This document shows, piece after piece, positions 1 through 64,000 of a DNA stretch of 64,000 nucleotides (positions are counted from its first letter, which is position 1; every line of letters begins with the position of its first letter). The DNA comes from Granulicella mallensis MP5ACTX8 (GTDB taxonomy: Bacteria > Acidobacteriota > Terriglobia > Terriglobales > Acidobacteriaceae), in assembly GCF_000178955.2 (NCBI RefSeq), contig NC_016631.1:372001-436000 (forward strand), written 5' to 3'. The position numbers and the translations under genes were made by a program. Below the pieces are notes generated by a model that worked only from the letters and a program-made list of their open reading frames with translations, did no database searches and was not told the origin of the DNA.

Positions 1-26
1 GGACCCCGGTACGGCTCAGGATGACG
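1..26. repeat. Truncated right end of the intergenic inverted-repeat element
   Basis: The first bases read GGACCCC and then GCTCAGGATGACG, which are the inner and outer blocks of the right arm of the six complete elements further on. The tip hairpin between them is missing and the rest would lie left of the window, so this is either a degenerate or an edge-cut copy. Confidence 0.4.
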
Positions 27-67
27 ACGAAAAACAGGCAACGGCTAAACAAACAACAGCAAAAAGC

Positions 68-100
68 CCTTTTAAAACCCTTATGAAACCCTTATGCTCC
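68..100 (+). promoter_or_regulatory. Tandem 11-bp operator upstream of the glycosyltransferase pair
   Basis: Three 7-bp blocks, CCTTTTA (68), CCTTATG (79) and CCTTATG (90), start exactly 11 bp apart with 4-bp AT-rich or mixed spacers. This geometry is the one OmpR/PhoB-family response regulators bind. A -10-like TACGAT follows at about 107. Related arrays occur at 2765 and 4266. The regulator is not encoded in the window. Confidence 0.55.
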
Positions 101-229
101 GCGCTCTACGATTAAAAGCGTGATGATTCGTCGTGCCCAATTAGTGCCATTTAGCTGCCGATCTTTCTTGTACGGCTGCAGATCGGCGTTATCGCCGGAC
201 GACATCCCTTCGGATAATCCCAAAATATT

Positions 230-1648
230 ATGAATGATCCAGAGACGTACTTTGTAGTTCCGACACATCGGCTACGCGATGTAAGTCAAACAGTGCATGA
301 ATACGACGAGCACTTTTGGAAGAACGGTCACTCTCCACAAATGATCGTCTTCGATGACTCCACTCCCACCAACGTGGAGAAGTACTTCAGCAGCCTGGAG
401 CAACTGAAGACGAATTCCGACCTGTTCTACGTAGGTCCCCGCGAAAAAGAAGAGTTTATTGCTTATATCAACTCTCGTCTTCGCAATAAGCGGCTAGAGC
501 CGCTGGTGAAAAACCTCTTCCGGCCCAGCTACGGCGGCAATCGAAACTACACCTTGATGTACTCTCTGGGCGGCCTGATGGTCAGCTCCGACGATGACAT
601 GCGACCCTATTCCCTCATGGAAGATAGTCCCGAGTCACTGGAGAACAACGAGATCAGTCGCGGGCGTCTGCATAAGGTCGGTAAGAACGGTTATGCAAGA
701 AAGTCATTCGACATCATGTCGGCTTTCTCCGATGTACTCGGCAAGCCTGTCTCTGAGATTCCGGAAAACTATGAGCATGGCGATTTCCTGATCGACACCG
801 CGATGGACCTGGAGACCAACGTCACCAAGGGACTGATCGAAGACAATGCCACCCTCCTGCAAAGAGGACGGGTCTCGGACGATGCGGTCGTCAAAATGGC
901 GCAGACCTTCCGTTCCGGTACGAACGATATCGACGCTATCGATTTTGTCGACATGTTCCTGAACGATGAAGACCAGACCAGCCTGGACAGCCTGAACGAT
1001 CTCTACGTCCTGGTGAACTTCCGTCCGGCGGTAACGAATAAGAACTGGCGCATGGACTGCGGCGTAGCCGGCTATGACAATACGTTTGGCCTGCCGCCGT
1101 TCTTCCCGACAAGACTGCGTTTTGAGGATTACATCTATCGGCTCTGGATCCAGCAGGAAGGTATCGTAGCGGCGCATGTCGATGCGGCGCAGCACCATAC
1201 CAAGAGCAACTACATGCGGAATCCTCCGGCCTCCGAGGTGTTGAACGAAGAGATTGCCAACCTGCTCAAGAGAAAGATCAAGGACTCTCTCACCAGTGTG
1301 GATGAACTCGGCATCACCTTCGGCTACACGGGAGAGGTCACAGCACAGGATGCGGAGGAGATTCTGGAGAAGATCACCAGCCTTCATACCCGCGCGCTGC
1401 GTGCGGCAGAGACGGCAAAGAGCCAGGATCGCATCGATGCGCTGCGTCTCTTTGCGGCCAATCTCGAGAAGGCATTCTATGGCTTCGAGCCTGACTTCTT
1501 CCAGCACAACCTGCTGCGTATCGTCGACGACGCGATCGCCGTCATCAAGGCTTCCATCGAGCTTTGGCCGACGCTGGTAGAGATTTGTTACTTTCAGAAA
1601 CTGCGTAATGGCCTTCCGATGATGCATCTCGGACGGGCGGCACGATAG
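230..1648 (+). CDS. Putative GT-A fold glycosyltransferase-like protein
   Basis: A 472-residue soluble protein without signal peptide or membrane segment. The N-terminus (FVVPTHRLRD, then IVFDDSTP) resembles the nucleotide-sugar half of GT-A enzymes, and SSDDDMRP near residue 120 looks like a DXD-type metal and sugar-nucleotide motif. RFEDYIYRLW near residue 303 may correspond to the catalytic ED region. The last 150 residues are helical and unassigned. The start at ATG 230 has no clear Shine-Dalgarno sequence but is the first Met. The gene is 7 bp upstream of a GT4 glycosyltransferase and preceded by a tandem 11-bp operator. The donor and acceptor are unknown; the GT-A call rests on two motifs only. 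Confidence 0.55.
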   Translation: MNDPETYFVVPTHRLRDVSQTVHEYDEHFWKNGHSPQMIVFDDSTPTNVEKYFSSLEQLKTNSDLFYVGPREKEEFIAYINSRLRNKRLEPLVKNLFRPSYGGNRNYTLMYSLGGLMVSSDDDMRPYSLMEDSPESLENNEISRGRLHKVGKNGYARKSFDIMSAFSDVLGKPVSEIPENYEHGDFLIDTAMDLETNVTKGLIEDNATLLQRGRVSDDAVVKMAQTFRSGTNDIDAIDFVDMFLNDEDQTSLDSLNDLYVLVNFRPAVTNKNWRMDCGVAGYDNTFGLPPFFPTRLRFEDYIYRLWIQQEGIVAAHVDAAQHHTKSNYMRNPPASEVLNEEIANLLKRKIKDSLTSVDELGITFGYTGEVTAQDAEEILEKITSLHTRALRAAETAKSQDRIDALRLFAANLEKAFYGFEPDFFQHNLLRIVDDAIAVIKASIELWPTLVEICYFQKLRNGLPMMHLGRAAR

Positions 1649-1655
1649 GTCCCTT

Positions 1656-2747
1656 ATGCGAATTGCACAGGTAGCACCACTTTTTGAAAGTGTTCCCCCG
1701 GGTCTCTATGGCGGTTCGGAGCGCGTGGTCTCGTGGCTTACAGAAGAGCTGGTTCAGCTCGGCCACGAGGTCACGCTGTTTGCCAGCGGCGACTCGCAGA
1801 CCTCGGCGCATCTTGTGCCGGTATGCGAGAAGGCCCTGTGGCGTGACAAGGATTGCCGCGAGACCTTGCCGCACCACGTGCGCATGATGGAGCTTGTCTT
1901 TCGGGATCTATCCCGCTTCGACATGATTCACTTTCATAGCGACTACATTCACTTCCCGCTGGTCCGCCGCTACGGCTGTCCCTCGGTGACTACGCTGCAT
2001 GGCTTTGTCCATGCGCACGATCTGCGCGAACTGCTCGAGGAATATCACGACGTTCCGTTGGTCGCTATCTCCAATAGCCAGCAGGAGCCTGTTCCCAATG
2101 CCAACTGGCTGGGAACGGTGTATCACGGTCTTCCCGAGACGCTGCATCCGTTTCAATCGCAGCCCGGAGAATACTTTGCGTTTCTCGGCAGGACCTCTCC
2201 CGATAAAGGACTGGAGCGCGCTGTCGAGATCGCCAGGCTCTCCGGAGTTCGATTGAAGATCGCAGCGAAGATCTATGACGAAGACCGTAATTACTTTGAA
2301 CAGGTAATTCAGCCCCTGCTGCAGAAGAGTGCGTCCTTCGTGGAGTTTGTAGGCGAGATCGGCGGCGAGGCGAAGAACGAGTTTCTCGGGCGTGCCAAGG
2401 CGTTGCTCTTTCCGGTGAACTGGCCCGAGCCATTCGGCCTGGTCATGATCGAAGCCCTGGCCTGCGGTACTCCTGTCATTGCGTGGAGACGCGGTTCTGT
2501 GCCGGAGGTCATCCAGGACGGTGTGACGGGTTTCATCGTCGACAGCGTTGAGGAGGCAGTACGCTGCGTGCCCAGGCTCGCGAACATCCGCCGCGAAGGC
2601 TGTAGAGCGATGTTTGAAGCCCGCTTTCGAGCAAAGAGGATGGCGACCGACTATGTACGGATGTACGAGAAGGTTCTAGGCCGCAGGAAAGAAGGGCAAA
2701 GAGACTTAGAAGCACCAGAACTCGATCTCGTTTCCGTAATGGCTTGA
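1656..2747 (+). CDS. GT4-family glycosyltransferase
   Basis: A 363-residue GT-B glycosyltransferase. The N-terminal acceptor domain begins MRIAQVAPLFESVPPGLYGG, typical of GT4 enzymes, and continues with GHEVTLFASGDS. The C-terminal donor domain carries FLGRTSPDKGLERAVEIA and the E-x7-E type stretch PEPFGLVMIEALACGTPVIA, which contacts the nucleotide-sugar. It would transfer a sugar to a glycan or lipid acceptor at the cytoplasmic side of the membrane. It is 7 bp downstream of the other glycosyltransferase gene and should be cotranscribed with it. AGGT precedes the ATG. The exact substrate cannot be told. Confidence 0.85.
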   Translation: MRIAQVAPLFESVPPGLYGGSERVVSWLTEELVQLGHEVTLFASGDSQTSAHLVPVCEKALWRDKDCRETLPHHVRMMELVFRDLSRFDMIHFHSDYIHFPLVRRYGCPSVTTLHGFVHAHDLRELLEEYHDVPLVAISNSQQEPVPNANWLGTVYHGLPETLHPFQSQPGEYFAFLGRTSPDKGLERAVEIARLSGVRLKIAAKIYDEDRNYFEQVIQPLLQKSASFVEFVGEIGGEAKNEFLGRAKALLFPVNWPEPFGLVMIEALACGTPVIAWRRGSVPEVIQDGVTGFIVDSVEEAVRCVPRLANIRREGCRAMFEARFRAKRMATDYVRMYEKVLGRRKEGQRDLEAPELDLVSVMA

Positions 2748-2764
2748 TTTGTGACGGGGTCCAT

Positions 2765-2797
2765 CTTTATGGATTCCTTATTGATTCTTTATGTCTC
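2765..2797 (+). promoter_or_regulatory. Tandem 11-bp operator upstream of the porin gene
   Basis: CTTTATG (2765), CCTTATT (2776) and CTTTATG (2787) are three blocks spaced exactly 11 bp, with spacers GATT and GATT between them. They match the blocks at 68-100 and 4266-4287. Their position shows that the porin start must be downstream, at 2820 rather than at the GTG at 2751. A TGTATG sequence about 15 bp further on could be the -10 element. Confidence 0.6.
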
Positions 2798-2819
2798 GGG
2801 TGAGAGTGTATGGACACCC

Positions 2820-4247
2820 ATGCATCCCCGGCTTTCTGGCTTCTTATGGCTCTTCGTGTGGTGCACCGTTCGCGGAGCTTGTATGTCAGCTCAGGAACAA
2901 CCGGCTCCATTACCGGAGAGCCCTTCTTCAAAACAGGCCCAGGCTGCGCCCCAATCTTTCTGGGGACGGCTCGATCAGTTCTACATCGAAGACTGGCATG
3001 GAACGGCTCCTGAAAGTCCTGCGCCACCGCGGCGGGGACTGCCTTCACCGCTCTCGTCGCCGCCTTTCCCAAACTCGGATTGGTCCTATGGCGGTTCGCC
3101 GGTGATCGGCGAAGCGGATACGAACAGCTATCCGTTGATGACGGCCATCAACGGCGCGCAGAGCCGGACCAAGGTGTATGGATGGATTTCGCCCTCCGTC
3201 AATGCCAGTACCTCGGCGCATGGCAATGTGCCCGAGGTCGATGATGCCTATGCAAACAGGATCGAACTGAACCAGGCGGTGCTCTATGTCGAGCGCCTGC
3301 CCAACTCAGTGCAGCGAGAGCATGTGGATGTTGGCTATCACCTGACGGCCCTCTATGGGACGGACTACAGGTTCACCACCAACAAGGGCTATTTGAGCAG
3401 CCAGTGGATCGACCACAACCATCAATATGGCTTCGATCCGGTGCTTGAGTACCTCGACGTGTATGTGCCAAAGGTTGCGCTGGGAATGAACATCCGCGTA
3501 GGGCGCTACATCTCCGTCCCCGGCATCGAGGCCCAGCTTACGCCGAACAACTATATGTTCAGCCACTCCCTGCTGTATTCAGTCGATCCGTTTACGGACA
3601 CGGGAGTCCTCGCCACGGTGCAGTTGACCAGCCAATGGCTGGTGCAGGCGGGCATCACCGGCGGCCACGATATTGCACTATGGGCGAAGGGCTCGCACCC
3701 TTCGGCAACCGTTTGCGCCAGCTACACCACGGCTTCGACCAACGACAACTTTTATCTCTGCGCCAACGGCATCAACGACGGCAAGTACGCCTTCAACAAC
3801 CTGCAGCAGTACGACGGCACTTGGTACCACCGGTTCTCGAAGACCTGGCACACGGCAACGGAAGCCTATGTGATGTATCAGCGCGATGTACCGAGCGTCG
3901 GCGGATCGATTGTCCCCGAGCCCAACACGAATGGGGCGACCTGCAGGCCGGGCCTGCAAACCTGCTTCGCTCCGGAGTATGCGGTCGTGAACTATGTGAA
4001 TAAGCAGTTGTCGGCACATGATTTCATCTCCTTTCGCAGCGACTTTCTCAACGATAAGAAAGGCCAGCGGACCGGTGTAAACACGAAGTACACAGAGAAC
4101 ACGTTGTTGCTGAGCCATTGGATCGGGTCGACGATTCAGATCCGCCCGGAGATTCGATTCGACCACGCGTGGGATCGCGACGCCTACGACCGTGGAACCC
4201 GGCAGAGCCAGTTCACGGTGGCCAGTGACCTGATATTCCATTTCTGA
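2820..4247 (+). CDS. OmpL-like (BBP2) outer-membrane beta-barrel porin
   Basis: A predicted 475-residue outer-membrane protein. From the ATG at 2820 it has a signal peptide (hydrophobic FLWLFVWCTVRGACMSA), a proline-rich linker, and a barrel of alternating aromatic and polar strands ending in a terminal aromatic, DLIFHF. Around residues 215-275 the text GRYISVPGIEAQ ... SHSLLYSVDPFTDTGVLATV is the hallmark of the BBP2/OmpL-like porin family. An upstream in-frame GTG at 2751 would run through the tandem operator and is unlikely. The gene sits directly before kdp and shares its operator type, so I infer it lets potassium or small ions cross the outer membrane. The family is known; the substrate is inferred. 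Confidence 0.8.
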   Translation: MHPRLSGFLWLFVWCTVRGACMSAQEQPAPLPESPSSKQAQAAPQSFWGRLDQFYIEDWHGTAPESPAPPRRGLPSPLSSPPFPNSDWSYGGSPVIGEADTNSYPLMTAINGAQSRTKVYGWISPSVNASTSAHGNVPEVDDAYANRIELNQAVLYVERLPNSVQREHVDVGYHLTALYGTDYRFTTNKGYLSSQWIDHNHQYGFDPVLEYLDVYVPKVALGMNIRVGRYISVPGIEAQLTPNNYMFSHSLLYSVDPFTDTGVLATVQLTSQWLVQAGITGGHDIALWAKGSHPSATVCASYTTASTNDNFYLCANGINDGKYAFNNLQQYDGTWYHRFSKTWHTATEAYVMYQRDVPSVGGSIVPEPNTNGATCRPGLQTCFAPEYAVVNYVNKQLSAHDFISFRSDFLNDKKGQRTGVNTKYTENTLLLSHWIGSTIQIRPEIRFDHAWDRDAYDRGTRQSQFTVASDLIFHF

Positions 4248-4265
4248 CGTTCTCGTAAAGGGCAT

Positions 4266-4287
4266 CTTTATGCTTTCCTTATCAGCC
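4266..4287 (+). promoter_or_regulatory. Tandem 11-bp operator upstream of the kdp genes
   Basis: CTTTATG (4266) and CCTTATC (4277) are two blocks 11 bp apart, about 90 bp before the first small kdp gene. The same blocks occur before the porin and the glycosyltransferases. A KdpE-like response regulator is the natural candidate, but neither kdpD nor kdpE is in the window. Confidence 0.55.
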
Positions 4288-4377
4288 CGGGCAGAGACTT
4301 GCAGATGGTCATGGAGCGCAAGTTTTCATGATGGTCCGTGTGGTTTTGCCGGGCCTGAGGTTCAGGAGCAAACACTT

Positions 4378-4479
4378 ATGTGGGACATCGGATGTATTGT
4401 AGCCAGCATCGCGTTTTTCGCCATTGCCGTGGCTTACACGGTCGGATGTGAACGCCTTGCCACGAAAGCAGGCAAGTAA
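4378..4479 (+). CDS. 33-residue single-TM protein of the kdp operon
   Basis: A short ORF, ATG at 4378, with AGGAG nine bases upstream. The product starts MWDIGCIVASIAFFAIAVAY and ends in a charged tail CERLATKAGK, so it is one membrane helix with a short cytoplasmic end. Its stop overlaps the kdpF start in the ATGA arrangement (shared base 4479), which implies translational coupling. A longer in-frame ORF from 4270 exists, but it would start inside the operator and has no ribosome site. I recall similar peptides (a D-I-x-x-I ... A-F-F ... C-E-R-L pattern) before kdpF in other phyla, usually unannotated. A role in stabilising or tuning the Kdp complex is inferred. Confidence 0.7.
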   Translation: MWDIGCIVASIAFFAIAVAYTVGCERLATKAGK

Positions 4480-4565
4480 TGATCGAAACGATTTTGCTTG
4501 ACCTGGTCATTCTCGGCCTTCTCATTTATCTCGTCTACGCGCTTCTACAGCCAGAAAAGTTTTAA
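4479..4565 (+). CDS. kdpF: KdpF, small subunit of the potassium-transporting ATPase
   Basis: A 28-residue hydrophobic peptide, MIETILLDLVILG followed by LLIYLVYALL and QPEKF. The length, single helix and final P-E-K-F tail are those of KdpF, which packs against KdpA and stabilises the KdpFABC pump. Its ATG overlaps the stop of the preceding 33-residue ORF and it ends 16 bp before kdpA. Confidence 0.88.
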   Translation: MIETILLDLVILGLLIYLVYALLQPEKF

Positions 4566-4581
4566 CAGGACACCTTAGAAC

Positions 4582-6369
4582 ATGACCGCCAACGGCTGGT
4601 TTCAGATACTCCTCTTCTTCGCCCTTGTACTCGTATGCGCAAAACCTGTCGGCGTGTACATGGCGCGCGTCTTCGAGCGGGAGAAGACCTTTCTCGACGT
4701 CGTTTTTCGCCCCCTTGAGCGTCTTGTTTACAAGCTGACCGGTATCGATGAGACGCGCGAGATGCGCTGGACCGAGTACTCGATTGCGATGCTTGTCTTC
4801 AGCCTTGTCACCTTGATCGCCACCTATGCGATCGAGCGCTTGCAGCATATTCTGCCGCTTAATCCGCAGCATCTTGCAGCCGTCCCGTCCGACCTGGCCT
4901 GGAATACCGCAGTCTCGTTCACAACCAACACCAACTGGCAGTCCTACGTCCCCGAGACGACGATGAGCTATCTCACCCAGATGCTCACGCTCGCGTACCA
5001 CAACTTCTTCTCGGCGGCGGTGGGCATGGCGTTGGCGGTAGCGCTTCTCCGCGGCATCTCGCGCCGTGAGTCGAAGACGCTCGGTAACTTCTGGGTCGAT
5101 ACGACGCGCGCTTCTCTCTGGGTTCTGCTGCCTGCCTGCTTCGTCTATGCGCTTCTGCTGGTCTCGCAGGGTGTGGTGCAGAACTTCCGCCCGTACGATC
5201 AGGCGAAGCTTGTGCAACCGATGACGGTAACAACGACCGGCGCGGATGGCAAGGCCACGACGCAGACAGTTACGACGCAGAGCATCGCGCAAGGGCCGGT
5301 CGCTTCTCAGGAAGCCATCAAGATGCTGGGCACCAACGGCGGCGGCTTCTTCAATACCAACAGCGCTCATCCGTTTGAGAATCCGACACCGTTCTCCAAC
5401 TTCCTGGAGATGTTTTCCATCTTCGTTATCCCCGCCGGCTTCACGGTCATGCTCGGCAAGATGACGAAGTCGCCGGCCCACGGTTGGGCGGTGTTCGCTG
5501 CCATGTCGGCCCTCTTCTTCGCGGGTGTCCTGGTTGCGTACTACGCAGAGGCCCAGCCGAATCCGCTGCTGCACTCTGCCGCAATGCACATCGACCAGCA
5601 CACCACGGCGATGCAGCCCGGCGGCAATATGGAAGGCAAAGAGGTTCGCTTCGGTATTGCGAACTCCGCGCTCTTCGCCACCGTTACGACGGATGCAAGC
5701 TGCGGCGCGGTCAATGCGATGCACGACTCCTTTATGCCGCTCGGCGGCCTGGTTCCTCTCGTCAACATCATGCTGGGTGAGGTGATCTTCGGAGGCGTTG
5801 GTGCTGGAATGTACGGCATGCTGATCTTCGTGGTGCTGGCGGTATTTATCGCGGGCCTCATGGTCGGACGCACACCCGAGTATCTCGGCAAGAAGATCGA
5901 GTCCTATGACGTGAAGATGGCGATGCTCTACACGCTCATCTTCCCGCTTTCGATCCTCGGCTTCTCCGCTGTGACGCTGATGATGCCGAGCCTTGGTCTG
6001 AGCGCGCTGGCAAACGGCGGTCCTCACGGACTTTCGGAGATCCTGTATGCCTTCACCTCGGCGACCGGTAATAACGGGTCGGCCTTTGCGGGCCTGAGCG
6101 CGAACACGCACTGGTACAACCTCTCGCTGGGGTTTGCGATGTTGATCGGCCGCTTCCTGATGGCTATTCCAGTGCTGGCTATCGCCGGCAACCTGGCGCG
6201 CAAGAAGCTTGTTCCACCTTCTCCTGGAACCTTTCCGGTGCATACGCCGCTGTTCACGATCCTGCTGATCGGCACGATCCTGATCGTTGGCGCGTTGACC
6301 TTCTTCCCGGCGCTTTCGCTTGGCCCGGTTCTCGAGCACCTTCTCCTTCACGCTGGCAAGGCCTACTAA
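4582..6369 (+). CDS. kdpA: KdpA, potassium-binding channel-like subunit of the Kdp pump
   Basis: A 595-residue polytopic inner-membrane protein that takes up and passes potassium in the KdpFABC P-type ATPase. The four pore-loop filter regions are visible: TNTNWQSY near residue 116, GTNGGGFFNTNSAHPFENPTP near 250, TTDASCGAVNAMHDSF near 370 and TSATGNNGSAFAGL near 490. Length is slightly above the E. coli protein, mainly through a loop around residues 210-230 rich in T and Q. It lies 16 bp after kdpF and 9 bp before kdpB in one operon. The long open frame on the opposite strand is a codon-bias shadow. Confidence 0.98.
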   Translation: MTANGWFQILLFFALVLVCAKPVGVYMARVFEREKTFLDVVFRPLERLVYKLTGIDETREMRWTEYSIAMLVFSLVTLIATYAIERLQHILPLNPQHLAAVPSDLAWNTAVSFTTNTNWQSYVPETTMSYLTQMLTLAYHNFFSAAVGMALAVALLRGISRRESKTLGNFWVDTTRASLWVLLPACFVYALLLVSQGVVQNFRPYDQAKLVQPMTVTTTGADGKATTQTVTTQSIAQGPVASQEAIKMLGTNGGGFFNTNSAHPFENPTPFSNFLEMFSIFVIPAGFTVMLGKMTKSPAHGWAVFAAMSALFFAGVLVAYYAEAQPNPLLHSAAMHIDQHTTAMQPGGNMEGKEVRFGIANSALFATVTTDASCGAVNAMHDSFMPLGGLVPLVNIMLGEVIFGGVGAGMYGMLIFVVLAVFIAGLMVGRTPEYLGKKIESYDVKMAMLYTLIFPLSILGFSAVTLMMPSLGLSALANGGPHGLSEILYAFTSATGNNGSAFAGLSANTHWYNLSLGFAMLIGRFLMAIPVLAIAGNLARKKLVPPSPGTFPVHTPLFTILLIGTILIVGALTFFPALSLGPVLEHLLLHAGKAY

Positions 6370-6378
6370 GGAAACACC

Positions 6379-8418
6379 ATGGCAAATACCCGTAAGCGTT
6401 CACTCTGGGATACAAAGATCGTTGGCCGCGCCCTTCACGATGCCTTCGTCAAATTGAATCCCCGCACGATGATGAAAAATCCGGTGATGTTCGTCGTTGA
6501 GATCGGCAGTGTGATCACGACGATCTACACCGTCCGCGACCTCATCCAGGCGCACCACGCACTTCGCTTCGATCTGCAGATCACTCTCTGGCTGTGGTTC
6601 ACCGTGCTCTTCGCCAACTTTGCCGAGGCGATGGCCGAAGGCCGCGGCAAGGCTCAGGCCGATGCACTGCGCAAAGCGAAGTCCGATACCATCGCGATCC
6701 GCCTGCGTGCCGATGGCACGACGGAAGAGGTCCCAAGCCTCAACCTCCGTTCGGGCGATGTCTGCCTCATCACAGCAGGCTCGATGATTCCCGGTGACGG
6801 CGAGATTATTGAGGGCGTCGCCTCCGTCGATGAGTCGGCGATTACGGGTGAGTCCGCGCCGGTTATTCGTGAGGCTGGCGGCGACCGCTCGGCTGTGACC
6901 GGTGGCACGCGCGTGTTGTCGGACGAGATCAAGGTCCGCATCACATCGAATCCTGGCGAGACGTTCCTCGATCGCATGATCGCGCTCGTAGAAGGCGCGG
7001 AGCGTCAGAAGACCCCCAACGAGATTGCGTTGAACATTCTTCTCGCAGGTCTCACGATCATCTTCCTGCTCGCAGTGGTTACGCTGCAGCCGATCGCGAT
7101 TTACTCCACGGCACCGCAGTCCGTCTTCGTTCTGATCTCCCTGCTTATCTGCCTGATCCCGACGACCATCGGCGGCCTGCTTTCGGCCATCGGTATTGCA
7201 GGCATGGATCGCCTGGTGCAGTACAACGTTCTGGCGATGTCTGGCCGTGCGGTGGAAGCTGCAGGCGACGTCAACACACTGCTGCTCGACAAGACCGGAA
7301 CCATCACGCTCGGCAACCGCCAGGCGGCTGCGTTTATCCCCGCTCCGGGCGTCAGCAAAGACCAGCTAGCCGATGCCGCGCAGTTCTCTTCGCTGCCGGA
7401 CGAGACTCCCGAAGGCCGCAGCATCGTTGTGCTCGCCAAGGAACTCTACGGCCTGCGCGGTCGCGAACTCCACGACCTGCAGGCGGAGTTCGTTCCCTTC
7501 TCCGCCACGACTCGCATGTCGGGCGTGAACATGGAAGGCCGCATCATTCGCAAGGGCTCCACGGACGCCATCGCGCGCTTCCTGCAGGAACGCGGCGGCT
7601 CGCTGCCCGACCAGGTTCGCATCGATGTCGAAACCGTGGCACGCTCCGGCGGCACGCCGCTCGTAGTCGCGGAGAACCGCCAGGCCCTCGGTGTGATTCA
7701 CTTGAAGGACATCGTCAAGGGCGGCATGAAGGAGCGCTTTGCGCAGCTTCGTGCGATGGGCATCAAGACCATCATGATCACCGGCGACAACCCGCTGACC
7801 GCGGCGGCCATCGCTCGCGAAGCTGGTGTCGACGACTTTCTTGCCGAGGCCAAGCCCAAGGACAAGATGGACCTCATCAAGCGCGAGCAGGCCGAGGGCA
7901 AGCTCGTCGCGATGACGGGCGACGGCACCAATGACGCTCCCGCGCTCGCACAGGCCGATGTAGGCGTCGCAATGAACACCGGTACGCAAGCTGCCAAGGA
8001 AGCCGGCAACATGGTGGACCTGGATTCCAATCCCACCAAGCTCATCGAGATCGTTGAGATCGGCAAGCAGCTCCTGATGACGCGCGGCGCGCTCACGACG
8101 TTCTCGATTGCCAACGACGTTGCGAAGTACTTCGCCATCATTCCGGCGATGTTTGCAGCAACGTTCCCGGTGCTCGGCGCGCTCAACATCATGCACCTGA
8201 AGACACCGGAGTCTGCGATTCTCTCCGCCGTGATCTTCAACGCGCTCATTATCGTTGGGTTGATTCCGCTGGCGCTGCGTGGCGTGAGCTACAAGGCTAT
8301 GTCGGCTGAGGCGCTGCTGCGCCGCAACCTGCTCATCTACGGCGTCGGAGGTTTGATCGCGCCGTTCCTGGGTATCAAGATCATCGACTTAATCATTACC
8401 GCCATCCATCTGGCATAA
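6379..8418 (+). CDS. kdpB: KdpB, P-type ATPase catalytic subunit
   Basis: A 679-residue P-type ATPase, the energy-coupling subunit of KdpFABC. It shows the actuator motif TGES (in [12 protein letters not shown]), the phosphorylation site [11 protein letters not shown] with the acceptor Asp, the hinge motif [16 protein letters not shown] and the KdpB-specific [16 protein letters not shown]. Transmembrane helices flank these domains. The start at 6379 has GGAAAC before it and lies 9 bp after the kdpA stop. The Ser of TGES is present; in E. coli this residue is the site of inhibitory phosphorylation. Confidence 0.98.
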
Positions 8419-8427
8419 GGGGCAGTT

Positions 8428-9009
8428 ATGCGACGCAATGTTGTCACCGCTATCCTCTACACACTTGTTACGACGATTATCTTTGGCGTAGCGTATCCTC
8501 TCCTGGTCACCGGCGCCGCGCAGCTTCTGTTCAAGGACAAGGCAAACGGCCAGCTCATCTCAGAGAATGGAACCGTTGTAGGCTCCCATCTCCTGGGTCA
8601 GTCCTTCACCACCCCGGCATACTTTCATTCGCGTCCGTCACAGGCAGGAAATGGGTATGATGCGGCCAATTCGAGCGGTTCGAACTATGCGCCGACCAGC
8701 CAAAAACTTATCGATCGCGTAAAGACGGATGTCACTGCTGCGAATACAGATCATCCGGGCACCGAGGTTCCTGTCGATCTGGTTACGGCGTCCGGCTCGG
8801 GCCTTGATCCTGACATTACACCGGCGGCAGCAGAGTACCAGGTGGCTCGTGTGGCGAAGGAGCGGCATCTCTCGGAGAGTGCTGTGCACGATCTGGTAGC
8901 GAAGCACACACAGGCCCGCCAGTTCGGCGTGTTGGGCGAGCCCCGCGTCAATGTGCTGGAGCTCAACCTGGATCTCGATCACGCGGCGCCTCAGGGAACC
9001 ATGAAGTAG
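8428..9009 (+). CDS. kdpC: KdpC, accessory subunit of the Kdp pump
   Basis: A 193-residue protein with one N-terminal transmembrane helix (TAILYTLVTTIIFGVAYPLL) and a periplasmic domain. SFTTPAYFHSRPSQAGNGYDA and SGSGLDPDITPAAAEYQVARV are diagnostic KdpC blocks. It bridges KdpA and KdpB in the pump. It starts 9 bp after kdpB with GGGG before the ATG. No kdpD or kdpE follows, so the sensor kinase and regulator must be elsewhere. Confidence 0.97.
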   Translation: MRRNVVTAILYTLVTTIIFGVAYPLLVTGAAQLLFKDKANGQLISENGTVVGSHLLGQSFTTPAYFHSRPSQAGNGYDAANSSGSNYAPTSQKLIDRVKTDVTAANTDHPGTEVPVDLVTASGSGLDPDITPAAAEYQVARVAKERHLSESAVHDLVAKHTQARQFGVLGEPRVNVLELNLDLDHAAPQGTMK

Positions 9010-9032
9010 TATTGATCGGCAGGTATCTTGTC

Positions 9033-9512
9033 GTGAGTTTTGATCTGTATCTCTTTCGATTCAAGGCTGGGGAAGGTGCGACAGCCGACAAGAAGGTCGT
9101 GCTGTCGTTACTGCAGCAGCATTGCAAGGATGGTTGCGATAAGTTCGCAACCTACTCCGCAACCCTCCCCGATAACTCGCATATCGAGGTTCGAGCGAAG
9201 GGCCTGGAGAGTGACGAGATTTTCAGCAGTTGCTTCTGCAGCCTGCGCAGCTTTTCTCCTGCGGTCATCCGCTTCGTTTATGACATCGCTAAAGCAGCGG
9301 ATCTCGTCATTTTCAACGCGCAGGGGATGGCAGACGATGCTTCGAATCCCATGGTGATTCTGACAGAGGAGGCGCAGGCGCGGGAGCTGCCGAAGGATGT
9401 AGGTTCGCATCCCGCGCTCTGTTCATCGCCGGAGCACCTGGGGCAGTTGCTGGGCATAGGTATTGGGACGTGGGCTGGACACCGCGACCAGGTGGTTGAA
9501 GCACATCGTTAG
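9033..9512 (+). CDS. Hypothetical protein downstream of kdpC
   Basis: A 159-residue soluble protein of unknown function. I chose GTG 9033 over an earlier in-frame TTG at 9012 because GGCAGG lies about ten bases upstream and the product then begins with SFDLYLFRFKAG, the usual start of small proteins of this appearance. It has no membrane segment and a mixed alpha/beta pattern with several cysteines (HCKDGC, SSCFCSL). It is 23 bp after kdpC and may be cotranscribed with kdp, but nothing in its sequence ties it to potassium. It could be an unrelated neighbour. Confidence 0.6.
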   Translation: MSFDLYLFRFKAGEGATADKKVVLSLLQQHCKDGCDKFATYSATLPDNSHIEVRAKGLESDEIFSSCFCSLRSFSPAVIRFVYDIAKAADLVIFNAQGMADDASNPMVILTEEAQARELPKDVGSHPALCSSPEHLGQLLGIGIGTWAGHRDQVVEAHR

Positions 9513-9562
9513 TGCGAAAACGCGACAACGCATCTCGATCGCGCTTTATCTTCGCCACAGAT

Positions 9563-9783
9563 CCGTCATCCTGAGCGAAGCGTCCCAGCATTTGGGGACG
9601 CGGAGCCGAAGGACCCCGAAGAGCTTTATCTCGCCATGTTGTTGGGACCTTTTTCAGCAAGAAAGCCTAGGCTCGAGCGCTTGAGGTAGAAACGGTGCAA
9701 AGAGCATAGGCAAGATTGCAACCCTCGGGGTCCTTCGACTCCGCACCTCGCAAAAAGCGCGAGGCGCTCCGCTCAGGATGACG
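9563..9783. repeat. Intergenic inverted-repeat element, copy 1
   Basis: The left arm (CGTCATCCTGAGCGAAGCG, a TCCC...GGGA hairpin, then GAAGGACCCCGA) and the right arm (CCTCGGGGTCCTTCGACT, a CTCGC...GCGAG hairpin, then GCTCAGGATGACG) are reverse complements except at the hairpin tips. The asymmetric core between them is in reverse orientation relative to copies 2, 4 and 5. It fills the gap between convergent genes (9513-9830), which holds nothing else I can see. Confidence 0.85.
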
Positions 9784-9830
9784 CCTCTGTGGGGGATTGA
9801 ACGAAAAGATGGCGCAACCTTGGTTTTGCT

Positions 9831-11573
9831 CTAGTGCCGCCATTGATAGACAACGGTCTGGTGTATCACGCCGTTGTTCAGGGGCGACTCCGTGAAGGTC
9901 TCGGCATCGAGATCCTGGAACGTGCTGCTCAGGCTGGCCATGTTCCTGGAGAAGAAGGGTGGGGTATCACCACCGCCTGACTGCGCCGAGCTGCCGGAGC
10001 CATCCAGCAGATGGGTCAGCCGCACAAAGCCCTCGCGCTCGGAGCGATGATCGAAGCCCGCGATGAGGGTCGCCTTCTTTGGCGCAGAAGCTGCATGATG
10101 CGAGGCTTCGAGGAGAAGCAGCAAGGTAGCTTCATCAGAGGCAACCACGCAGACATTGCCCTGAATCGCCAGCACGAGACCGTGTATTCCACTCAGGTCT
10201 ACCCAGCTCACATTGTCATGGTGATGTTCCTGCCAGGCGAGCCCAGCCTTACCGATGGTAAGTCGCGGTGCCAGCGCGGCGCTGAGAGCCTGTTGCCATG
10301 CAGCCTGGTTCCATCCTGCCGAGGAGGTGAGGACCATCGCCGTATGAATGGGGGAGAAGACTGTCTCGCTGCCCAGGGTCTTTGGCTGGCCCGTCGAAGA
10401 AAAGACGAGCATCGCCTCAGGATGTGCGGCGGCGAGCAGGTCTTGCAATTGCGAAAGAGAAGCTGCACGAGGTTGCACGACGACCGATGTCTCGTCGATG
10501 CGTTCTTCAAAGTTCGACGTATCTCCAGCGATAGGGGTGGAGAGATCGGCTCCCGGCGCGATGTGTGTGTCGCGATAGGCGCTGGTATTGCGCGAGAGCA
10601 GCTTGTCTTCAAACTGATGAAGGATCGAAGCTGAGGTGGGCTGACCCTGTGCGCGGTAGACGCCGATATTCTGCGGAAGATATCCCAGCACGGGTGCGAG
10701 GTCTGCGCTGGTTGTTTCTTTATCGGGGTTTGTAGCGAGCAGTATGCGTTCTTCGCGAAAGCTTTCGGGCGTGAGGTAGAGATCGCTCAGCGCTGAGCTG
10801 TATTGCTTGAGTTCCGTGATGTTCTGCTGTATCCAATAGCTGCGGAAGTAGGGCGAGGGCACGATCTTCGTCATGTTCAGAGCCATGCGCAGATCGCCGG
10901 GTTGTTCCTTCACGGCTGCGACAGCTTCCGCATACCAGCGTTCGTGCTGCAATGTCGCGCCCACGGGTTGCTGCATCAACTGCAACGCGTTGGCAATCAG
11001 ATCCTCCCGTGTGGCAAGCAGCAGATAATCGCCATGCACGGCGAAGGCTACGGTCTGCGCGGGATCGCCCTTGGTGCGGACGAAAAAGGAGGAGTCTCCT
11101 GCTTTGCGCTCCTCAAACTTGTCGCGCATTTGCAGCAGAGGGGTCTTGGCTGCTTCTCCATGGGGCATGCGCGTGATGTAGAGGAACTCCAGGTTGCCGA
11201 TGTCATACCAGGCAAAGAGACTTTGGCCACCGGCGACCTGTTGCAGGAATTGCGCGTCAGGCGGAAACCCCGCAGTGGCAGCGAACTGGTCCTGCGCTTC
11301 ACCCAGGCGGGAGAACAGGCGTGAGTGCGAAAAGCTCGTGTAATTGTCGCTCTTGAGCCAATGCTGCTCCTCTTGCGAGCTCGACCAGGATTTGAGCAGG
11401 GTCTTGAAGTCGGGAGACTCGATCGACAGAAGAGCACCCTGCGGGGCAAAGGAAGCCAGGGACAGATTGTCGGGGGGAGACGATTGAAGTGCGGTGTAGA
11501 CCGCGGCTCCGCAGGCTCCCAGGACTCCGAGGAGCAACATGGCTGCGAGTGCAAAATAGAATCGCTTCATCAT
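9831..11573 (-). CDS. Exported or membrane-anchored protein of unknown function (last gene of the envelope operon)
   Basis: A 580-residue protein with an N-terminal hydrophobic segment (FYFALAAMLLLGVLGACG); LGAC could be a lipobox, so it may be a lipoprotein or a single-TM protein facing the periplasm. The remainder has no motif I recognise: alternating helices and strands, with repeated hydrophobic strands such as LFAWYDIGNLEFLYI and YLLLATREDLIANAL, suggesting two related halves. The start overlaps the stop of the giant TPR gene by 4 bp (ATGA), so its translation is coupled. It is the final gene of a four-gene set of exported proteins. Function is unknown. Confidence 0.7.
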   Translation of the reverse strand: MMKRFYFALAAMLLLGVLGACGAAVYTALQSSPPDNLSLASFAPQGALLSIESPDFKTLLKSWSSSQEEQHWLKSDNYTSFSHSRLFSRLGEAQDQFAATAGFPPDAQFLQQVAGGQSLFAWYDIGNLEFLYITRMPHGEAAKTPLLQMRDKFEERKAGDSSFFVRTKGDPAQTVAFAVHGDYLLLATREDLIANALQLMQQPVGATLQHERWYAEAVAAVKEQPGDLRMALNMTKIVPSPYFRSYWIQQNITELKQYSSALSDLYLTPESFREERILLATNPDKETTSADLAPVLGYLPQNIGVYRAQGQPTSASILHQFEDKLLSRNTSAYRDTHIAPGADLSTPIAGDTSNFEERIDETSVVVQPRAASLSQLQDLLAAAHPEAMLVFSSTGQPKTLGSETVFSPIHTAMVLTSSAGWNQAAWQQALSAALAPRLTIGKAGLAWQEHHHDNVSWVDLSGIHGLVLAIQGNVCVVASDEATLLLLLEASHHAASAPKKATLIAGFDHRSEREGFVRLTHLLDGSGSSAQSGGGDTPPFFSRNMASLSSTFQDLDAETFTESPLNNGVIHQTVVYQWRH

Positions 11574-14500
11574 GGGTGCACCTTCGTTGCGCTGACCGTG
11601 AGTCGCGGCCTTACGAGCACAGCCTGTTGAGTGGAGGTCTGAATGACTGGCCGACGAGTGGCATTCTCTTGTTTTACGTTCAGGCGTTCTTGTAGCGAAC
11701 TGATGCGGCTCTCAATCCTGGACTGCTGCACCTTGTCCTCGGTGAGTTGAGCGGCGGTCTGCAGATCTTCGATCGCCTGTTGCTCTTCGGAGAGATGCTC
11801 TTCCATCGTCGCCAGTGCGAGAAGGAAGTCGCGCTTGTCCTGCGGTTGGGTGAGAAGAGTCGCAGCCTGCGTTCCCACTGCGCTTGAATCTTCCGTTGTG
11901 GGCTCTTCGGAATTCACCTCTGTACTTTCATCCGACGGCGCTGTCCGTAGAGAAGGGTTCTCCGAGAGGAGCGGCGCAACGGCAGTGTTGGCCTTCTCGT
12001 ATTGGTTCGCGGCAACTTCGGCGGTGAAGATATCGAGCCGCAACTGATCGAGCAGAGAAGTCGGTGCATCCATGATGGCTGCACGCAGCAGCGTGCCGCG
12101 CTGTGCCATGGGCAGGGCCGCGGCCGCGCTCATGTGTGCATAGAGAAAGTAGGGCTGGTCTGCCTGTGGTGTGCCTGGCGTTGCGTTCGCCAGTTGTGTC
12201 AGCTCCGCGCTGCTGAAGCTGCGTGTTCCGGGGATGGCACGAAGCGCCTCAGCGGCCTTGGCTCTGTCGTCGTAAGGAGAGTTGTCGCTTGTCGCCACTG
12301 CCTTCAGTGTTGCTTCGGCTGCCGCATCCTGCTTGCTCGCAAACTGTGCTTCGCCAAGCCGCCGTCGATAGTCGAAGTCCCAGGGATTGCCGTTTGCTAG
12401 CTTCGTCAGCAAAGGCAGTGCCTCAGCCACATGGCCTGTGCGCATCAACAAAGCGGCGGCGGTGTCGAGGTTTTCGTACAGGTCTCCCTGCAGCGTGAGC
12501 CTGTGTAGCAGATCGAGAGCGCCGGGCACATCGTTGGTTGCGAGCCGTGCCTCCGCCAGTGCGAGATAATCCGGCGCCGCAAGCTCTTGCAGTGCGGTCT
12601 TCTGCTGAAAGACATACTCGAGCAGCAGGCGGCTGTTGGCGCTGTCCTGTTTCAGGCGAAGCTGATTCGCCACACTGGAGAGCGTGGCCAGCGCAGGTGC
12701 ATGCGATGGATCGTTCTGGTAGTCCGCAATCCATTGCGGGAGCCGCGACTGGCGTGCCGCCAGCAGCAGGGTGATCGTTTGCATCTCCTCGTTTTGTCGC
12801 TGGGCAGCAGGAATGCTGTCGAGCAGGCGCTGCGCCTCTGTGATCTGTCCTTGTTGCAGGAGCCACTTGAGGTACTTGAGTTGGATGGAGGTGAGCACGC
12901 TTTGTGTGCCGTCGTCCTCAGTGCCCTTCGACTTTGCGGCCGCGGCTTGCGCTTCGGCCTGAGCCAGTGCCAGCTCGTGGCGATAGATACCGCCGAACTG
13001 CGCGCGAGGGAACCAGGTCTCATCCGTCAGACTGGAAAGAATTGCGCGCTGGTCGGTCGTGTCCGCCGCCAGTGCCAGCACCCAATCGGTGGCTTCCGTG
13101 GCGCTCACTTTTTCCAATGCAACATAAGCCGCGTGCAATAGCTCGGTCGAGCGATAGCTTCCGTTCTTTCGGATGTAGGGCGCGAGGACACCGTCCATTC
13201 CTGGCTTTAGCTGTGGTCCGATCTGATACTCGCGCGCATCGTTTGCGATGCTGGTGAAGTTTGTCCAGAAGCTCTCCGGCACAGATTGTTCGTCCACCAT
13301 GGCGCGCAGCTTCGCGAGCGCCTGCTTCCACTCGGCGAGGGCTTCGTCGTGATGGCTTTCCATCCACAGGATCTCCGCCATCGCCCGGTTGGGTTCAGGG
13401 TCTTCCGGGGCAAGCTCTTCCACATGGCGATACTCGGCGATGGCAGCATCGTACTTGTGCGCATCGACATAGGCTTGTGCGAGTGCGATGTAGCTAATGC
13501 TGCCCTGCGGCATGAATTCAAGTCCGGCGGGCAGATACTCTTCCGTGTCGGCGTCGGGCTTAGCCGCGAGTGTGCGCCACACGCCATAGCGCATGGCGTA
13601 GTAGAACCACGAATCGCCGGTGATCTGTTTGGTTGCACCCGGCTGCGACTTCAGGCGCTCGCCGATCGTTCCATCGGCGAGCACCGTCTGGAAAGCTGCG
13701 TCGGTGCGCGGTGTGGTATCGCCGAAGTACAGGCCCAGCAACGCGTTCATGGCTGTGGGCCATACCGGCGGATTGGCAGCAGTGCGCGCAGCAATCACCT
13801 GGTAGGCCAAAGCCTTGGAGCCATTTGTCACGATATAGCTTGCTGCGGCATCGGCATAGTTGCCCTTTGCGGCGGCCAATCGAACCAGTGCGGCAGGGTT
13901 GTGCAGCAACAGCACTTCGAATAGCCGTTGCTGCTGTTGCTGCCCCTGGTGACTGACGACCAGCTTGCGCAGGTCGCGTGCTTCCGCCTCGAAGTTTCCT
14001 GCATCACGCCAGGCGCCTGCGGCCATCTCGAGTACGGTCGGCTGTTCTTCGCTCCTAAAGGTTGCGGCATAGGCATCCAGCGTCTGCGCGCGCGTGAGGT
14101 TGTCCATGCGCTGCGCCTCCAGTGTGTCGAAGAGGTTAAGCTGTGCCAGGGCAAGATCTTTGTCTCCGCCGAGCAGCACATCGCGACGCCATACAGCCTC
14201 ACGGTCCTTCAATCCGGCTGATTGAGCTGCAGGAATCCAGACCTCGACGACTTCTTTCAGTGGACGATTCGAACGCTCCGTGTCCAGTAGGCGAGCATAG
14301 GCCAGCTGCTCTTCCGGAGTGTAGTAGTCTCCTACCGTTGCACTCAACACCCGTACCGCGCGGCTGAAGGTGTTCTGCGCAAACTGCCTGCGTTGTTCTA
14401 CCTGCTGCTTACGCCAGTCCGCGTTGGTTACGGAAGCGATGCCCTTTTCTTCCACCTGCTTGACGATGAGTGCCGGTGATGAGGGAGACGTCTCCGAGGC

Positions 14501-17500
14501 CGCAAGGGCACTCTTCAGCAGGGCCAGTGCTTCCCGAGCCTGTCGTTGACGACCGAGCAGACCTGCGTATTGCACAGCGCCGTCTGCGTTCTGGGAACTG
14601 GTGAGCAGGTCATCGCCGGCGAGTTTCACACCCTCGTCAGCGAACTTGCGCGCTTCGGTCAGCATATCCCAGCCAGCCAGTTGGGTGGCCACGCGGAAGT
14701 TATTGGCCGCAGATGGGGGATGGCCTTCGATCCATGCGGTCTGCAGCGCCTTCACGGCCAGATCGGCGCGTCCCTGGCGGGCGCGGGCGAGTGCGGCCTT
14801 CTCCATCCACTGCGGGTCTTTGTAGGTCAGCAGGTAGAGCCTGTCGTAGTCCGCACAGGCGGCCTCGTACGACTGTTGATGCTCTTCGATATCGACGCGC
14901 GCGATATAGAGGTCTGGCCGATCTTTGCGGATCGCAATCGCCTTGGAGTAGGCAGCTAGCGCACCGTCGTAGTCCTCGAAGAGCACGTCCACGCGGCCGA
15001 GGTCGATGGCAAAACGCGAGTCGCGCGGCGAGTCGGCGACCGCCTTGTTGAGGAAGGCGACGAGCTGCGGTTCGCGGCTGTGCAGCCGCGCATAGGAGGC
15101 CGCGTTCTGCAGGATGTTCGTGTCCTCGGGGAAGGCACTGATTAGTGCGATGTGCTGGTCGAGAGCGCCGCTATAGTCTTTGAGGTCGGTCAGGGCCAGG
15201 ATCATGCCCTGGCGCACGAGCGCGATCTTGTCGCGCTTATCCAGTGCACTCAATTGCGCATTCAGCGGAGCGCTCTTGAGGGAGGCAAGGGTGGCCGCGT
15301 AGAAGTCGCGCAGCCCTGTTGCATCGTGCGCGAGTGCGTAGCTGTCTGCCGTCAGCGCCAGATACTGCGCGTTGTAGGGATTGTTGGCGAGCAATGGCTT
15401 CAGTAAAGTCCGCGCGCCTACGAAGTCGCCGCTCTGGTTCGACTTGGCGATAGCCTCCAGCGTGAAGTTGTGCGCCAGTGTGGGATTAGCCTCGTGCGAG
15501 GCCTGGACCAGGGTGGCCACGGCGCGCGGCTGCTGCTTGTTGTTCCAGTAGAAGTCGGTCGTCGCGCGAACCACTCCCAGGATCTTCGCGTTGTCCTTGT
15601 AGACGGCCTCGATGAGGCGCTGTGCATCCGCGATATCGTTCTGGTCCTCATAGGCGCGCACCAGCTGATACTGCAGCTCGATGCGCTGCACGGGATCAAC
15701 AGCCAGCGCGATCTCGCGTTGCAGGGCCGCCTGGTAGGCCTGCGGAAGATGGCTGTTCTGGCTAAGCTCCACGAGCTGCGCCGCATCGTCCACGTTGGCC
15801 GCTCTCTGAATAGCGGCCTGTACGAGTGCGTCGATGCTGGAGGTCTGTTGCCGGGTTTGCAGGATATCGATGCGCAGCTTCAACGCTTCGAGCGTGGGAT
15901 GTTGTGTGGCGCTGCGCTCTGTCTCCTGGTCGACGAGATCTGCTGTCTCGGGGCGCGTGGCCAGCGTCAGCAGCCGCCCGCGTGCGCTGAAGCCCGACTC
16001 GTCCGCTGACGATTGATCGGTGTTCTGTGCTGTTGCCGAGCGCACGTATTCCGCAATCGCTCGCGAAAAGTCGCGCTTGTTCTCGCAGATCGCGCCGGCT
16101 TCGTAGCCATAGAGCGCTGGATTGTTGAACTGTTTGCGTGCGGCCTCGATCTGCGCGATGGCCTCGTCGAACTGGAAGTAATCCCAGAAGACGGTCGCGG
16201 ATTGCAGGTACCCGTCGGAAATGCCGGGATGCACGGTACTCATCCGCTTCCAGTAGGGCGCGGCCTGCGCGAGCTGATGGTCTACGGGGAGATTCAGGCT
16301 GGCCGAGGTGCTGTCGGCGTAGATATCGCCGATGGTTGCAAGCCTGTCGAGGTTTGTGGGATCTGCCTCCGAGAGATGCTTCTCGATGGCGACAGCACGC
16401 TCAATCTGCGCGGGATCATAGTAAGCCAGCGAACGGAAGATGCTGGCCGCATCTTCGCCGACCGAGGCGTCGGCAGGATACGCCTGGGCCAGCTCCTCTA
16501 ACAGCGGAGCACTCTGCTCGAAGTGCGACTGCCAAAGCTGTAACTGCGCCAGCTCGTGTGTTGCTGCGGGATTTTGCTGCTGCGCCGCAGCCGCAGGCAC
16601 AAGCGCTTGCAGTGCGGTCATCTCCGCATTGAGCTTGTTCGTTCGGCTGAGGTAGTCGAAGAACTCCGCCTGCAGTTCGGGCGACTCCTGCCAATGTTCG
16701 CGGATGAGCTGTTCCCATGCGGCAGAATCGGCGGTGTCTTTTGAGGTGTATGCGGTCAGTAGATTGCGAGTGAAGGTCAGATCGTGAGGGAAGCGCTTGT
16801 GCGCATACAGGTTGAGTTGCAGATAGGCCTGGGGCCAGTTACTCGTGACGTTGCCGAAGTATTGTTCAAGCTCCGTGCCTTGAAAGATATCGACGACCTT
16901 GCGCGTAAGCGTGTCGAAGTCCTGCTGGCGTTTCTGGCGCAGGTAGAAGCGCGCGAGCTTGTCATAGAAGGTCGTGTCGTTGAAACGCGCCAGCGCCTGC
17001 TGATAGACCGCTTCCTGCTCTGCTGCGAGGTTGTTCTGTTGCAGAAAGTCCGCGAGCTTTGCGTAGAGCAGAGGATCGTTCGGATTGCGGTCAAGCTCGT
17101 GTCGCAGGACAGCAAGGGCTGTGGGTAGTTGGTTGGCCGTTGTGAGCCGTCCGAGATAGCGGTCAAGAATCTGCCGATAGGCTTCTGCCGTGGCGGTAGT
17201 CGCAGGCGCAGCTACAGGCATAGCGAGCGATGGCTTCAGTACAGCGCTCGCCTGGGCGGTAGCTGCGGGGACTGGCGCGCTGTCTGTCGTGTCACTGTCG
17301 GGCGCTGGAGCTTCGGGCGCAGGTACTGCCACTGCTCCTGCTGCCGTTAGCGGCATGCCTTGAAGGCTGCCTGCAAGCTCGGTGAGCAGATTGTCGTACA
17401 GCGCGAACTCCGACTTCGTGTCGTTCTGCCGGGCATCGGCGTCGGCTACTTCTAACGCAACTTCGAGCCGTTCGCTGGCGTGGGGAAAGTCCGCGAGAAA

Positions 17501-18994
17501 CTGTTGTCCTGCTTTTTGGATTGCAGCGTCTTCGCCGTAGCTGGTGTAAGCGCGAATCAGGGCAGCGTGCAGTGCTGGCCTGGCGGTCGATGCAGGAAAG
17601 CGCTGGTCGAGTATGGCCAGCAACTCAGCTGCTTTCGCGCGATGAAAGTAGGGCGTAGCCTTTACCTCTTCGTCGTGAAACTCCGCGGAAGGGTTGGCGG
17701 AGTTGAACCACAGAGAGAGCACGCCATTGAGATAGCCGGGGCCCTGGTCGACGGTTGCGAGATCGCGATAGATCGAAAGGTTGCCTGAGCCCAGATCGAT
17801 GGGACGTTCCGGTGCGGTCAGCAGAATGCGGATGATGCCGCTAAGGCCGACCTCTTCAGGCGCCTGTGTTGTTGTGGTCAGATGTCCCTGCGTGCCCGCG
17901 AGTGCGAAGTAGTAGCGCGCCGCCTCTTCATACTGCGTCGCGTTGTCGAGCAGTGTGGCGAAGGTGAAGAGTTCGTCGGCGGACCAGGCTGCATGGCGGC
18001 TGTCTTTGCTGGCACCGTACTCGGCCAGTGCGTTTGCCGCCGCATCGCTGCGGCCCTGCTGCTGGTAGTAGTGGAAGAGGCGCGTGGCTGCGCTGTAGTC
18101 ATCGGGGTTCGAGAGCAGCCGGGCACGCGTGTCGGCGAGCATGGTGTGTTGCGTGTGGGTCGCCGCGAGCAACTGGAAGTAGCTCTGCACCAGCTCCGTG
18201 GGCCAGAGGGGTTGGTAAGCCTTATCGAAGAGAGCGAGTGCCCTGGTGGTTGCGGTGGTATCGCCTTGTTGCAGCGCTACCAGTGCCGAAGCCTTGATCG
18301 GAAAGATCTGGTCCTGAGGGAAGGCTGTCCGGTACTCCGCGACGGCCTGCTGGGCCTCGTCATAGCGCCGCCTCTTCATCAGCGAGTTGACGAAGGCCGC
18401 TCGTACGGCGGGTTCAGCGGGATAGCGGGCCATCCACGTCTTGTAGATGCCCGTGGTGGCATCGTCGCCAAGCGCCTGCTCCTGTGCGACGGTGAGGGCT
18501 CGCGCAAAGGCCTGCCATGCCTGCTGTTTGTCGGCCGCGATGAACTTTTCTCCAGCGGCAGCGGGAGAAGTGGCGGCCTGCTCCAGTGCCACAATCTCCT
18601 GCGGGCCTTGGACGCGGCGATGGTAGAAGTCAGCGAGCTCGAACTCCGCTGCCTGCTTCCCGGTTGCGTGCGCGACGAAGGCCTTCCAATCCTGCTCGGC
18701 GGCGCTGAAGTCGAGCGCCTGTTCCTCGGTGTGGGCGCGCAAAGCATAAAGCTGCGCGGCGTCCGATTTGCCTTTGAGCAGGCCGTTCAACCCATTGTGT
18801 GCCTCAGCCGGCGGCCGGGGATAGAGCGTTCGCACCCCAGGCAGCTCCATTGCACGATAGAGTGCAGCTTCAATGTCCGAACCGGAGACAACGCTTTGCA
18901 GCCACGGAGCCAGTTCCGCGCGCGCGTAGAAGCTTGCGGCGACGAGGCCCAGCACGGCCGTTGTGCAGACTGCGCGATTACGGGACCACTTCAA
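11570..18994 (-). CDS. Giant TPR-repeat exported or membrane-anchored protein, 2474 residues
   Basis: One of the longest genes one would expect in such a genome. The N-terminus has a basic stretch and a hydrophobic segment (VCTTAVLGLVAASFYARA), a signal peptide or anchor. Nearly all of the rest is alpha-helical TPR or TPR-like repeats, visible as A-x-x-x-Y/F and P-x-x motifs, for example EYRHVEELAPEDPEPNRAMA and LFEDYDGALAAYSKAIAI. An Ala/Pro/Thr linker lies around residues 565-610, and the C-terminus has a coiled-coil-like stretch (EEHLSEEQQAIEDLQTAAQL). No catalytic domain is recognisable, so a scaffold role is inferred. It overlaps the upstream VIT/vWA gene by 17 bp and the downstream gene by 4 bp. 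Confidence 0.85.
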   Translation of the reverse strand: MKWSRNRAVCTTAVLGLVAASFYARAELAPWLQSVVSGSDIEAALYRAMELPGVRTLYPRPPAEAHNGLNGLLKGKSDAAQLYALRAHTEEQALDFSAAEQDWKAFVAHATGKQAAEFELADFYHRRVQGPQEIVALEQAATSPAAAGEKFIAADKQQAWQAFARALTVAQEQALGDDATTGIYKTWMARYPAEPAVRAAFVNSLMKRRRYDEAQQAVAEYRTAFPQDQIFPIKASALVALQQGDTTATTRALALFDKAYQPLWPTELVQSYFQLLAATHTQHTMLADTRARLLSNPDDYSAATRLFHYYQQQGRSDAAANALAEYGASKDSRHAAWSADELFTFATLLDNATQYEEAARYYFALAGTQGHLTTTTQAPEEVGLSGIIRILLTAPERPIDLGSGNLSIYRDLATVDQGPGYLNGVLSLWFNSANPSAEFHDEEVKATPYFHRAKAAELLAILDQRFPASTARPALHAALIRAYTSYGEDAAIQKAGQQFLADFPHASERLEVALEVADADARQNDTKSEFALYDNLLTELAGSLQGMPLTAAGAVAVPAPEAPAPDSDTTDSAPVPAATAQASAVLKPSLAMPVAAPATTATAEAYRQILDRYLGRLTTANQLPTALAVLRHELDRNPNDPLLYAKLADFLQQNNLAAEQEAVYQQALARFNDTTFYDKLARFYLRQKRQQDFDTLTRKVVDIFQGTELEQYFGNVTSNWPQAYLQLNLYAHKRFPHDLTFTRNLLTAYTSKDTADSAAWEQLIREHWQESPELQAEFFDYLSRTNKLNAEMTALQALVPAAAAQQQNPAATHELAQLQLWQSHFEQSAPLLEELAQAYPADASVGEDAASIFRSLAYYDPAQIERAVAIEKHLSEADPTNLDRLATIGDIYADSTSASLNLPVDHQLAQAAPYWKRMSTVHPGISDGYLQSATVFWDYFQFDEAIAQIEAARKQFNNPALYGYEAGAICENKRDFSRAIAEYVRSATAQNTDQSSADESGFSARGRLLTLATRPETADLVDQETERSATQHPTLEALKLRIDILQTRQQTSSIDALVQAAIQRAANVDDAAQLVELSQNSHLPQAYQAALQREIALAVDPVQRIELQYQLVRAYEDQNDIADAQRLIEAVYKDNAKILGVVRATTDFYWNNKQQPRAVATLVQASHEANPTLAHNFTLEAIAKSNQSGDFVGARTLLKPLLANNPYNAQYLALTADSYALAHDATGLRDFYAATLASLKSAPLNAQLSALDKRDKIALVRQGMILALTDLKDYSGALDQHIALISAFPEDTNILQNAASYARLHSREPQLVAFLNKAVADSPRDSRFAIDLGRVDVLFEDYDGALAAYSKAIAIRKDRPDLYIARVDIEEHQQSYEAACADYDRLYLLTYKDPQWMEKAALARARQGRADLAVKALQTAWIEGHPPSAANNFRVATQLAGWDMLTEARKFADEGVKLAGDDLLTSSQNADGAVQYAGLLGRQRQAREALALLKSALAASETSPSSPALIVKQVEEKGIASVTNADWRKQQVEQRRQFAQNTFSRAVRVLSATVGDYYTPEEQLAYARLLDTERSNRPLKEVVEVWIPAAQSAGLKDREAVWRRDVLLGGDKDLALAQLNLFDTLEAQRMDNLTRAQTLDAYAATFRSEEQPTVLEMAAGAWRDAGNFEAEARDLRKLVVSHQGQQQQQRLFEVLLLHNPAALVRLAAAKGNYADAAASYIVTNGSKALAYQVIAARTAANPPVWPTAMNALLGLYFGDTTPRTDAAFQTVLADGTIGERLKSQPGATKQITGDSWFYYAMRYGVWRTLAAKPDADTEEYLPAGLEFMPQGSISYIALAQAYVDAHKYDAAIAEYRHVEELAPEDPEPNRAMAEILWMESHHDEALAEWKQALAKLRAMVDEQSVPESFWTNFTSIANDAREYQIGPQLKPGMDGVLAPYIRKNGSYRSTELLHAAYVALEKVSATEATDWVLALAADTTDQRAILSSLTDETWFPRAQFGGIYRHELALAQAEAQAAAAKSKGTEDDGTQSVLTSIQLKYLKWLLQQGQITEAQRLLDSIPAAQRQNEEMQTITLLLAARQSRLPQWIADYQNDPSHAPALATLSSVANQLRLKQDSANSRLLLEYVFQQKTALQELAAPDYLALAEARLATNDVPGALDLLHRLTLQGDLYENLDTAAALLMRTGHVAEALPLLTKLANGNPWDFDYRRRLGEAQFASKQDAAAEATLKAVATSDNSPYDDRAKAAEALRAIPGTRSFSSAELTQLANATPGTPQADQPYFLYAHMSAAAALPMAQRGTLLRAAIMDAPTSLLDQLRLDIFTAEVAANQYEKANTAVAPLLSENPSLRTAPSDESTEVNSEEPTTEDSSAVGTQAATLLTQPQDKRDFLLALATMEEHLSEEQQAIEDLQTAAQLTEDKVQQSRIESRISSLQERLNVKQENATRRPVIQTSTQQAVLVRPRLTVSATKVHP

Positions 18995-21398
18995 TCTGCA
19001 CCTCCTGCGAGCCGACGTTGTGGGCGATGTCCTCGGCCGTTACCGAAAGCGTGTAGGAGCCGGGGGCGAGCGTATCCGGGATGCGCATCTCTCCGGTGCT
19101 GGCGGCCGCTGCGCTGTTCCAGCGGAGATCGACCGGCATCGCGCCTTGCAGCCGTGCTGTCAGCGTTCGTGTTGTGGCGGTAGCCCCAGCCTTGATGAGC
19201 ATCGCGTCGCCGCGATGAAAGCGCGTGTGGTCCAGCTTCACGCGCACGGCAGGAGGTGTCGAGGCGATGACGAAGGTCTTCTGCTCGGCGTAGGTGTTGC
19301 CCTTCAGGTCACGCAGGATGAGCCGCACCGTGTAAGTGCCGTCCTGCATGTCGGTCGGCGCGAGAAAGCGTGTCTCCCACAGACGGTCGCTGTCAGAGCC
19401 TTTCTGCTGGTCTTCCGAGGCGATGTGCCTCAGCGGCTGCGTCAGCCCGAAGGGAAACAGCGCGATGACCGAGGTGATCGCCGGATCGGTGTGAACGCGA
19501 AGCACCGGGTCGCCGGGCCGGATGACGCGCGGACGCAGCAACGACCGAGGCACTGCAAGAAACGAGGTATACGGTGTGACGAACTTGTAGCGTCGCGAGA
19601 GCTCGATGATCTCGTCGATGGCCGCGCGCGTCTCTCCGTCGCGCGCAATCTGGTCGAGCAGCGCATTCACGCGTGCCTGGGCCCAAAGCCTCGGAAGCTG
19701 CGGGTGCTCGAGTGATTCGGCGGGCAGATCGATCTTCGCTGTGGCATTCAAGGGCTTGTCGCCACGGTCTGCATGCGCTGTAAAGGTGACCTGCTTCGCG
19801 GGGACCGTATAGTCGCCGACCCATGCTGCGATGGAGCCCGCATAGACCGAGTCATCGAGAGGATAGACGGTATGAATTGCACTCGACGGCGAGATGTCGA
19901 GGTGCAGGCCGCCGACCGGGTGCGAGGTGCTATGCGCGAGGAAGGTGTTGAGCTTGGCTTCGACAGGTTCGGTCGCGAGCACGTTCTCCAGCACGCCGTC
20001 ATTCTGTGCCAGCAGCTTCAGCAGGGGCAGGTTGGCGTCATCGCCTACGGCAAAGATGTTCGTGCGCGGATGCGTCGGAGATTGCTTCCACTGCTGCGCA
20101 TAGGCTGTGGCAATCTTGCCCGTGATGACGGTAGTCCCGCGATCCGAGTTGCCGTCCGTCAACAGGAACAGGCTGGAGTTCGGCAGCTTCGCCTGAGCCA
20201 GTCCTGCAGTCAACGCTTTGCCCAGGTCCGTGCCGCCGCGCAGTTTGCTGGCACGCACGAAGTCCAGGGCCTGCTGCACGGCCTCGGGGGTTGCTGCCAG
20301 GGGCTCGGGCTTGAATAAGGTAACGTCCTGGTTGAAGAGCAGCAGCGAGAAGTGATCGGCGGGCTTCAAACTCAACAGCACGGCCTGCAGCGCTGCGAAG
20401 CTGCGTTCCAGGTTGTCCCACTGCATCGAAAGGGAGGTGTCGAGCAGGAGAACGACGTCGCGTGGAGCCGTCTGGGTGGGAGCCGCCGCAACCGGCGGAG
20501 CGATCAGTGTCTGCGCCAGGAAGAATCCCGGCTCCGGTTGGCGCGGTTTGGGCGAGGTCTCATCCGGCGACGGTAGTCCCGGATTGGGATTGCGGAAGGC
20601 GATCACGGAGAGGCTATCGGAAGAACGCGCGTCGAGCTGCCACGCTGCGTGGAAGTCCTCCCCGAGAGAGACGTTGGAGCCCTCCCATGTGCCGACGACC
20701 GTATGGGCATCCTGCTGGCTGAACTGCAGTGGAAAGGCCTTGCTCTCCAGCGCGAAGTGGTCGAACGCCTGGGTGGAGTGCAGTTCAAACCGCAGCTTGA
20801 GATGCGCCGCCGTCTGCACCTGGTACTGTGCCGGTTTCAGCGGAAGCACGAAGCCTTGCCTGTAACGATCGACCGGCAGCACCTGGTGGTATTCCAGCTC
20901 CAGCCGCTTCGTGCCGAACGCGGGGATCGGCACGATCTTCGCGGTAAAGGTCGAGTCTTCCTTCGGGTCGTTGCCATCGCGCTCGCCCGCCTCCAGCAGC
21001 CCCGGATCGATAGCCTGCGCGCGGGCCTGCTGATAGACCTCTTCGGCACGCTTGCGTTCCAGGACCACTGCGGGAATGCGAACCGGGCCATCCCACGTCG
21101 CGAAGTCCGACACCGTGCTGCCGGTAGGCAGTGCAAAGACGTAGGTCCCTTCTTCAATCTCCTTCGAGTGGTTGGCGAAGATCTGAGTCACGGAGACACG
21201 GGCGTCGCCGTCGTCGATGACGACGTTGACGGTCATCTCCTCCAGCGAGAGCACCGCCGGGTCCGGCTTATCTTTGTCCCTCGGGAGCAGCACCCCGGAC
21301 TGGCTGAAGGCAGGCACCGCAAACAACAGAGCCATCAGGAAAGCCGCTGTGCCGCGCTGCTTCGGTCGAGAGGTCAAGCTCGGGAGGTAATCCTTCAT
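18978..21398 (-). CDS. Exported VIT and von Willebrand A domain protein
   Basis: An 806-residue protein with a signal peptide (AAFLMALLFAVPAFSQSG). Residues 50-180 form a VIT domain (vault/inter-alpha-trypsin type): VTQIFANHSKEIEEGTYVFALP and the following K-R-A-E-E-V-Y-Q-Q block. Residues about 313-480 form a vWA domain with an intact MIDAS: DTSLSM at 320, GGTD at 388 and LTDGNSD at 413, so it should bind a divalent metal and a protein ligand. The C-terminal 200 residues look like Ig-like beta domains. Similar architectures occur in the eukaryotic inter-alpha-trypsin inhibitors and in bacterial surface proteins. It shares an ATGA overlap with the upstream propeller gene; GAGG precedes its ATG. 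Confidence 0.9.
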   Translation of the reverse strand: MKDYLPSLTSRPKQRGTAAFLMALLFAVPAFSQSGVLLPRDKDKPDPAVLSLEEMTVNVVIDDGDARVSVTQIFANHSKEIEEGTYVFALPTGSTVSDFATWDGPVRIPAVVLERKRAEEVYQQARAQAIDPGLLEAGERDGNDPKEDSTFTAKIVPIPAFGTKRLELEYHQVLPVDRYRQGFVLPLKPAQYQVQTAAHLKLRFELHSTQAFDHFALESKAFPLQFSQQDAHTVVGTWEGSNVSLGEDFHAAWQLDARSSDSLSVIAFRNPNPGLPSPDETSPKPRQPEPGFFLAQTLIAPPVAAAPTQTAPRDVVLLLDTSLSMQWDNLERSFAALQAVLLSLKPADHFSLLLFNQDVTLFKPEPLAATPEAVQQALDFVRASKLRGGTDLGKALTAGLAQAKLPNSSLFLLTDGNSDRGTTVITGKIATAYAQQWKQSPTHPRTNIFAVGDDANLPLLKLLAQNDGVLENVLATEPVEAKLNTFLAHSTSHPVGGLHLDISPSSAIHTVYPLDDSVYAGSIAAWVGDYTVPAKQVTFTAHADRGDKPLNATAKIDLPAESLEHPQLPRLWAQARVNALLDQIARDGETRAAIDEIIELSRRYKFVTPYTSFLAVPRSLLRPRVIRPGDPVLRVHTDPAITSVIALFPFGLTQPLRHIASEDQQKGSDSDRLWETRFLAPTDMQDGTYTVRLILRDLKGNTYAEQKTFVIASTPPAVRVKLDHTRFHRGDAMLIKAGATATTRTLTARLQGAMPVDLRWNSAAAASTGEMRIPDTLAPGSYTLSVTAEDIAHNVGSQEVQIEVVP

Positions 21399-23368
21399 GG
21401 CAGCCTCGCTTCAGCGATCCGTACGATTCCGTTGTCCGTTCCAATGTAAAGCTCGCCGTCGCTTTCTGCGAACGCCGTCACATTTTTTGATGGAAGCCCA
21501 GCGGTAATCTGCGACCAGCGACGCGAGGCACGGTTGTAGATCAGCAGGCCGTCGTCGAGGCTGCCCGCGAAGACGTGCTGCGCTGTTGCGAGCATTGCGT
21601 TGGGATTGATCACGGCAGAGGTCGTTGCGCCGTCCATGGCTGTGATGTGTCCGGCAGCGTCCATCTGGACAATGCCTCCGCCGTAGGTGCCGACGAACCA
21701 CGTGTCGGCTGCGCCTGCCTCCGGCACTCGCAGGATCGCAGTAATCCAGTTGCGCTTCAGCCCGGAGTTCTTCAGGGTCACATTCTGGCGCACGGCTTCG
21801 TCGTCGAGGATCGAGATGCCTCCCAGCGTCCCGGCCAGCAGGTGTCCATTGGTTCGGTCCGCGGCCAGCGTGTAGACGTGGTTGTTGACCAGCCCCTGGA
21901 AGGCATAGAGGCTCTGCGCTCCGGACGGAGTAAAGAACGTGATCCCGGCCGGGGTGGCGACCGTCATGCCCTCATGGGTGAAGGCGATATCGGTTACCTG
22001 GTCGGCGATCAGGCCGTCGCGGCGTAACAGTACCTGCCGTTCTGTTGGTGTGGTCTTGGCGGGGTCGAAGAGCACCAGGCCGTTCGCGGTGGCGACATCC
22101 ATCGTCTGCCGCAGAGGATCGGTGACGATGCGGTTCACGCAGAAGACGTGGTCGTCCTCAATATGTTCGGCGTGACCGTTCTGCAGGTTCAGGACATCGA
22201 CCCCGCGGTCGAAGTAGCCGATCCAGAGGCGGCCATCCGGCGCGAAGTTCAGCGAGGTAACGTTGCGATCGGCGAGCGACTGCGGCGGCGCGGAGATAAT
22301 CGTCTGCCAGTCTCCATTGATGCCGCCGCGTCCGTGGCGCAGCACCTTGCCGTCGCCGACCGCAAACAAGGCTCCGTCCGCCGTGAAGAGGCGCGCGTGA
22401 TTCAGGCCCTCGTCTGCCGATGGCTGATGCAGAGGCTGGCGCGGCCTCAAGTCGATCTCATGCAGGCCCTGGTCGATGGTCGCAACCATCAGGATGTTTT
22501 CATCGAGCGCCAGTGAGTACGCGAACAAGCCCTGTGCGAGCACCCTGGCGGGACGGCCATTCGTGAACTCGGCGACCCCCAGCGGTGTGCCGACGAAGAC
22601 TCCTGCCGCGCCGACGACGATATCTTCCACCTCCGGGTCGGGTAGGCCTGCACTCTGGTTGAAGGTATCCAGTTGACCGGCATGCCAGTGCCATACGCCC
22701 CTGGTGCGCGTCCCCACCCAGAAGTCGCTTTCGTCTCCGGCGAGTGCGGTAATGGGGAGTCCTGCGAACTCGGGCTTGAACAGCCGTAACGTCTTGCCGT
22801 TGTAGAGGAGCAAGCCCGCCCTGCGCGTGCCGATCAACAGATCGCCCGAGGCGAGAGACAAGACCGCGGTGATGTCTCGCGCTGTGGGGTCTGAAGCTCG
22901 AAGTTGCTGTATAGGCTTCGTCGTATCGTCGGGGAGCAGGAGCAGGCCTTCCCCATGCGTGGCCGCGAACAGATACTTTACGGTTCCGCCGCCGTGCAGC
23001 CTGCCTGTGGCGAGGGCGGTGATCGCCGCGGAGGGAAGATCCCGGCCGGCCTGAAGCAGCTCTGGTGGTGCATCCGGCTTGTAGTAGTCGGCCAGCCCTC
23101 CCGGTCCAGCCAGGTAAAGCTTGCCGCGGAAGGACGCGCCAGCGACGGCGTTGTTGGGAGAGGGCAGAGGTTCGAAGCCGCCTTGGGGGCTTTGTGTACC
23201 CGAGGAAGAGCTATCCAGAGCCAGCAGATCGAAGGCCAGGTTGCCCTCTGTGTCCACTCGCTGGCGGGTGCTCCGCAGGGTTGAGTTGATTCTGAAGAGA
23301 GCAAAGCCCGCGCCGCCGATCACAAGGATGAGAAGAGCGGCAGAGATACCGATTGTGGCCTTGCGCAT
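21395..23368 (-). CDS. Membrane-anchored beta-propeller protein (first gene of the envelope operon)
   Basis: About 657 residues. An N-terminal transmembrane helix (ISAALLILVIGGAGFALF) is followed by many repeats of about 40-50 residues with the pattern of two-component-regulator propellers (Reg_prop-like), for example VTSLNFAPDGRLWIGYFDRG and AFAESDGELYIGTDNGIVRI. It should fold as one or two beta-propellers outside the cytoplasm. There is no kinase or DNA-binding domain, unlike hybrid sensors with this propeller. I chose ATG 23368; the in-frame TTG at 23395 would add nine residues. It begins 70 bp after prpD on the same strand and overlaps the VIT/vWA gene by 4 bp. Confidence 0.8.
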   Translation of the reverse strand: MRKATIGISAALLILVIGGAGFALFRINSTLRSTRQRVDTEGNLAFDLLALDSSSSGTQSPQGGFEPLPSPNNAVAGASFRGKLYLAGPGGLADYYKPDAPPELLQAGRDLPSAAITALATGRLHGGGTVKYLFAATHGEGLLLLPDDTTKPIQQLRASDPTARDITAVLSLASGDLLIGTRRAGLLLYNGKTLRLFKPEFAGLPITALAGDESDFWVGTRTRGVWHWHAGQLDTFNQSAGLPDPEVEDIVVGAAGVFVGTPLGVAEFTNGRPARVLAQGLFAYSLALDENILMVATIDQGLHEIDLRPRQPLHQPSADEGLNHARLFTADGALFAVGDGKVLRHGRGGINGDWQTIISAPPQSLADRNVTSLNFAPDGRLWIGYFDRGVDVLNLQNGHAEHIEDDHVFCVNRIVTDPLRQTMDVATANGLVLFDPAKTTPTERQVLLRRDGLIADQVTDIAFTHEGMTVATPAGITFFTPSGAQSLYAFQGLVNNHVYTLAADRTNGHLLAGTLGGISILDDEAVRQNVTLKNSGLKRNWITAILRVPEAGAADTWFVGTYGGGIVQMDAAGHITAMDGATTSAVINPNAMLATAQHVFAGSLDDGLLIYNRASRRWSQITAGLPSKNVTAFAESDGELYIGTDNGIVRIAEARLP

Positions 23369-23438
23369 GGACTTCGAGGGGCTCCCGGAATTCAAACTAG
23401 CATGATTCGTAGTGAATACCGTTGAAAATTCAATCTGT

Positions 23439-24887
23439 TCAGACGGTATAGAGTCCTACGTACTCGTCCACCGGCATCGCCTCGAGCTTCGCCTGTTCGG
23501 ATGAAGCCGCGAGGATCTTCTGCTGGGCCTCAGGCGAGAGTCGGCGCTCGAGGTTTTGCCGGAACTTATCCAGCAGCAGGGGAATGCCGTCGCCGCGCCG
23601 CAACCGGTGACCGATAGGGTACTCGACGGCTACTTCGGGCAGAACCGTCCCGTCACTCAACTCAACGGTGAGCGCGTTGGCGATCGAACGCTTCTCGGGG
23701 TCGTGGTAGTCGGCGGTGTATTGCGGGTCTTCGACGCAGACGATCCGCGCCCGCACGGCATCGATGCGCGGACCCCAAGTCGTGTCGCGTGCGACGGCGT
23801 CTTCGTAGTCCTCGGCGGTGAGGCGTCCGAAGATCAGAGGCACGGCCACCATGTACTGGATGCAGTGGTCGCGGTCGGCGGGGTTATTCAGCGGACCCTG
23901 CTTGTCGATGATGCGGATACAGGCCTCGTGCGTGCGGATGGTGACCCGCTTGATGTCGGCTGCGGTCTTGCCCATGGCTGCCAGCTGCGCGTGCAGGGTC
24001 ATCGCGGCTTCCACGGCAGTCTGCGAGTGGAACTCTGCGGGGAACGAGATCTTGAAGAGCACGTTCTCCATCACGTAGCTGCCGTAGGGCCGCTGAAACT
24101 TGAAGGGCTGACCCTTGAAGCTGACGTCGTAGAATCCCCAGGTCTTCGCACTCAGCACGGAGGGATAACCCATCTCTCCGGTCTGCGCGATCAGGGCGAG
24201 CCGTACCGCCCGCGAGGTCGCATCACCCGCCGCCCAGCTCTTGCGCGAGCCTGCATTCGGAGCGTGGCGATAGGTGCGCAGCGATTGGCCGTCGACCCAG
24301 GCGAGGGAGACGGCATTGAGAATCTGCTCGCGGGGTAGGCCCAGCATCTGCGCGACGACCGCCGTGGAGGCGACCTTTACCAGCACCACGTGATCGAGTC
24401 CGACCTTGTTGAAGGAGTTCTCGAGCGCCAGGCAGCCTTGAATCTCGTGGGCCTTGATCATGGCGGTCAGAACGTCGCGCATCGTAAGCCGTTTGTCGTT
24501 ACGCGAGAGCCAGTCGGCGACCGCGAGGATGCCGCCGAGGTTGTCCGAAGGGTGTCCCCACTCGGCGGCGAGCCACGTGTCGTTGAAGTCGAGCCAGCGA
24601 ATGATCGTGCCGATGTTGAAGGCCGCTTGTACAGGGTCAAGCTCGTACCCGGTGCCTGGAACGCGTGCACCGTTGTGCATCGTAAGCCCCGGCACCAGCG
24701 GGCCAAGCAGCTTGGTGCAGGCAGGGAAGTCGAGCGCTTGCAGGCCGCAGCCGAGCGTGTCGAGCAGGCAGTAGCGGGCGGTCTCGTAGGCGAGCGGACT
24801 TTCGATCTTGTAGTTCAGCACGTAGTCGACGATGTCGATGAGGGGCTGGTCGAACTCGGGGCGGACGTTGGAGATATGGCTGGACAT
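23439..24887 (-). CDS. prpD: 2-methylcitrate dehydratase (MmgE/PrpD family)
   Basis: A 482-residue enzyme that dehydrates 2-methylcitrate to 2-methyl-cis-aconitate in propionate breakdown. The MmgE/PrpD blocks are clear: YETARYCLLDTLGCGLQAL, FNIGTIIRWLDFNDTWLA, WGHPSDNLGGILAVADWLSR, KSWAAGDATSRAVRLALIA and KISFPAEFHSQTAVEAA. The ATG at 24887 gives the usual N-terminus; an upstream extension to 25070 would run into prpC and is rejected. It is the third gene of prpB-prpC-prpD and ends 70 bp before the propeller gene. Confidence 0.93.
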   Translation of the reverse strand: MSSHISNVRPEFDQPLIDIVDYVLNYKIESPLAYETARYCLLDTLGCGLQALDFPACTKLLGPLVPGLTMHNGARVPGTGYELDPVQAAFNIGTIIRWLDFNDTWLAAEWGHPSDNLGGILAVADWLSRNDKRLTMRDVLTAMIKAHEIQGCLALENSFNKVGLDHVVLVKVASTAVVAQMLGLPREQILNAVSLAWVDGQSLRTYRHAPNAGSRKSWAAGDATSRAVRLALIAQTGEMGYPSVLSAKTWGFYDVSFKGQPFKFQRPYGSYVMENVLFKISFPAEFHSQTAVEAAMTLHAQLAAMGKTAADIKRVTIRTHEACIRIIDKQGPLNNPADRDHCIQYMVAVPLIFGRLTAEDYEDAVARDTTWGPRIDAVRARIVCVEDPQYTADYHDPEKRSIANALTVELSDGTVLPEVAVEYPIGHRLRRGDGIPLLLDKFRQNLERRLSPEAQQKILAASSEQAKLEAMPVDEYVGLYTV

Positions 24888-24921
24888 AAAAGGTGTTTCT
24901 ACCTTTGCTTTTCTTTCTGTC

Positions 24922-24945
24922 ATTCCCGCAGGGAATCTGTTTTTT
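24922..24945 (+). repeat. Short hairpin with T-run between prpC and prpD
   Basis: ATTCCC-GCA-GGGAAT followed by CTGTTTTTT. Read on the + strand it resembles a terminator, but both neighbours lie on the - strand. The flanking text (on the - strand GGGAATGACA followed by AGAAAAGCAAAG) resembles the hairpin region at 28742-28800, so it is probably a second, short repeat family. Confidence 0.4.
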
Positions 24946-24958
24946 AGGTGCTGGCGGT

Positions 24959-26119
24959 TTACTCGCGTTCCGCTATCGGCACAAACTTCACATCCTCCGG
25001 CCCTGTGTAATTCGCACTCGGCCGAATAATCTTGCCATCCGCGCGCTGCTCCATCACATGGGCCGACCACCCGCTGGTGCGCGCTATGGTGAAGATCGGC
25101 GTGAACATCGCCGTCGGTATCCCCATCACGTGATACGCCACCGCGGAGAACCAGTCGAGGTTCGGGAACATCTTCTTCACCTCGAACATCACCGTCTCAA
25201 GCCGCTCCGCGATGTCGTACATCGCAAGATCTCCCGCGGTCGCCGAGAGGTCATGCGCGACCTTCTTGATGACCACATTGCGAGGATCGCTGATCGTATA
25301 GACCGGATGCCCGAAGCCGATGATGACTTCCTTGTTCGCAACGCGCGCGCGGATATCCCGCTCGGCTTCATCGGGAGAGCTGTAGCGCTGCTGAATCTCC
25401 AGAGCAACCTCGTTCGCTCCGCCGTGCTTCGGTCCCTTCAGCGCGCCGATAGCCCCGGCGATGGCCGAGAACAGATCCGAGCCCGTGCCTGCGATCACGC
25501 GGGCCGTGAAGGTGGACGCGTTGAACTCGTGCTCCGCGTAGAGAATCAGTGACACGTGCATCGCCTGCACCCACTCCGTGCTGGCCGGCTTGCCGTGCAG
25601 CAGATGCAGGAAGTGTCCGCCGATGGAGTCGTCGTCGGTTTCTACCTCAATGCGTTTACCGCTCTTCGCAAAGTGATACCAGTACAGCAACATGGAGCCG
25701 AGCGAGGCCATCAGACGATCGGCGATGCGCAGCGCGCTCTCGGGGGTGTGCGGTTGCGGCTCGGGTTCCAGCGTTGCGAGCACGGAGACGCCTACACGCT
25801 GCACGTCCATCGGATGTGCGCTCGCAGGAAGCTGCTCCAGAGCAGTCTTCACACCCTGCGGCAACCCACGCATTCCGCGCAGCCGCTGTTTATAGCTTGC
25901 GAGCTCTGACGCTGTTGGCAGCTTGCCGTAAAGCAGCAGGTAGGCGATCTCTTCGAACTCGCATTTTGCGGCCAGTTCGAGGATGTCATAGCCGCGATAG
26001 TGCAGGTCATTGCCATTGCGGCCCACGGTGCAGAGCGCGGTGTTGCCCGCAGGCACGCCCGAAAGCGCTACGGACTTCTTTGGCTTGAATGCTGGAGCTG
26101 GAGTGGTTTCGGTGCTCAT
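24959..26119 (-). CDS. prpC: 2-methylcitrate synthase (citrate synthase family)
   Basis: A 386-residue citrate-synthase-fold enzyme that joins propionyl-CoA and oxaloacetate. It shows [19 protein letters not shown], the catalytic-His block [15 protein letters not shown], and [20 protein letters not shown], with a second His and the substrate Arg. The C-terminal [19 protein letters not shown] is characteristic. The short, prokaryotic type-II-like length and the position between prpB and prpD favour methylcitrate synthase over the TCA enzyme. Its ATG overlaps the prpB stop (ATGA). Confidence 0.93.
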
Positions 26120-27009
26120 GCTTTCTTTTCCTTGCTGAAGAGTTCGTCAAGCTTCTGTTCATACGCGTGATAGCCCAGGAAATCGTAGAGCTCCGCGCGC
26201 GTCTGCATGGTGTCGAGCACGTTCTTTTGTGTGCCGTCCTTGCGGATGTGCTGGTACACGTTGAGCGCGGCGGCGTTCATCGCGCGAAAGGCAGAGAGCG
26301 GATAGAGCGCGAGAGACACGTCCGCGCTGCGCAGTTCGTCGAGCGTGAACAGAGGTGTAGAGCCAAACTCCGTGATGTTGGCCAGTACCGGAACACGTGT
26401 ACGCTCCGCAAACGCACGATACTGAACTAGCTCCGTGACCGCTTCGGGGAAGACCATGTCCGCACCCGCTTCGACGCAGGCGGCAGCACGGTCAAGCGCG
26501 GCATTCAGGCCTTCACTCGCCAGAGCGTCCGTGCGCGCCATGATGACGAAGCTCGCATCCGTACGGGCATCGACCGCTGCCTTGATGCGATCAACCATCT
26601 CTTCGCCTGGGACGATGGCCTTGCCCGGACGGTGTCCGCAGCGCTTGGCCTGCACCTGGTCTTCGATGTGGCAGCCCCCGGCTCCGGCCTTGATCAGTGC
26701 ATGGATGGAGCGCGCGAGATTGAAGGCTCCGCCGAAGCCTGTATCGATATCGACCAGCAGTGGCAGCGAGCACACATCGGTGATGCGGCGCACATCGGTC
26801 AACACGTCGTCGATGGTGGAGATGCCAAGATCGGGCATGCCCAGCGAACCGGCGGCGACGCCTCCGCCGGAGAGATACAGCGCGCGATACCCCACGCGCT
26901 CGGCCATGCGTGCGTGGTACGCGTTGATGGTGCCGACGATCTGCAAGGGCCGTTCGGCTGCAACGGCCTCACGTAGCCTGGTGCCTGCGGAAGTGTTTGT
27001 ATTCGCCAT
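26116..27009 (-). CDS. prpB: Methylisocitrate lyase
   Basis: A 297-residue member of the isocitrate lyase/PEP mutase family that splits 2-methylisocitrate into pyruvate and succinate. Seen are [26 protein letters not shown] (metal-binding Asp), [17 protein letters not shown] with the catalytic Cys in KRCGH, and [21 protein letters not shown] chose ATG 27009 (MANTNTSAG) with GGAG about 12 bases upstream; an earlier in-frame start at 27039 adds ten residues. It is the first gene of prpBCD, and the putative promoter lies between 27010 and 27078. Confidence 0.93.
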
Positions 27010-27078
27010 CGAGGAATCGCACTCCATACGAATCTGCAATGCTAGCAGCTTGGGTCAATAGCTTGGGGGCCAAACCGG

Positions 27079-28566
27079 TCAGGGCTTCGCCGGGCATAGG
27101 CAGGCTCGGAACCCTGCCTCGCTATCCTGCGTCATGGAGCAGGCATAAGCGGGCCAGAGGTGATGCAGGGCTGCGGCTTTCAGACTGGCACTAACGCCGG
27201 AGCTGGAGAGTCCGACAAAAAAGAAGTTTTGGTAAGCACTGCTATGCGCAGTGCTTCCTTGTTTGTCGGCGAGAAACTCGGAGGTCAGGGTCTCGGCAGA
27301 CTTCGCTGAGAAGTCCGGCAGTCCGTAGGTCGAAGAGTAACGGTATTCCTCGTTCCAGTTTGTCGCGATGCCGGTCTGATTGTCCGCGGCGTAGACGGCG
27401 TAGTCCTTGAGGATGGCCGTGCGCGGCTCTACCTGCGCTACGGTGAAGGCCGGATTGTTGCCATTGACCGGCGAGATCGAGGGAACGAGCTTGGCGGGAA
27501 TAGCTCCAACGGAGCCCTCCGTGGAGGAGCGCAATAAGCGCATCTCGTCCATGTGGGTGTGCGCGAAGATTGCCAGCTTGACCGTGTCGGGGAATTCCGT
27601 GAGGGTCTCGGCAAGCTTTCCGGAGCTGAGGAATGTCTCCGGCTTCTGCCCCGCGCATACGTCGCGGGCCTTCGAGAAGGTAGCGTAGGGATCGATTCCG
27701 GGAGGGATATGAGCCATGACCCAGACGTTCTCGTGCGCGGCACGGGCTGCGGCTAGTTGTGTGTGCAGCCACTTGGTCTGGGTGTCCGAAGCTGCCTCAT
27801 CCGGCTTGTCACCGCAGGTCTCATACTTCTTCGATTCGAAGATATCCTGCAGCACGATCAACCGCGTATGCTGCATCGGTTTCGGTAGCGTAACGCTATA
27901 GTCGCCCTCGCTGGAGAACTCGCTCAGCAACTTCTTACCGTTGGCGGGATCGATCACGTCTGTCGCAAAGCTCTGGGCAGTACTCTTCAGGAACGCACTG
28001 TCCTGTGTCTCGTGATAGTCGGTGCAACCTGAATCGTTATTGCCGAGCGCGATGTAGACCGGTGTGCCGGGAAAGGCCCAGCGTAGCTCCAGCGCAACGA
28101 ATGCGACTGTCTTCGTCGTGAACTCGCTGTACTCCTTCTCGCTGATTCCCGGCGCGAGATAGTGCAGTCGGCAATCGAAGCTGTGCGAGATCAGGTCACC
28201 GCTCACTGTTACAAACAGCGGTTCGCGTTGGCGTTGATAGGCCTCTTTCAGGCTCGACTGCAGCAGTGTCCACGGTGTGTCGATGCCACGGACTGGGCAT
28301 GTCTTTTGCAGTGCGGCCTCATCGGCGGCCAGGGTGGGGGAGTCGGGCGCGTTCAACACGCCGGGCCATTCTTTCACCGGGGTCGTGCGCAGCTCCGCGA
28401 GCTTGGCGGGATCGTGAAAAGGATCGAAGTGAATATCGCTGAGCATCACGACAGGCAGGGTGGACGGTGTCTTCGTCTGTGCGCTCAGTGAAGCTGTAAT
28501 GCAGGACAGGGGAAGGAGAGCGATCACTAACCTGAGCGGCCATGCCGCCAGTCTTGTTCGAATCAC
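27079..28566 (-). CDS. Secreted calcineurin-like metallophosphoesterase (sphingomyelinase-like)
   Basis: A 495-residue protein with a signal peptide (LRLVIALLPLSCITASLSAQ). The binuclear-metal motifs appear in order: SDIHFDPF (D-x-H), VSGDLISH (G-D), LGNNDSG (G-N-N-D), MAHIPPG (H) and FAHTHMDEM (H-x-H). The wide spacing, paired cysteines and H-I-P-P-G variant are those of acid-sphingomyelinase-like phosphodiesterases rather than simple nucleotidases. The start is GTG 28566 with GAGG seven bases upstream. The gene is divergent from the YiaK-like gene. Substrate is unknown. Confidence 0.8.
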   Translation of the reverse strand: MIRTRLAAWPLRLVIALLPLSCITASLSAQTKTPSTLPVVMLSDIHFDPFHDPAKLAELRTTPVKEWPGVLNAPDSPTLAADEAALQKTCPVRGIDTPWTLLQSSLKEAYQRQREPLFVTVSGDLISHSFDCRLHYLAPGISEKEYSEFTTKTVAFVALELRWAFPGTPVYIALGNNDSGCTDYHETQDSAFLKSTAQSFATDVIDPANGKKLLSEFSSEGDYSVTLPKPMQHTRLIVLQDIFESKKYETCGDKPDEAASDTQTKWLHTQLAAARAAHENVWVMAHIPPGIDPYATFSKARDVCAGQKPETFLSSGKLAETLTEFPDTVKLAIFAHTHMDEMRLLRSSTEGSVGAIPAKLVPSISPVNGNNPAFTVAQVEPRTAILKDYAVYAADNQTGIATNWNEEYRYSSTYGLPDFSAKSAETLTSEFLADKQGSTAHSSAYQNFFFVGLSSSGVSASLKAAALHHLWPAYACSMTQDSEAGFRACLCPAKP

Positions 28567-28684
28567 AACAGTACCTCTTCAAGTCGCGGCTGTTCCGCGC
28601 TATCGCGTGCTTGTTTCAAGTTTATCGCTGGTTGTGGTCTGTGCTGTTTTAGATCCGTTCCCGAAATAGCGCAGAGAAGCATTG

Positions 28685-28744
28685 CCTTTGCTTTTGCCTT
28701 TGCTCTTGCCTTTGCTCTTGCTTTTGCTTTTGCTCTTGCTCTTC
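28685..28744. repeat. Hexanucleotide tandem repeat, ten units
   Basis: Ten consecutive hexamers drawn from CTTTTG, CCTTTG and CTCTTG, ending CTCTTC. The strand composition is strongly skewed (pyrimidine plus G on +). It lies in the divergent promoter region between 28566 and 28842. An open frame through it would encode a K-S/K-G repeat but is an artefact of the hexamers. Confidence 0.85.
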
Positions 28745-28784
28745 TGGTTGTCATTCCGCGCTCCGCTCGGAATGACAACCAGAA
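28742..28784. repeat. Perfect 17-bp inverted repeat next to the hexamer array
   Basis: The arms, TTCTGGTTGTCATTCCG and CGGAATGACAACCAGAA, flank a 9-bp loop CGCTCCGCT. Because the flanking genes diverge it is not an ordinary terminator. The GGAATGACA core is also found at the prpC-prpD junction. Confidence 0.8.
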
Positions 28785-28841
28785 AAGCAAAGACAACATA
28801 CGGCATCTCTGCCACCCTGCCGAAACTGCTCTAATAAACCC

Positions 28842-29861
28842 ATGATCCGCATCCCTTTTGACGAACTTCGCAACACCCTCGAGCGTGTCTTGCTGCATCT
28901 CGGTCTGGAGCCCGAACGCGCCGCTCTCTCCGCGCGGCTTACCGCTGAGACCGACCGCGATGGTGTGCGAACTCATGGCATCGCACGGCTGCCGCGTTTC
29001 GCGGAGATGGTGCGTAACGGCAGCGTCGACCCGCTGGCGCAGCCGGAGTGTATCGCCAGCTTTGGCGCAATGGAACGCTGGACGGGGCATCGAGGGCCGG
29101 GAAATCTTGCCGCACACGCAGCCATGGCCCGCGCAATGGAGCTTGCCACGGAGCATGGCCTTGGGGCCGTCGCGCTCGGCGACACAACCCACTGGCAGCG
29201 TGGAGGAGCCTTTGGCTGGCAGGCTGCCGAGGCTGGATTGGCGGCGCTCTGCTGGACCAACACGCTGCCGAACCTGCCTCCGTGGGGCGCGACGACGCCC
29301 GCACTCGGCAACAATCCCCTGGTGCTGGCGGTTCCTCGTACGCCTGCGGGCACCATCGTGCTCGATATGGCGATGTCGCAGTACTCCTACGGAACGCTGG
29401 CTGCGTATCGCGAACGCGGAGCACAACTGCCGTTTGACGGTGGCTTTGACGAACACGGGGTGCTGACACGCGATCCTGCTGCGATCGAGCGCTCGCAGCG
29501 GTCCTTGCCGATCGGCCTCTGGAAGGGCTCGGGTCTGTCGTTTGTGCTGGATGTTCTGGCGGCGATGCTGGCGGGCGGCAGGTCGGCCCACCAGATCGAC
29601 ACCGATCCTCTCAAAGAGGTGGGGCAGTCTCAGGTCTTCCTCGCCATTGCGCCACAATCGATGTCTTCGATGGAGGAACTGAACACTATCGCGCAGGGAG
29701 CTATCGAGGCTCTGCATGCCGCAACGCCGATTGAGCCGGGTAAGCCTGCGCGATATCCAGGGGAAGGCACGCTGGCTACGAGAGAAGAGAGCCTGCGGCT
29801 TGGTGTTGTCGTCGATGAGACGCAGTGGCAACGGGTGCAAGCGTTGGAGACAGTGGCTTAG
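28842..29861 (+). CDS. yiaK: YiaK/DlgD-type malate/L-lactate-family oxidoreductase
   Basis: A 339-residue NAD(P)H-dependent dehydrogenase of the Ldh_2 (malate/L-lactate) family. It follows 2,3-diketo-L-gulonate reductase from E. coli closely: DRDGVRTHGIARLPRF near residue 42, THWQRGGAFGWQAAE near 108, CWTNTLPNLPPWGA near 130, GNNPLVLAVP near 150 and LPIGLWKGSGLSFVLD near 222. The Ldh_2 His in R-T-H-G is present. E. coli YiaK reduces 2,3-diketo-L-gulonate during ascorbate-type sugar use, but no yia-like sugar genes are nearby, so the physiological substrate is uncertain. Confidence 0.82.
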   Translation: MIRIPFDELRNTLERVLLHLGLEPERAALSARLTAETDRDGVRTHGIARLPRFAEMVRNGSVDPLAQPECIASFGAMERWTGHRGPGNLAAHAAMARAMELATEHGLGAVALGDTTHWQRGGAFGWQAAEAGLAALCWTNTLPNLPPWGATTPALGNNPLVLAVPRTPAGTIVLDMAMSQYSYGTLAAYRERGAQLPFDGGFDEHGVLTRDPAAIERSQRSLPIGLWKGSGLSFVLDVLAAMLAGGRSAHQIDTDPLKEVGQSQVFLAIAPQSMSSMEELNTIAQGAIEALHAATPIEPGKPARYPGEGTLATREESLRLGVVVDETQWQRVQALETVA

Positions 29862-29870
29862 GGAAGCTCT

Positions 29871-29905
29871 GCACAGGTCCGACGGGTAAGCTGCCGGACC
29901 TGTGC
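29871..29905. terminator. Hairpin between convergent genes
   Basis: An 11-bp perfect stem, GCACAGGTCCG / CGGACCTGTGC, with a 13-base loop lies between the 3' ends of the yiaK-like gene (+) and the BON gene (-). No strong T-run follows on either strand, so it may act as a weak or RNA-stabilising terminator. Confidence 0.5.
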
Positions 29906-29928
29906 GGCGTTACGCTGGACGGGGCTCC

Positions 29929-30507
29929 TCAATACGGTCTTGCATAGACGACCCGCGGTCCCGGACGTACCCATCCCCTGCGCCAGGCTCGGTGATACGG
30001 ATAGATTCCCGGCCCTGGATAAAACGCAGGCGGTGGAGGCACGACAACAACCGGGACTGGCCGGACAAACATTGGCCGGGCTGGCGGTGGGGGAGCAGGC
30101 GGCAGCGGTTCCGTAACGGAGGCGGTCATGACCGGCTGTCTCCTGGTATGCCTGATAGAGTGATGCACTCGAACAGGAGCGGGGGTGCATAGTTCCGCCT
30201 GATCGGATGGGAGGACAAGGTCGTTGACAACCGTTTTTACTCCGTCAATCGATCCAGCATCAGAGCCCGCAAGCGTGCGCACATCGTTGTTGCTGACGAT
30301 GCCGCTCAGCGTGGCAACTCTGTTGGCCACGGCAGGATGGATGTTCTGACCCTGCAGCGTGCTTTCCGATGCCAATTTCGCCTGAATGTCGCTGGCGATC
30401 TGTTGGTCCGTGCGAGCAGGCGCAGCATGTTGCGTCTGCTTACAGCCGGTGGCAGTCAGCAGGATGCTCGCCAGCATAAGAGTTGTAAGCTTTCCAGATA
30501 TTTGCAT
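29929..30507 (-). CDS. BON-domain lipoprotein with proline-rich tail
   Basis: A 192-residue envelope protein. The N-terminus has a lipoprotein signal with the lipobox LTATGC, so the mature protein starts at Cys22. Residues about 35-105 match a BON domain (DQQIASDIQAKLASES, then VATLSGIVSNNDVRTLAG and VKTVVNDL). BON domains bind lipid or other envelope components in OsmY and DolP. The C-terminal 70 residues are rich in Pro, Val, Arg and Tyr (PPPPARPMFVRPVP, then YPGPGIYPYHRAWRRGW), a basic and aromatic tail that could bind peptidoglycan or LPS. The gene appears to stand alone. Confidence 0.8.
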   Translation of the reverse strand: MQISGKLTTLMLASILLTATGCKQTQHAAPARTDQQIASDIQAKLASESTLQGQNIHPAVANRVATLSGIVSNNDVRTLAGSDAGSIDGVKTVVNDLVLPSDQAELCTPAPVRVHHSIRHTRRQPVMTASVTEPLPPAPPPPARPMFVRPVPVVVVPPPPAFYPGPGIYPYHRAWRRGWVRPGPRVVYARPY

Positions 30508-30687
30508 TGAACCTCTCCGTGTTTTCCCGCAGTTCCGGTGAAACCTCCACCATGCCTTCTTTAGTTACGACCCGTATCGATTGCGGAAGTTTCTTTTTGG
30601 AGGGCTAAGGAGTGTCATTCAATAGATTTTTTAGGTTTTGCCTTTCTGGTTGGCAAGGGGGTGGTTGAAAGCAAGGCTTGAAAACAA

Positions 30688-30721
30688 TACGGCCCTCTTC
30701 GTTGCAATGAAGAGGGCCGTA
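30688..30721 (-). terminator. Rho-independent terminator of the 30747-31676 gene
   Basis: A 13-bp perfect stem, TACGGCCCTCTTC / GAAGAGGGCCGTA, has an 8-base loop. On the - strand it is followed by TTGTTTT. It lies 26 bp after the stop codon. Confidence 0.85.
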
Positions 30722-30746
30722 CTTGGTTTTTGAGCTGAGACCTGAA

Positions 30747-31676
30747 CTACATATTCGTATGGCCGGCGCGCATGTCTTCGTTGAAGCTGGGCTTGATGAA
30801 GACCAGCGCCTCTTCGAGCTCAGCGCGATACTTGTCTTCCTGGTTGCGCAGAGTGTCGGTCGCCGTGGCCCACTCCCCATCGCCTTCGAGCAGAACCAGG
30901 CCTTCCTGCACCAGCAGGGCAGCGGTCTTCTTCAGCTCAGCCGTAGTGGTGTTCAAGTACTGGGCATCGCGCGGATCGGCGATCCACACGGGAGCGCCGC
31001 CGCCGAGCACATGGCTCAGCCAGAAGACCTTGGCTGCCAGGTAGTCGTGGCGCTGCTTCTCGTTGGTGTCGTTGAAGATGAAGCGCTGCTGCTTCATCGA
31101 GTAGTAGCGCGTGGTCACGGGCACGGGCTGGCGGTTGCCGCTCTTCACGAGCTCCAACTGGCCCTGATCGAGCGTCTTGCGCACGGCGTTGGTGATGAAG
31201 CCTTCGGCGAACGGCTGCTCCAGGGCTGCGACGACCTCGGCAAAGGTCTGTGTCAGCGCGGCTGAGACCTTCGCGTGCAGCAGGCTCTCCTTGCCGTCGG
31301 CCAGGTGAATCTCACCATGCACGATGTAGGTATCGGCGCCCGAGGTCGATCCGTGGAACGGCCAGGCGAACTTGCGGAAGGTCAGCGGCAGGCCATGCAG
31401 CGTCAGGTAGGCATCCGGGTGCGGATTGCGCAGGCGCAGCGCGGCTTCGGCGAAGAAGGTCGCAAGTTCAGCGGCAAACTTCGGATTCGAGGCGTCGAAG
31501 GCCTCGCTCAGTTCGACCGTCTGGGTCTTGCTTGGGTCGGAGGCCAGCGCGACGGTGGCGCGCGTAGTGGGGGTGCCGGAGAAGTCCGTGCCTGGCTCGA
31601 TGGAGGTGAGGGTTAGTCCGGCTGCCTTGGCGGCGGCTTCGAGATGCGCTGCGGGCGCGTTGATTGCGGTGCTCAT
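30747..31676 (-). CDS. Conserved-looking hypothetical protein
   Basis: A 309-residue protein without signal peptide or membrane helices, so probably cytoplasmic. It is rich in Ala, Thr and Leu, with stretches such as GLTLTSIEPGTDFSG, AAELATFFAEAALRLRNPHPDA and RHDYLAAKVFWLSHVLGGGAP. I recognise no family. The ATG has AAGGA seven bases upstream, and a strong terminator follows, so it is a single-gene unit. It starts 82 bp after the stop of the membrane protein gene at 31759. Confidence 0.6.
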   Translation of the reverse strand: MSTAINAPAAHLEAAAKAAGLTLTSIEPGTDFSGTPTTRATVALASDPSKTQTVELSEAFDASNPKFAAELATFFAEAALRLRNPHPDAYLTLHGLPLTFRKFAWPFHGSTSGADTYIVHGEIHLADGKESLLHAKVSAALTQTFAEVVAALEQPFAEGFITNAVRKTLDQGQLELVKSGNRQPVPVTTRYYSMKQQRFIFNDTNEKQRHDYLAAKVFWLSHVLGGGAPVWIADPRDAQYLNTTTAELKKTAALLVQEGLVLLEGDGEWATATDTLRNQEDKYRAELEEALVFIKPSFNEDMRAGHTNM

Positions 31677-31758
31677 GGGGTTCCTTCAGGCAGAATGTTT
31701 TGCACTTTCTATTCTATCCGTTTGGCCCGAAATTCTCCGCTATCGCAGATACAGCGCA

Positions 31759-32439
31759 TTACTTCTTGAGTTCTTCGTGAAAATGTTCCGTGACATCTTT
31801 TCCCGCCAGGAAGGCTTTGTCTATCGCGGCAGAGTCCTTCGCCAAAGCGTCCACCATAAGGAGATGGCCCTGCATGATGCCAAGCCGTTCCAATACAGCG
31901 CTTGCTCCTTCCGCGGTGATCTCTTTATCGAAGTCCTCTTTTTGAATGATTCCAAAGAACTGCGCGACGTCTTCCGCAATCTTTTCCTGCGAAGCCTCAA
32001 ATTGGTTCTGAGCACCATAGATGTTGGAATATTTGTTCGCCTCTTCGTAAGGCATAAACCCTAAAGCGCCAGTAGCCTGGGCTGTCTTCCACGCTGTATC
32101 GTCCAAACGCGTGAACGAGAAATTCGCGGTGAGAGACCCCTTCTGTAGGCTCTTGTCGTTAGGGTTTTTACGGAGGCGGGTGAGAAAGTCGATGTCATCT
32201 TTGACGAGTGTCTGGTTCTTATCGGTACCCGCCAGTGCATCCGTCATCTGTTTGGAGTTGGATTCGATCTCTCTGTGCAGCGTCTCGCGCGCATCGCGCG
32301 CGAGGTTATGCTCATGATGCCGCTCGACGCAGCCTTCAATGCCGACAGCAATCAGCAGGCCGACCGTGATGGTCAGCAGATGGATCAAGAAGTCTCTGAA
32401 ACCTTCAAGCCGATGATGCGGCGAATGAACATCCAACAC
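31759..32439 (-). CDS. Single-TM protein of unknown function
   Basis: A 226-residue protein. A short N-terminal cytoplasmic part (RLEGFRDFLIHL) leads into one transmembrane helix (LTITVGLLIAVGIEGCV), followed by a long charged helical domain (HHEHNLARDARETLHREIES and onward) rich in E, K, D and Q. Small acidobacterial and proteobacterial membrane proteins with the same start and D-F-L-I-H-L-L-T-I-T-V-G-L-L-I-A signature are common, but have no assigned role that I know. The start is GTG 32439 or TTG 32436, preceded by AGGGGG. Confidence 0.6.
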   Translation of the reverse strand: MLDVHSPHHRLEGFRDFLIHLLTITVGLLIAVGIEGCVERHHEHNLARDARETLHREIESNSKQMTDALAGTDKNQTLVKDDIDFLTRLRKNPNDKSLQKGSLTANFSFTRLDDTAWKTAQATGALGFMPYEEANKYSNIYGAQNQFEASQEKIAEDVAQFFGIIQKEDFDKEITAEGASAVLERLGIMQGHLLMVDALAKDSAAIDKAFLAGKDVTEHFHEELKK

Positions 32440-32509
32440 ATTGCCCCCTCGATAGCGCAGGATCTGCCTGTGAGTTCAGCCGTACAAGGAGCCAGCTATG
32501 CTGGGGGCG

Positions 32510-33766
32510 TTATTCCGCGCCCCAGCGTTTGAATACCAGCGAGCCGTTCGTCCCACCGAAGCCGAAGCTGTTCGACAGTGCATAGTCGATCTTCAGGTCC
32601 TGCGGCGTATTGGGTACATAGTTCAGACGGCAGCGTGGGTCGGCCTCATAGAGGTTCATCGTCGGCGGAGCGATGCTGTTCATCATCGCCAGGATCGTGA
32701 TGCCTGCCTCCAACCCGCCTGCGCCGCCGAGCAGATGCCCGGTCATGGACTTGGTCGAGCTGACCAGCAGCTTGTGGTTCTTGGCGCGATCACCGAAGAC
32801 GTTCTCGATGGCCTGTGACTCCAGCGCATCGCCGAGGGGTGTCGACGTGGCGTGGGCGTTCACGTAATCAATCTTGTCCGGAGAGATGCCCGCTACCTTG
32901 AGGGCAGCAGCCATCGCCCGCCGGCAACCGTCGCCCTCGGGGGCCATGCCGGTCATGTGGAACGCGTCGCCGCTCATGCCGTAGCCGACGATCTCAGCCA
33001 GGATGTTCGCGCCGCGTGCCTTGGCGAATTCAAGTTCTTCGAGGATAAGAATGCCTGCGCCTTCGCCTACGACAAAACCATCGCGGTCTTTGTCGAAGGG
33101 ACGGCAGGCGTGCGTCGGGTCGTCGTTACGGGTGGAAAGGGCCTTCATTGCGGCAAAGCCCCCAACGCTGAGGGGAGTGATAGCAGCCTCAGCGCCGCCC
33201 GCGATCATTGCATCCGCATCACCGCGCTGGATGGTGCGGAACGCATCGCCGATAGAGTGGGCCGAGCTCGTGCAAGCCGTCGCCGTGGCCTCGTTCGGCC
33301 CTTTGGCGCCGTACTTGATCGAAACATGACCGGCGGCGAGGTTGATGATCGAGGCAGGGATGAAGAACGGCGAGATCTTGCGAGGCCCGCCGTTCATCAA
33401 CGCCGTATGCTCGCGCTCGATGACATCGAATCCACCGATGCCCGAGCCGATATGGACGCCGATGTTATCGGCATTCTCAGGTGTAATCTTCAGGCCCGAG
33501 TGCTCCATGGCCTCCTGCGCCGCCGCCATCGCGAAGTGGATAAAGCGACCCATCTTGCGGGCCTCTTTCTTCTCGACGAAGACATGCGGATCGAAGTCCT
33601 TCACCTCTGCAGCAAAACGGACGGAATGGCCTTCGAGATCGTAAGCCTTGATCTCGGCCATACCGCTCTTGCCTGCGAGCAGACCTTCCCAAACTTGCTG
33701 GGCGGTGTTGCCGACCCCGCAAACGAGGCCCATGCCCGTGACGACTACCCGACGATACTCCTGCAT
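32510..33766 (-). CDS. fabF: Beta-ketoacyl-ACP synthase II
   Basis: A 418-residue condensing enzyme of type II fatty acid synthesis, which extends acyl-ACP with malonyl-ACP. The Cys-His-His triad is visible: TACTSSAHSIGDAF (active Cys), NAHATSTPLGDALE (His) and STKSMTGHLLGGAG (His), plus GFGGTNGSLVF at the C-terminus. Length fits FabF. It starts 3 bp after the acpP stop, so the two form an operon; the order acpP-fabF is conserved in most Gram-negative bacteria. Confidence 0.97.
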   Translation of the reverse strand: MQEYRRVVVTGMGLVCGVGNTAQQVWEGLLAGKSGMAEIKAYDLEGHSVRFAAEVKDFDPHVFVEKKEARKMGRFIHFAMAAAQEAMEHSGLKITPENADNIGVHIGSGIGGFDVIEREHTALMNGGPRKISPFFIPASIINLAAGHVSIKYGAKGPNEATATACTSSAHSIGDAFRTIQRGDADAMIAGGAEAAITPLSVGGFAAMKALSTRNDDPTHACRPFDKDRDGFVVGEGAGILILEELEFAKARGANILAEIVGYGMSGDAFHMTGMAPEGDGCRRAMAAALKVAGISPDKIDYVNAHATSTPLGDALESQAIENVFGDRAKNHKLLVSSTKSMTGHLLGGAGGLEAGITILAMMNSIAPPTMNLYEADPRCRLNYVPNTPQDLKIDYALSNSFGFGGTNGSLVFKRWGAE

Positions 33767-33769
33767 TCG

Positions 33770-34012
33770 TTACTTGCCCTTCTGGTTCTTCTCGATGTAA
33801 TCGACGGCATCCTTGACGGTCTTGATCTTCTCCGCGTCTTCATCGGGGATCTGGATGTCGAAGGCCTCTTCGAACTGCATGACGAGCTCAACGACATCGA
33901 GCGAGTCTGCGCCGAGATCTTCCTGGAAGCTCGCGCCGGGGGTAACCTCGGCCTCATCCACCTGAAGCTGCTCGACAATAATCTGCTTTACCTTCTCGTC
34001 TACTGCTGCCAT
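33770..34012 (-). CDS. acpP: Acyl carrier protein
   Basis: An 80-residue acidic protein. The phosphopantetheine attachment site is the Ser in [10 protein letters not shown], and the rest ([16 protein letters not shown] and [19 protein letters not shown]) is classical ACP. The ATG at 34012 is preceded by AGGAG at the right distance; a longer frame to 34147 covers the leader and promoter and is rejected. It is the first gene of acpP-fabF. Confidence 0.97.
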
Positions 34013-34101
34013 CGTTCGATCTCCTGTGTGTGTTGCGTAATAAGCTTGTGGGAAACGCAGACCCTTGGGCCGGGCATCCGTACGACATGCCCCAGTGTGA
34101 A

Positions 34102-34130
34102 AGCATACCCACGCGGTCTTGCGGTGTAAA
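34102..34130 (-). promoter_or_regulatory. Sigma-70-like promoter of acpP-fabF
   Basis: On the - strand TTTACA (34130-34125) and TATGCT (34107-34102) are separated by 17 bp. Transcription would start near 34095, giving a leader of about 85 bases before the acpP ATG. The remaining gene-free sequence from 34131 to 34360 shows nothing else I can interpret. Confidence 0.6.
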
Positions 34131-34360
34131 GACGATGCTGGATGCAAGGATATCCGACATTCGTTAAATGTTAGGTTAAGGGTACAGGTTTACGCGCTGC
34201 GGAAAAAGTTCAGTTTGTTTGTAGACAGCGTTATCCCTGTTCCGATACAACATCTTTTCTGGCAGTAGTTGAGCTCTATTCCTGTCTAAACCGCCTGTCA
34301 AACCACGTTCCGTCGCTAGAATAAGGCGACAAACGCTGTATCTGATTCGAAGGGTTCCCG

Positions 34361-34546
34361 TTGAGTACCAAAGTCTGTTCGTATTGTAAAAGTACGTCGA
34401 TGCGCCGGATTAATCGCAATGGATTCATTCAGCGCGTATTTTTGCCCTGGTTTGGCTTCTATCCGTGGGAGTGCGTGATGTGCCGGCGCCGGATGTTCTT
34501 CCAGGACGCGGGCCACAGACCCTCCGAACGCGGCTCGTTGTCATAA
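34361..34546 (+). CDS. Small zinc-ribbon protein
   Basis: A 61-residue basic protein. Two Cys-x2-Cys knuckles, CSYC at residues 6-9 and CVMC at about 38-41, should bind one zinc ion. Between them lies an aromatic, basic segment (FIQRVFLPWFGFYPWE). The start is TTG 34361, with AGGG about nine bases upstream. Similar tiny zinc ribbons are common and unassigned in Acidobacteriota. It converges with rmuC. Confidence 0.6.
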   Translation: MSTKVCSYCKSTSMRRINRNGFIQRVFLPWFGFYPWECVMCRRRMFFQDAGHRPSERGSLS

Positions 34547-34562
34547 GCGGCCGAACCGTCCC

Positions 34563-36053
34563 CTATTCCTCCTCGTTGGTGGTCAGCATCGGCAGTACGT
34601 TTTCGATGCTGAGAACCTTGGCGTCGCCGGGGTCCACCTCACCCACATCGCGTAGTGTGCGGTTAATGGCGCGGGTACGCACGCCGACGGCCTGAATCGT
34701 CTTCTGGACCTTGCTTACCTGGTCGTCCATCTTCGCCATCAACTCCTCAAATTTGCCGAACTCATTCTGGGTTTTGGCCAGAATCTTCCATACCTCATCG
34801 CCCTTTTTCTGCAGGTTGAGCATCTTGAAGCCAAGCTGGAAGCTGGTCAGCAGGGCATAGAGGTTCGCCGGTCCGGCGACCATCACACGGCAGTTCTGGT
34901 GCAGGTCGGCCTGCAGCCCGTCGCGGCGCAGCACCTCGGCGTAGAGGCCTTCGGTCGGCAGGAACATGATCGCGTAGGGAGTCGTCACCGGCTCGTTGAT
35001 GTACTTCGAGCAGATGCGTTTGCCTTCCACCCGAATCGCCGCGTCGAAGGCCTTGCGCGCGGTTTCCACCTCGGCGGAAGCTCCCGACTCGTAGGCCGAT
35101 TCCAGCCGCTCCCAGTCCTCGCGCGGGAACTTGGCATCAATGGGCAGCAGCACCTCGCCCGAGGTCCCGGGGAAGCGTACGGCGAACTCCACAACCTCCT
35201 GGGTGCCCGGCCGCACATTCGCGTTTTCGACGTACTGCCCCGGAGCGAGCACCTGGTCGAGCAGCTTGCCAAGCTGGACCTCGGCAAAGCCGCCGCGCGA
35301 CTTTACGTTGGAGAAGATACGGTTGAGGTCGTTGACGCCGGTCGTCAGGGTGTTCATCTCGCCCAGTCCCGCATGGACCTTCGTAAGCTGGTCGGTTACC
35401 GCTCCGAAGCTCTCGGTGAGTCGCGAATGCAGGGTCTTCTGCAGCTTTTCGTCGACCGTGGCGCGCATCTCCTCAAGCTTCGCGACATTGCTCTGGTTGA
35501 GCTTGTTCAACTGCTCTTCGACGATGCCACGCAGCTTCTCCTGGTTGGAGGTCTGCGCCGTGCCGAGCTCCGTCAGTCGGGTGTGCAGGGCTTCGCGGCT
35601 TTCGCTGTGATGCCGTGTCGTGTCCGAGGTAAAGTTGGTGAGCCGTTCGCCCAGTGTCTTCAACTGGCCGTCGACAGCTGTTCGCAAACGCTCGGCAGCA
35701 GCGGTGTTGTCGGAGCGAAAACCTTCCAGCCCTACCCGCTGGGTCTCGCCGAGGGTGCTGATGCTGGCAAGCACCTCGCCGCGCAGCGCCGCATTGGCTG
35801 CTCCGGAGGCTTCGCGGGTGCGTGTGGCCTCGCTGGCAGCGTCGCTGCGCATCTGGGCCAGCTCGGCCCGCAGATGCTGCTCCTGGGTCTCCGCACGCGT
35901 ATCCAGCCGCGCAAGCTTGGCGGGAAGATCGGCGGCCAGAAGCTGCGCCAGGCGCGGATCGGCAGCTTCCGCAGGACCGAGAGGCTTGCGCAGCAGCAGG
36001 ACCACGAGCGCCAGAAGGGTGAGGATTTGGATAGCAAGGAGGGCAATGATCAT
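34563..36053 (-). CDS. rmuC: RmuC family DNA recombination protein
   Basis: A 496-residue protein with one N-terminal membrane helix (MIIALLAIQILTLLALVVLL), a long coiled coil (residues about 40-230) and the C-terminal RmuC domain, a PD-(D/E)xK-like fold. Typical blocks are SRGGFAEVQLGKLLDQVLAP, LPIDAKFPREDWERL, ISSKYI-like ICSKYINEP and FLPTEGLYAEVLR. In E. coli RmuC limits recombination at inverted repeats. The ATG at 36053 gives the usual membrane-anchored start. It is transcribed away from the ParDE pair. Confidence 0.93.
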   Translation of the reverse strand: MIIALLAIQILTLLALVVLLLRKPLGPAEAADPRLAQLLAADLPAKLARLDTRAETQEQHLRAELAQMRSDAASEATRTREASGAANAALRGEVLASISTLGETQRVGLEGFRSDNTAAAERLRTAVDGQLKTLGERLTNFTSDTTRHHSESREALHTRLTELGTAQTSNQEKLRGIVEEQLNKLNQSNVAKLEEMRATVDEKLQKTLHSRLTESFGAVTDQLTKVHAGLGEMNTLTTGVNDLNRIFSNVKSRGGFAEVQLGKLLDQVLAPGQYVENANVRPGTQEVVEFAVRFPGTSGEVLLPIDAKFPREDWERLESAYESGASAEVETARKAFDAAIRVEGKRICSKYINEPVTTPYAIMFLPTEGLYAEVLRRDGLQADLHQNCRVMVAGPANLYALLTSFQLGFKMLNLQKKGDEVWKILAKTQNEFGKFEELMAKMDDQVSKVQKTIQAVGVRTRAINRTLRDVGEVDPGDAKVLSIENVLPMLTTNEEE

Positions 36054-36169
36054 TTCGATTTTCCTTCGCTTGGAGAATAGCAACTGCCGGGCTCTGAACA
36101 AAGGGTACAGAGCGGTTTTTTCTTTGAGACGGTGGTATTCTGCGGGTGCGATCCTTGCAGGGAGGACTC

Positions 36170-36457
36170 ATGACGCCAAAGACGGAGACGCTCACGGTAA
36201 ACCTTCCCGTAGAACTTGTTGCTCAGGTGCGTGGCGCCGTCGAGCATGGCGAATACCGCTCGGACAATGAGGCCATCTCGGACGCGCTGCTCGATTGGAG
36301 TGCGAGACGTGGTTCAGAGGCTGAGGATACAGGGCGATTGAGACAGGCCTGGCGAGAGGCGACAGAAGTGGACGCCCCGTATGTGCCGATGGAGGAAGTC
36401 TTTGGCCGCTTAAAGGCAAGGTATAAGGCGATGATCGTCCCCGCAGCGGAAAAATAG
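36170..36457 (+). CDS. parD: Ribbon-helix-helix antitoxin (ParD/CopG type)
   Basis: A 95-residue protein. The N-terminal half (LTVNLPVELVAQVRGAVEHG then YRSDNEAISDALLDW) is a ribbon-helix-helix DNA-binding domain; the C-terminal half should wrap the toxin. GGAGG precedes the ATG at 36170. The gene ends 2 bp before the ParE-like toxin gene. As in other type II modules, the protein should repress its own promoter. Confidence 0.85.
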   Translation: MTPKTETLTVNLPVELVAQVRGAVEHGEYRSDNEAISDALLDWSARRGSEAEDTGRLRQAWREATEVDAPYVPMEEVFGRLKARYKAMIVPAAEK

Positions 36458-36459
36458 CA

Positions 36460-36744
36460 ATGCATGTTGAGCTGTCGCGCTTTATTGAAAGAGATCTTCA
36501 AGAAATTGGCGACCACATTGCCAAGCATAATCCCACGCGAGCCTTGAGCTTTGTGGAAGAGATCGAGGAGAAGATCCAAAGCATCGGGGACAATCCACTG
36601 ATTTATCGGCTTCGTCCGGAAATTGGGCCAGAGGCACGCGTGGCTGTTCATGGCCGTTATCTCATTCTCTTTCGCCTCATGGACAACTACATATTCGTCG
36701 AACGGGTTGTCAACGGTGCCCGCGATCTTTCCAGAATTCGTTGA
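36460..36744 (+). CDS. parE: ParE/RelE-superfamily toxin
   Basis: A 94-residue basic protein: FIERDLQEIGDHIAKHNPTR, ALSFVEEIEEKIQSIGDNP and the C-terminal strand YLILFRLMDNYIFVERVVNG followed by R-D. This is the ParE pattern (plasmid stabilisation toxin, gyrase-directed in characterised members; targets vary in others). It lies 2 bp after the antitoxin gene. Confidence 0.88.
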   Translation: MHVELSRFIERDLQEIGDHIAKHNPTRALSFVEEIEEKIQSIGDNPLIYRLRPEIGPEARVAVHGRYLILFRLMDNYIFVERVVNGARDLSRIR

Positions 36745-36842
36745 CGTCTCAGTCTGGGCATTGGCGCAACTCACATTGAAGTGATTGAATGATTCCAGAG
36801 CACACTTTGCTCGCAAAGGGTCTGCACGTGCGTCCTACAGCT

Positions 36843-37499
36843 ATGTCTCGACTTCTCTCTGCCGCTCTTTTCCTCTCCCTGACCGGTGTCGCTCCTTTCG
36901 CGCTTACGGCGCAGACCTCCGTTCCGCCCAACCAGGTTTCGAACTTCAAGGACACCTCGATGCTCAAGCCGCCTCCGGGCGTGCCCGTAGCCATCATCGA
37001 GTGGGAAGACCTGGAGTGCCCCGCCTGCGCACATGCGTTTCCTATCGTGCATGAAGCCCTGAATCACTACAAGATTCCCCTGATTCGTCACGATTTCCAG
37101 ATTCCCGGCCACATCTGGAGCCACGAGGCTTCGCTCTACGCGCGCTACATTCAGGACAAGATCTCGCCTGATCTTGCCACCGAGTATCGCCGCGAAGTCT
37201 TTGCCTCGCAGTACCAGATCGCGAGCAAGGACGACCTGCACAACTTCACGCAAAAGTTCATGACCACGCACGGCAAGCAGATGCCATTTGTCGTCGATCC
37301 GACCGGTGAGTTCGAGAAAGAGGTTCGTGCGGACTCGGCTCTTGGCGAAAAGCTGGGCCTCAACGAGACCCCGACCATCATCGTCGTGACGCAGAAGCAC
37401 TGGATTCAGGTGAAAGACGTCATGCAGCTCTACACGGCGATCGATCAGGCTCAGGCAGCAACCGCTGGATCTGCTGCCCCCGCTGCGCACAAGAAGTAG
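36843..37499 (+). CDS. DsbA-like secreted thioredoxin-fold protein
   Basis: A 218-residue exported protein. From ATG 36843 it has a signal peptide (RLLSAALFLSLTGVAPFALTAQ). The redox motif is CPAC at residues 59-62 after EWEDLE, and the cis-Pro loop is NETPTIIV. The helical insert between them (HIWSHEASLYARYIQDKIS and onward) is of the DsbA/DsbG-like Thioredoxin_4 class, so it could oxidise or isomerise periplasmic disulphides. The Ala/Pro tail is disordered. An in-frame ATG at 36789 would add 18 residues. A strong bidirectional terminator follows. Confidence 0.82.
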   Translation: MSRLLSAALFLSLTGVAPFALTAQTSVPPNQVSNFKDTSMLKPPPGVPVAIIEWEDLECPACAHAFPIVHEALNHYKIPLIRHDFQIPGHIWSHEASLYARYIQDKISPDLATEYRREVFASQYQIASKDDLHNFTQKFMTTHGKQMPFVVDPTGEFEKEVRADSALGEKLGLNETPTIIVVTQKHWIQVKDVMQLYTAIDQAQAATAGSAAPAAHKK

Positions 37500-37519
37500 T
37501 TTCAAACCAGCGAAGACTC

Positions 37520-37563
37520 GAAACCCCATCCTGCGACGGTTCACCGTCGCAGGATGGGGTTTC
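37520..37563. terminator. Bidirectional terminator
   Basis: A perfect stem of about 20 bp begins GAAACCCCATCC and is closed by GGATGGGGTTTC, with loop TTCA. It lies between convergent genes (DsbA-like + and radical SAM -), with T- or A-rich flanks on both sides. Confidence 0.9.
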
Positions 37564-37588
37564 ATTCGTTGTATTGTCTTGAGGCCGG

Positions 37589-38665
37589 TTATTGAATCTG
37601 TACGAGATCGCTTTCGCCGTGACCTGCTCCGCCGGGTGTGATGGTCGTGTGCTGCGGCGCGCGCCAGTGGTCGATGTAGCTCACCTGGTGCACGCAGGAG
37701 ATCGTGCAGTTCGGCGCGCAGGATTTCTCTGTAAGGAACTCACGCTTCACAATCTCGGTGGTGTACTCGGCGACTGGAATGCCGGGATAGCCGCGCTGCT
37801 GAGAGCAGTAGGAGACGATCCCCTGCTCGTCGACATAGAGATAGCGAGAACCCGCGCGGCAGCGCCAGTCGTTCGGCAGACCGTTAGCGATGGCTTCCTG
37901 AAAGTGGTTGAAGCGGGAGTAGCTGCGGCGGGTGAGGCGGCGAACTTCGTCCCACACGCCACGCTCGCGCTCGCCGAGCGGCTTCAACTGGCCGGAGCCG
38001 TCGTGGATGATGCCGATGGTCGAGCTGAAGCCCAGCGCCAGCGCGCGCTTGCTGATGGTCAGCGCGTCCTCGGGGTTGGAGATGCCTCCGCCGACGACCG
38101 AGTTGATGTTCACGTGGAAGTCGGCATGCTCGGCCAGCATGCGCAGCTTGGCGTCCAGCACCTTCAGCGACTTCTTGGAAACATCGTCGGGCATGACGTT
38201 GTCGATGGAGATCTGCATGTGATCGAGCCCGGCTTTATTCAGACGCTCGATGCGATCCGGCATCAGCAGGTAGCCGTTGGTGATCATGCCGGCGATGGCG
38301 CCGGTCTTGCGAATCTGGCGGATGACGTCGTCAAGCTCGGGGTGCAGCAGCGGCTCGCCGCCGGAGATGGTGATGACCGAGGTGCCGAGGCGTCCGAGAT
38401 GATCGACGCGGCGCTTCATCTCCTCGATATCGACCGGCTTGGAGACGTCGTCGAACTCGTTGCAATAGGTGCAGGCCAGGTTGCAGCGGCGCATGGGCAC
38501 AATGTGCGCCATGTAGGGGTGGCTCGTAGAGGCTACGGCGGACGCGATCGAGCCGAGCTCGCGCATCTTGCGCGCGGCGGCGATCAGGCGGCGTCGCGCA
38601 GGCATGCGGCGCGCCACGGGAGTGGGGCTGGGGGTTACCTTCGTTGCTGCTGTTTCCGTGGGCAT
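37589..38665 (-). CDS. Radical SAM protein with C-terminal cysteine cluster
   Basis: A 358-residue iron-sulfur enzyme. The SAM-cluster motif is CNLACTYC (C-x3-C-x2-C) near residue 60, followed by SGGEPLLHPELDDVI (the G-G-E SAM site) and MITNGYLL. The C-terminus holds further cysteines (WRCRAGSRYLYVDEQGIVSYC, then SCAPNCTISC), suggesting an auxiliary SPASM-like cluster. HpnH- or MoaA-like folds are related. The substrate cannot be told, and no peptide precursor is next to it. A basic N-terminal extension of about 45 residues precedes the barrel. Confidence 0.82.
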   Translation of the reverse strand: MPTETAATKVTPSPTPVARRMPARRRLIAAARKMRELGSIASAVASTSHPYMAHIVPMRRCNLACTYCNEFDDVSKPVDIEEMKRRVDHLGRLGTSVITISGGEPLLHPELDDVIRQIRKTGAIAGMITNGYLLMPDRIERLNKAGLDHMQISIDNVMPDDVSKKSLKVLDAKLRMLAEHADFHVNINSVVGGGISNPEDALTISKRALALGFSSTIGIIHDGSGQLKPLGERERGVWDEVRRLTRRSYSRFNHFQEAIANGLPNDWRCRAGSRYLYVDEQGIVSYCSQQRGYPGIPVAEYTTEIVKREFLTEKSCAPNCTISCVHQVSYIDHWRAPQHTTITPGGAGHGESDLVQIQ

Positions 38666-38800
38666 GTGCAGTCTTTATTCTATCGCGGCGGGGGTGAACC
38701 CGACTGAATGTGCGAGTTTCGATACCTGGCTATGTTTTGTGGTGCACAATTCTTCGTGTAGATACAGCGCGAAGCGCGTTTTGTTCGCCTCTCCACAGAA

Positions 38801-39037
38801 TCGTCATCCTGAGCGAAGCGTCCCGGTCCTTGGGGACGCGGAGTCGAAGGACCCCGAGGGTTGCAGCCTCGCCTACGCTTTCGTACCTTTTCTACCTCAA
38901 GCTCCCGAGCCTGGATCTTTGTGCTGGAAACGGTCCCGATATCATGGGCAAGATCAAGTCCCTCGGGGTCCTTCGGTCCTGAGCGTAGTCGAACGGACGC
39001 ACCTCGCAAAAGCGCGAGGCGCTTCGCTCAAGATGAC
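38801..39037. repeat. Intergenic inverted-repeat element, copy 2
   Basis: The left arm carries the TCCC...GGGA tip and the right arm the CTCGC...GCGAG tip. The right arm has an extra segment (GGTCCTGAGCGTAGTCGAAC) that looks like a partial internal duplication. It lies between divergent genes in the gap 38666-39124, in which I see nothing else. Confidence 0.85.
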
Positions 39038-39124
39038 AATTCTGGGAAGACGCGAACATTCACAAACCGCTCATGCTGTCGCTGATATTTTGATTGCCGT
39101 TACACTGACTCTGGAGACGACAAC

Positions 39125-39346
39125 ATGCCGCGCGAAATCAACTGGACAGACACACTCGAGATCGGGATTCAACTACAGGAGATGTTTCCGGACACAGACC
39201 CCTACTCGGTGCGCTTCACCGACCTGCACAAATGGGTGACCCAGCTGCCGGGATTTGTAGGGGACCCGACGAAGTCGACGGAAGGCATCCTCGAAGCCAT
39301 CCAGACCGCATGGCATGAGGAGTACGTGGACGCGAAAGATGCCTAA
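39125..39346 (+). CDS. iscX: IscX iron-sulfur assembly regulator
   Basis: A 73-residue acidic protein with the IscX fold: INWTDTLEIGIQLQEMFPD, then YSVRFTDLHKWVTQLPGF and STEGILEAIQTAWHEEY. IscX binds the cysteine desulfurase IscS and modulates Fe-S assembly. GGAG is eight bases before the ATG. It is separated from any isc genes here. Its stop overlaps the murJ stop on the other strand by 4 bp. Confidence 0.9.
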   Translation: MPREINWTDTLEIGIQLQEMFPDTDPYSVRFTDLHKWVTQLPGFVGDPTKSTEGILEAIQTAWHEEYVDAKDA

Positions 39347-40971
39347 CTCTTTCGGCGGCGAAGAATCTGGGCAGGCAGCGCCGATCCTGTGAGGTGCAAT
39401 GCGACGAATCCAAGAGCAGCCCATGCACAGCAGCCAGCGGTGAGCAGCGCGATGTCCCAGATATATCCGCTGCGTGCGGGTGCTATTTGCAGCAAAACAA
39501 AAACGCCCGCTCCCGAGATGCTGGCAGCTCCAAGTGAGCGGAGGATCTCCTTATAGTCAAGTCCGTCGAGAGACACTAAGTAACGCTTGTGCAGCAGCAC
39601 GGCGAGCGTTACCGTGTGCGCAAGAATGGCGAGGTTGGATGCCCATGCTAATCCAATGACCCCGAAGTGCGCGTACAAACTCCAGTACATGGGTAGGGAG
39701 ACAAGTGTAATGATTGTTCCCGCGACCATCGGGGGCAGCGTTTGCTCCGCAGCATAGAACGCGCGAATATAGATGGCCTGCGAACTCCACAGTGCGAGAG
39801 AAAGCGAGAAGACAGCCAGGAACATAGCTGTTTGCAAGCTATCGGCGTGGGTGTAGTGACCGCCGCGCAATACCAGATCGCACAGTGGGCGTGCCATTGC
39901 AAACATGGCCGAGGTCAGTAGCAACGCAATAGAAATAATGCGTGTTACGGAACGGTTGACCGCGTTACGGAAGTCCTCATACATGCCGCGGGAATAGAGA
40001 GATGCAAAGAAGGGCAGCGATGCTGCACCGGCAGCCTGCCCAATGATGGCCATGGGGGCCGTGAAGAGCTTTTTGGCGTTCATCATCCGCGAGATGTCGC
40101 CCGTCGCATGTTTGGCGAAGTATTGCAGAATTTGTGAATCCATGAAGACAACTGTGACGCCCAGCATCATGGGCAGCGACATCTTTACCCAGTCGCGGAG
40201 ACCTTCGTTGTGGAAGTCGAGGACGGGCCGCCACCGGCCACCGGAGCGCCGTACTGCATAGGCATTGACTAAGAATGGTCCTGCTACAGAGCCGGCGAGC
40301 GCTCCCCAGGCTAGCGAGGGAATCCCAAGCCAGTGTGCTCCCAGCAGGCCCCCAAGGATGATGCCCATCGTGTAGACCAGTGGTGAGATGGCTTGATAGC
40401 TGAACTGTTTTCTCACCAGAGCCACGGACGCCAGCACGCCACCAGCGAAGAAGAACAGTTGTCCGGGAAGGAGGATGCGCGTCATGTAGAGCGCGAGTGC
40501 ATCCTGTGCGGGGTCGCCGCTGGAATAGAGCCGGATGTACCACGGAGCAATGAAGAATTCAGCCAGCAGCAACGCGGACCCAAGCACAAGAGCCATTGTG
40601 TTCAGGATGACCGAGAGTGCAACTTCACCGTCCTCGTCTCGACCTTGTTCGCGATAGCGGCTGAGGATCGTTACGAAACTGATGGAGGCCGCGCCTCCGA
40701 CGAGCAGATAGTTCACCCAATCGGGAAGATTGAAGGCGATATTGTAGGCGTCGGTCTGGTGGCCAGCACCAAACGTATAGGCGATATATTTATCGCGCAC
40801 CAATCCGATAGCTCGCGATACCAGAGCGAAGAAACCGAGCAGCATTGCTGCGGAAGTGGTTGTATGTTTATGAGAAAAACGCAGAAAGTCGAATCGGCCA
40901 TTCTTTGGCCGCTTCGCATTTGTGTTTGTAATCGCTTGGCTTGTGCTTGATGGGGGGGCAGACATCTTCAT
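39343..40971 (-). CDS. murJ: MurJ/MviN lipid II flippase
   Basis: A 542-residue polytopic inner-membrane protein that flips lipid II for peptidoglycan synthesis. N-terminal signatures are [40 protein letters not shown] and [20 protein letters not shown]; the fold has about 14 helices. The Arg-rich cavity residues SRAIGLVRD are present. Its start overlaps the MerR-like gene stop by 4 bp (ATGA). The 40-residue hydrophilic N-terminus ([18 protein letters not shown]) is unusual in length. Confidence 0.93.
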
Positions 40972-41615
40972 TCGGAGAGATCGGTGGGCTCAGGAGATTC
41001 CTCGCCGAATAATCCACGTTGTTCGAGCCGCAACTTCGGGCGTTCGGAGATGACATGCAGCGGCCTCGGCTCAGGCTTCGGCTCCAATACCAGGCGCGGA
41101 CGCATCGCCTGTACCTTGCTCTCCTCGCGTTTTTCCGTGGGGGAAGAGGCAGGATCGGACACGGCCACAGGCGCACTCAGGATATCGAGCAGGGAGTGCA
41201 TCTCGTCCCGCAGGGAGACAAGCTGTGCCAGTGAGGGCATGGAGAGAGACGCGGACGCGGCGGCTTCCGCTACCGGTGGCTGAGGAACAGCTTGCAGCAT
41301 TGCAGCTTCGGCGGCCATGGCGGGAGTCTCTTTGGGTTTCGTCTCTGTTTTGAAGACCTGCCGGGCACCCGGAATCGTGTAGCCCTGGTCGTAGAGCAGG
41401 CTCTTGATACGCAGCGCCATCTCGACGTCGCGCTTGCGATAGAGCCGCTGTCCTGTACCGCCCTTATTGGGTTTCAGCTGGGGAAACTCGGTCTCCCAGA
41501 AGCGCAGAACGTACGCTGGGACCTCGCACAACCTCGCAACATCGCCGATGCGAAAGTAAAGCTTGTCCGGAATCTCCGGAGCAACGATCTTGCGGATTGG
41601 CTGGTGTGAACCCAT
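40968..41615 (-). CDS. MerR-family transcriptional regulator upstream of murJ
   Basis: About 215 residues. The N-terminal winged helix-turn-helix is clear: [20 protein letters not shown], then [33 protein letters not shown] and [13 protein letters not shown]. There is no metal-binding Cys pattern; the C-terminal half is a low-complexity Ala/Pro/Glu-rich linker plus coiled segment. I chose ATG 41615; an open frame reaches 41873, but its first part has no resemblance to MerR proteins. The stop overlaps the murJ start (ATGA), so the two are cotranscribed and coupled. Confidence 0.8.
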
Positions 41616-41897
41616 GCTGTCAACATCCGCAGAGTCGATGCGCCCGTGCGGCAGCGCAACAAGGAGCGGAGTCTGAAGTATAGGATGCAAATTCCCGTAA
41701 AACCAGTCTTTTCTGTGGTACTCCCTTTGATTCATCCACTTCCGTGGATGGATCAGGTTTGGAGCTGGAAGTGTGCTTGAGGAGTCAGGGGCTGTCCTCA
41801 AACTTGCAGGCTCAAGCTGTGGAGGAGTCGGGTTAGGGGAATGTCTGGCGAATCGGGTACAACAACGAATCACCTATTTTGCGTCTTCCCACAGAAT

Positions 41898-42117
41898 CGT
41901 CATCCTGAGCGGAGCGCCTCGCGTTTTTTGCGAGGTGCGGAGTCGAAGGACCCCGAGGGACTTGATCTTACCCATAGTGTCGGAACCTTTTCCAGCACGA
42001 AGGTCCCGGCCCGAGCACTCGGGTTAGAAAAGGGGCGAAGGGCATGGGCAGGATTGCAACCCTCGGGGTCCTTCGACTCCGCGTCCCAAAAGCCGGGACG
42101 CTCCGCTCAGGATGACG
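41898..42117. repeat. Intergenic inverted-repeat element, copy 3
   Basis: The left arm has the CTCGC...GCGAG tip and the right arm the TCCC...GGGA tip. Its core is the reverse complement of the copy 5 core, so the element is inserted in the opposite direction. The gap 41616-42233 between two - strand genes holds no other feature I can see. Confidence 0.85.
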
Positions 42118-42233
42118 CTTTGGTGGGGGGATAAACAAAAGCTATGTGTGCAGCGAGCTTGGTTTCGCTCAAGGCTGGGGCTCCGATTCATCAGACACTA
42201 CGTTAGAGCTCAGGCTTTTGCGAAGATCTGGAC

Positions 42234-43565
42234 CTAACGTTCGAAGGGCCATTCGTTGATCAGATGAAAGCCACGGTCGAGCAGGGGATAGTGCTGCGGA
42301 AGTGGAACCCTGGTCAGATGGAGAATATAGCCGTTCTTCACGTCTCCCGCCGAAGCGAGCACGAGATGGGACGGATCGGGTTGACTGACGTTGTAGTCTG
42401 CCGGGCCCTGGCCCACCCACGTCATCCAGAACGTATGCTTCGTCTCGTCATACTTTGTCCGGGCGCGCCAGAGGACCCGGTCTGTCGCGCGTAAATTGGC
42501 GTGGCCGGTGGGTTCGAAGAAGATGTCAGTGATAGGCAGGCCACCACCGGAGAGCAAAGGATGAGGCGTGCTTATGCCATTCACGGTGATTTCGGCGGAG
42601 TCGATATGCCACTGGCCGGTGATAGAGGGAGGGTGTAGCCGGTTCTCCCTCTGCTGGGCGTAGACCTCTCCGTCCTGATACGCCATCACCCCCGCGCCCA
42701 AAATCAGGAGCGCTGCGATGCAGATCGCCTCGATGCGCCGGCCAAGCGGGGTAACGGGTGCCATTCCCTCTCCGTGAGAGGATGTGCGGCGATGCAGCAG
42801 GAAGTTGAAGAGTGGGCCAAGATCCGGCGCGAGCACGACCAGCGTCAGCAGCATCAGATGGACGGCATAGAGCTTTACGGGCACATCGAAGCAGAAGTTG
42901 TAGAGCACCACATTGCCCATGGAGAGCGCTGCAAGAAGAGCACCCAGCAGGGCGGTGCGGCGGAAGGGAAGCAGCAGGCCTGCACAGACCTCCACGATGC
43001 CGCAGATGATCTCGTAGACCGGGCTGAGGCCGATGAGCGTCCAGAGCATGATCATCGGCGACGTGTTGCCGACAGGCTCGTTGAGTACGGCCAGCGAGGG
43101 CGGTGTCATCTGCAGGGGGAAAACCTTGGACAGGCCATAGGCCAGCATGTCGTAGCTGATCGCGAGCCGCAGCACGAAGCTGAACCAGCGGAACAGGGTT
43201 CGATACTCCGTGCGGTTGCGGTCGAGCACGGTCCATACCAGCGCTGCGACAACAGCCACGATGAGCATGAGGCCGAACGCGATCCAGTCGAGAGGTTTAT
43301 CGCCGGAGCCGCTCTGGTGAAGTAAGGCGCTGACGCCCTGCAAATGGAAGAGGTGCTGGCCAAGCCACTGCGCAGGCCGCCAGAAGGGCTTCGCCAGCCA
43401 CGCTTCGACCGTTTCTCCGGCAAATGGAATCAGCTTCCAGAGCGTCACGTTGCCGCAGCAGAACACGTACAGCAGGCAGTAGCAGAAGACGAGGCGAAAA
43501 GCGATACGGGTCAGGGGTGTCCAGTGGATAGGCTCGGCATCTGCGGTCGTGGCGGGATCGGACAA
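42234..43565 (-). CDS. DoxX-like polytopic membrane protein with C-terminal soluble domain
   Basis: A 443-residue protein. Membrane helices span residues about 20-330, including FRWFSFVLRLAISYDMLAYG, VYEIICGIVEVCAGLLLPF and KLYAVHLMLLTLVVLAPDLG, a DoxX-like core. The last 110 residues are a soluble beta-rich domain (PSITGQWHIDSAEITVNG and onward). I placed the start at TTG 43565 because GAGG lies six bases upstream and the product then begins SDPATTADAEP; the open frame continues to 43961 but overlaps the FAD oxidoreductase gene. Last gene of the tyrS-led run. Function unknown. Confidence 0.7.
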   Translation of the reverse strand: MSDPATTADAEPIHWTPLTRIAFRLVFCYCLLYVFCCGNVTLWKLIPFAGETVEAWLAKPFWRPAQWLGQHLFHLQGVSALLHQSGSGDKPLDWIAFGLMLIVAVVAALVWTVLDRNRTEYRTLFRWFSFVLRLAISYDMLAYGLSKVFPLQMTPPSLAVLNEPVGNTSPMIMLWTLIGLSPVYEIICGIVEVCAGLLLPFRRTALLGALLAALSMGNVVLYNFCFDVPVKLYAVHLMLLTLVVLAPDLGPLFNFLLHRRTSSHGEGMAPVTPLGRRIEAICIAALLILGAGVMAYQDGEVYAQQRENRLHPPSITGQWHIDSAEITVNGISTPHPLLSGGGLPITDIFFEPTGHANLRATDRVLWRARTKYDETKHTFWMTWVGQGPADYNVSQPDPSHLVLASAGDVKNGYILHLTRVPLPQHYPLLDRGFHLINEWPFER

Positions 43566-43621
43566 GGGGGGCCTCAGGATGCTTCTGATTCTGTCGTCTG
43601 TGGGCCGGAAGGTCAATGGGG

Positions 43622-45040
43622 TCAGACGTGATCCGCCAGGGCGGCAAGCGCGGCGAGGTGCCCGCACATGCCATGCACGCCGCCGCCCGGAGGCGTGGAC
43701 GAGCTGCAGAGGTAAAGCTTCGGATGGCTGGTGCGGTAGAGTTTCGCTGTAGGCCGCGTCAACATGCCGGAAAGCGTCATGGCTCCTCCTGAGACATCGC
43801 CGCCGGCCAGGTTCGGGTTCCAGGCCTCGAGCGCTTCGGAGTTGCTGGAGCGGCGTGCGAGGACGATATCGCGGAAGCCCGGAGCGAAGCGCTCCACCTG
43901 CCGTTCGATGGCTTCGGTACGGTCGAGGTTCGAGCCGCTGGGCACATGGCAGTAAGCCCATGCCGTATGTTGACCGGCAGGGGCGCGGGTGGGATCGAAG
44001 AGGCTGGGCTGTACCAGCAGCACGAAAGGCCTGTCGTAGCTCCGGCCATAGAAGGCGCCGTGTTCGGAGCGGGCGATCTCGCTCAGCGAACCGCCGAGGT
44101 GGACCGTTGCCGAGCGACGGCAGGCAGCTGCGCTCCAGGGGATGGGTTCGCGCAGCGCCCAGTCGACCTTGAAGATGCCCGGGCCACGACGAAAGTGGCG
44201 CAGCCGGGTACGGAAGCTGGAGGAGAGCGCTGTTCCCGCAATGCGGGCCAGTGCCGTGCTCGAGGTGTCGAAGAGTGTCGTGTCGGCTGCATCGAGTTCG
44301 TCAAGGTGCCTGATCTCGGTCTGGGTGACGATGCGGCCGCCGAGAGAGAGCAGGTAGCCCGCAAGTGCCTCGGTGAGCGCCTGTGCCCCGCCTGCCACGA
44401 TGGGCCAGCCCGTGGCGTGGGCCGCGGCTGCGAGCACGAGGCCTGTCGCGGAGCTGGCGACGCGCGTCAGAGGCAACACGGAGTGCGCGGCGCATCCGGC
44501 AAAGAGCGCGCGGGTCTGCTCCCCGCGGAAGACATTCCGGGCGAGCGCCTGCGCGGGCAGTGCGGCGGCAAGGCCGAAGTTGGCCATGGCGGCGGGGTGG
44601 CTGGGGAGGCCCAGCAGCGGCTGCATGATGTCGTCGATGATCTTCGGCCAGTCGCGCACGGTGGGTGCAAGCAGCGCCCGCCAGGTGCGGGCGTCGTGCG
44701 GATCGAGCTGGGCGGCGGTGGCGTCGAGGGAGTGCTCGAGCGTGAGCGCTGTGCCGTCGTCGAAGGGATGCGCTAGCGGGGCATCAGGTTCGATCCAGCG
44801 CAGGCCGTGCTGCCCCAGCGGCAGGCTGCGAAAAAACGGCGAGCAGATACCGAGCGGATAGACAGACGAACCGAGATCGTGATGAAAGCCAGGTAGCGTG
44901 ACCTCAGCGGTCGAGCAGGCCCCGCCGATCTGCTGGTTGCGCTCGTAGACCGTGACGGCTACTCCAGCTTGCGCCAGCGTGATCGCCGCGGCGAGGCCGT
45001 TGGGTCCGGAGCCGATGATGTTGGCCGTCCGCAGAGGCAT
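43622..45040 (-). CDS. FAD-dependent oxidoreductase (phytoene-desaturase-like/PYROXD2-like)
   Basis: A 472-residue flavoprotein. The N-terminal dinucleotide fold ANIIGSGPNGLAAAITLAQAG is followed by YERNQQIGGACSTAEVTLPG. A C-terminal FAD-binding block, SSSTPPGGGVHGMCGHLAAL, completes the amine-oxidase/CrtI pattern. No carotenoid genes are nearby, so the PYROXD2-like class is more likely than a true desaturase. The gene lies 26 bp after the DUF1275 gene and 56 bp before the DoxX-like gene. Substrate unknown. Confidence 0.85.
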   Translation of the reverse strand: MPLRTANIIGSGPNGLAAAITLAQAGVAVTVYERNQQIGGACSTAEVTLPGFHHDLGSSVYPLGICSPFFRSLPLGQHGLRWIEPDAPLAHPFDDGTALTLEHSLDATAAQLDPHDARTWRALLAPTVRDWPKIIDDIMQPLLGLPSHPAAMANFGLAAALPAQALARNVFRGEQTRALFAGCAAHSVLPLTRVASSATGLVLAAAAHATGWPIVAGGAQALTEALAGYLLSLGGRIVTQTEIRHLDELDAADTTLFDTSSTALARIAGTALSSSFRTRLRHFRRGPGIFKVDWALREPIPWSAAACRRSATVHLGGSLSEIARSEHGAFYGRSYDRPFVLLVQPSLFDPTRAPAGQHTAWAYCHVPSGSNLDRTEAIERQVERFAPGFRDIVLARRSSNSEALEAWNPNLAGGDVSGGAMTLSGMLTRPTAKLYRTSHPKLYLCSSSTPPGGGVHGMCGHLAALAALADHV

Positions 45041-45066
45041 GGTGTTCCTCCACGATCATACGTCTG

Positions 45067-45783
45067 TTAGCTGGGAGACAGAAGGTGCAGGTCGGTGGCG
45101 ATGGGGAGGATGGTAGGCACGGCCAACAGGGCGGCCACCGGGAGCATCAACAGGAATCCGACATGCGGGTAAGCAAAGGCTCCCAGTGTTCCGCCGGTAA
45201 AGAAGAGCGTGACCAGCATGGTGAGCAGAAGCAGGCGAGAGCGCTCCGCGTGCACAGGAACGCGTCCGGTCGTCCGGTTCCAGTAGAGAGCTTTGCCAAG
45301 CTCGATGCCGATGTCGGTCACCATGCCCGTAATGTGCGTGGTGCGGATCTCGGCGTGCGAGACCTTGGTGATGATGGCGTTCTGCAGGCCCATGCTGAAG
45401 CTGAGCACACACAGTGTGAGGAGGATGTGGTGACCCTTGAGCGGAAACGCGAGCGAGGCTAGCAGGAGCGCTTCGAGCAGCACTGGGACCGCGAAGAGGC
45501 TTTCGCGATTGCGCCGCCTCTCCCAGTTGACGAGGATGGCGCAGAAGGCTGCTCCGGCCAGGAAACAACCGAGCACGACCGCAGGCTGCAGGAGAATATC
45601 GAGGCCGCGCGTGGCGATGTCCGCAGCCATCGCGGCGACGATGCCCGACATGTGCGAGGTGAACTGGCGCAGGGCCAGGTAACCGCTCACATCGACCGTA
45701 CCGGCAGTAAAGGCGAGCAGGGCCGCAAGCTGCCAGTTGGCGGCGGTGGAGCGGTTACGGCCTGTGAGTCTGCGCAGGGGCAT
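45067..45783 (-). CDS. DUF1275 (YoaK-like) membrane protein
   Basis: A 238-residue inner-membrane protein with about six helices. The DUF1275 hallmarks are LLAFTAGTVDVSGYLALRQF, TSHMSGIVAAMAADIA, SFSMGLQNAIITKVSHAEI and TTHITGMVTDIGIELGKAL. The role of this family is not established. It starts 8 bp after the tyrS stop, so it is cotranscribed with tyrS. Confidence 0.9.
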   Translation of the reverse strand: MPLRRLTGRNRSTAANWQLAALLAFTAGTVDVSGYLALRQFTSHMSGIVAAMAADIATRGLDILLQPAVVLGCFLAGAAFCAILVNWERRRNRESLFAVPVLLEALLLASLAFPLKGHHILLTLCVLSFSMGLQNAIITKVSHAEIRTTHITGMVTDIGIELGKALYWNRTTGRVPVHAERSRLLLLTMLVTLFFTGGTLGAFAYPHVGFLLMLPVAALLAVPTILPIATDLHLLSPS

Positions 45784-45791
45784 GGTGTTTG

Positions 45792-47084
45792 TCAGTCGGT
45801 CCAGCGCACGCGGACGGATTTTTTGCCGAGGCGTAGGGTTGGAGCTTCGCCAAGCGATTCTTTACTCAGCGTCTTGCCGTTGAACTTCTCCCCGTTGATC
45901 GAGACGGCGTTTTCGCCGAGCTTGCGGGTGGCTTCCCCGGCAGAGGCCGCGAGGCCTGCGAGCTGCAGCAGCTTCGCGATGCGCAACTCGCTGGTGCCCT
46001 CGACAGAAGAGGCGTGCAGCCCCTCGGCGCTCAACGATACGGCAACCTCCGGCACGTCCTCAGAGACACCCTTCTGCTGGAACTGTGTCGCCCAGCTTTC
46101 GGCGGCGGTGTCGGCCTCGGTGGCCGTGTGGAAGTCGGCGGTGATGGCATGCGCGAGATTCTTCTTCGCCTGCATCGGATGCAGTTCGCCCTTCTCGACA
46201 GACTCACGCATGGCATCGATCTGCGACTGCGGCAGGTCGGTGAGGAAGGTCCAGTAGCGCCACATGAGCTCGTCGTTGATACTCATCAGCTTGCCGTACA
46301 TCTCGGGCGCAGGGTCCTTGATGCCGATGGCGTTGCCGAGCGACTTGGACATCTTCTGCACGCCGTCCAGGCCTTCGAGGATCGGCGTCATCAGGATGAT
46401 CTGCGGCTTCTGGCCGGCGTCGCGCTGCAGGTCGCGGCCGCGCATCAGGTTGAACTTCTGGTCGGTGCCGCCGAGCTCGACGTCGCACTCCAGCGCGACC
46501 GAGTCATAGCCCTGCGCCATCGGGTAGAGCAGCTCATGCACGTGGATGGGCTGTTCTTCCTGGAAGCGCTTATGGAAGTCCTCGCGTTCGAGCATCTGCG
46601 AGACGGTGAACTTCGCCGCCAGCTTGACCATGCCCGCATAGCCGAGCTTGTCCAGCCACTCCGAGTTGTAGCGGACCTCGGTCTTCTCGCGGTCGAGGAT
46701 CTTGAAGACCTGGTCCTTGTAGGTCTCGGCGTTGACGTCGATCTCCTCGCGGGTCAGGGGCTTGCGCGTCTGGTTCTTGCCCGTGGGATCGCCGATGAGC
46801 GCGGTGGAGTCGCCGATGAGAAAGATGACCGTGTGGCCGAGCTGCTGGAAATGGCGCAGCTTGCGCATCAGCACGGTGTGGCCGAGGTGTAGATCAGGCG
46901 CTGTGGGATCGAAGCCGGCCTTGATGCGCAGCGGCACACCGGTCTTGCGAGACTCTTCGAGCCGCGCGGCGAGGGCGTCTGCCGCAGAGGCGGCGACGGG
47001 AGGAATGATCTCGGCTGCGCCCTTGGTGATGAGGTCGAGTTGCTCGGGGACAGGTAGAAAGGCGATTTGTGTTTCGGTCGGCAT
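45792..47084 (-). CDS. tyrS: Tyrosyl-tRNA synthetase
   Basis: A 430-residue class I synthetase that charges tRNA-Tyr. The HIGH motif is HLGH in [15 protein letters not shown], and the KMSKS motif is KMSKSLGN. The C-terminal S4 RNA-binding domain is SEVEGT-like followed by [20 protein letters not shown] and [16 protein letters not shown]. Length and KFGFDPT-like start ([12 protein letters not shown]) place it in the TyrZ-like bacterial subclass. First gene of a four-gene run. Confidence 0.96.
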
Positions 47085-47201
47085 GAGGTGGCTTTAAGTA
47101 TAGAGAATCTGTTCCAGCGTCTGTTTGTCAGATGGTCGCCGTAGCGCCAGACCGCGTAACATCAGTTAGTCCATCAATGCCGCGGAGAGAGCAGGTTCAT
47201 C

Positions 47202-48146
47202 ATGATCGAATCTTCTGATTTTCGGAATAGGACAGTGCCGCTCAACCACGGAGCCGGCAACATGCCCGCACTCGGGTTTGGAACCTTGATTCCCGATGCC
47301 GCCGTGACGATAAGTGCTACCAGAGCCGCGCTGGAAGCCGGATTTCGACACTTCGATTGTGCGGAGCGATACCGGAACGAGCGTGAGGTGGGCGAGGCCC
47401 TGCAGGCAGGACTTGCCGCAGGAGGGATTGCGCGCGAAGACCTCTTCGTTACGACAAAGTTGTGGAACTCCAATCATCGGCCCGAGCGCGTGGAACCGGC
47501 CTTCGAGGCGAGTCTGGGCAGACTCAGGCTCAACTATCTGGATCTCTATCTCATCCACACCCCCTTTGCGTTTCAACCGGGAGACGAGCAGGATCCGCGG
47601 GATGAAAACGGCAATGTCATCTACGACCGCGGTGTGACTTTGCTCGACACCTGGAAGGCGATGGAGAGCCTTGTGGACCACGGCAGATGCCGGGCCATCG
47701 GACTGTCTGACATCACCCTGGACGGACTGTTGCCGCTCTACGAAGAGGCGAGGATCAAGCCGGCTGTGGTCCAGGTCGAAGCCCATCCGTATCTGCCGGA
47801 GACGGAGCTTCTGGAATTCTGCAAGGAGAAGGGCATTGTGTTTTTGGCCTTCGCGCCTTTAGGGCATGGAATGAGGCCGGGGCTGATCGAAGATCCGGTC
47901 ATTACGGAGATCGCTGCACGAGTCGGAAAGACACCCGCACAGGTGCTGCTGGCCTGGGCTGTGCAGCGTGGAACGGCCTTACTGACTACGCCCAAGACTG
48001 CGGACCGGGCGAGAGAGAACTTCAACGTCTCCGCCCTTCCAGAAGACGCATTTGAAGCGATCAATCGCATTCAGACCAGGCAGAGACTCAATGACGTGGT
48101 GAATACCGGCTCCCCGGGCTTTATTCCACGAGTTAAATCAACATAA
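47202..48146 (+). CDS. Aldo/keto reductase
   Basis: A 314-residue NADPH-dependent (alpha/beta)8-barrel. The catalytic tetrad can be read as Asp and Tyr in DCAERYRNEREVGEAL, Lys in VTTKLWNSNH and His in YLIHTPFAF. The nucleotide site is PKTADRARENFNV near the C-terminus. It resembles the eukaryote-like AKR1 group (NHGAGNMPALGFGT at the start). The specific carbonyl substrate is unknown. It is a single gene, divergent from tyrS. Confidence 0.92.
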   Translation: MIESSDFRNRTVPLNHGAGNMPALGFGTLIPDAAVTISATRAALEAGFRHFDCAERYRNEREVGEALQAGLAAGGIAREDLFVTTKLWNSNHRPERVEPAFEASLGRLRLNYLDLYLIHTPFAFQPGDEQDPRDENGNVIYDRGVTLLDTWKAMESLVDHGRCRAIGLSDITLDGLLPLYEEARIKPAVVQVEAHPYLPETELLEFCKEKGIVFLAFAPLGHGMRPGLIEDPVITEIAARVGKTPAQVLLAWAVQRGTALLTTPKTADRARENFNVSALPEDAFEAINRIQTRQRLNDVVNTGSPGFIPRVKST

Positions 48147-48198
48147 AAGCCGAAAACAGGATGACACGTCGCAGGTCCTCCAGTTCTATACTCTGCGC

Positions 48199-48651
48199 AT
48201 GGATGTCGAACGCGCACGCAAGTTTCTGCTGTCTCTGCCGCATGCCGTCGAGACGATGCAGTGGGGCGACAACCTGGTTTACTGGGTTGGCGACAAGGCT
48301 ATCGGTGGCAAGATGTTCACGCTGATCGATCTTGGCGAGGGTCTATCCAAAGGTGTGGCGATGTACTCCGCCGGTCCGGAACGCTATGCCGAGCTGCTGG
48401 AACGGGAGGGCCTTCTTCCAGCGCCCTACATGGCCCGCATTCACTGGCTTGCGGTAGAGCGGTGGAGCGCCCTGCGTAACTCCGAGTGGGAAGACGAACT
48501 GCGTGGGGCACATGCCATTACCTTCGCCAAGCTGCCGAAGCGCACACGCGAGGTCCTGACGCTGCCGGTAAAGCAGCAGGAGAAGCTGATCGCCGAGCGG
48601 AGAAAACTGCTGGCGGACAAGCCAAAGAAACCACGCACGCGCAAGGCATAA
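48199..48651 (+). CDS. MmcQ/YjbR family protein
   Basis: A 150-residue protein with the cytidine-methyltransferase-inhibitor-like MmcQ/YjbR fold: VERARKFLLSLPHAVETMQW, VGDKAIGGKMFTLIDLGEG and MARIHWLAVERWSALRNSEW. Double-wing DNA-binding is proposed for the family, without a firm role. A Lys/Arg-rich tail (KKPRTRKA) follows. It lies 52 bp after the aldo/keto reductase gene. Confidence 0.85.
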   Translation: MDVERARKFLLSLPHAVETMQWGDNLVYWVGDKAIGGKMFTLIDLGEGLSKGVAMYSAGPERYAELLEREGLLPAPYMARIHWLAVERWSALRNSEWEDELRGAHAITFAKLPKRTREVLTLPVKQQEKLIAERRKLLADKPKKPRTRKA

Positions 48652-48867
48652 AGCAGGTTGTAGAAGGTCCCAAGGCAACTTCTTGCAGCGGATTGACGTC
48701 GCACTTTCGGTACCTGCTTTCGGGCCTGTTTAATATCCGTACGCTTACCTGCTGATAATTTTTTACGTGGCAAAAATCCTCGGGAGTTACTCTTCCCGTT
48801 GATCTTTGTGTCTCGATCCAAATTCCTCGCTGATGCGTTGCGCTAAATTTCCCGATAAAGGACACCC

Positions 48868-49989
48868 ATGCTTCCCGGATTTTCCAGCAAGATCATGCAA
48901 GAACGCAATAAAAGGCTGCTGAACCTCGTTCTCTTCTTTGCAGTCGTTCTCCTTGGATTCTTCGCCTACGAATGGCAATACTTCTATAGCTTCTTCAGCG
49001 GTTCACATGCGGTGTCGAGTACCGAGCTGACCAGCTTCGCCAAGGCCTCCGATGCGAAGAATATCTTCGTCCTTGTTCAGCCGGGCGAGACTCGCGATAC
49101 AGGCCTGCAGGACACGACCACCAACGACGAGCATGAAAAGGTGACGGTAGCCTCTTTCTACACCACCGTCATCGGAGGCAAGACCCTGCTGGTGCGGGGG
49201 CCCATCGGTCTTGAATATGGCGTGTCCGGCGTGAGCTTGTCGGATGCCATGTCCGGTACGGCGTTTACCCTGTCGCGCTCGCTGGAAGGCATGTTGCGCC
49301 CGCTGAACGGTGACGCCAAAGAGGTCATTCGGCGTTACACGGACAGGCCGGATAACAGTACCACGGACTTCCTGCCCTACTACCTGGACATGCAGGACTA
49401 CAAGTCCTTTGGATATATCTCCCTCGCAATAGCGGGAGTCGTTTTGCTGCTGGCGGTCTGGCTGCTCTTTCTCTACATGCAGCGCACCAGCAATCCGGCA
49501 AAGCATCCTTACAACAAGCGCCTTGCCGCCTATGGGCCTGTCGATGTGCTCACGCAGCAGATCGACGAAGAGATGGCCGGGCCGCATACAACGATCTCCC
49601 AGAGGTTTTACAAAGTGGAGATATCCGACCATTGGGTGGTTGGGAATCAGCTGCTTTTGCCCATGCAGATCGACCGTATCGTCTGGGTCCATCGGCGCAT
49701 CGTGAAGCGCAAGATGTACTTTGTGGTGACAGTTGGCAAGAACCACTTCGTCGATGTCTACGACGATCTTGGCCACAAGCTCATGGTCACCATGAAGCCG
49801 GAAAAGCTTACAGAGCTCTTTGACGTTCTGCGGCAGCGGGCTCCTCAGGCGGTCTTTGGCTATAGCAAGGAGCTTGAGAAACTTTGGAACGGCCTGAAGA
49901 AACCGGAGAAGGCCAACTTCCCGGGACGGGTGCAGATGCTTCCCGCCCAAACTCTGGGCGAAAAGACGCAGAACCAGATGACGCGCTGA
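48868..49989 (+). CDS. Two-TM membrane protein of unknown function
   Basis: A 373-residue protein. Helix 1 is LLNLVLFFAVVLLGFFAYEW (residues about 16-36), then a domain of about 150 residues outside the cytoplasm, helix 2 (SLAIAGVVLLLAVWLLFLYM, about 190) and a C-terminal cytoplasmic domain. The latter has beta strands reminiscent of a PH-like fold (DHWVVGNQLLLPMQIDRIVW, then KMYFVVTVGKNHFVDVY). I do not recognise a named family with confidence; DUF6709-type proteins look similar. The start at ATG 48868 has AAAGGA eight bases upstream. Confidence 0.65.
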   Translation: MLPGFSSKIMQERNKRLLNLVLFFAVVLLGFFAYEWQYFYSFFSGSHAVSSTELTSFAKASDAKNIFVLVQPGETRDTGLQDTTTNDEHEKVTVASFYTTVIGGKTLLVRGPIGLEYGVSGVSLSDAMSGTAFTLSRSLEGMLRPLNGDAKEVIRRYTDRPDNSTTDFLPYYLDMQDYKSFGYISLAIAGVVLLLAVWLLFLYMQRTSNPAKHPYNKRLAAYGPVDVLTQQIDEEMAGPHTTISQRFYKVEISDHWVVGNQLLLPMQIDRIVWVHRRIVKRKMYFVVTVGKNHFVDVYDDLGHKLMVTMKPEKLTELFDVLRQRAPQAVFGYSKELEKLWNGLKKPEKANFPGRVQMLPAQTLGEKTQNQMTR

Positions 49990-50093
49990 CACTGCCCGGG
50001 GAATCAGGTAGTGTTCGTCGAATCGGAGTCCCAGCTTTAAACGGAAACCCCAAAAATGATGCACTCGTACTGTTTTCGTACCCCCCACAGAAA

Positions 50094-50312
50094 CGTCATC
50101 CTGAGCGGAGTGTCCCGTCTTTTGGGGACGCGGAGTCGAAGGACCCCGAGGGCTACCATCGTGCCCATGCTCTTCGAACCTTTTCAACCTCGAGCACTCG
50201 AGCCTGGGGCTTCGTGCTGGAGAAGATCCCAGCATCATCGGTGAGAAAAGTCCCTCAGGGTCCTTCGACTGCGCACCTCGCAAAAGCGCGAGGTGCTTCG
50301 CTCAGGATGACG
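50094..50312. repeat. Intergenic inverted-repeat element, copy 4
   Basis: Left tip TCCC...GGGA, right tip CTCGC...GCGAG, forward core. It lies between convergent genes. The remaining gap, 49990-50473, holds no RNA gene or ORF that I can support. Confidence 0.85.
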
Positions 50313-50473
50313 ATTCTGTGGAGAGAGTGAATAAAGATATGGGGTGAAGCTGTTGTCTACGCTGGCCAGACACAACCCAAAACCCGGACTTATCTCAGAA
50401 GCGAAGGCAAAAGCCGCTGGTGCCCGAAGCGCGCGCCTTCAGTCGAGGTGACGGGATCGAGGCAGCCGAACCG

Positions 50474-50875
50474 TTACAGCTTGTTTGTGTCGATCTCAGG
50501 ATTCGGTGCAAACAGCGAGTGGAAGCTGCGGTGGTACGCGACGAGCAGGATGAGTTCCAGGAACGTGCAGACCAGGGCTATGGAGACGCCCTGTCGCATA
50601 AAGAGAAAGTGGAAGAGCAGGATGTTGACGAGAATGGGCGCCAGGATCGTCAGGCCCAGCGGGACAAAGCGACCGACCAGCAGTAGCAGGCCTCCGACGA
50701 TCATGAGGACTCCCACAAAATTCATGTAGTGGTGAGCCATCATCAGGCCTGTCCAGATCCCGGCATCCCCCGGAGGCATGGAGGAACCACCCATGAAATG
50801 CAGAACGCTGTTGGCGCCGAAGACGACAAAGACGAGGCCGAGCAGAAGGCGTGAGACGAGAACGATGTACTTCAT
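50474..50875 (-). CDS. DoxX family membrane protein
   Basis: A 133-residue, four-helix inner-membrane protein: YIVLVSRLLLGLVFVVFGAN, NFVGVLMIVGGLLLLVGRF, LTILAPILVNILLFHFLF and ALVCTFLELILLVAYHRSF. The R-x-L-L-G-x-x-F and H-x-x-F-x-G-V features are those of DoxX-like proteins, which in some bacteria act with oxidoreductases in the membrane. It is divergent from the SDR gene, 70 bp apart. Confidence 0.8.
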   Translation of the reverse strand: MKYIVLVSRLLLGLVFVVFGANSVLHFMGGSSMPPGDAGIWTGLMMAHHYMNFVGVLMIVGGLLLLVGRFVPLGLTILAPILVNILLFHFLFMRQGVSIALVCTFLELILLVAYHRSFHSLFAPNPEIDTNKL

Positions 50876-50945
50876 CGGCGAGCTCCTGTGAATTGAAGTT
50901 CTGACGCTTTTTGAAGACGCAGGCTTGTCCTGCTACAACTGCCAG

Positions 50946-51755
50946 ATGAGTTTCTCACAGGAAATCAAAGGTGTCGCGCTTTCTCTTGACGGGAAAGTCG
51001 CGTTGGTAACAGGTGGGTCGCGCGGTATTGGAGCGGCGACGGTGCGGCTGCTGCGGCAGGCCGGAGCGCGGGTGGTGTTCAGCTATCGTTCGGCTGAGAA
51101 GCAGGCCGCCGAGTTGGTGGCCGAGTGCGGCGGCGAAACCGTATGCCGTGCCGTGCGGCAGGAGCTTGCAACCGTCGAGGATGGCCAGGCGTTGATTGCT
51201 GCCGCCAGCGTCCTGTTCGGGCGGCTGGATTGCCTCATCGTGAACCACGGCATCTGGCCTCCGCACGATCAGCCGATTGCGACGATGAGCCTGGCGCAGT
51301 GGCGAGGGACGCTGGGGATAAACCTCGACAGCGTCTTCGGATTGGTGCAGGCGGGCGTGGCCCAAATGCTGAAGCAGGAGGCCGCGCCCACTTCTGCGAG
51401 AGGGCACATCGTTCTGGTCGCGAGCACAGCGGCGCAGCGCGGCGAGGCCTTTCATGCGGACTACGCCGCCAGCAAGGGCGCGCTGCTCTCGCTGACCAAG
51501 AGCCTTTCGAGCGAACTCGCGCCGCAGGGAATCTTGTGCAACTGCGTGGCTCCCGGCTGGGTGCGGACGGAGATGTCGGCGGGAACCCTGAGCGACCCGA
51601 TTGCATCCCAGAAAGCATTGGGGTTCATTCCGCTCGGCCGCGCGGCGGAACCGGAGGAGATTGCCGGGCCGATCCTGTTTCTGTGTACGCCGTGGGCCGG
51701 GTTCGTGTCGGGAGAGGTGTTCAATGTCAACGGTGGTGCCGTATTGGTAGGTTAG
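50946..51755 (+). CDS. Short-chain dehydrogenase/reductase (FabG-like)
   Basis: A 269-residue NAD(P)-dependent oxidoreductase. The cofactor motif is TGGSRGIGAATV, the N-x-x-G region is LIVNHGIW, the catalytic Ser lies in HIVLVASTAAQRGE, and the YxxxK pair is YAASKGALLSLTKSL. The C-terminus FVSGEVFNVNGGAVLVG is FabG-like. I chose ATG 50946 (MSFSQEIKG) over 50925. A few bases separate it from the LolA-like gene, so they form one unit. Substrate unknown. Confidence 0.9.
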   Translation: MSFSQEIKGVALSLDGKVALVTGGSRGIGAATVRLLRQAGARVVFSYRSAEKQAAELVAECGGETVCRAVRQELATVEDGQALIAAASVLFGRLDCLIVNHGIWPPHDQPIATMSLAQWRGTLGINLDSVFGLVQAGVAQMLKQEAAPTSARGHIVLVASTAAQRGEAFHADYAASKGALLSLTKSLSSELAPQGILCNCVAPGWVRTEMSAGTLSDPIASQKALGFIPLGRAAEPEEIAGPILFLCTPWAGFVSGEVFNVNGGAVLVG

Positions 51756-51759
51756 CCCT

Positions 51760-52602
51760 ATGAAAAATCCTGGATGGATCGCAATCGCTCTGCTGATGCT
51801 CGGAAGCCTGCCCATGCAGGCCTATGCCCAGGCTTCGGCGATTCCCAGCGCACAGCCCGTGCCCGAGACGCAGGGAGAGAACCGAGGCCGCAAGTTGCTC
51901 GACCAGATGGTCACCGCGCTGGGAGGCGAAGCCTGGCTCAATCGCGTGGACTGGATCACCTATGGCAAGGGCGCGACGTTCTACAAGGGCCAGGCGAACC
52001 CGTATGTCTCGGAGTTCGAAGAGTACACACGCGCGCAGCCGTTTGGAGATCGCGTGGTGATCGTGTCGAAGATGGGTGTCTTCATCCCGACCTCCAAGCG
52101 CGATATCGCCGAGGTATGGACGCTGGACAACGGGTACGAGATCACTTTTCGCGGCAAGAAAGAGCTGCCGAAGGACGATGTCGAAGACTTCCAGCGGCGG
52201 CGCAGGCACAAGCTCGATGTGGTCGTGAAGGACTGGCTTCATCAGCCTGACGTATTGGTCACGTATGAAGGCACGAGCATGGTCGGTCGGCGGCTCGCTG
52301 ACAAGGTGAGCGTGCTGACAGCCAGCAACGATGCGGTGACGATAGACCTGGACGAATCCACGCACCTGCCACTGAGCCGCACCTTCGAGTGGCGCAACGC
52401 GACCTACAGGGACCACGACGTCGATGAGGAGCAGTACGACGGCTACCAGCCGGTGCAGGGCATTATGACGCCGTTGATCATCACGCGCCTGCACAACGGC
52501 GACATGGTGACACAGCGCTTTCTGACCAAGGTGGTCTACAACAGCAAGCTTTCGGCGGACTTGTTCGATCCGGACAGGCCGCTGGAGAAGAAGGCGAAAT
52601 AA
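51760..52602 (+). CDS. Secreted LolA-like / outer-membrane lipoprotein-sorting-like protein
   Basis: A 280-residue exported protein with a signal peptide (IAIALLMLGSLPMQAYAQ). The mature part (GRKLLDQMVTALGGEAWLNR, then strands VWTLDNGYEITFRGKKELP and DAVTIDLDESTHLPLSRTFE) has the beta-sheet cup pattern of LolA/LppX-like lipid-binding proteins, found in many acidobacterial periplasmic proteins. It lies 4 bp after the SDR stop. True lipoprotein shuttling is not shown; lipid binding is inferred from the fold pattern. Confidence 0.6.
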   Translation: MKNPGWIAIALLMLGSLPMQAYAQASAIPSAQPVPETQGENRGRKLLDQMVTALGGEAWLNRVDWITYGKGATFYKGQANPYVSEFEEYTRAQPFGDRVVIVSKMGVFIPTSKRDIAEVWTLDNGYEITFRGKKELPKDDVEDFQRRRRHKLDVVVKDWLHQPDVLVTYEGTSMVGRRLADKVSVLTASNDAVTIDLDESTHLPLSRTFEWRNATYRDHDVDEEQYDGYQPVQGIMTPLIITRLHNGDMVTQRFLTKVVYNSKLSADLFDPDRPLEKKAK

Positions 52603-52692
52603 CCGCTAAATCGCTTTGCCGTTAGGGGGGCCAGCGTCACCTCCACGCAAAATGCCTTGAAATGGCAGCTTCCGAGAGGTGAAGGCATAGGA

Positions 52693-53256
52693 ATGAATGA
52701 TATTCTGAGCGACGCTATGAATGATTCCCCTACGTCGACTACGGTCGAGACCGCAGTACCCGCAGCAGCCGAAAAGACGTCCATGGACATCGTCGAAATC
52801 ATGTCCCTCCTGCCGCACCGTTATCCGTTTCTGTTGATCGATCGCGTGATCGAGATAGAGCGCAGAACCCGCGTCGTTGCGATCAAGAACGTGACGGTGA
52901 ACGAGCCGCACTTTGTCGGCCACTTTCCCGACTATCCCATCATGCCCGGTGTGTTGACCATCGAAGCGATGGCGCAGGCCGGCGGCACGCTGCTGTTGAC
53001 CGAGATTCCCGACCGCGGAGACAAGCTGATGGTGTTCACCGGCATCGAAGAGGCGCACTTTCGCCGCCCCGTACTGCCGGGCGATCAGCTTCGCATCGAG
53101 GTCAAGGTGCTGAACTGGCGCTCGCGTGCGGTGAAGATGCAGGGGGTGTGCACCGTCGATGGCAAAGTTGTCGCGGACGCGACGATTACCTGTCAGCTCG
53201 TGCCGCGTATGCGCAAGCCGAAGGCTGCGGAGAAGTCCGAGGAAACGAGCGCTTGA
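52693..53256 (+). CDS. fabZ: 3-hydroxyacyl-ACP dehydratase FabZ
   Basis: A 187-residue hot-dog-fold dehydratase of fatty acid synthesis. The catalytic motifs are HFVGHFPDYPIMPGVLTIEA with the His at residue 77 and the Glu at 91. PHRYPFLLIDRVIEIE precedes them, and FRRPVLPGDQLRIEV follows. An N-terminal extension of about 30 residues (NDILSDAMNDSPTSTT) is not part of the fold. I chose ATG 52693, with TAGGA before it, over ATG 52657. Its stop overlaps the lpxA TTG start. Confidence 0.95.
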   Translation: MNDILSDAMNDSPTSTTVETAVPAAAEKTSMDIVEIMSLLPHRYPFLLIDRVIEIERRTRVVAIKNVTVNEPHFVGHFPDYPIMPGVLTIEAMAQAGGTLLLTEIPDRGDKLMVFTGIEEAHFRRPVLPGDQLRIEVKVLNWRSRAVKMQGVCTVDGKVVADATITCQLVPRMRKPKAAEKSEETSA

Positions 53257-54038
53257 GCATTCATCCCAGTGCGATCGTTGCCGAAGGCGCCGTTATCCCG
53301 GCGAGCTGTCATGTGGGACCGTACTGCACGGTGGGGCCAAACGTCGTGCTGGGGGAGGACTGTGAGCTTGTCTCGCACGTCGTGCTGGACGGCCACACGA
53401 CGCTGGGCAAGGGTAATCGCATCTTCTCCTTTGCCTGCGTAGGTGTTGCACCGCAGGACCTCAAGTATGCGGGTGAGCCGACGCGCGTGGAGATTGGCGA
53501 CGGCAACACGATTCGCGAGTACGTGACGATCTCGCGCGGTACGAACGGCGGCGGCGGCGTGACTCGTATCGGCTCAGGCTGCCTGATCATGGCCTACGTG
53601 CATATCGGGCACGATTCGTCGATCGGCAATGGTTGCATCCTGCCCAATGGCGCAACCCTGGCGGGGCATGTCACGGTCGAAGACTACGTTACCTTGAGCG
53701 CGATGGCACCGGTGCATCAGTTCTGCCGCATCGGCAAGTACGCGTATATCGGCGGAGGAACGACGATCACGCAGGATGTTCTGCCGTACTCGCTGACGTC
53801 GATTGAGCGCAATAATCATGCCTATGGACTGAACAAGGTAGGCTTGCAGCGGCGCGGGTTTACGCCGGAACAGCTTCGCGAGCTCTCCACGGCGATGCGT
53901 CTGCTCACCAGCGGCAAGCTCAATACAACCCAGGCTCTCGAAAGCATCAACGACATGCTCGCGCAAGGTGCGGGCGGTGAGCACGTGAAGTATCTGGCGG
54001 AGTTTGTGGCATCGAGCGAGCGCGGTGTCATCAAGTAG
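53253..54038 (+). CDS. lpxA: UDP-N-acetylglucosamine acyltransferase LpxA
   Basis: A 261-residue left-handed beta-helix enzyme, the first step of lipid A synthesis. The hexapeptide repeats run through ATVGPN-like CHVGPYCTVGPNVVLG and the rest; PQDLKYAGEPTRVEIGD is the LpxA-specific block, and the catalytic His is residue 120 in YVHIGHDSSIG. HQFCRIGKYAYIGGG and IERNNHAYGLNKVGL confirm it. The start is TTG 53253, overlapping the fabZ stop; this gives almost exactly the E. coli length (262). Confidence 0.96.
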   Translation: MSIHPSAIVAEGAVIPASCHVGPYCTVGPNVVLGEDCELVSHVVLDGHTTLGKGNRIFSFACVGVAPQDLKYAGEPTRVEIGDGNTIREYVTISRGTNGGGGVTRIGSGCLIMAYVHIGHDSSIGNGCILPNGATLAGHVTVEDYVTLSAMAPVHQFCRIGKYAYIGGGTTITQDVLPYSLTSIERNNHAYGLNKVGLQRRGFTPEQLRELSTAMRLLTSGKLNTTQALESINDMLAQGAGGEHVKYLAEFVASSERGVIK

Positions 54039-54044
54039 AATATT

Positions 54045-54062
54045 TATATCGAAATGGATATA
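54045..54062. promoter_or_regulatory. Palindrome upstream of the HigB-type toxin gene
   Basis: TATATC-GAAATG-GATATA, in a strikingly AT-rich 30-bp gap between the lpxA stop and the toxin ATG. Antitoxins of this class repress their own operon by binding such palindromes. It also overlaps where a -10 element could sit. Confidence 0.45.
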
Positions 54063-54067
54063 TTTAA

Positions 54068-54394
54068 ATGAAGCCGCTGATATGGCTTGAAGATTCCCGC
54101 AAGTCAATTCAGTCGTTTCCCGCTGAAGTTCAGCATGAGGCGGGCTTTGAACTGCTGGCGGTGCAAAGAGGGCAGCAGCCCAGCGACTCCAAACCGATGC
54201 CTGCCATCGGTAGAGGCGTAGAGGAGATACGAGTATGGGTCGAATCAGGAACGTATCGAGTGATCTACCTCGCGAAGTTGGCCGAGGCGGTGTACGTGCT
54301 GCACGCCTTTCAAAAAAAGACACAGCAGACAAGCCAAAGAGATCTCGCGTTAGCGCGCGCACGACTCGAGCAGCTAATGCGAGAGCGAAGGTAG
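54068..54394 (+). CDS. higB: HigB/RelE-type toxin (phage Gp49-like)
   Basis: A 108-residue basic protein: MKPLIWLEDSRKSIQSFP, then EVQHEAGFELLAVQRGQQP, VEEIRVWVESGTYRVIYLA and YVLHAFQKKTQQTSQRDLAL. The V-W-x-x-x-Y-R-V-I-Y strand and H-A-F-x-K-K motif are typical of the Gp49/HigB family, which cleaves ribosome-bound mRNA. Toxin first and antitoxin second is the HigBA order. It is in the lpx operon, 29 bp after lpxA. Two of the last 30 codons overlap the upstream part of the antitoxin frame, but not its likely start. Confidence 0.85.
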   Translation: MKPLIWLEDSRKSIQSFPAEVQHEAGFELLAVQRGQQPSDSKPMPAIGRGVEEIRVWVESGTYRVIYLAKLAEAVYVLHAFQKKTQQTSQRDLALARARLEQLMRERR

Positions 54395-54408
54395 TTGAAG
54401 AGCCTCTT

Positions 54409-54684
54409 GTGATCGAAGAGTTCGAATCCGTGTGGGATGCGTTGGGCTTCTCTCCTCAGGAGGCAGCGAACCTCCAGGGACGATCTGAACTCATGCTGCA
54501 GCTTCGAGCGATCATCCGTGAAAATGGTTGGACGCAGGCGGTAGCGGCGAAGCGCTGCGGCGTCTCCCAGCCACGTATCAACGATTTATTGAGGGGCAAG
54601 ATTGGCAAATTTTCGATTGATGCTCTGGTAAACATGGCAACAGCCCTTGGCCGTCGCGTGGACTTCGAACTCAAAGCTGCATGA
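54409..54684 (+). CDS. higA: XRE-family antitoxin (HigA type)
   Basis: A 91-residue protein. EEFESVWDALGFSPQEAANL is followed by RSELMLQLRAIIRENGWTQ and a helix-turn-helix, AVAAKRCGVSQPRINDLLRG, then KIGKFSIDALVNMATALGRR. The GTG at 54409 gives the standard length with GAAGAG upstream; an open frame back to 54235 overlaps the toxin gene. The last base of its penultimate codon opens the lpxI ATG: the stop TGA (54682-54684) overlaps it in an ATGA. Confidence 0.82.
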   Translation: MIEEFESVWDALGFSPQEAANLQGRSELMLQLRAIIRENGWTQAVAAKRCGVSQPRINDLLRGKIGKFSIDALVNMATALGRRVDFELKAA

Positions 54685-55580
54685 GCACCGCACAGGATCA
54701 AACCCTCGGTCTCATCGCCGGCAACGGACGCTTCCCGTTTCTGCTGCTCGACGCCGCGCGCGCGCATGGCCTGCGCGTCGTTGTCGCGGCTATCAAGGAA
54801 GAGACCGACCTCGAGATCAACGAACGCGCGGCGCGCGAGCCTGAGTTCGTGCGCGTGCACTGGCTTTCGCTGGGTGAACTGTCGAAGCTGATCGAGATGT
54901 TTCAGCGCGCGGGCGTGGCGCGTGCCGTGATGGCCGGGCAGGTAAAGCACAAGCAGATCTTCTCGAGCATCCGCCCCGACTGGCGGCTGGCAAAGCTGCT
55001 GCTGAACCTGCGGACACGCAACACGGACATGCTGCTCGGCGCAGTGGCGAAGGTGCTGGAGGATGAGGGCATCACACTGATGTCGTCGACGGCGTTCCTG
55101 GAGCCCATGCTCGCGGTTGAGGGAGTCCTTACCTCACGTGCGCCCGACGCTACCGAGCGTGGCGACATCGACTACGGCTTGCGCGTAGCGCGCGGTATCG
55201 CGGGTTTTGACCTGGGACAGACCGTAGTGATCGCCGCAGGGGCCTGCGTCGCTGTAGAGGCCATGGAGGGCACGGACGCGACCATTGCACGTGCCGGTGA
55301 GCTCTTCCGGACGCTCGAAGACGAGGCTAGTACGCTGGACCGCCGCCTGACGGTCGTAAAGGTCGCCAAGCCGAAGCAGGATATGCGCTTCGATGTCCCG
55401 GTCGTGGGGTTGCCGACCATCCAGGCCATGCAGGCGGCGGGGGCAACCTGCCTGTGCATTGAGGCGGGGCGGACCCTGCTCTTCGACCGCGAAGCCATGG
55501 TGGCGGCAGCGGACGCAGCAGGCATCGCGATCATCGGTGCTTCAGGTCCGGGGCAGACGTCCGCCATGACAAAGGAATGA
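54681..55580 (+). CDS. lpxI: UDP-2,3-diacylglucosamine pyrophosphatase LpxI
   Basis: A 299-residue enzyme (DUF1009) that hydrolyses UDP-2,3-diacylglucosamine to lipid X in lipid A synthesis, the LpxH-independent variant. Seen are LGLIAGNGRFPFLLLDAAR, AGQVKHKQIFSSIRPD, TLMSSTAFLEPMLAVEG and the C-terminal KVAKPKQDMRFDVPVVGLPT followed by EAGRTLLFDRE. Its ATG at 54681 overlaps the antitoxin stop, so translation is coupled to it. No lpxH, lpxB or lpxD is in the window. Confidence 0.95.
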   Translation: MSTAQDQTLGLIAGNGRFPFLLLDAARAHGLRVVVAAIKEETDLEINERAAREPEFVRVHWLSLGELSKLIEMFQRAGVARAVMAGQVKHKQIFSSIRPDWRLAKLLLNLRTRNTDMLLGAVAKVLEDEGITLMSSTAFLEPMLAVEGVLTSRAPDATERGDIDYGLRVARGIAGFDLGQTVVIAAGACVAVEAMEGTDATIARAGELFRTLEDEASTLDRRLTVVKVAKPKQDMRFDVPVVGLPTIQAMQAAGATCLCIEAGRTLLFDREAMVAAADAAGIAIIGASGPGQTSAMTKE

Positions 55581-55673
55581 CATTGATAGGTAGGCGAGGC
55601 CTCGGGACCGGCGAGTAAACTGAAGGTGGCAGCGCATCCGGAGTGAAGAGGCGCGCCCTTCAGGAGATTGATT

Positions 55674-56231
55674 ATGCTTCGTTCCAAAAGAATCGTGACG
55701 GGACTTGCCATGGGGCTCGCCTCGCTGATGGCATTCGGTACGGCCACCGCATTTGCAAAAGACACCGTGGCGGTTGGTACGTCCGCCCCTTCCTTCACCC
55801 TGCCTTCCCAGGATGCCTCGCCGGTTTCGCTGGCGGACTACAAGGGCAAGTGGGTTGTGCTGTACTTCTATCCGAAGGATCAGACCAGCGGCTGCTCATT
55901 GGAAGCGCATAACTTCCAGCGCGATCTGCCGAAGTACGAGGCGCTGCATGCCGTCGTGCTGGGCGTCTCGCTCGACACGGTCGACAGCCACCGGGTGTGG
56001 TGCACGAAGGACTCGTTCACCTTCAAGATGCTGGCCGACCCCGCGCACAAAGTGGTCGATGCCTATGGCGTACCTGTGAAGACCTTCCAGACCAAGGACG
56101 GCCCCATGTCGATCGCGATGCGCGATACGTTCCTCATCTCCCCCAGCGGCAAGATCGTGAAGGAGTGGGAAGTGAAGGACATCCAGGGACACAGCGACGA
56201 AGTTCTCGCGGCGATCCAGGCCAGCAAGTAA
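55674..56231 (+). CDS. Exported peroxiredoxin (BCP/PrxQ type)
   Basis: A 185-residue protein with a signal peptide (IVTGLAMGLASLMAFGTATAF). The thioredoxin fold holds the peroxidatic Cys in FYPKDQTSGCSLEAHNF, replacing the usual T-P-G-C with T-S-G-C. The motif DTVDSHRVWCTKDS contains another Cys that might act as the resolving residue. ATG 55674 has AGGAG seven bases upstream. It would reduce peroxides outside the cytoplasm; the reducing partner is unknown. Confidence 0.88.
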   Translation: MLRSKRIVTGLAMGLASLMAFGTATAFAKDTVAVGTSAPSFTLPSQDASPVSLADYKGKWVVLYFYPKDQTSGCSLEAHNFQRDLPKYEALHAVVLGVSLDTVDSHRVWCTKDSFTFKMLADPAHKVVDAYGVPVKTFQTKDGPMSIAMRDTFLISPSGKIVKEWEVKDIQGHSDEVLAAIQASK

Positions 56232-56240
56232 GCTCCACCT

Positions 56241-56353
56241 AGAGCATTTCACTGTAGGTGTCGTGCGAGGCTTCGACCGCCATGGGCGTTTTCCCCAATG
56301 AAAACGCCACAGCACGCCCGTTTTGGGGTTCCCCGTAACAGTGAAAATGCTCT
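56241..56353. repeat. 113-bp element with terminal inverted repeats
   Basis: The outer ends AGAGCATTTCACTGT and ACAGTGAAAATGCTCT are inverted with one base difference in length. Inside lies a second palindrome, GGCGTTTTC / GAAAACGCC, at 56284-56307. It sits between the peroxiredoxin stop and the terminator of the H1-like gene. It is unlike the main repeat family and could be a short MITE-like or REP-like unit. Confidence 0.5.
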
Positions 56354-56365
56354 AAGCAACAGACG

Positions 56366-56406
56366 CAAAAACGCCCGGGCCTCGTGAGAGGTTGCCGGGC
56401 GCTTTT
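56366..56406 (-). terminator. Terminator of the histone-H1-like gene
   Basis: A GC-rich stem (GCCCGG...CCGGGC with an inner CCTC/GAGG pair) is followed on the - strand by GTTTTTGCG. It lies 29 bp after the stop codon of the 56435 gene. Confidence 0.8.
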
Positions 56407-56434
56407 GCTTGCCTGTACTGCGGTTGGGGACGGC

Positions 56435-57229
56435 TTACTTCTTGACAGCCGTCTTCTTTGCTGCGGCTTTCTTCGCGGGAGCCTTCACAGCCTTCTTGAC
56501 GGCCTTCTTCGCGGGAGCCTTCACAGCCTTCTTTACAACAGCCTTCTTGACGGCCTTCTTTGCGGGGGCCTTCTTGACGGCTTTCTTTGCAGCTTTCTTT
56601 ACAGCTTTCTTTACAGTTGCCAAGGTCTTACCTCTCATAGTTGATTTTTTGGTGATTGTGCTCTTGTTGCCAACTGCCTTTTTCAAGGCAGCCTTACCGC
56701 CGCGCAGAGCACGTGATGACTTCGCGGCAGAACTTGTAATCTTTTTGCCCGCGGTTTTCTTTGCGGGAACTTTTTTCGCAGCCACTTTCTTGGCCGGAGC
56801 CTTCTTTGCGGGGGCTGCCTTTTTGGCGGGAGCTTTCTTTGCAACGGCCTTCTTCGCGGGAGCCTTCTTTGCAACAGCTTTCTTGGCCGGGGCTTTCTTG
56901 ATGGCTTTCTTCGCCACCGTCTTTTTGGCCGGAGCCTTCTTCGGCGTCCTCACCACGGGTTCGGGTTCGGCAACTGCCGGTGTCGGTTCAAACGAAAGAT
57001 GTGTCGGCGGCTCGTAGGGGGCGACGGGCGTAGAGGGCAGGGCGAAGAGTTCGGCCTCTTCGGCGTGCGTGTTCGGTTCGTCGAAGACGACTTCGACGGA
57101 GGCGGTGAGTTCCTCTTCTTCTTCCTCGTCGTCCTCATCATCGAGATCGTCGAAGTCGCGTGTGCTCTCGTCTTCGTCTTCGTCGTAGGCGGCGGCGTAA
57201 AGTTTGATCGTTTCCTCTTCCGGCAACAT
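56435..57229 (-). CDS. Histone-H1-like protein with acidic N-terminus
   Basis: A 264-residue polyampholyte. Residues 1-50 are dominated by Asp and Glu ([20 protein letters not shown] and onward). A neutral Pro/Val/Glu linker follows, and from about residue 100 to the end there are repeated K-K-A-P-A-K-K and A-V-A-K-K units. The Lys/Ala/Pro repeats resemble the C-terminal tail of eukaryotic histone H1 and the AlgP/HctB group, which bind DNA. I chose ATG 57229 ([10 protein letters not shown]). The acidic head could neutralise or regulate the basic tail. Codon use follows the repeats. Confidence 0.8.
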
Positions 57230-57479
57230 CGTCTTTCTCCCTGGCTGATGGCGTGTGTTGTGCATCGCCTCTGCCGCTTGACTCTAAATTTCGAACTGCT
57301 CGTCCTGCTTTATCTCGAACGGAGAGAAGGCTAAACTTGCCACTCCCTTCGCGCGAATCGTAGCAACAGGATTACGCCCGGCGTAGGGAAATAGCAAGCA
57401 CCTTTTTTGGTGCAGGTGATTTTTTTTCAAAGTGGCCATTCCAATTCACTCGCACCGCGTTCAAAAAACAGGTCGCGGA

Positions 57480-59300
57480 TCAGCGTGCATGCCTCTTCTT
57501 TGCGCTCGTTCTGGAACTCGTAGCAGCAGCCGAGGAGCTTCGAGAGTGAGAACGCGAGCTCGTTCCGTGAGCGGGCGTAGAAGCATAAGATCTGCCGCCG
57601 CGGGTTGCACGGGTTGAGTTGCGGCCGCGCCGTGAGCGGCTGGAATAGCCTGGGGCCAGACGCACAGGTTCTGCGACATTGATCGAACGGCCCGGCGTGA
57701 CGCTGTTCGACGAGAGGCGGTTCCAGGTGCGGAGCTGCTCGACCGTTACGCCGAAACGATCGGCAACGGTAACCAGAGTGTCGCCGCGACGTACGGTGTA
57801 GTGCTGCTGTCCAGCCGAAGAGCTGTAGGCAGAGATGGGGATAACCAGTTCGTCACCGTCTTCAATCGGCTTGCCTGGGGTGATGTCGTTGGCTGTAGCA
57901 ATCTCGGCGGCCCGCGCGTGCAGCGAGAGCGCGATCTGGTCGAGTGTCTCGCCTTCCTTCACGACATGGAAGCGCCAGCTCGCACGATTGTCTTCGGGAA
58001 TCTCCTTGAGGCGATCGAGGTAGGCGTCGCGGGTTCCCTGCGGCAGGTGTAGATCATAGGGAATATCGCGCGGGGTGGTGAGACGCAGCAGCGCAGGATT
58101 CAGCGCGACGATCTCCGGCACCGTCGAGCCGGTAAGGTCGGCGACGAGCCTCAGGTCGATCGCATAGCTCGTGGTCACCGTGTCGAAGAGCACGGGCGCA
58201 TCGGGCATCAGGTCGGTGAGTCCGTATTGCGCGGGGTTCCTGGCCATGATGATGGAGGCGATGAGGCCGGGAATGTACGCCTTGGTCTCCGCAGGCAGGC
58301 CGCCACGGCGATAGAGCTCCCAGTAATCGGCATAGCCTGTACGGCTCACGAGGTGTTGCACTCGTCCTGGGCCCCAGTCGTAGGCGGCCATCGCCAGGTA
58401 CCAGTCGCCGAACTGCGCGTACAAGTACTTCATGTACTTCGCGTAAGCGATGGTGGACTTTTCAGGATCGAAGCGCTCGTCGAAGTAGCCGTTGCGCACC
58501 AGGCCGTAGGTGCCGCTGCCGAAGGGCATGAACTGCCACATGCCGCCGGCGCCGGAACTGCGGTTGAGAGCCTGTGGCTGGAATCCGGATTCGGTGATGG
58601 CCTGGTAGATAAGATCCTGGGGAACGCCGTTGTCGCGCAGGATCTTGGAGATCATCTCCTTGTACTTGCCCGCGCGTTCCAATGAGCGCTTCAGATAGCC
58701 GTGATACTTCGGTTGATTGCTGAAGATGCTGATCCAGCCCGCAACGTAGTCATTGAGCACGAGCGGAAGATCGGAGGTCGTCGTCTTGAGCTCATTGGTC
58801 ACCCGGCCGAGGAGTGCGGGGTCAGCTGGCGGGAAGGTGACATCCGTTGCTGCGTCGATGGGAGCGGCGTCGAGCGTGGGCGAAAATCCGTTGCCCTGCT
58901 TGAGCGCAAGAATCTCCAGGGAGTTGATCTTCGAGAGCAACTGATCGAACTCGTCGGAGAGCTGCGGATCGGTTTTGAGGTCCATGCCGCTGGAGAGCAT
59001 GGTGTCGACGGCGAAGTCGAAGTCCTGGCGCGCGGCGTCGAGGCGGTTGTTGTTGTAGTTGTCCACGCCGGACTTGTAGCTCTTCTCCGCGCGGTCGATG
59101 ATGTCCTGCACCTTCTGCGCATGCTGTTGCGAGGCCGCGAGCTGTTGAGCCTGGGCCTGCTGCTGCGCAGTCGGCTGTGCGGCTGGAGTCTGTGCCGCCA
59201 ACGAATGGGCAAGCGCAAACAGCACGGGCGCGCAGGCCAGAGCGAGGGTCCGTCGCCGCAGAAAGGAGGTGTGTCGCTCGGTCGCCATCAACCTATTCAT
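57480..59300 (-). CDS. mltD: LysM-containing lytic transglycosylase (MltD-like)
   Basis: About 606 residues. A signal peptide (RTLALACAPVLFALAHSLAA) is followed by a coiled-coil Ala/Gln segment, then an SLT domain with the catalytic Glu in YQAITESGFQPQALNRSSGA and GMWQFMPFGSGTYGL. Two LysM domains follow: FHVVKEGETLDQIALSLHA and YTVRRGDTLVTVADRFGVTV. It should cleave peptidoglycan glycan chains in the periplasm. A Ser/Arg-rich tail of 70 residues ends it. Start ATG 59300; ATG 59288 is equally possible. The upstream intergenic region holds a repeat element. Confidence 0.88.
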   Translation of the reverse strand: MNRLMATERHTSFLRRRTLALACAPVLFALAHSLAAQTPAAQPTAQQQAQAQQLAASQQHAQKVQDIIDRAEKSYKSGVDNYNNNRLDAARQDFDFAVDTMLSSGMDLKTDPQLSDEFDQLLSKINSLEILALKQGNGFSPTLDAAPIDAATDVTFPPADPALLGRVTNELKTTTSDLPLVLNDYVAGWISIFSNQPKYHGYLKRSLERAGKYKEMISKILRDNGVPQDLIYQAITESGFQPQALNRSSGAGGMWQFMPFGSGTYGLVRNGYFDERFDPEKSTIAYAKYMKYLYAQFGDWYLAMAAYDWGPGRVQHLVSRTGYADYWELYRRGGLPAETKAYIPGLIASIIMARNPAQYGLTDLMPDAPVLFDTVTTSYAIDLRLVADLTGSTVPEIVALNPALLRLTTPRDIPYDLHLPQGTRDAYLDRLKEIPEDNRASWRFHVVKEGETLDQIALSLHARAAEIATANDITPGKPIEDGDELVIPISAYSSSAGQQHYTVRRGDTLVTVADRFGVTVEQLRTWNRLSSNSVTPGRSINVAEPVRLAPGYSSRSRRGRNSTRATRGGRSYASTPAHGTSSRSHSRSSSAAATSSRTSAKKRHAR

Positions 59301-59403
59301 TGTACGGGTTGGACGTGGGCGATGTGTAAGCGTGTGCCTGTCTATGCAGGTAGTCACTGGAATAGGCAACAGAGAACGCACAAGGATCTTCCCTTCCCAA
59401 AAT

Positions 59404-59624
59404 CGTCATCCTGAGCAGAGCGTCCCAGCTTTTGGGGACGCGCAGTCGAAGGACCCCGAGGGTTGCAATCCTGCCCATGCCCTTCGCCCCTTTTCTGCCC
59501 CGAACGTTCGAGCCTGGATCTTCGTGCTGGAAAAGGTCCCGAGATCATGGGTGAGATCAAGTCCTTCGGGGTCCTTCGACTGCGTAGCTCGCAAAACGCG
59601 CGAGCTACTTCGCTCAGGATGACG
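59404..59624. repeat. Intergenic inverted-repeat element, copy 5
   Basis: Left tip TCCC...GGGA, right tip AGCTCGC...GCGAGCT, forward core. It lies in the divergent gap between mltD-like and lepA genes (59301-59724), about 100 bp before lepA; I see no other feature in that gap. Confidence 0.85.
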
Positions 59625-59724
59625 GGTTGAACGGATAGGAAGCGCTTGGTATCTATACTGTTCCCGCACCTATCTCCGGCGATGTTAGCCTAGAGGTTCA
59701 AGGCTTTTTGCCTCTCTGGACAGC

Positions 59725-61527
<1,803 letters not shown>

Positions 61528-61601
61528 TAAGAGCCACGTTAGCGATTGGCATGATTCAGGAACGGGTGAAGTCTCCTGTTTTTGTGAATCACCCCAGGCA
61601 C

Positions 61602-61831
61602 CGTCATCCTGAGCGAAGTAGCTCGCGTACTTTGCGAGCTACGCAGTCGAAGGACCCCGAGGCCTTTCGCCTTCCCATGCGCCCCGTCCCTTTTTAACCT
61701 CGAACTCCCTTACCTTTGTGGCCTCAGCCTCTTGGGTGGAAACGGTTCGAATCGCATGGGTAAGACAAATACTTCGGGGTCCTGCGACTCCGCACCTCGC
61801 AAAAGCGCGAGGCGCTACGCTCAGGATGACG
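61602..61831. repeat. Intergenic inverted-repeat element, copy 6
   Basis: Left tip AGCTCGC...GCGAGCT, right tip CTCGC...GCGAG, a more diverged forward core. It fills the convergent gap between lepA and the asparaginase-like gene (61528-61873). Confidence 0.85.
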
Positions 61832-61873
61832 ATCCTTGGGAGGGAGCCGTGTCTGGTGCTCTATAGCTCCGTT

Positions 61874-63163
61874 CTAAAACGGCGGCCACTCCGTAATCGA
61901 ACCCTGTAGCAGTGCCGCACAAGGCTCGACACGATAGCTGCCATCATGCACAGCGAAGGCTCGTGGCTTTCCGGTCGCTCCCGTGCTCCAGAGCGACACC
62001 CCGGCATAGGCGCCATCCTTGCGCAGGATGTAGTACTCCATATCGAGATAGCGAACCTTACTCATGTCGCCGTTGTAATTGCGTACGATGCGTCGCAGAG
62101 TCTCCAGACCCGCTTCTTTGGGGCTCCATCCCTGCCGCATGAGCTCGACGATGGTGTGCGCTCCTGCAACCTTGATGTTCTCTTCGCCCGTTCCGGTAGC
62201 GCCGGCTGAGCCGACGTCCTGATCCGTATAACTTCCCGCGCCAAGGATGGGCGAGTCGCCGAGTCTTCCCGCCAGCTTCCAGGCCAGCCCCGAGGTGGTT
62301 GTCGCGCCGGACATCTCGCCCTTCGTATTGATCGTGGAGACGTGAATGGTCCCGGTCGTCGGCCACAGAATCTGTTCGGCGGCGAAGAGGCGTTTGTCCG
62401 GCTCGATGTTGAGGTCGGCAGCCATCTCGGTCAGCTGCCGCATGCGGGCCTGGATCGTGGCCTGCCACTCCGGCGTAGGATGGCGCGGCACGGGGCCGGG
62501 GCGCAGTTGCGAGAGTCCATGCAGGTCCATCGTCGGCTTCGGAGCAGGGCGGCCCTCGTAGGGATCTTTCCATGCGGGATCGGCCATGGGGACTCCCCAC
62601 CAATCCATCGTAGAGTGGTTCTCCTTCCAGAGCATCCAGATCTTGCGGGCATCCTCGGTCAGCAGATTCTCTTTGGCAAACCCGAGGTCGATGCCGAATT
62701 TCTCCGCGCCCTCGGCCACCATCATGACGTGCGAGGTGTGCTCGTAGACCTTGCGCGCCAGCAGGCAGACGTTCCTGATATTGCGAACGCCGCCCACGGA
62801 ACCGGCGCGGCGTGAAGGCCCGTGCATGCAGCAGGAGTCCAGCTCCACAATCCCATCTTCGTTCGGCAGGCCTCCGAGACCGACGCTGTGGTCGGTCGGA
62901 TCGTTCTCCCGGCCCAGGCAGATGTGGTGCGCGGCATCCAGCGTATCGGTGCCGTCGAGCAGCATCTGATACGCCTGCTGAATCGTCTGGTCTCCCGTCA
63001 CACGGGTGATGATGACCGGCTTTGCCGGTGGCTTGAGTTGCTTGACCTGTTCCGCCGGGGTGGCATGGCTTTCGCGTTCAGAGGCACAGAATCCAGCAGC
63101 GCTCAGAGCGCCAAGAGAAAGAAAATCACGTCGTGTAGTCAAAGGGGGAGGACTCCAAATCAC
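61874..63163 (-). CDS. Exported N4-glycosylasparaginase/isoaspartyl-peptidase-type Ntn hydrolase
   Basis: A 429-residue protein. A Tat-type signal, TTRRDFLSLGALSAAGF, opens it. The Ntn-hydrolase fold follows: VGLGGLPNEDGIVELDSCCM, GVRNIRNVCLLARKVYEHT and a linker cut at the nucleophile Thr272 in GTIHVSTINTKGEMSG. Further blocks are RLGDSPILGAGSYTDQDVGS and GEENIKVAGAHTIVELM. This is the pattern of aspartylglucosaminidase, made as a precursor that cleaves itself before the Thr. It would split glycan-linked or isoaspartyl bonds outside the cytoplasm. It may be involved in use of glycoproteins, but the substrate is inferred. Confidence 0.85.
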   Translation of the reverse strand: MIWSPPPLTTRRDFLSLGALSAAGFCASERESHATPAEQVKQLKPPAKPVIITRVTGDQTIQQAYQMLLDGTDTLDAAHHICLGRENDPTDHSVGLGGLPNEDGIVELDSCCMHGPSRRAGSVGGVRNIRNVCLLARKVYEHTSHVMMVAEGAEKFGIDLGFAKENLLTEDARKIWMLWKENHSTMDWWGVPMADPAWKDPYEGRPAPKPTMDLHGLSQLRPGPVPRHPTPEWQATIQARMRQLTEMAADLNIEPDKRLFAAEQILWPTTGTIHVSTINTKGEMSGATTTSGLAWKLAGRLGDSPILGAGSYTDQDVGSAGATGTGEENIKVAGAHTIVELMRQGWSPKEAGLETLRRIVRNYNGDMSKVRYLDMEYYILRKDGAYAGVSLWSTGATGKPRAFAVHDGSYRVEPCAALLQGSITEWPPF

Positions 63164-63200
63164 TCGAATGTAGGAAGAAGGGTATCACTGCGCACAAACA

Positions 63201-63229
63201 GGAACGGAGGCCCGAAGGCCCCCGTTCTT
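63201..63229 (-). terminator. Rho-independent terminator of the OmpH/Skp-like gene
   Basis: On the - strand AACGGGGGCC-TTCG-GGCCTCCGTT forms a stem with a stable TTCG-type loop. It lies 28 bp after the stop; a T-rich stretch is weak but present. Confidence 0.7.
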
Positions 63230-63256
63230 GTTTGCTACTTATTTGCTGCTGCCGAA

Positions 63257-63916
63257 CTACTTCTTCGGTGCGGCGGATGGTGTCGTGTGGTGAACCGCCG
63301 AAGGAGCCGACGGAGCAGGAGCGGCTACACCCGAGCTCGTGTTGTAGGCGTTGACGACAGCCTGCGAGATATCGGTGGTCTGTGCGAACCACAGGATGGG
63401 ATCTGGAACCTGGGGGTTGCCGGAGCGGTTCAGCAGCAGCGTAAAGCCGTTATCCTGCGCATACTTCACCGCGGTCTGACCAACCTTCTGCTCTACCTTG
63501 CCAAAGGCCTCTTGCAGGTCGCTCTGGTAGGAGTTCTGAGCATCTTCGGCATCACGCTGAAGGGCCTTGTCCTTGACGTCGATGCTCTTGATCAGCGAAG
63601 CGCGCTGCTCATCGGAAGCGCTTGCCGGCAGGGCCTGGAGCTGCTTCTTGAGGGAGTCGACTTCGGCACCCTGGGTCTCGATCTGGCTCTTCTTCGGCTC
63701 GTACTTCTTCTGAACTTCAGCGACGGCGCGCTGACCTTCATTGGTAGCGACGACGACCTGCTCAAAGGCGATGATGGCAACCTTGGCAGGAATAGCCTGG
63801 GGAGCAACAGCGGCAGCAGCAGGTGCGGCGGCGGGCGCAGCAGGAGCCTGCGCAAAGAGGTTGGTGGTGGCCAGGCCTGCAGCCAGCGCGGTAGCGAAAA
63901 CAAGGGTGCGGTTCAT
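63257..63916 (-). CDS. OmpH/Skp-family periplasmic chaperone-like protein
   Basis: A 219-residue exported protein with a signal peptide (LVFATALAAGLATTNLFAQ) and an Ala/Pro linker. Residues about 45-190 are the Skp/OmpH pattern: AIIAFEQVVVATNEGQRAVA, a long coiled coil (YEPKKSQIETQGAEVDSLKK and onward), and FTLLLNRSGN near the end of the second helix. Skp trimers carry outer-membrane proteins through the periplasm. No bamA or lpxD is next to it within the window. The last 30 residues are low-complexity. Confidence 0.85.
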   Translation of the reverse strand: MNRTLVFATALAAGLATTNLFAQAPAAPAAAPAAAAVAPQAIPAKVAIIAFEQVVVATNEGQRAVAEVQKKYEPKKSQIETQGAEVDSLKKQLQALPASASDEQRASLIKSIDVKDKALQRDAEDAQNSYQSDLQEAFGKVEQKVGQTAVKYAQDNGFTLLLNRSGNPQVPDPILWFAQTTDISQAVVNAYNTSSGVAAPAPSAPSAVHHTTPSAAPKK

Positions 63917-64000
63917 GCGGTGTTTGAGACTCCTTACAGGATGGAGAGATTGGTTGGCTTATTCGTCGAGAGATCGATGGCTAAAGCGTTGGATCGGGAA

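Follow-up and report, generated by a model that had tools for sequence, protein, structure and literature searches.

Tandem repeats with an 11-bp period before kdp, porin and glycosyltransferase genes of Granulicella mallensis: probable operators of a KdpE-type regulator

The window analysed here is a stretch of 64,000 nucleotides from the soil acidobacterium Granulicella mallensis MP5ACTX8 (contig NC_016631.1, positions 372,001 to 436,000). The genes considered all lie on its + strand. GTa (230..1648, 472 aa) encodes a GT-A-like nucleotide-sugar enzyme, as judged from its predicted fold, and is linked to kdp genes in several phyla. It is followed by GTb (1656..2747, 363 aa), encoding a GT4-type glycosyltransferase (PF00534/PF13439), and by the gene of a BBP2 (OmpL-like) outer-membrane porin (2820..4247; PF07642, E 5.4e-29). 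The porin reading frame is open from 2751, and its likely start is the ATG at 2820, where a reading of the sequence gives a signal-peptide-like N-terminal end. A 33-codon ORF resembling a membrane protein, recognized from the sequence (4378..4479), then precedes kdpF (4479..4565; TIGR02115, over the cut-off); similar ORFs are present at 20/37 kdp loci of relatives. Next come kdpA (4582..6369; PF03814), kdpB (6379..8418), assigned to the P-type ATPase subunit by its operon position and its P-type ATPase domains, and kdpC (8428..9009; PF02669). The KdpB of the window is 84% identical to a second KdpB encoded in the genome, which scores above the cut-off of TIGR01497.

Three arrays in this region are built from eight heptamers that resemble C[CT]TTATG; all lie on the + strand, and every step equals exactly 11 bp. 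Array 1 (68..96), 5' of GTa, is made up of CCTTTTA at 68, CCTTATG at 79 and CCTTATG at 90, the block at 68 being degenerate (5/7 match). Array 2 (2765..2793) carries CTTTATG at 2765, CCTTATT at 2776 and CTTTATG at 2787. It opens ahead of position 2820 and stands in front of the porin gene, because the likely start of that gene is the ATG at 2820 and not 2751. Array 3 (4266..4283), with CTTTATG at 4266 and CCTTATC at 4277, is located 5' of kdpFABC. These are the tandem blocks described in an earlier note on this DNA, and all of them were confirmed in position, strand and spacing. A search of the 64 kb on both strands for CYTTATG-N4-CYTTATG with at most two mismatches returned five matches, all of them array sites; 100 dinucleotide shuffles gave a mean of 0.47 and a maximum of 2. 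The wider CYTTAYG dimer returned the same five matches, a number reached by 4/100 shuffles. No further dimer with at least 12/14 bases was found in the window outside the arrays, on either strand. Array 1 is kept 5' of GTa in relatives. Array 3 has counterparts in two other genomes, G022 and G009, and array 2 has one in G022; no box was found 5' of the kdp-locus porin in G009.

The region 5' of kdp was compared in 37 kdp loci from 36 genomes of relatives, many of them closely related, and the counts are not independent. With CYTTAYG-N4-CYTTAYG, a pattern widened from CYTTATG (T to Y) after the relatives had been seen, a dimer at 12/14 bases or better is present in 26/37 loci and absent in 11/37, the shuffle mean being 1.45 and the maximum 5 (60 shuffles). 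At the same threshold, the 11-bp period gives 43 forward matches and 1 reverse match in these regions of the 37 loci, while periods 9–10 and 12–21 give 2–7 forward matches and periods 7 and 8 give 9 and 6. The narrower CYTTATG, not tuned on the relatives, gives 19 forward matches and 1 reverse match at period 11, in 13 loci, and zero matches at periods 9, 10 and 12. Outside the genus, a match to the wider motif is present in 12/13 kdp loci and one to the narrower motif in 8/13; conservation of the kdp box spans orders of the class. The expectation that the motif recurs in the kdp upstream regions of relatives is borne out by its density, about 34 times higher there (43 forward matches in 68.8 kb) than elsewhere in the same loci (18 in 487 kb, both strands).

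At the genome scale, dimers with at most one mismatch number 17 in this genome (G000) against 19 for a reversed-pattern control; the corresponding counts are 20 and 22 in G022, 16 and 15 in G009, and 13 and 21 in G001. With at most two mismatches, this genome has 52 dimers, fewer than the 70 of the control. The attempt to name targets genome-wide solely by motif matches was dropped, since these do not exceed the control. As mismatched dimers are not in genome-wide excess and a lone match proves nothing, the evidence for the arrays lies in their clustering, strand, promoter position and conservation.

Only two perfect dimers exist in the genome, one in array 1 and the other 5' of the gene of a KimA-type potassium importer (2,470,377–2,472,236; homologous to PDB 6s3k, E 8.7e-119, residues 5–618). 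The kimA box passes at 6/17 orthologue loci (reverse strand 1) and at 1/13 loci of more distant homologues (reverse strand 1). The surroundings were examined for 21/47 matches with at most two mismatches outside the kdp locus. Two-mismatch matches in arrays of three stand before an orphan kdpB and before a second BBP2 porin, both sites belonging to the class with at most two mismatches, which is rarer than the control genome-wide. The second-porin box is kept in G022 and G009; in a 24-row comparison, no box scoring at least 11 was found at eight porin loci away from a kdp promoter. Matches at 3,771,405 and 2,304,521 (inside ORFs), at 639,397 (wrong orientation) and at 5,761,322 (within the listed start of an ORF) were set aside. 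Those at 5,649,341/5,649,385 and 6,062,148, also set aside, lie near outer-membrane-barrel genes.

The distribution of GTa was unexpected: the gene adjoins kdp genes in 38/60 loci, including loci of cyanobacteria, Verrucomicrobia and others. The box precedes it in 8/11 acidobacterial loci vs. 0/49 GTa loci of other groups, and periods of 9, 10, 12, 13 and 14 give 0, 0, 2, 0 and 3 of the same 11 acidobacterial loci. Where acidobacterial GTa has no kdp nearby, the box is present in 5/7 loci. Behind array 1, a -10-like hexamer, TACGAT (107..112, + strand), is found 10 nt from the last heptamer. This step is shared by other promoters, TAnnnT following the box at a distance of exactly 10 nt in 11/41 overall (6/8 for GTa, 3/7 for kimA and 2/26 for kdp, the last not above one other offset), as compared with 0–2/41 at other offsets. 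When hexamers are scored at 4/6 or better to TATAAT, the peak is 10/41, and two other offsets reach 6/41 each. No hexamer at the fixed step was found behind arrays 2 and 3 of the window.

In 35/40 kdp stretches compared, kdpE adjoins kdp, unlike in this locus, where no kdpE was found beside kdp, nor was any in G009 and G022. The earlier note had assigned kdp, porin and glycosyltransferase genes to one regulator of the OmpR/PhoB family, possibly KdpE-like. Comparison with relatives supports the type of operator; there being no kdpE beside this kdp locus, "KdpE-like" must therefore refer to a paralogue encoded at another site of the genome. As no kdpE adjoins kdpD here, the candidate proposed belongs to a kinase-regulator pair at 1,320,871–1,323,020, separate from kdp. 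The best NCBIfam model for its regulator (1,322,328–1,323,020) is KdpE, with 202.1 bits for a cut-off of 325; the kdp-adjacent regulator of a relative (L072) likewise stays below the cut-off, with 185 bits. In a tree holding 14 of the 29 winged-helix domain matches of the genome (long proteins and one wrong-frame protein being left out), the regulator shares a clade (100/95) with regulators encoded beside kdp in other families and orders, and with one such regulator from the genus. A box is located 5' of the candidate operon in 4/4 genomes (12/14 in G000 and G022, 14/14 in G009 and 12/14 twice in G001), whereas the interval separating kdpD-N from the divergent kinase gene showed none. From these sequence comparisons, the regulator of this pair is the best candidate for binding the boxes. 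A second candidate regulator, at 5,017,172–5,017,999, has no close relative in G009 and G022, and it cannot explain the boxes of these two genomes.

Taken as a whole, arrays 1–3 are quite probably operators at which a KdpE-type response regulator, belonging to the OmpR/PhoB family, would bind. The heptamer core reads TTTAT in 3/8 cases (2765, 2787, 4266) and CTTAT in 4/8 (79, 90, 2776, 4277), the block at 68, which lacks the A, having neither. Confidence in the KdpE-type assignment is reduced because half of the heptamers have C in place of the first T, a position that does not vary in sites of the E. coli type. In the mechanism that we propose, one CYTTAYG heptamer would be read per regulator monomer, and two or three monomers would be aligned head to tail, with one monomer on each turn of the helix, immediately 5' of a -10 element. 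Under potassium scarcity, the bound regulator would then recruit RNA polymerase; we infer both its binding and the activation under potassium limitation. The apparent target set would comprise the Kdp pump, BBP2 porins, the KimA-type importer, the second kdpB, and GTa with its partner GTb, which suggests that the KdpE-type regulator has more targets here than in E. coli.

It is appreciably less likely that another regulator of the OmpR/PhoB family, for example PhoB or one responding to osmotic or envelope conditions, uses these operators with kdp as one target among others. Envelope regulators commonly act on porin and glycosyltransferase genes, the genome holds 29 winged-helix domain matches, and the C at the first place of the core is unlike the KdpE site of E. 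coli. Direct repeats are, moreover, described as general for the OmpR/PhoB family (PMC3264566). However, it is potassium genes that recur as targets, namely kdp and KimA and, more weakly, kdpB, and the box precedes the operon of the KdpE-like regulator in all four genomes. The role of phosphate that had been considered earlier finds no support. Chance T-rich repeats in promoter DNA, read by no regulator, would agree with the lack of a genome-wide excess of dimers with at most one or two mismatches, but they are very improbable in view of the period, strand, position and shuffle controls, of the 49 GTa loci of other groups, none of which has the box, and of its conservation across orders of the class. 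Still less credible is the view that the repeats belong to an RNA element within the transcript, for example a c-di-AMP riboswitch. Riboswitches of kimA are known, and a Bacillus thuringiensis kdpFABC operon is reported to be controlled by a c-di-AMP riboswitch (PMC6488665), but Rfam at gathering scores found no RNA at the boxes (7 loci: arrays 1–3, kimA, kdpB2, second porin), and the GTa box lies 5' of the transcript, since the -10-like hexamer comes behind it.

Family searches with the GTa of the window returned nothing from Pfam up to E 1 and nothing from NCBIfam up to 0.001, and no related PDB sequence was found, the best match (E 0.047) being an unrelated protein. A model built from 49 sequences, that of the window and those of 48/60 GTa loci (broken or partial readings and some near-duplicates being left out), has moderate confidence (pLDDT 66.7); five near-identical sequences gave a pLDDT of 33. 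The modelled fold resembles those of MtdL and mannosyl-3-phosphoglycerate synthase, with 7–17% sequence identity and without a sequence-family match, and among the families that VIA-align listed for the model, no other stood out from the common GT-A background. MtdL is a metal-dependent mutase whose substrate is GDP-fucose. The earlier view that the glycosyltransferase pair makes a cell-surface glycan, and that the response amounts to surface remodelling, is left without support. The GTa product may not be on the cell surface, because the gene is kdp-linked in several phyla and the predicted fold is like that of GDP-sugar enzymes, including an osmolyte-precursor synthase.

A broader proposal can be put forward tentatively, with somewhat less than even confidence. 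GTa would be the founder of an undescribed family of GT-A-like nucleotide-sugar enzymes and would belong permanently to the response to potassium limitation in several phyla. It would come under Kdp control either by its position among kdp genes (cyanobacteria, Verrucomicrobia, some Acidobacteria) or, when elsewhere, by its own KdpE-type box (Granulicella, Edaphobacter). Its product would be a sugar-containing solute or glycan that replaces potassium, such as a glyceryl-glycoside-like osmolyte. In Acidobacteria and Planctomycetes, the partners of GTa would be GTb and an MGH1-like glycoside hydrolase. Among the papers listed in a literature search, mainly of open-access journals, none dealt with this regulon or with a glycosyltransferase linked to kdp.

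In E. coli, KdpE is regarded as having essentially one target locus, whereas the operator type seems to mark a regulon here, apparently made up of an inner-membrane pump, a second importer, porins of the outer membrane and an uncharacterized enzyme family. If this is true, potassium scavenging in Gram-negative soil bacteria would extend to the outer membrane and to a sugar product. The motif can be used for mapping the potassium regulon of these Acidobacteriota, and GTa, linked to kdp in several phyla, provides a concrete uncharacterized enzyme with a product that can be sought in low-potassium cells.

Three known systems may be compared with the arrays. In PhoB promoters, the Pho box consists of 11-bp direct repeats of the heptamer CTGTCAT that replace the -35 region, and the -10 element follows at a fixed distance of about 10 nt. 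The 11-bp direct repeats are found here as well, and so is the fixed distance in GTa promoters, but the heptamer is another one and the recurring targets are potassium genes. In Staphylococcus aureus, KdpDE is reported to control the capsule gene cap (PMC3610689), a precedent for an effect of KdpDE on a polysaccharide locus, although the genes and the host are unrelated and no kdp-linked gene is concerned. The third system is E. coli KdpE, whose half-sites TTTATA and TTTACA are 11 bp apart (TTTATA-N5-TTTACA) and start with two T, invariant across the genera aligned in that study (PMC3264566). Both operators are direct repeats with an 11-bp period before kdp structural genes, with the same T/C wobble, and the core [CT]TTA[TC] found here is near-identical to the TTTA[TC] of E. 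coli. Direct targets reported for KdpE in E. coli are kdpABC plus adeP, uxaA and uxaC (PMC7657598). The operator here differs from the E. coli site in its CYTTAYG heptamer, which allows C at the first T, in being often present in at least three copies, and in being repeated before other genes.

The window occupies bases 372,001-436,000 of the single-contig genome of its host (Acidobacteriota, Terriglobia, Acidobacteriaceae), which comprises 6,237,577 bases. The earlier note described eight heptamers close to CYTTATG, and all eight are present, on one strand and at exact 11-bp steps. They form arrays at 68..96, 2765..2793 and 4266..4283. When the motif is widened to a directional dimer, CYTTAYG-N4-CYTTAYG (hereafter the box), a search of both strands of the 64 kb finds dimers with at least 12 of 14 matching bases in these arrays only. 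Just outside the window, a KdpD-C-like histidine kinase gene (369,036-370,484, minus strand; DUF4118, HisKA, HATPase) diverges from the KdpD-N gene (370,608-371,750, plus strand; PF02702). KdpD-N is followed by the first array, GTa (a GT-A-like enzyme, 230..1648), GTb (a GT4-type glycosyltransferase, 1656..2747), the second array, an outer-membrane porin of the BBP2 family, the third array, a 33-codon ORF, kdpF, kdpA, kdpB and kdpC.

Several other features of this region can be mentioned. Here and in most loci of the genus, KdpD consists of two proteins, KdpD-N and a divergently encoded DUF4118 kinase. The 33-codon ORF 5' of kdpF (4378-4479) resembles a small membrane protein and has a GCERL-like motif; comparable ORFs occur in 20 of the 37 kdp loci of relatives. 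A cobalamin riboswitch match (genome 368,856-368,986; 8856-8986 of the fetched locus L069) adjoins the kdp kinase gene. On the minus strand, a very long ORF of 2474 aa (11570-18994) lies beside two others, of 580 and 806 aa.

KdpA is present in 42 of the 61 genomes compared and KdpD in 44, the host's own being counted. Forty kdp stretches were fetched, of which 37, from 36 relatives, could be oriented to a KdpA gene and were tested. At period 11 and at least 12 of 14 bases, these loci give 43 forward matches and one reverse match; control periods of 9, 10, 12 and 13 give 3, 2, 2 and 3 forward matches. Period 22 gives 24, as expected of arrays of three. The box is found upstream of kdp in 26 of 37 loci vs. 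a mean of 1.45 and a maximum of 5 in 60 shuffles. The narrower motif of the earlier note, CYTTATG, passes in 13 of 37 loci with no match at periods 9, 10 and 12. Outside the genus (13 loci from other genera, families and orders), 12 loci pass with the wider motif and eight with the narrower one. In loci with a porin ahead of kdp, the array is often placed in front of the porin. The rest of the same loci carries 18 matches in 487 kb, both strands included, three of which lie, by their coordinates, in the GTa arrays of Granulicella sp. S156 (G009) and of the close relative G022. Overall, the repeats are real, and the regulatory core of the earlier note, one regulator shared by the glycosyltransferase, porin and kdp genes, is probably right.

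In the whole genome, only two perfect dimers of the wider pattern are found, the first array and one that lies 63 bases ahead of the aligned portion of a 620-aa homologue of the potassium importer KimA (6s3k, E 8.7e-119). Among kimA orthologues, the box passes in 6 of 17 loci, as against one on the reverse strand. Dimers with two mismatches, set in arrays of three, precede an orphan kdpB (5,020,522), whose product is 84% identical to the window's KdpB and exceeds the TIGR01497 cut-off, and a second BBP2 porin (5,645,563), whose box also occurs in the orthologues of G022 and G009. Dimers with up to one or up to two mismatches show no genome-wide excess over control, and the surroundings were read for 21 of the 47 genome matches outside the kdp locus. 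Hence, it is position, array form and orthologues, not the count, that designate kimA, the orphan kdpB and the second porin as putative targets, the orphan kdpB being the weakest of them. This last gene belongs to a small second kdp-like cluster (5,016,066-5,020,522) made up of a DUF4118 histidine kinase, a KdpE-like regulator and, convergent with them, this kdpB preceded by its box; neither kdpA nor kdpC has a match beside it. In Granulicella sp. S156, perfect boxes at 263,459 and 270,813/272,988 of contig C4 precede two ORFs (443 and 1049 aa) that look efflux-like by eye and flank a third porin-like gene on both sides.

GTa (472 aa) has no Pfam or NCBIfam match. It is found in 5 of the 61 genomes; among 396 genomes sampled from the phylum, three have a full-length match. 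The host's own is counted in both cases. The G022 protein is 99% identical to that of the window; in G001 and G014, two other genomes compared, GTa and kdp lie on different contigs. At about -100 to -160 from GTa, the box (at least 12 of 14) occurs in 8 of 11 acidobacterial loci, and other periods in 0-3. Seven of the 11 have no kdp genes in their flanks (up to 4 kb); five of these seven pass and two reach 11/14, one being L287, with a broken GTa reading. A TAnnnT hexamer follows the last heptamer at a distance of exactly 10 nt in six of the eight GTa promoters; over all 41 promoters the count is 11, and every other offset gives 0-2. This arrangement is that of a PhoB-type promoter. The kdp promoters alone give no such signal (2/26).

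Using two conserved peptides, a sample of 60 GTa loci was collected from named genomes. With linkage defined as kdpA, kdpB, kdpC or kdpD-N within the flanks (identity 35% or more), 38 are kdp-linked (4 of 11 acidobacterial, 34 of 49 others); a looser cut gives 39, one through a 24%-identical ATPase. Among the 49 others, linkage is seen in 29 of the 38 cyanobacterial loci, which were grouped by record title and many of which are near relatives, and in 5 of the remaining 11 (Verrucomicrobia, Bacteriovoracaceae, Myxococcales, Acidisoma, Sphingomonas). GTa and kdp share a strand in 31 of these 34 linked loci. The order is kdpA-kdpB-kdpC-GTa-kdpD-N in L281 and kdpA-kdpB-kdpC-GTa-GTb-AMY-kdpD-N in L239 and L292, AMY being a glycoside hydrolase (GDE_N_bis and MGH1-like domains); among the 60 loci, AMY and GTb accompany GTa in acidobacterial and planctomycete loci only. 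The box is found before GTa in none of the 49 loci of other groups. GTa therefore seems to come under Kdp control by two routes, placement among kdp genes or its own box, and this is the strongest argument for GTa as part of the response. Its scattered occurrence in other phyla, at 59-73% identity to the protein of the window, suggests horizontal transfer. In some Nostocales (L250, 1825-3540; similarly L260, L261, L268 and L269), a protein encoded upstream of GTa resembles KdpA (PF03814, E 5.2e-213 in L250) but shares only about 40% identity with that of the window, with a kdpC match further upstream in L260, L261 and L268. A BBP2 porin adjoins kdpBC in a Bacteriovoracaceae genome (L275, 1684-3039), which extends the kdp-porin link beyond Acidobacteria.

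Of the 40 kdp stretches, 35 contain a response-regulator gene; within the genus it mostly follows KdpD-N directly. None was found in those of the host, G009 and G022; of the two further stretches that yielded none, one spans 4.3 kb and the other has its kdpABC on a different contig. In the host, G009 and G022, GTa-GTb stands downstream of kdpD-N in place of the regulator gene. The genome has 29 winged-helix matches, none of them near the kdp genes of the window. In a tree including 14 of its regulator-domain proteins, paralogues at 1,322,328 and 5,047,848 fall into one clade (100/95) with regulators encoded next to kdp in other families and orders. The regulator at 1,322,328 is paired with a kinase, and its counterparts in G022 and G009 are near-identical or 92% identical to it; its operon has the box in the host, G022, G009 and G001, as expected of an autoregulated gene. 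The regulator at 5,017,172, which adjoins the DUF4118 kinase and orphan kdpB, is another candidate, with no close relative in G009 or G022. Both this protein and that at 1,322,328 fall under the KdpE model cut-off, as does the kdp-adjacent regulator of a relative.

According to the Escherichia coli study (PMC3264566), the KdpE half-sites TTTATA and TTTACA are separated by 5 bp, hence an 11-bp period, a T/C change in a half-site leaves binding unaffected, and the first two T are invariant across the genera aligned. The acidobacterial heptamer agrees with the site so described in period and wobble, and its core is almost the same. However, the first T, invariant there, is often C here, so the site is KdpE-like but not the same, its preference having shifted. 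The arrays are probably operators of a known build with a KdpE-like sequence. Their putative target set seems broader than that of the model organism, and it leads to GTa, a kdp-linked enzyme family so far undescribed.
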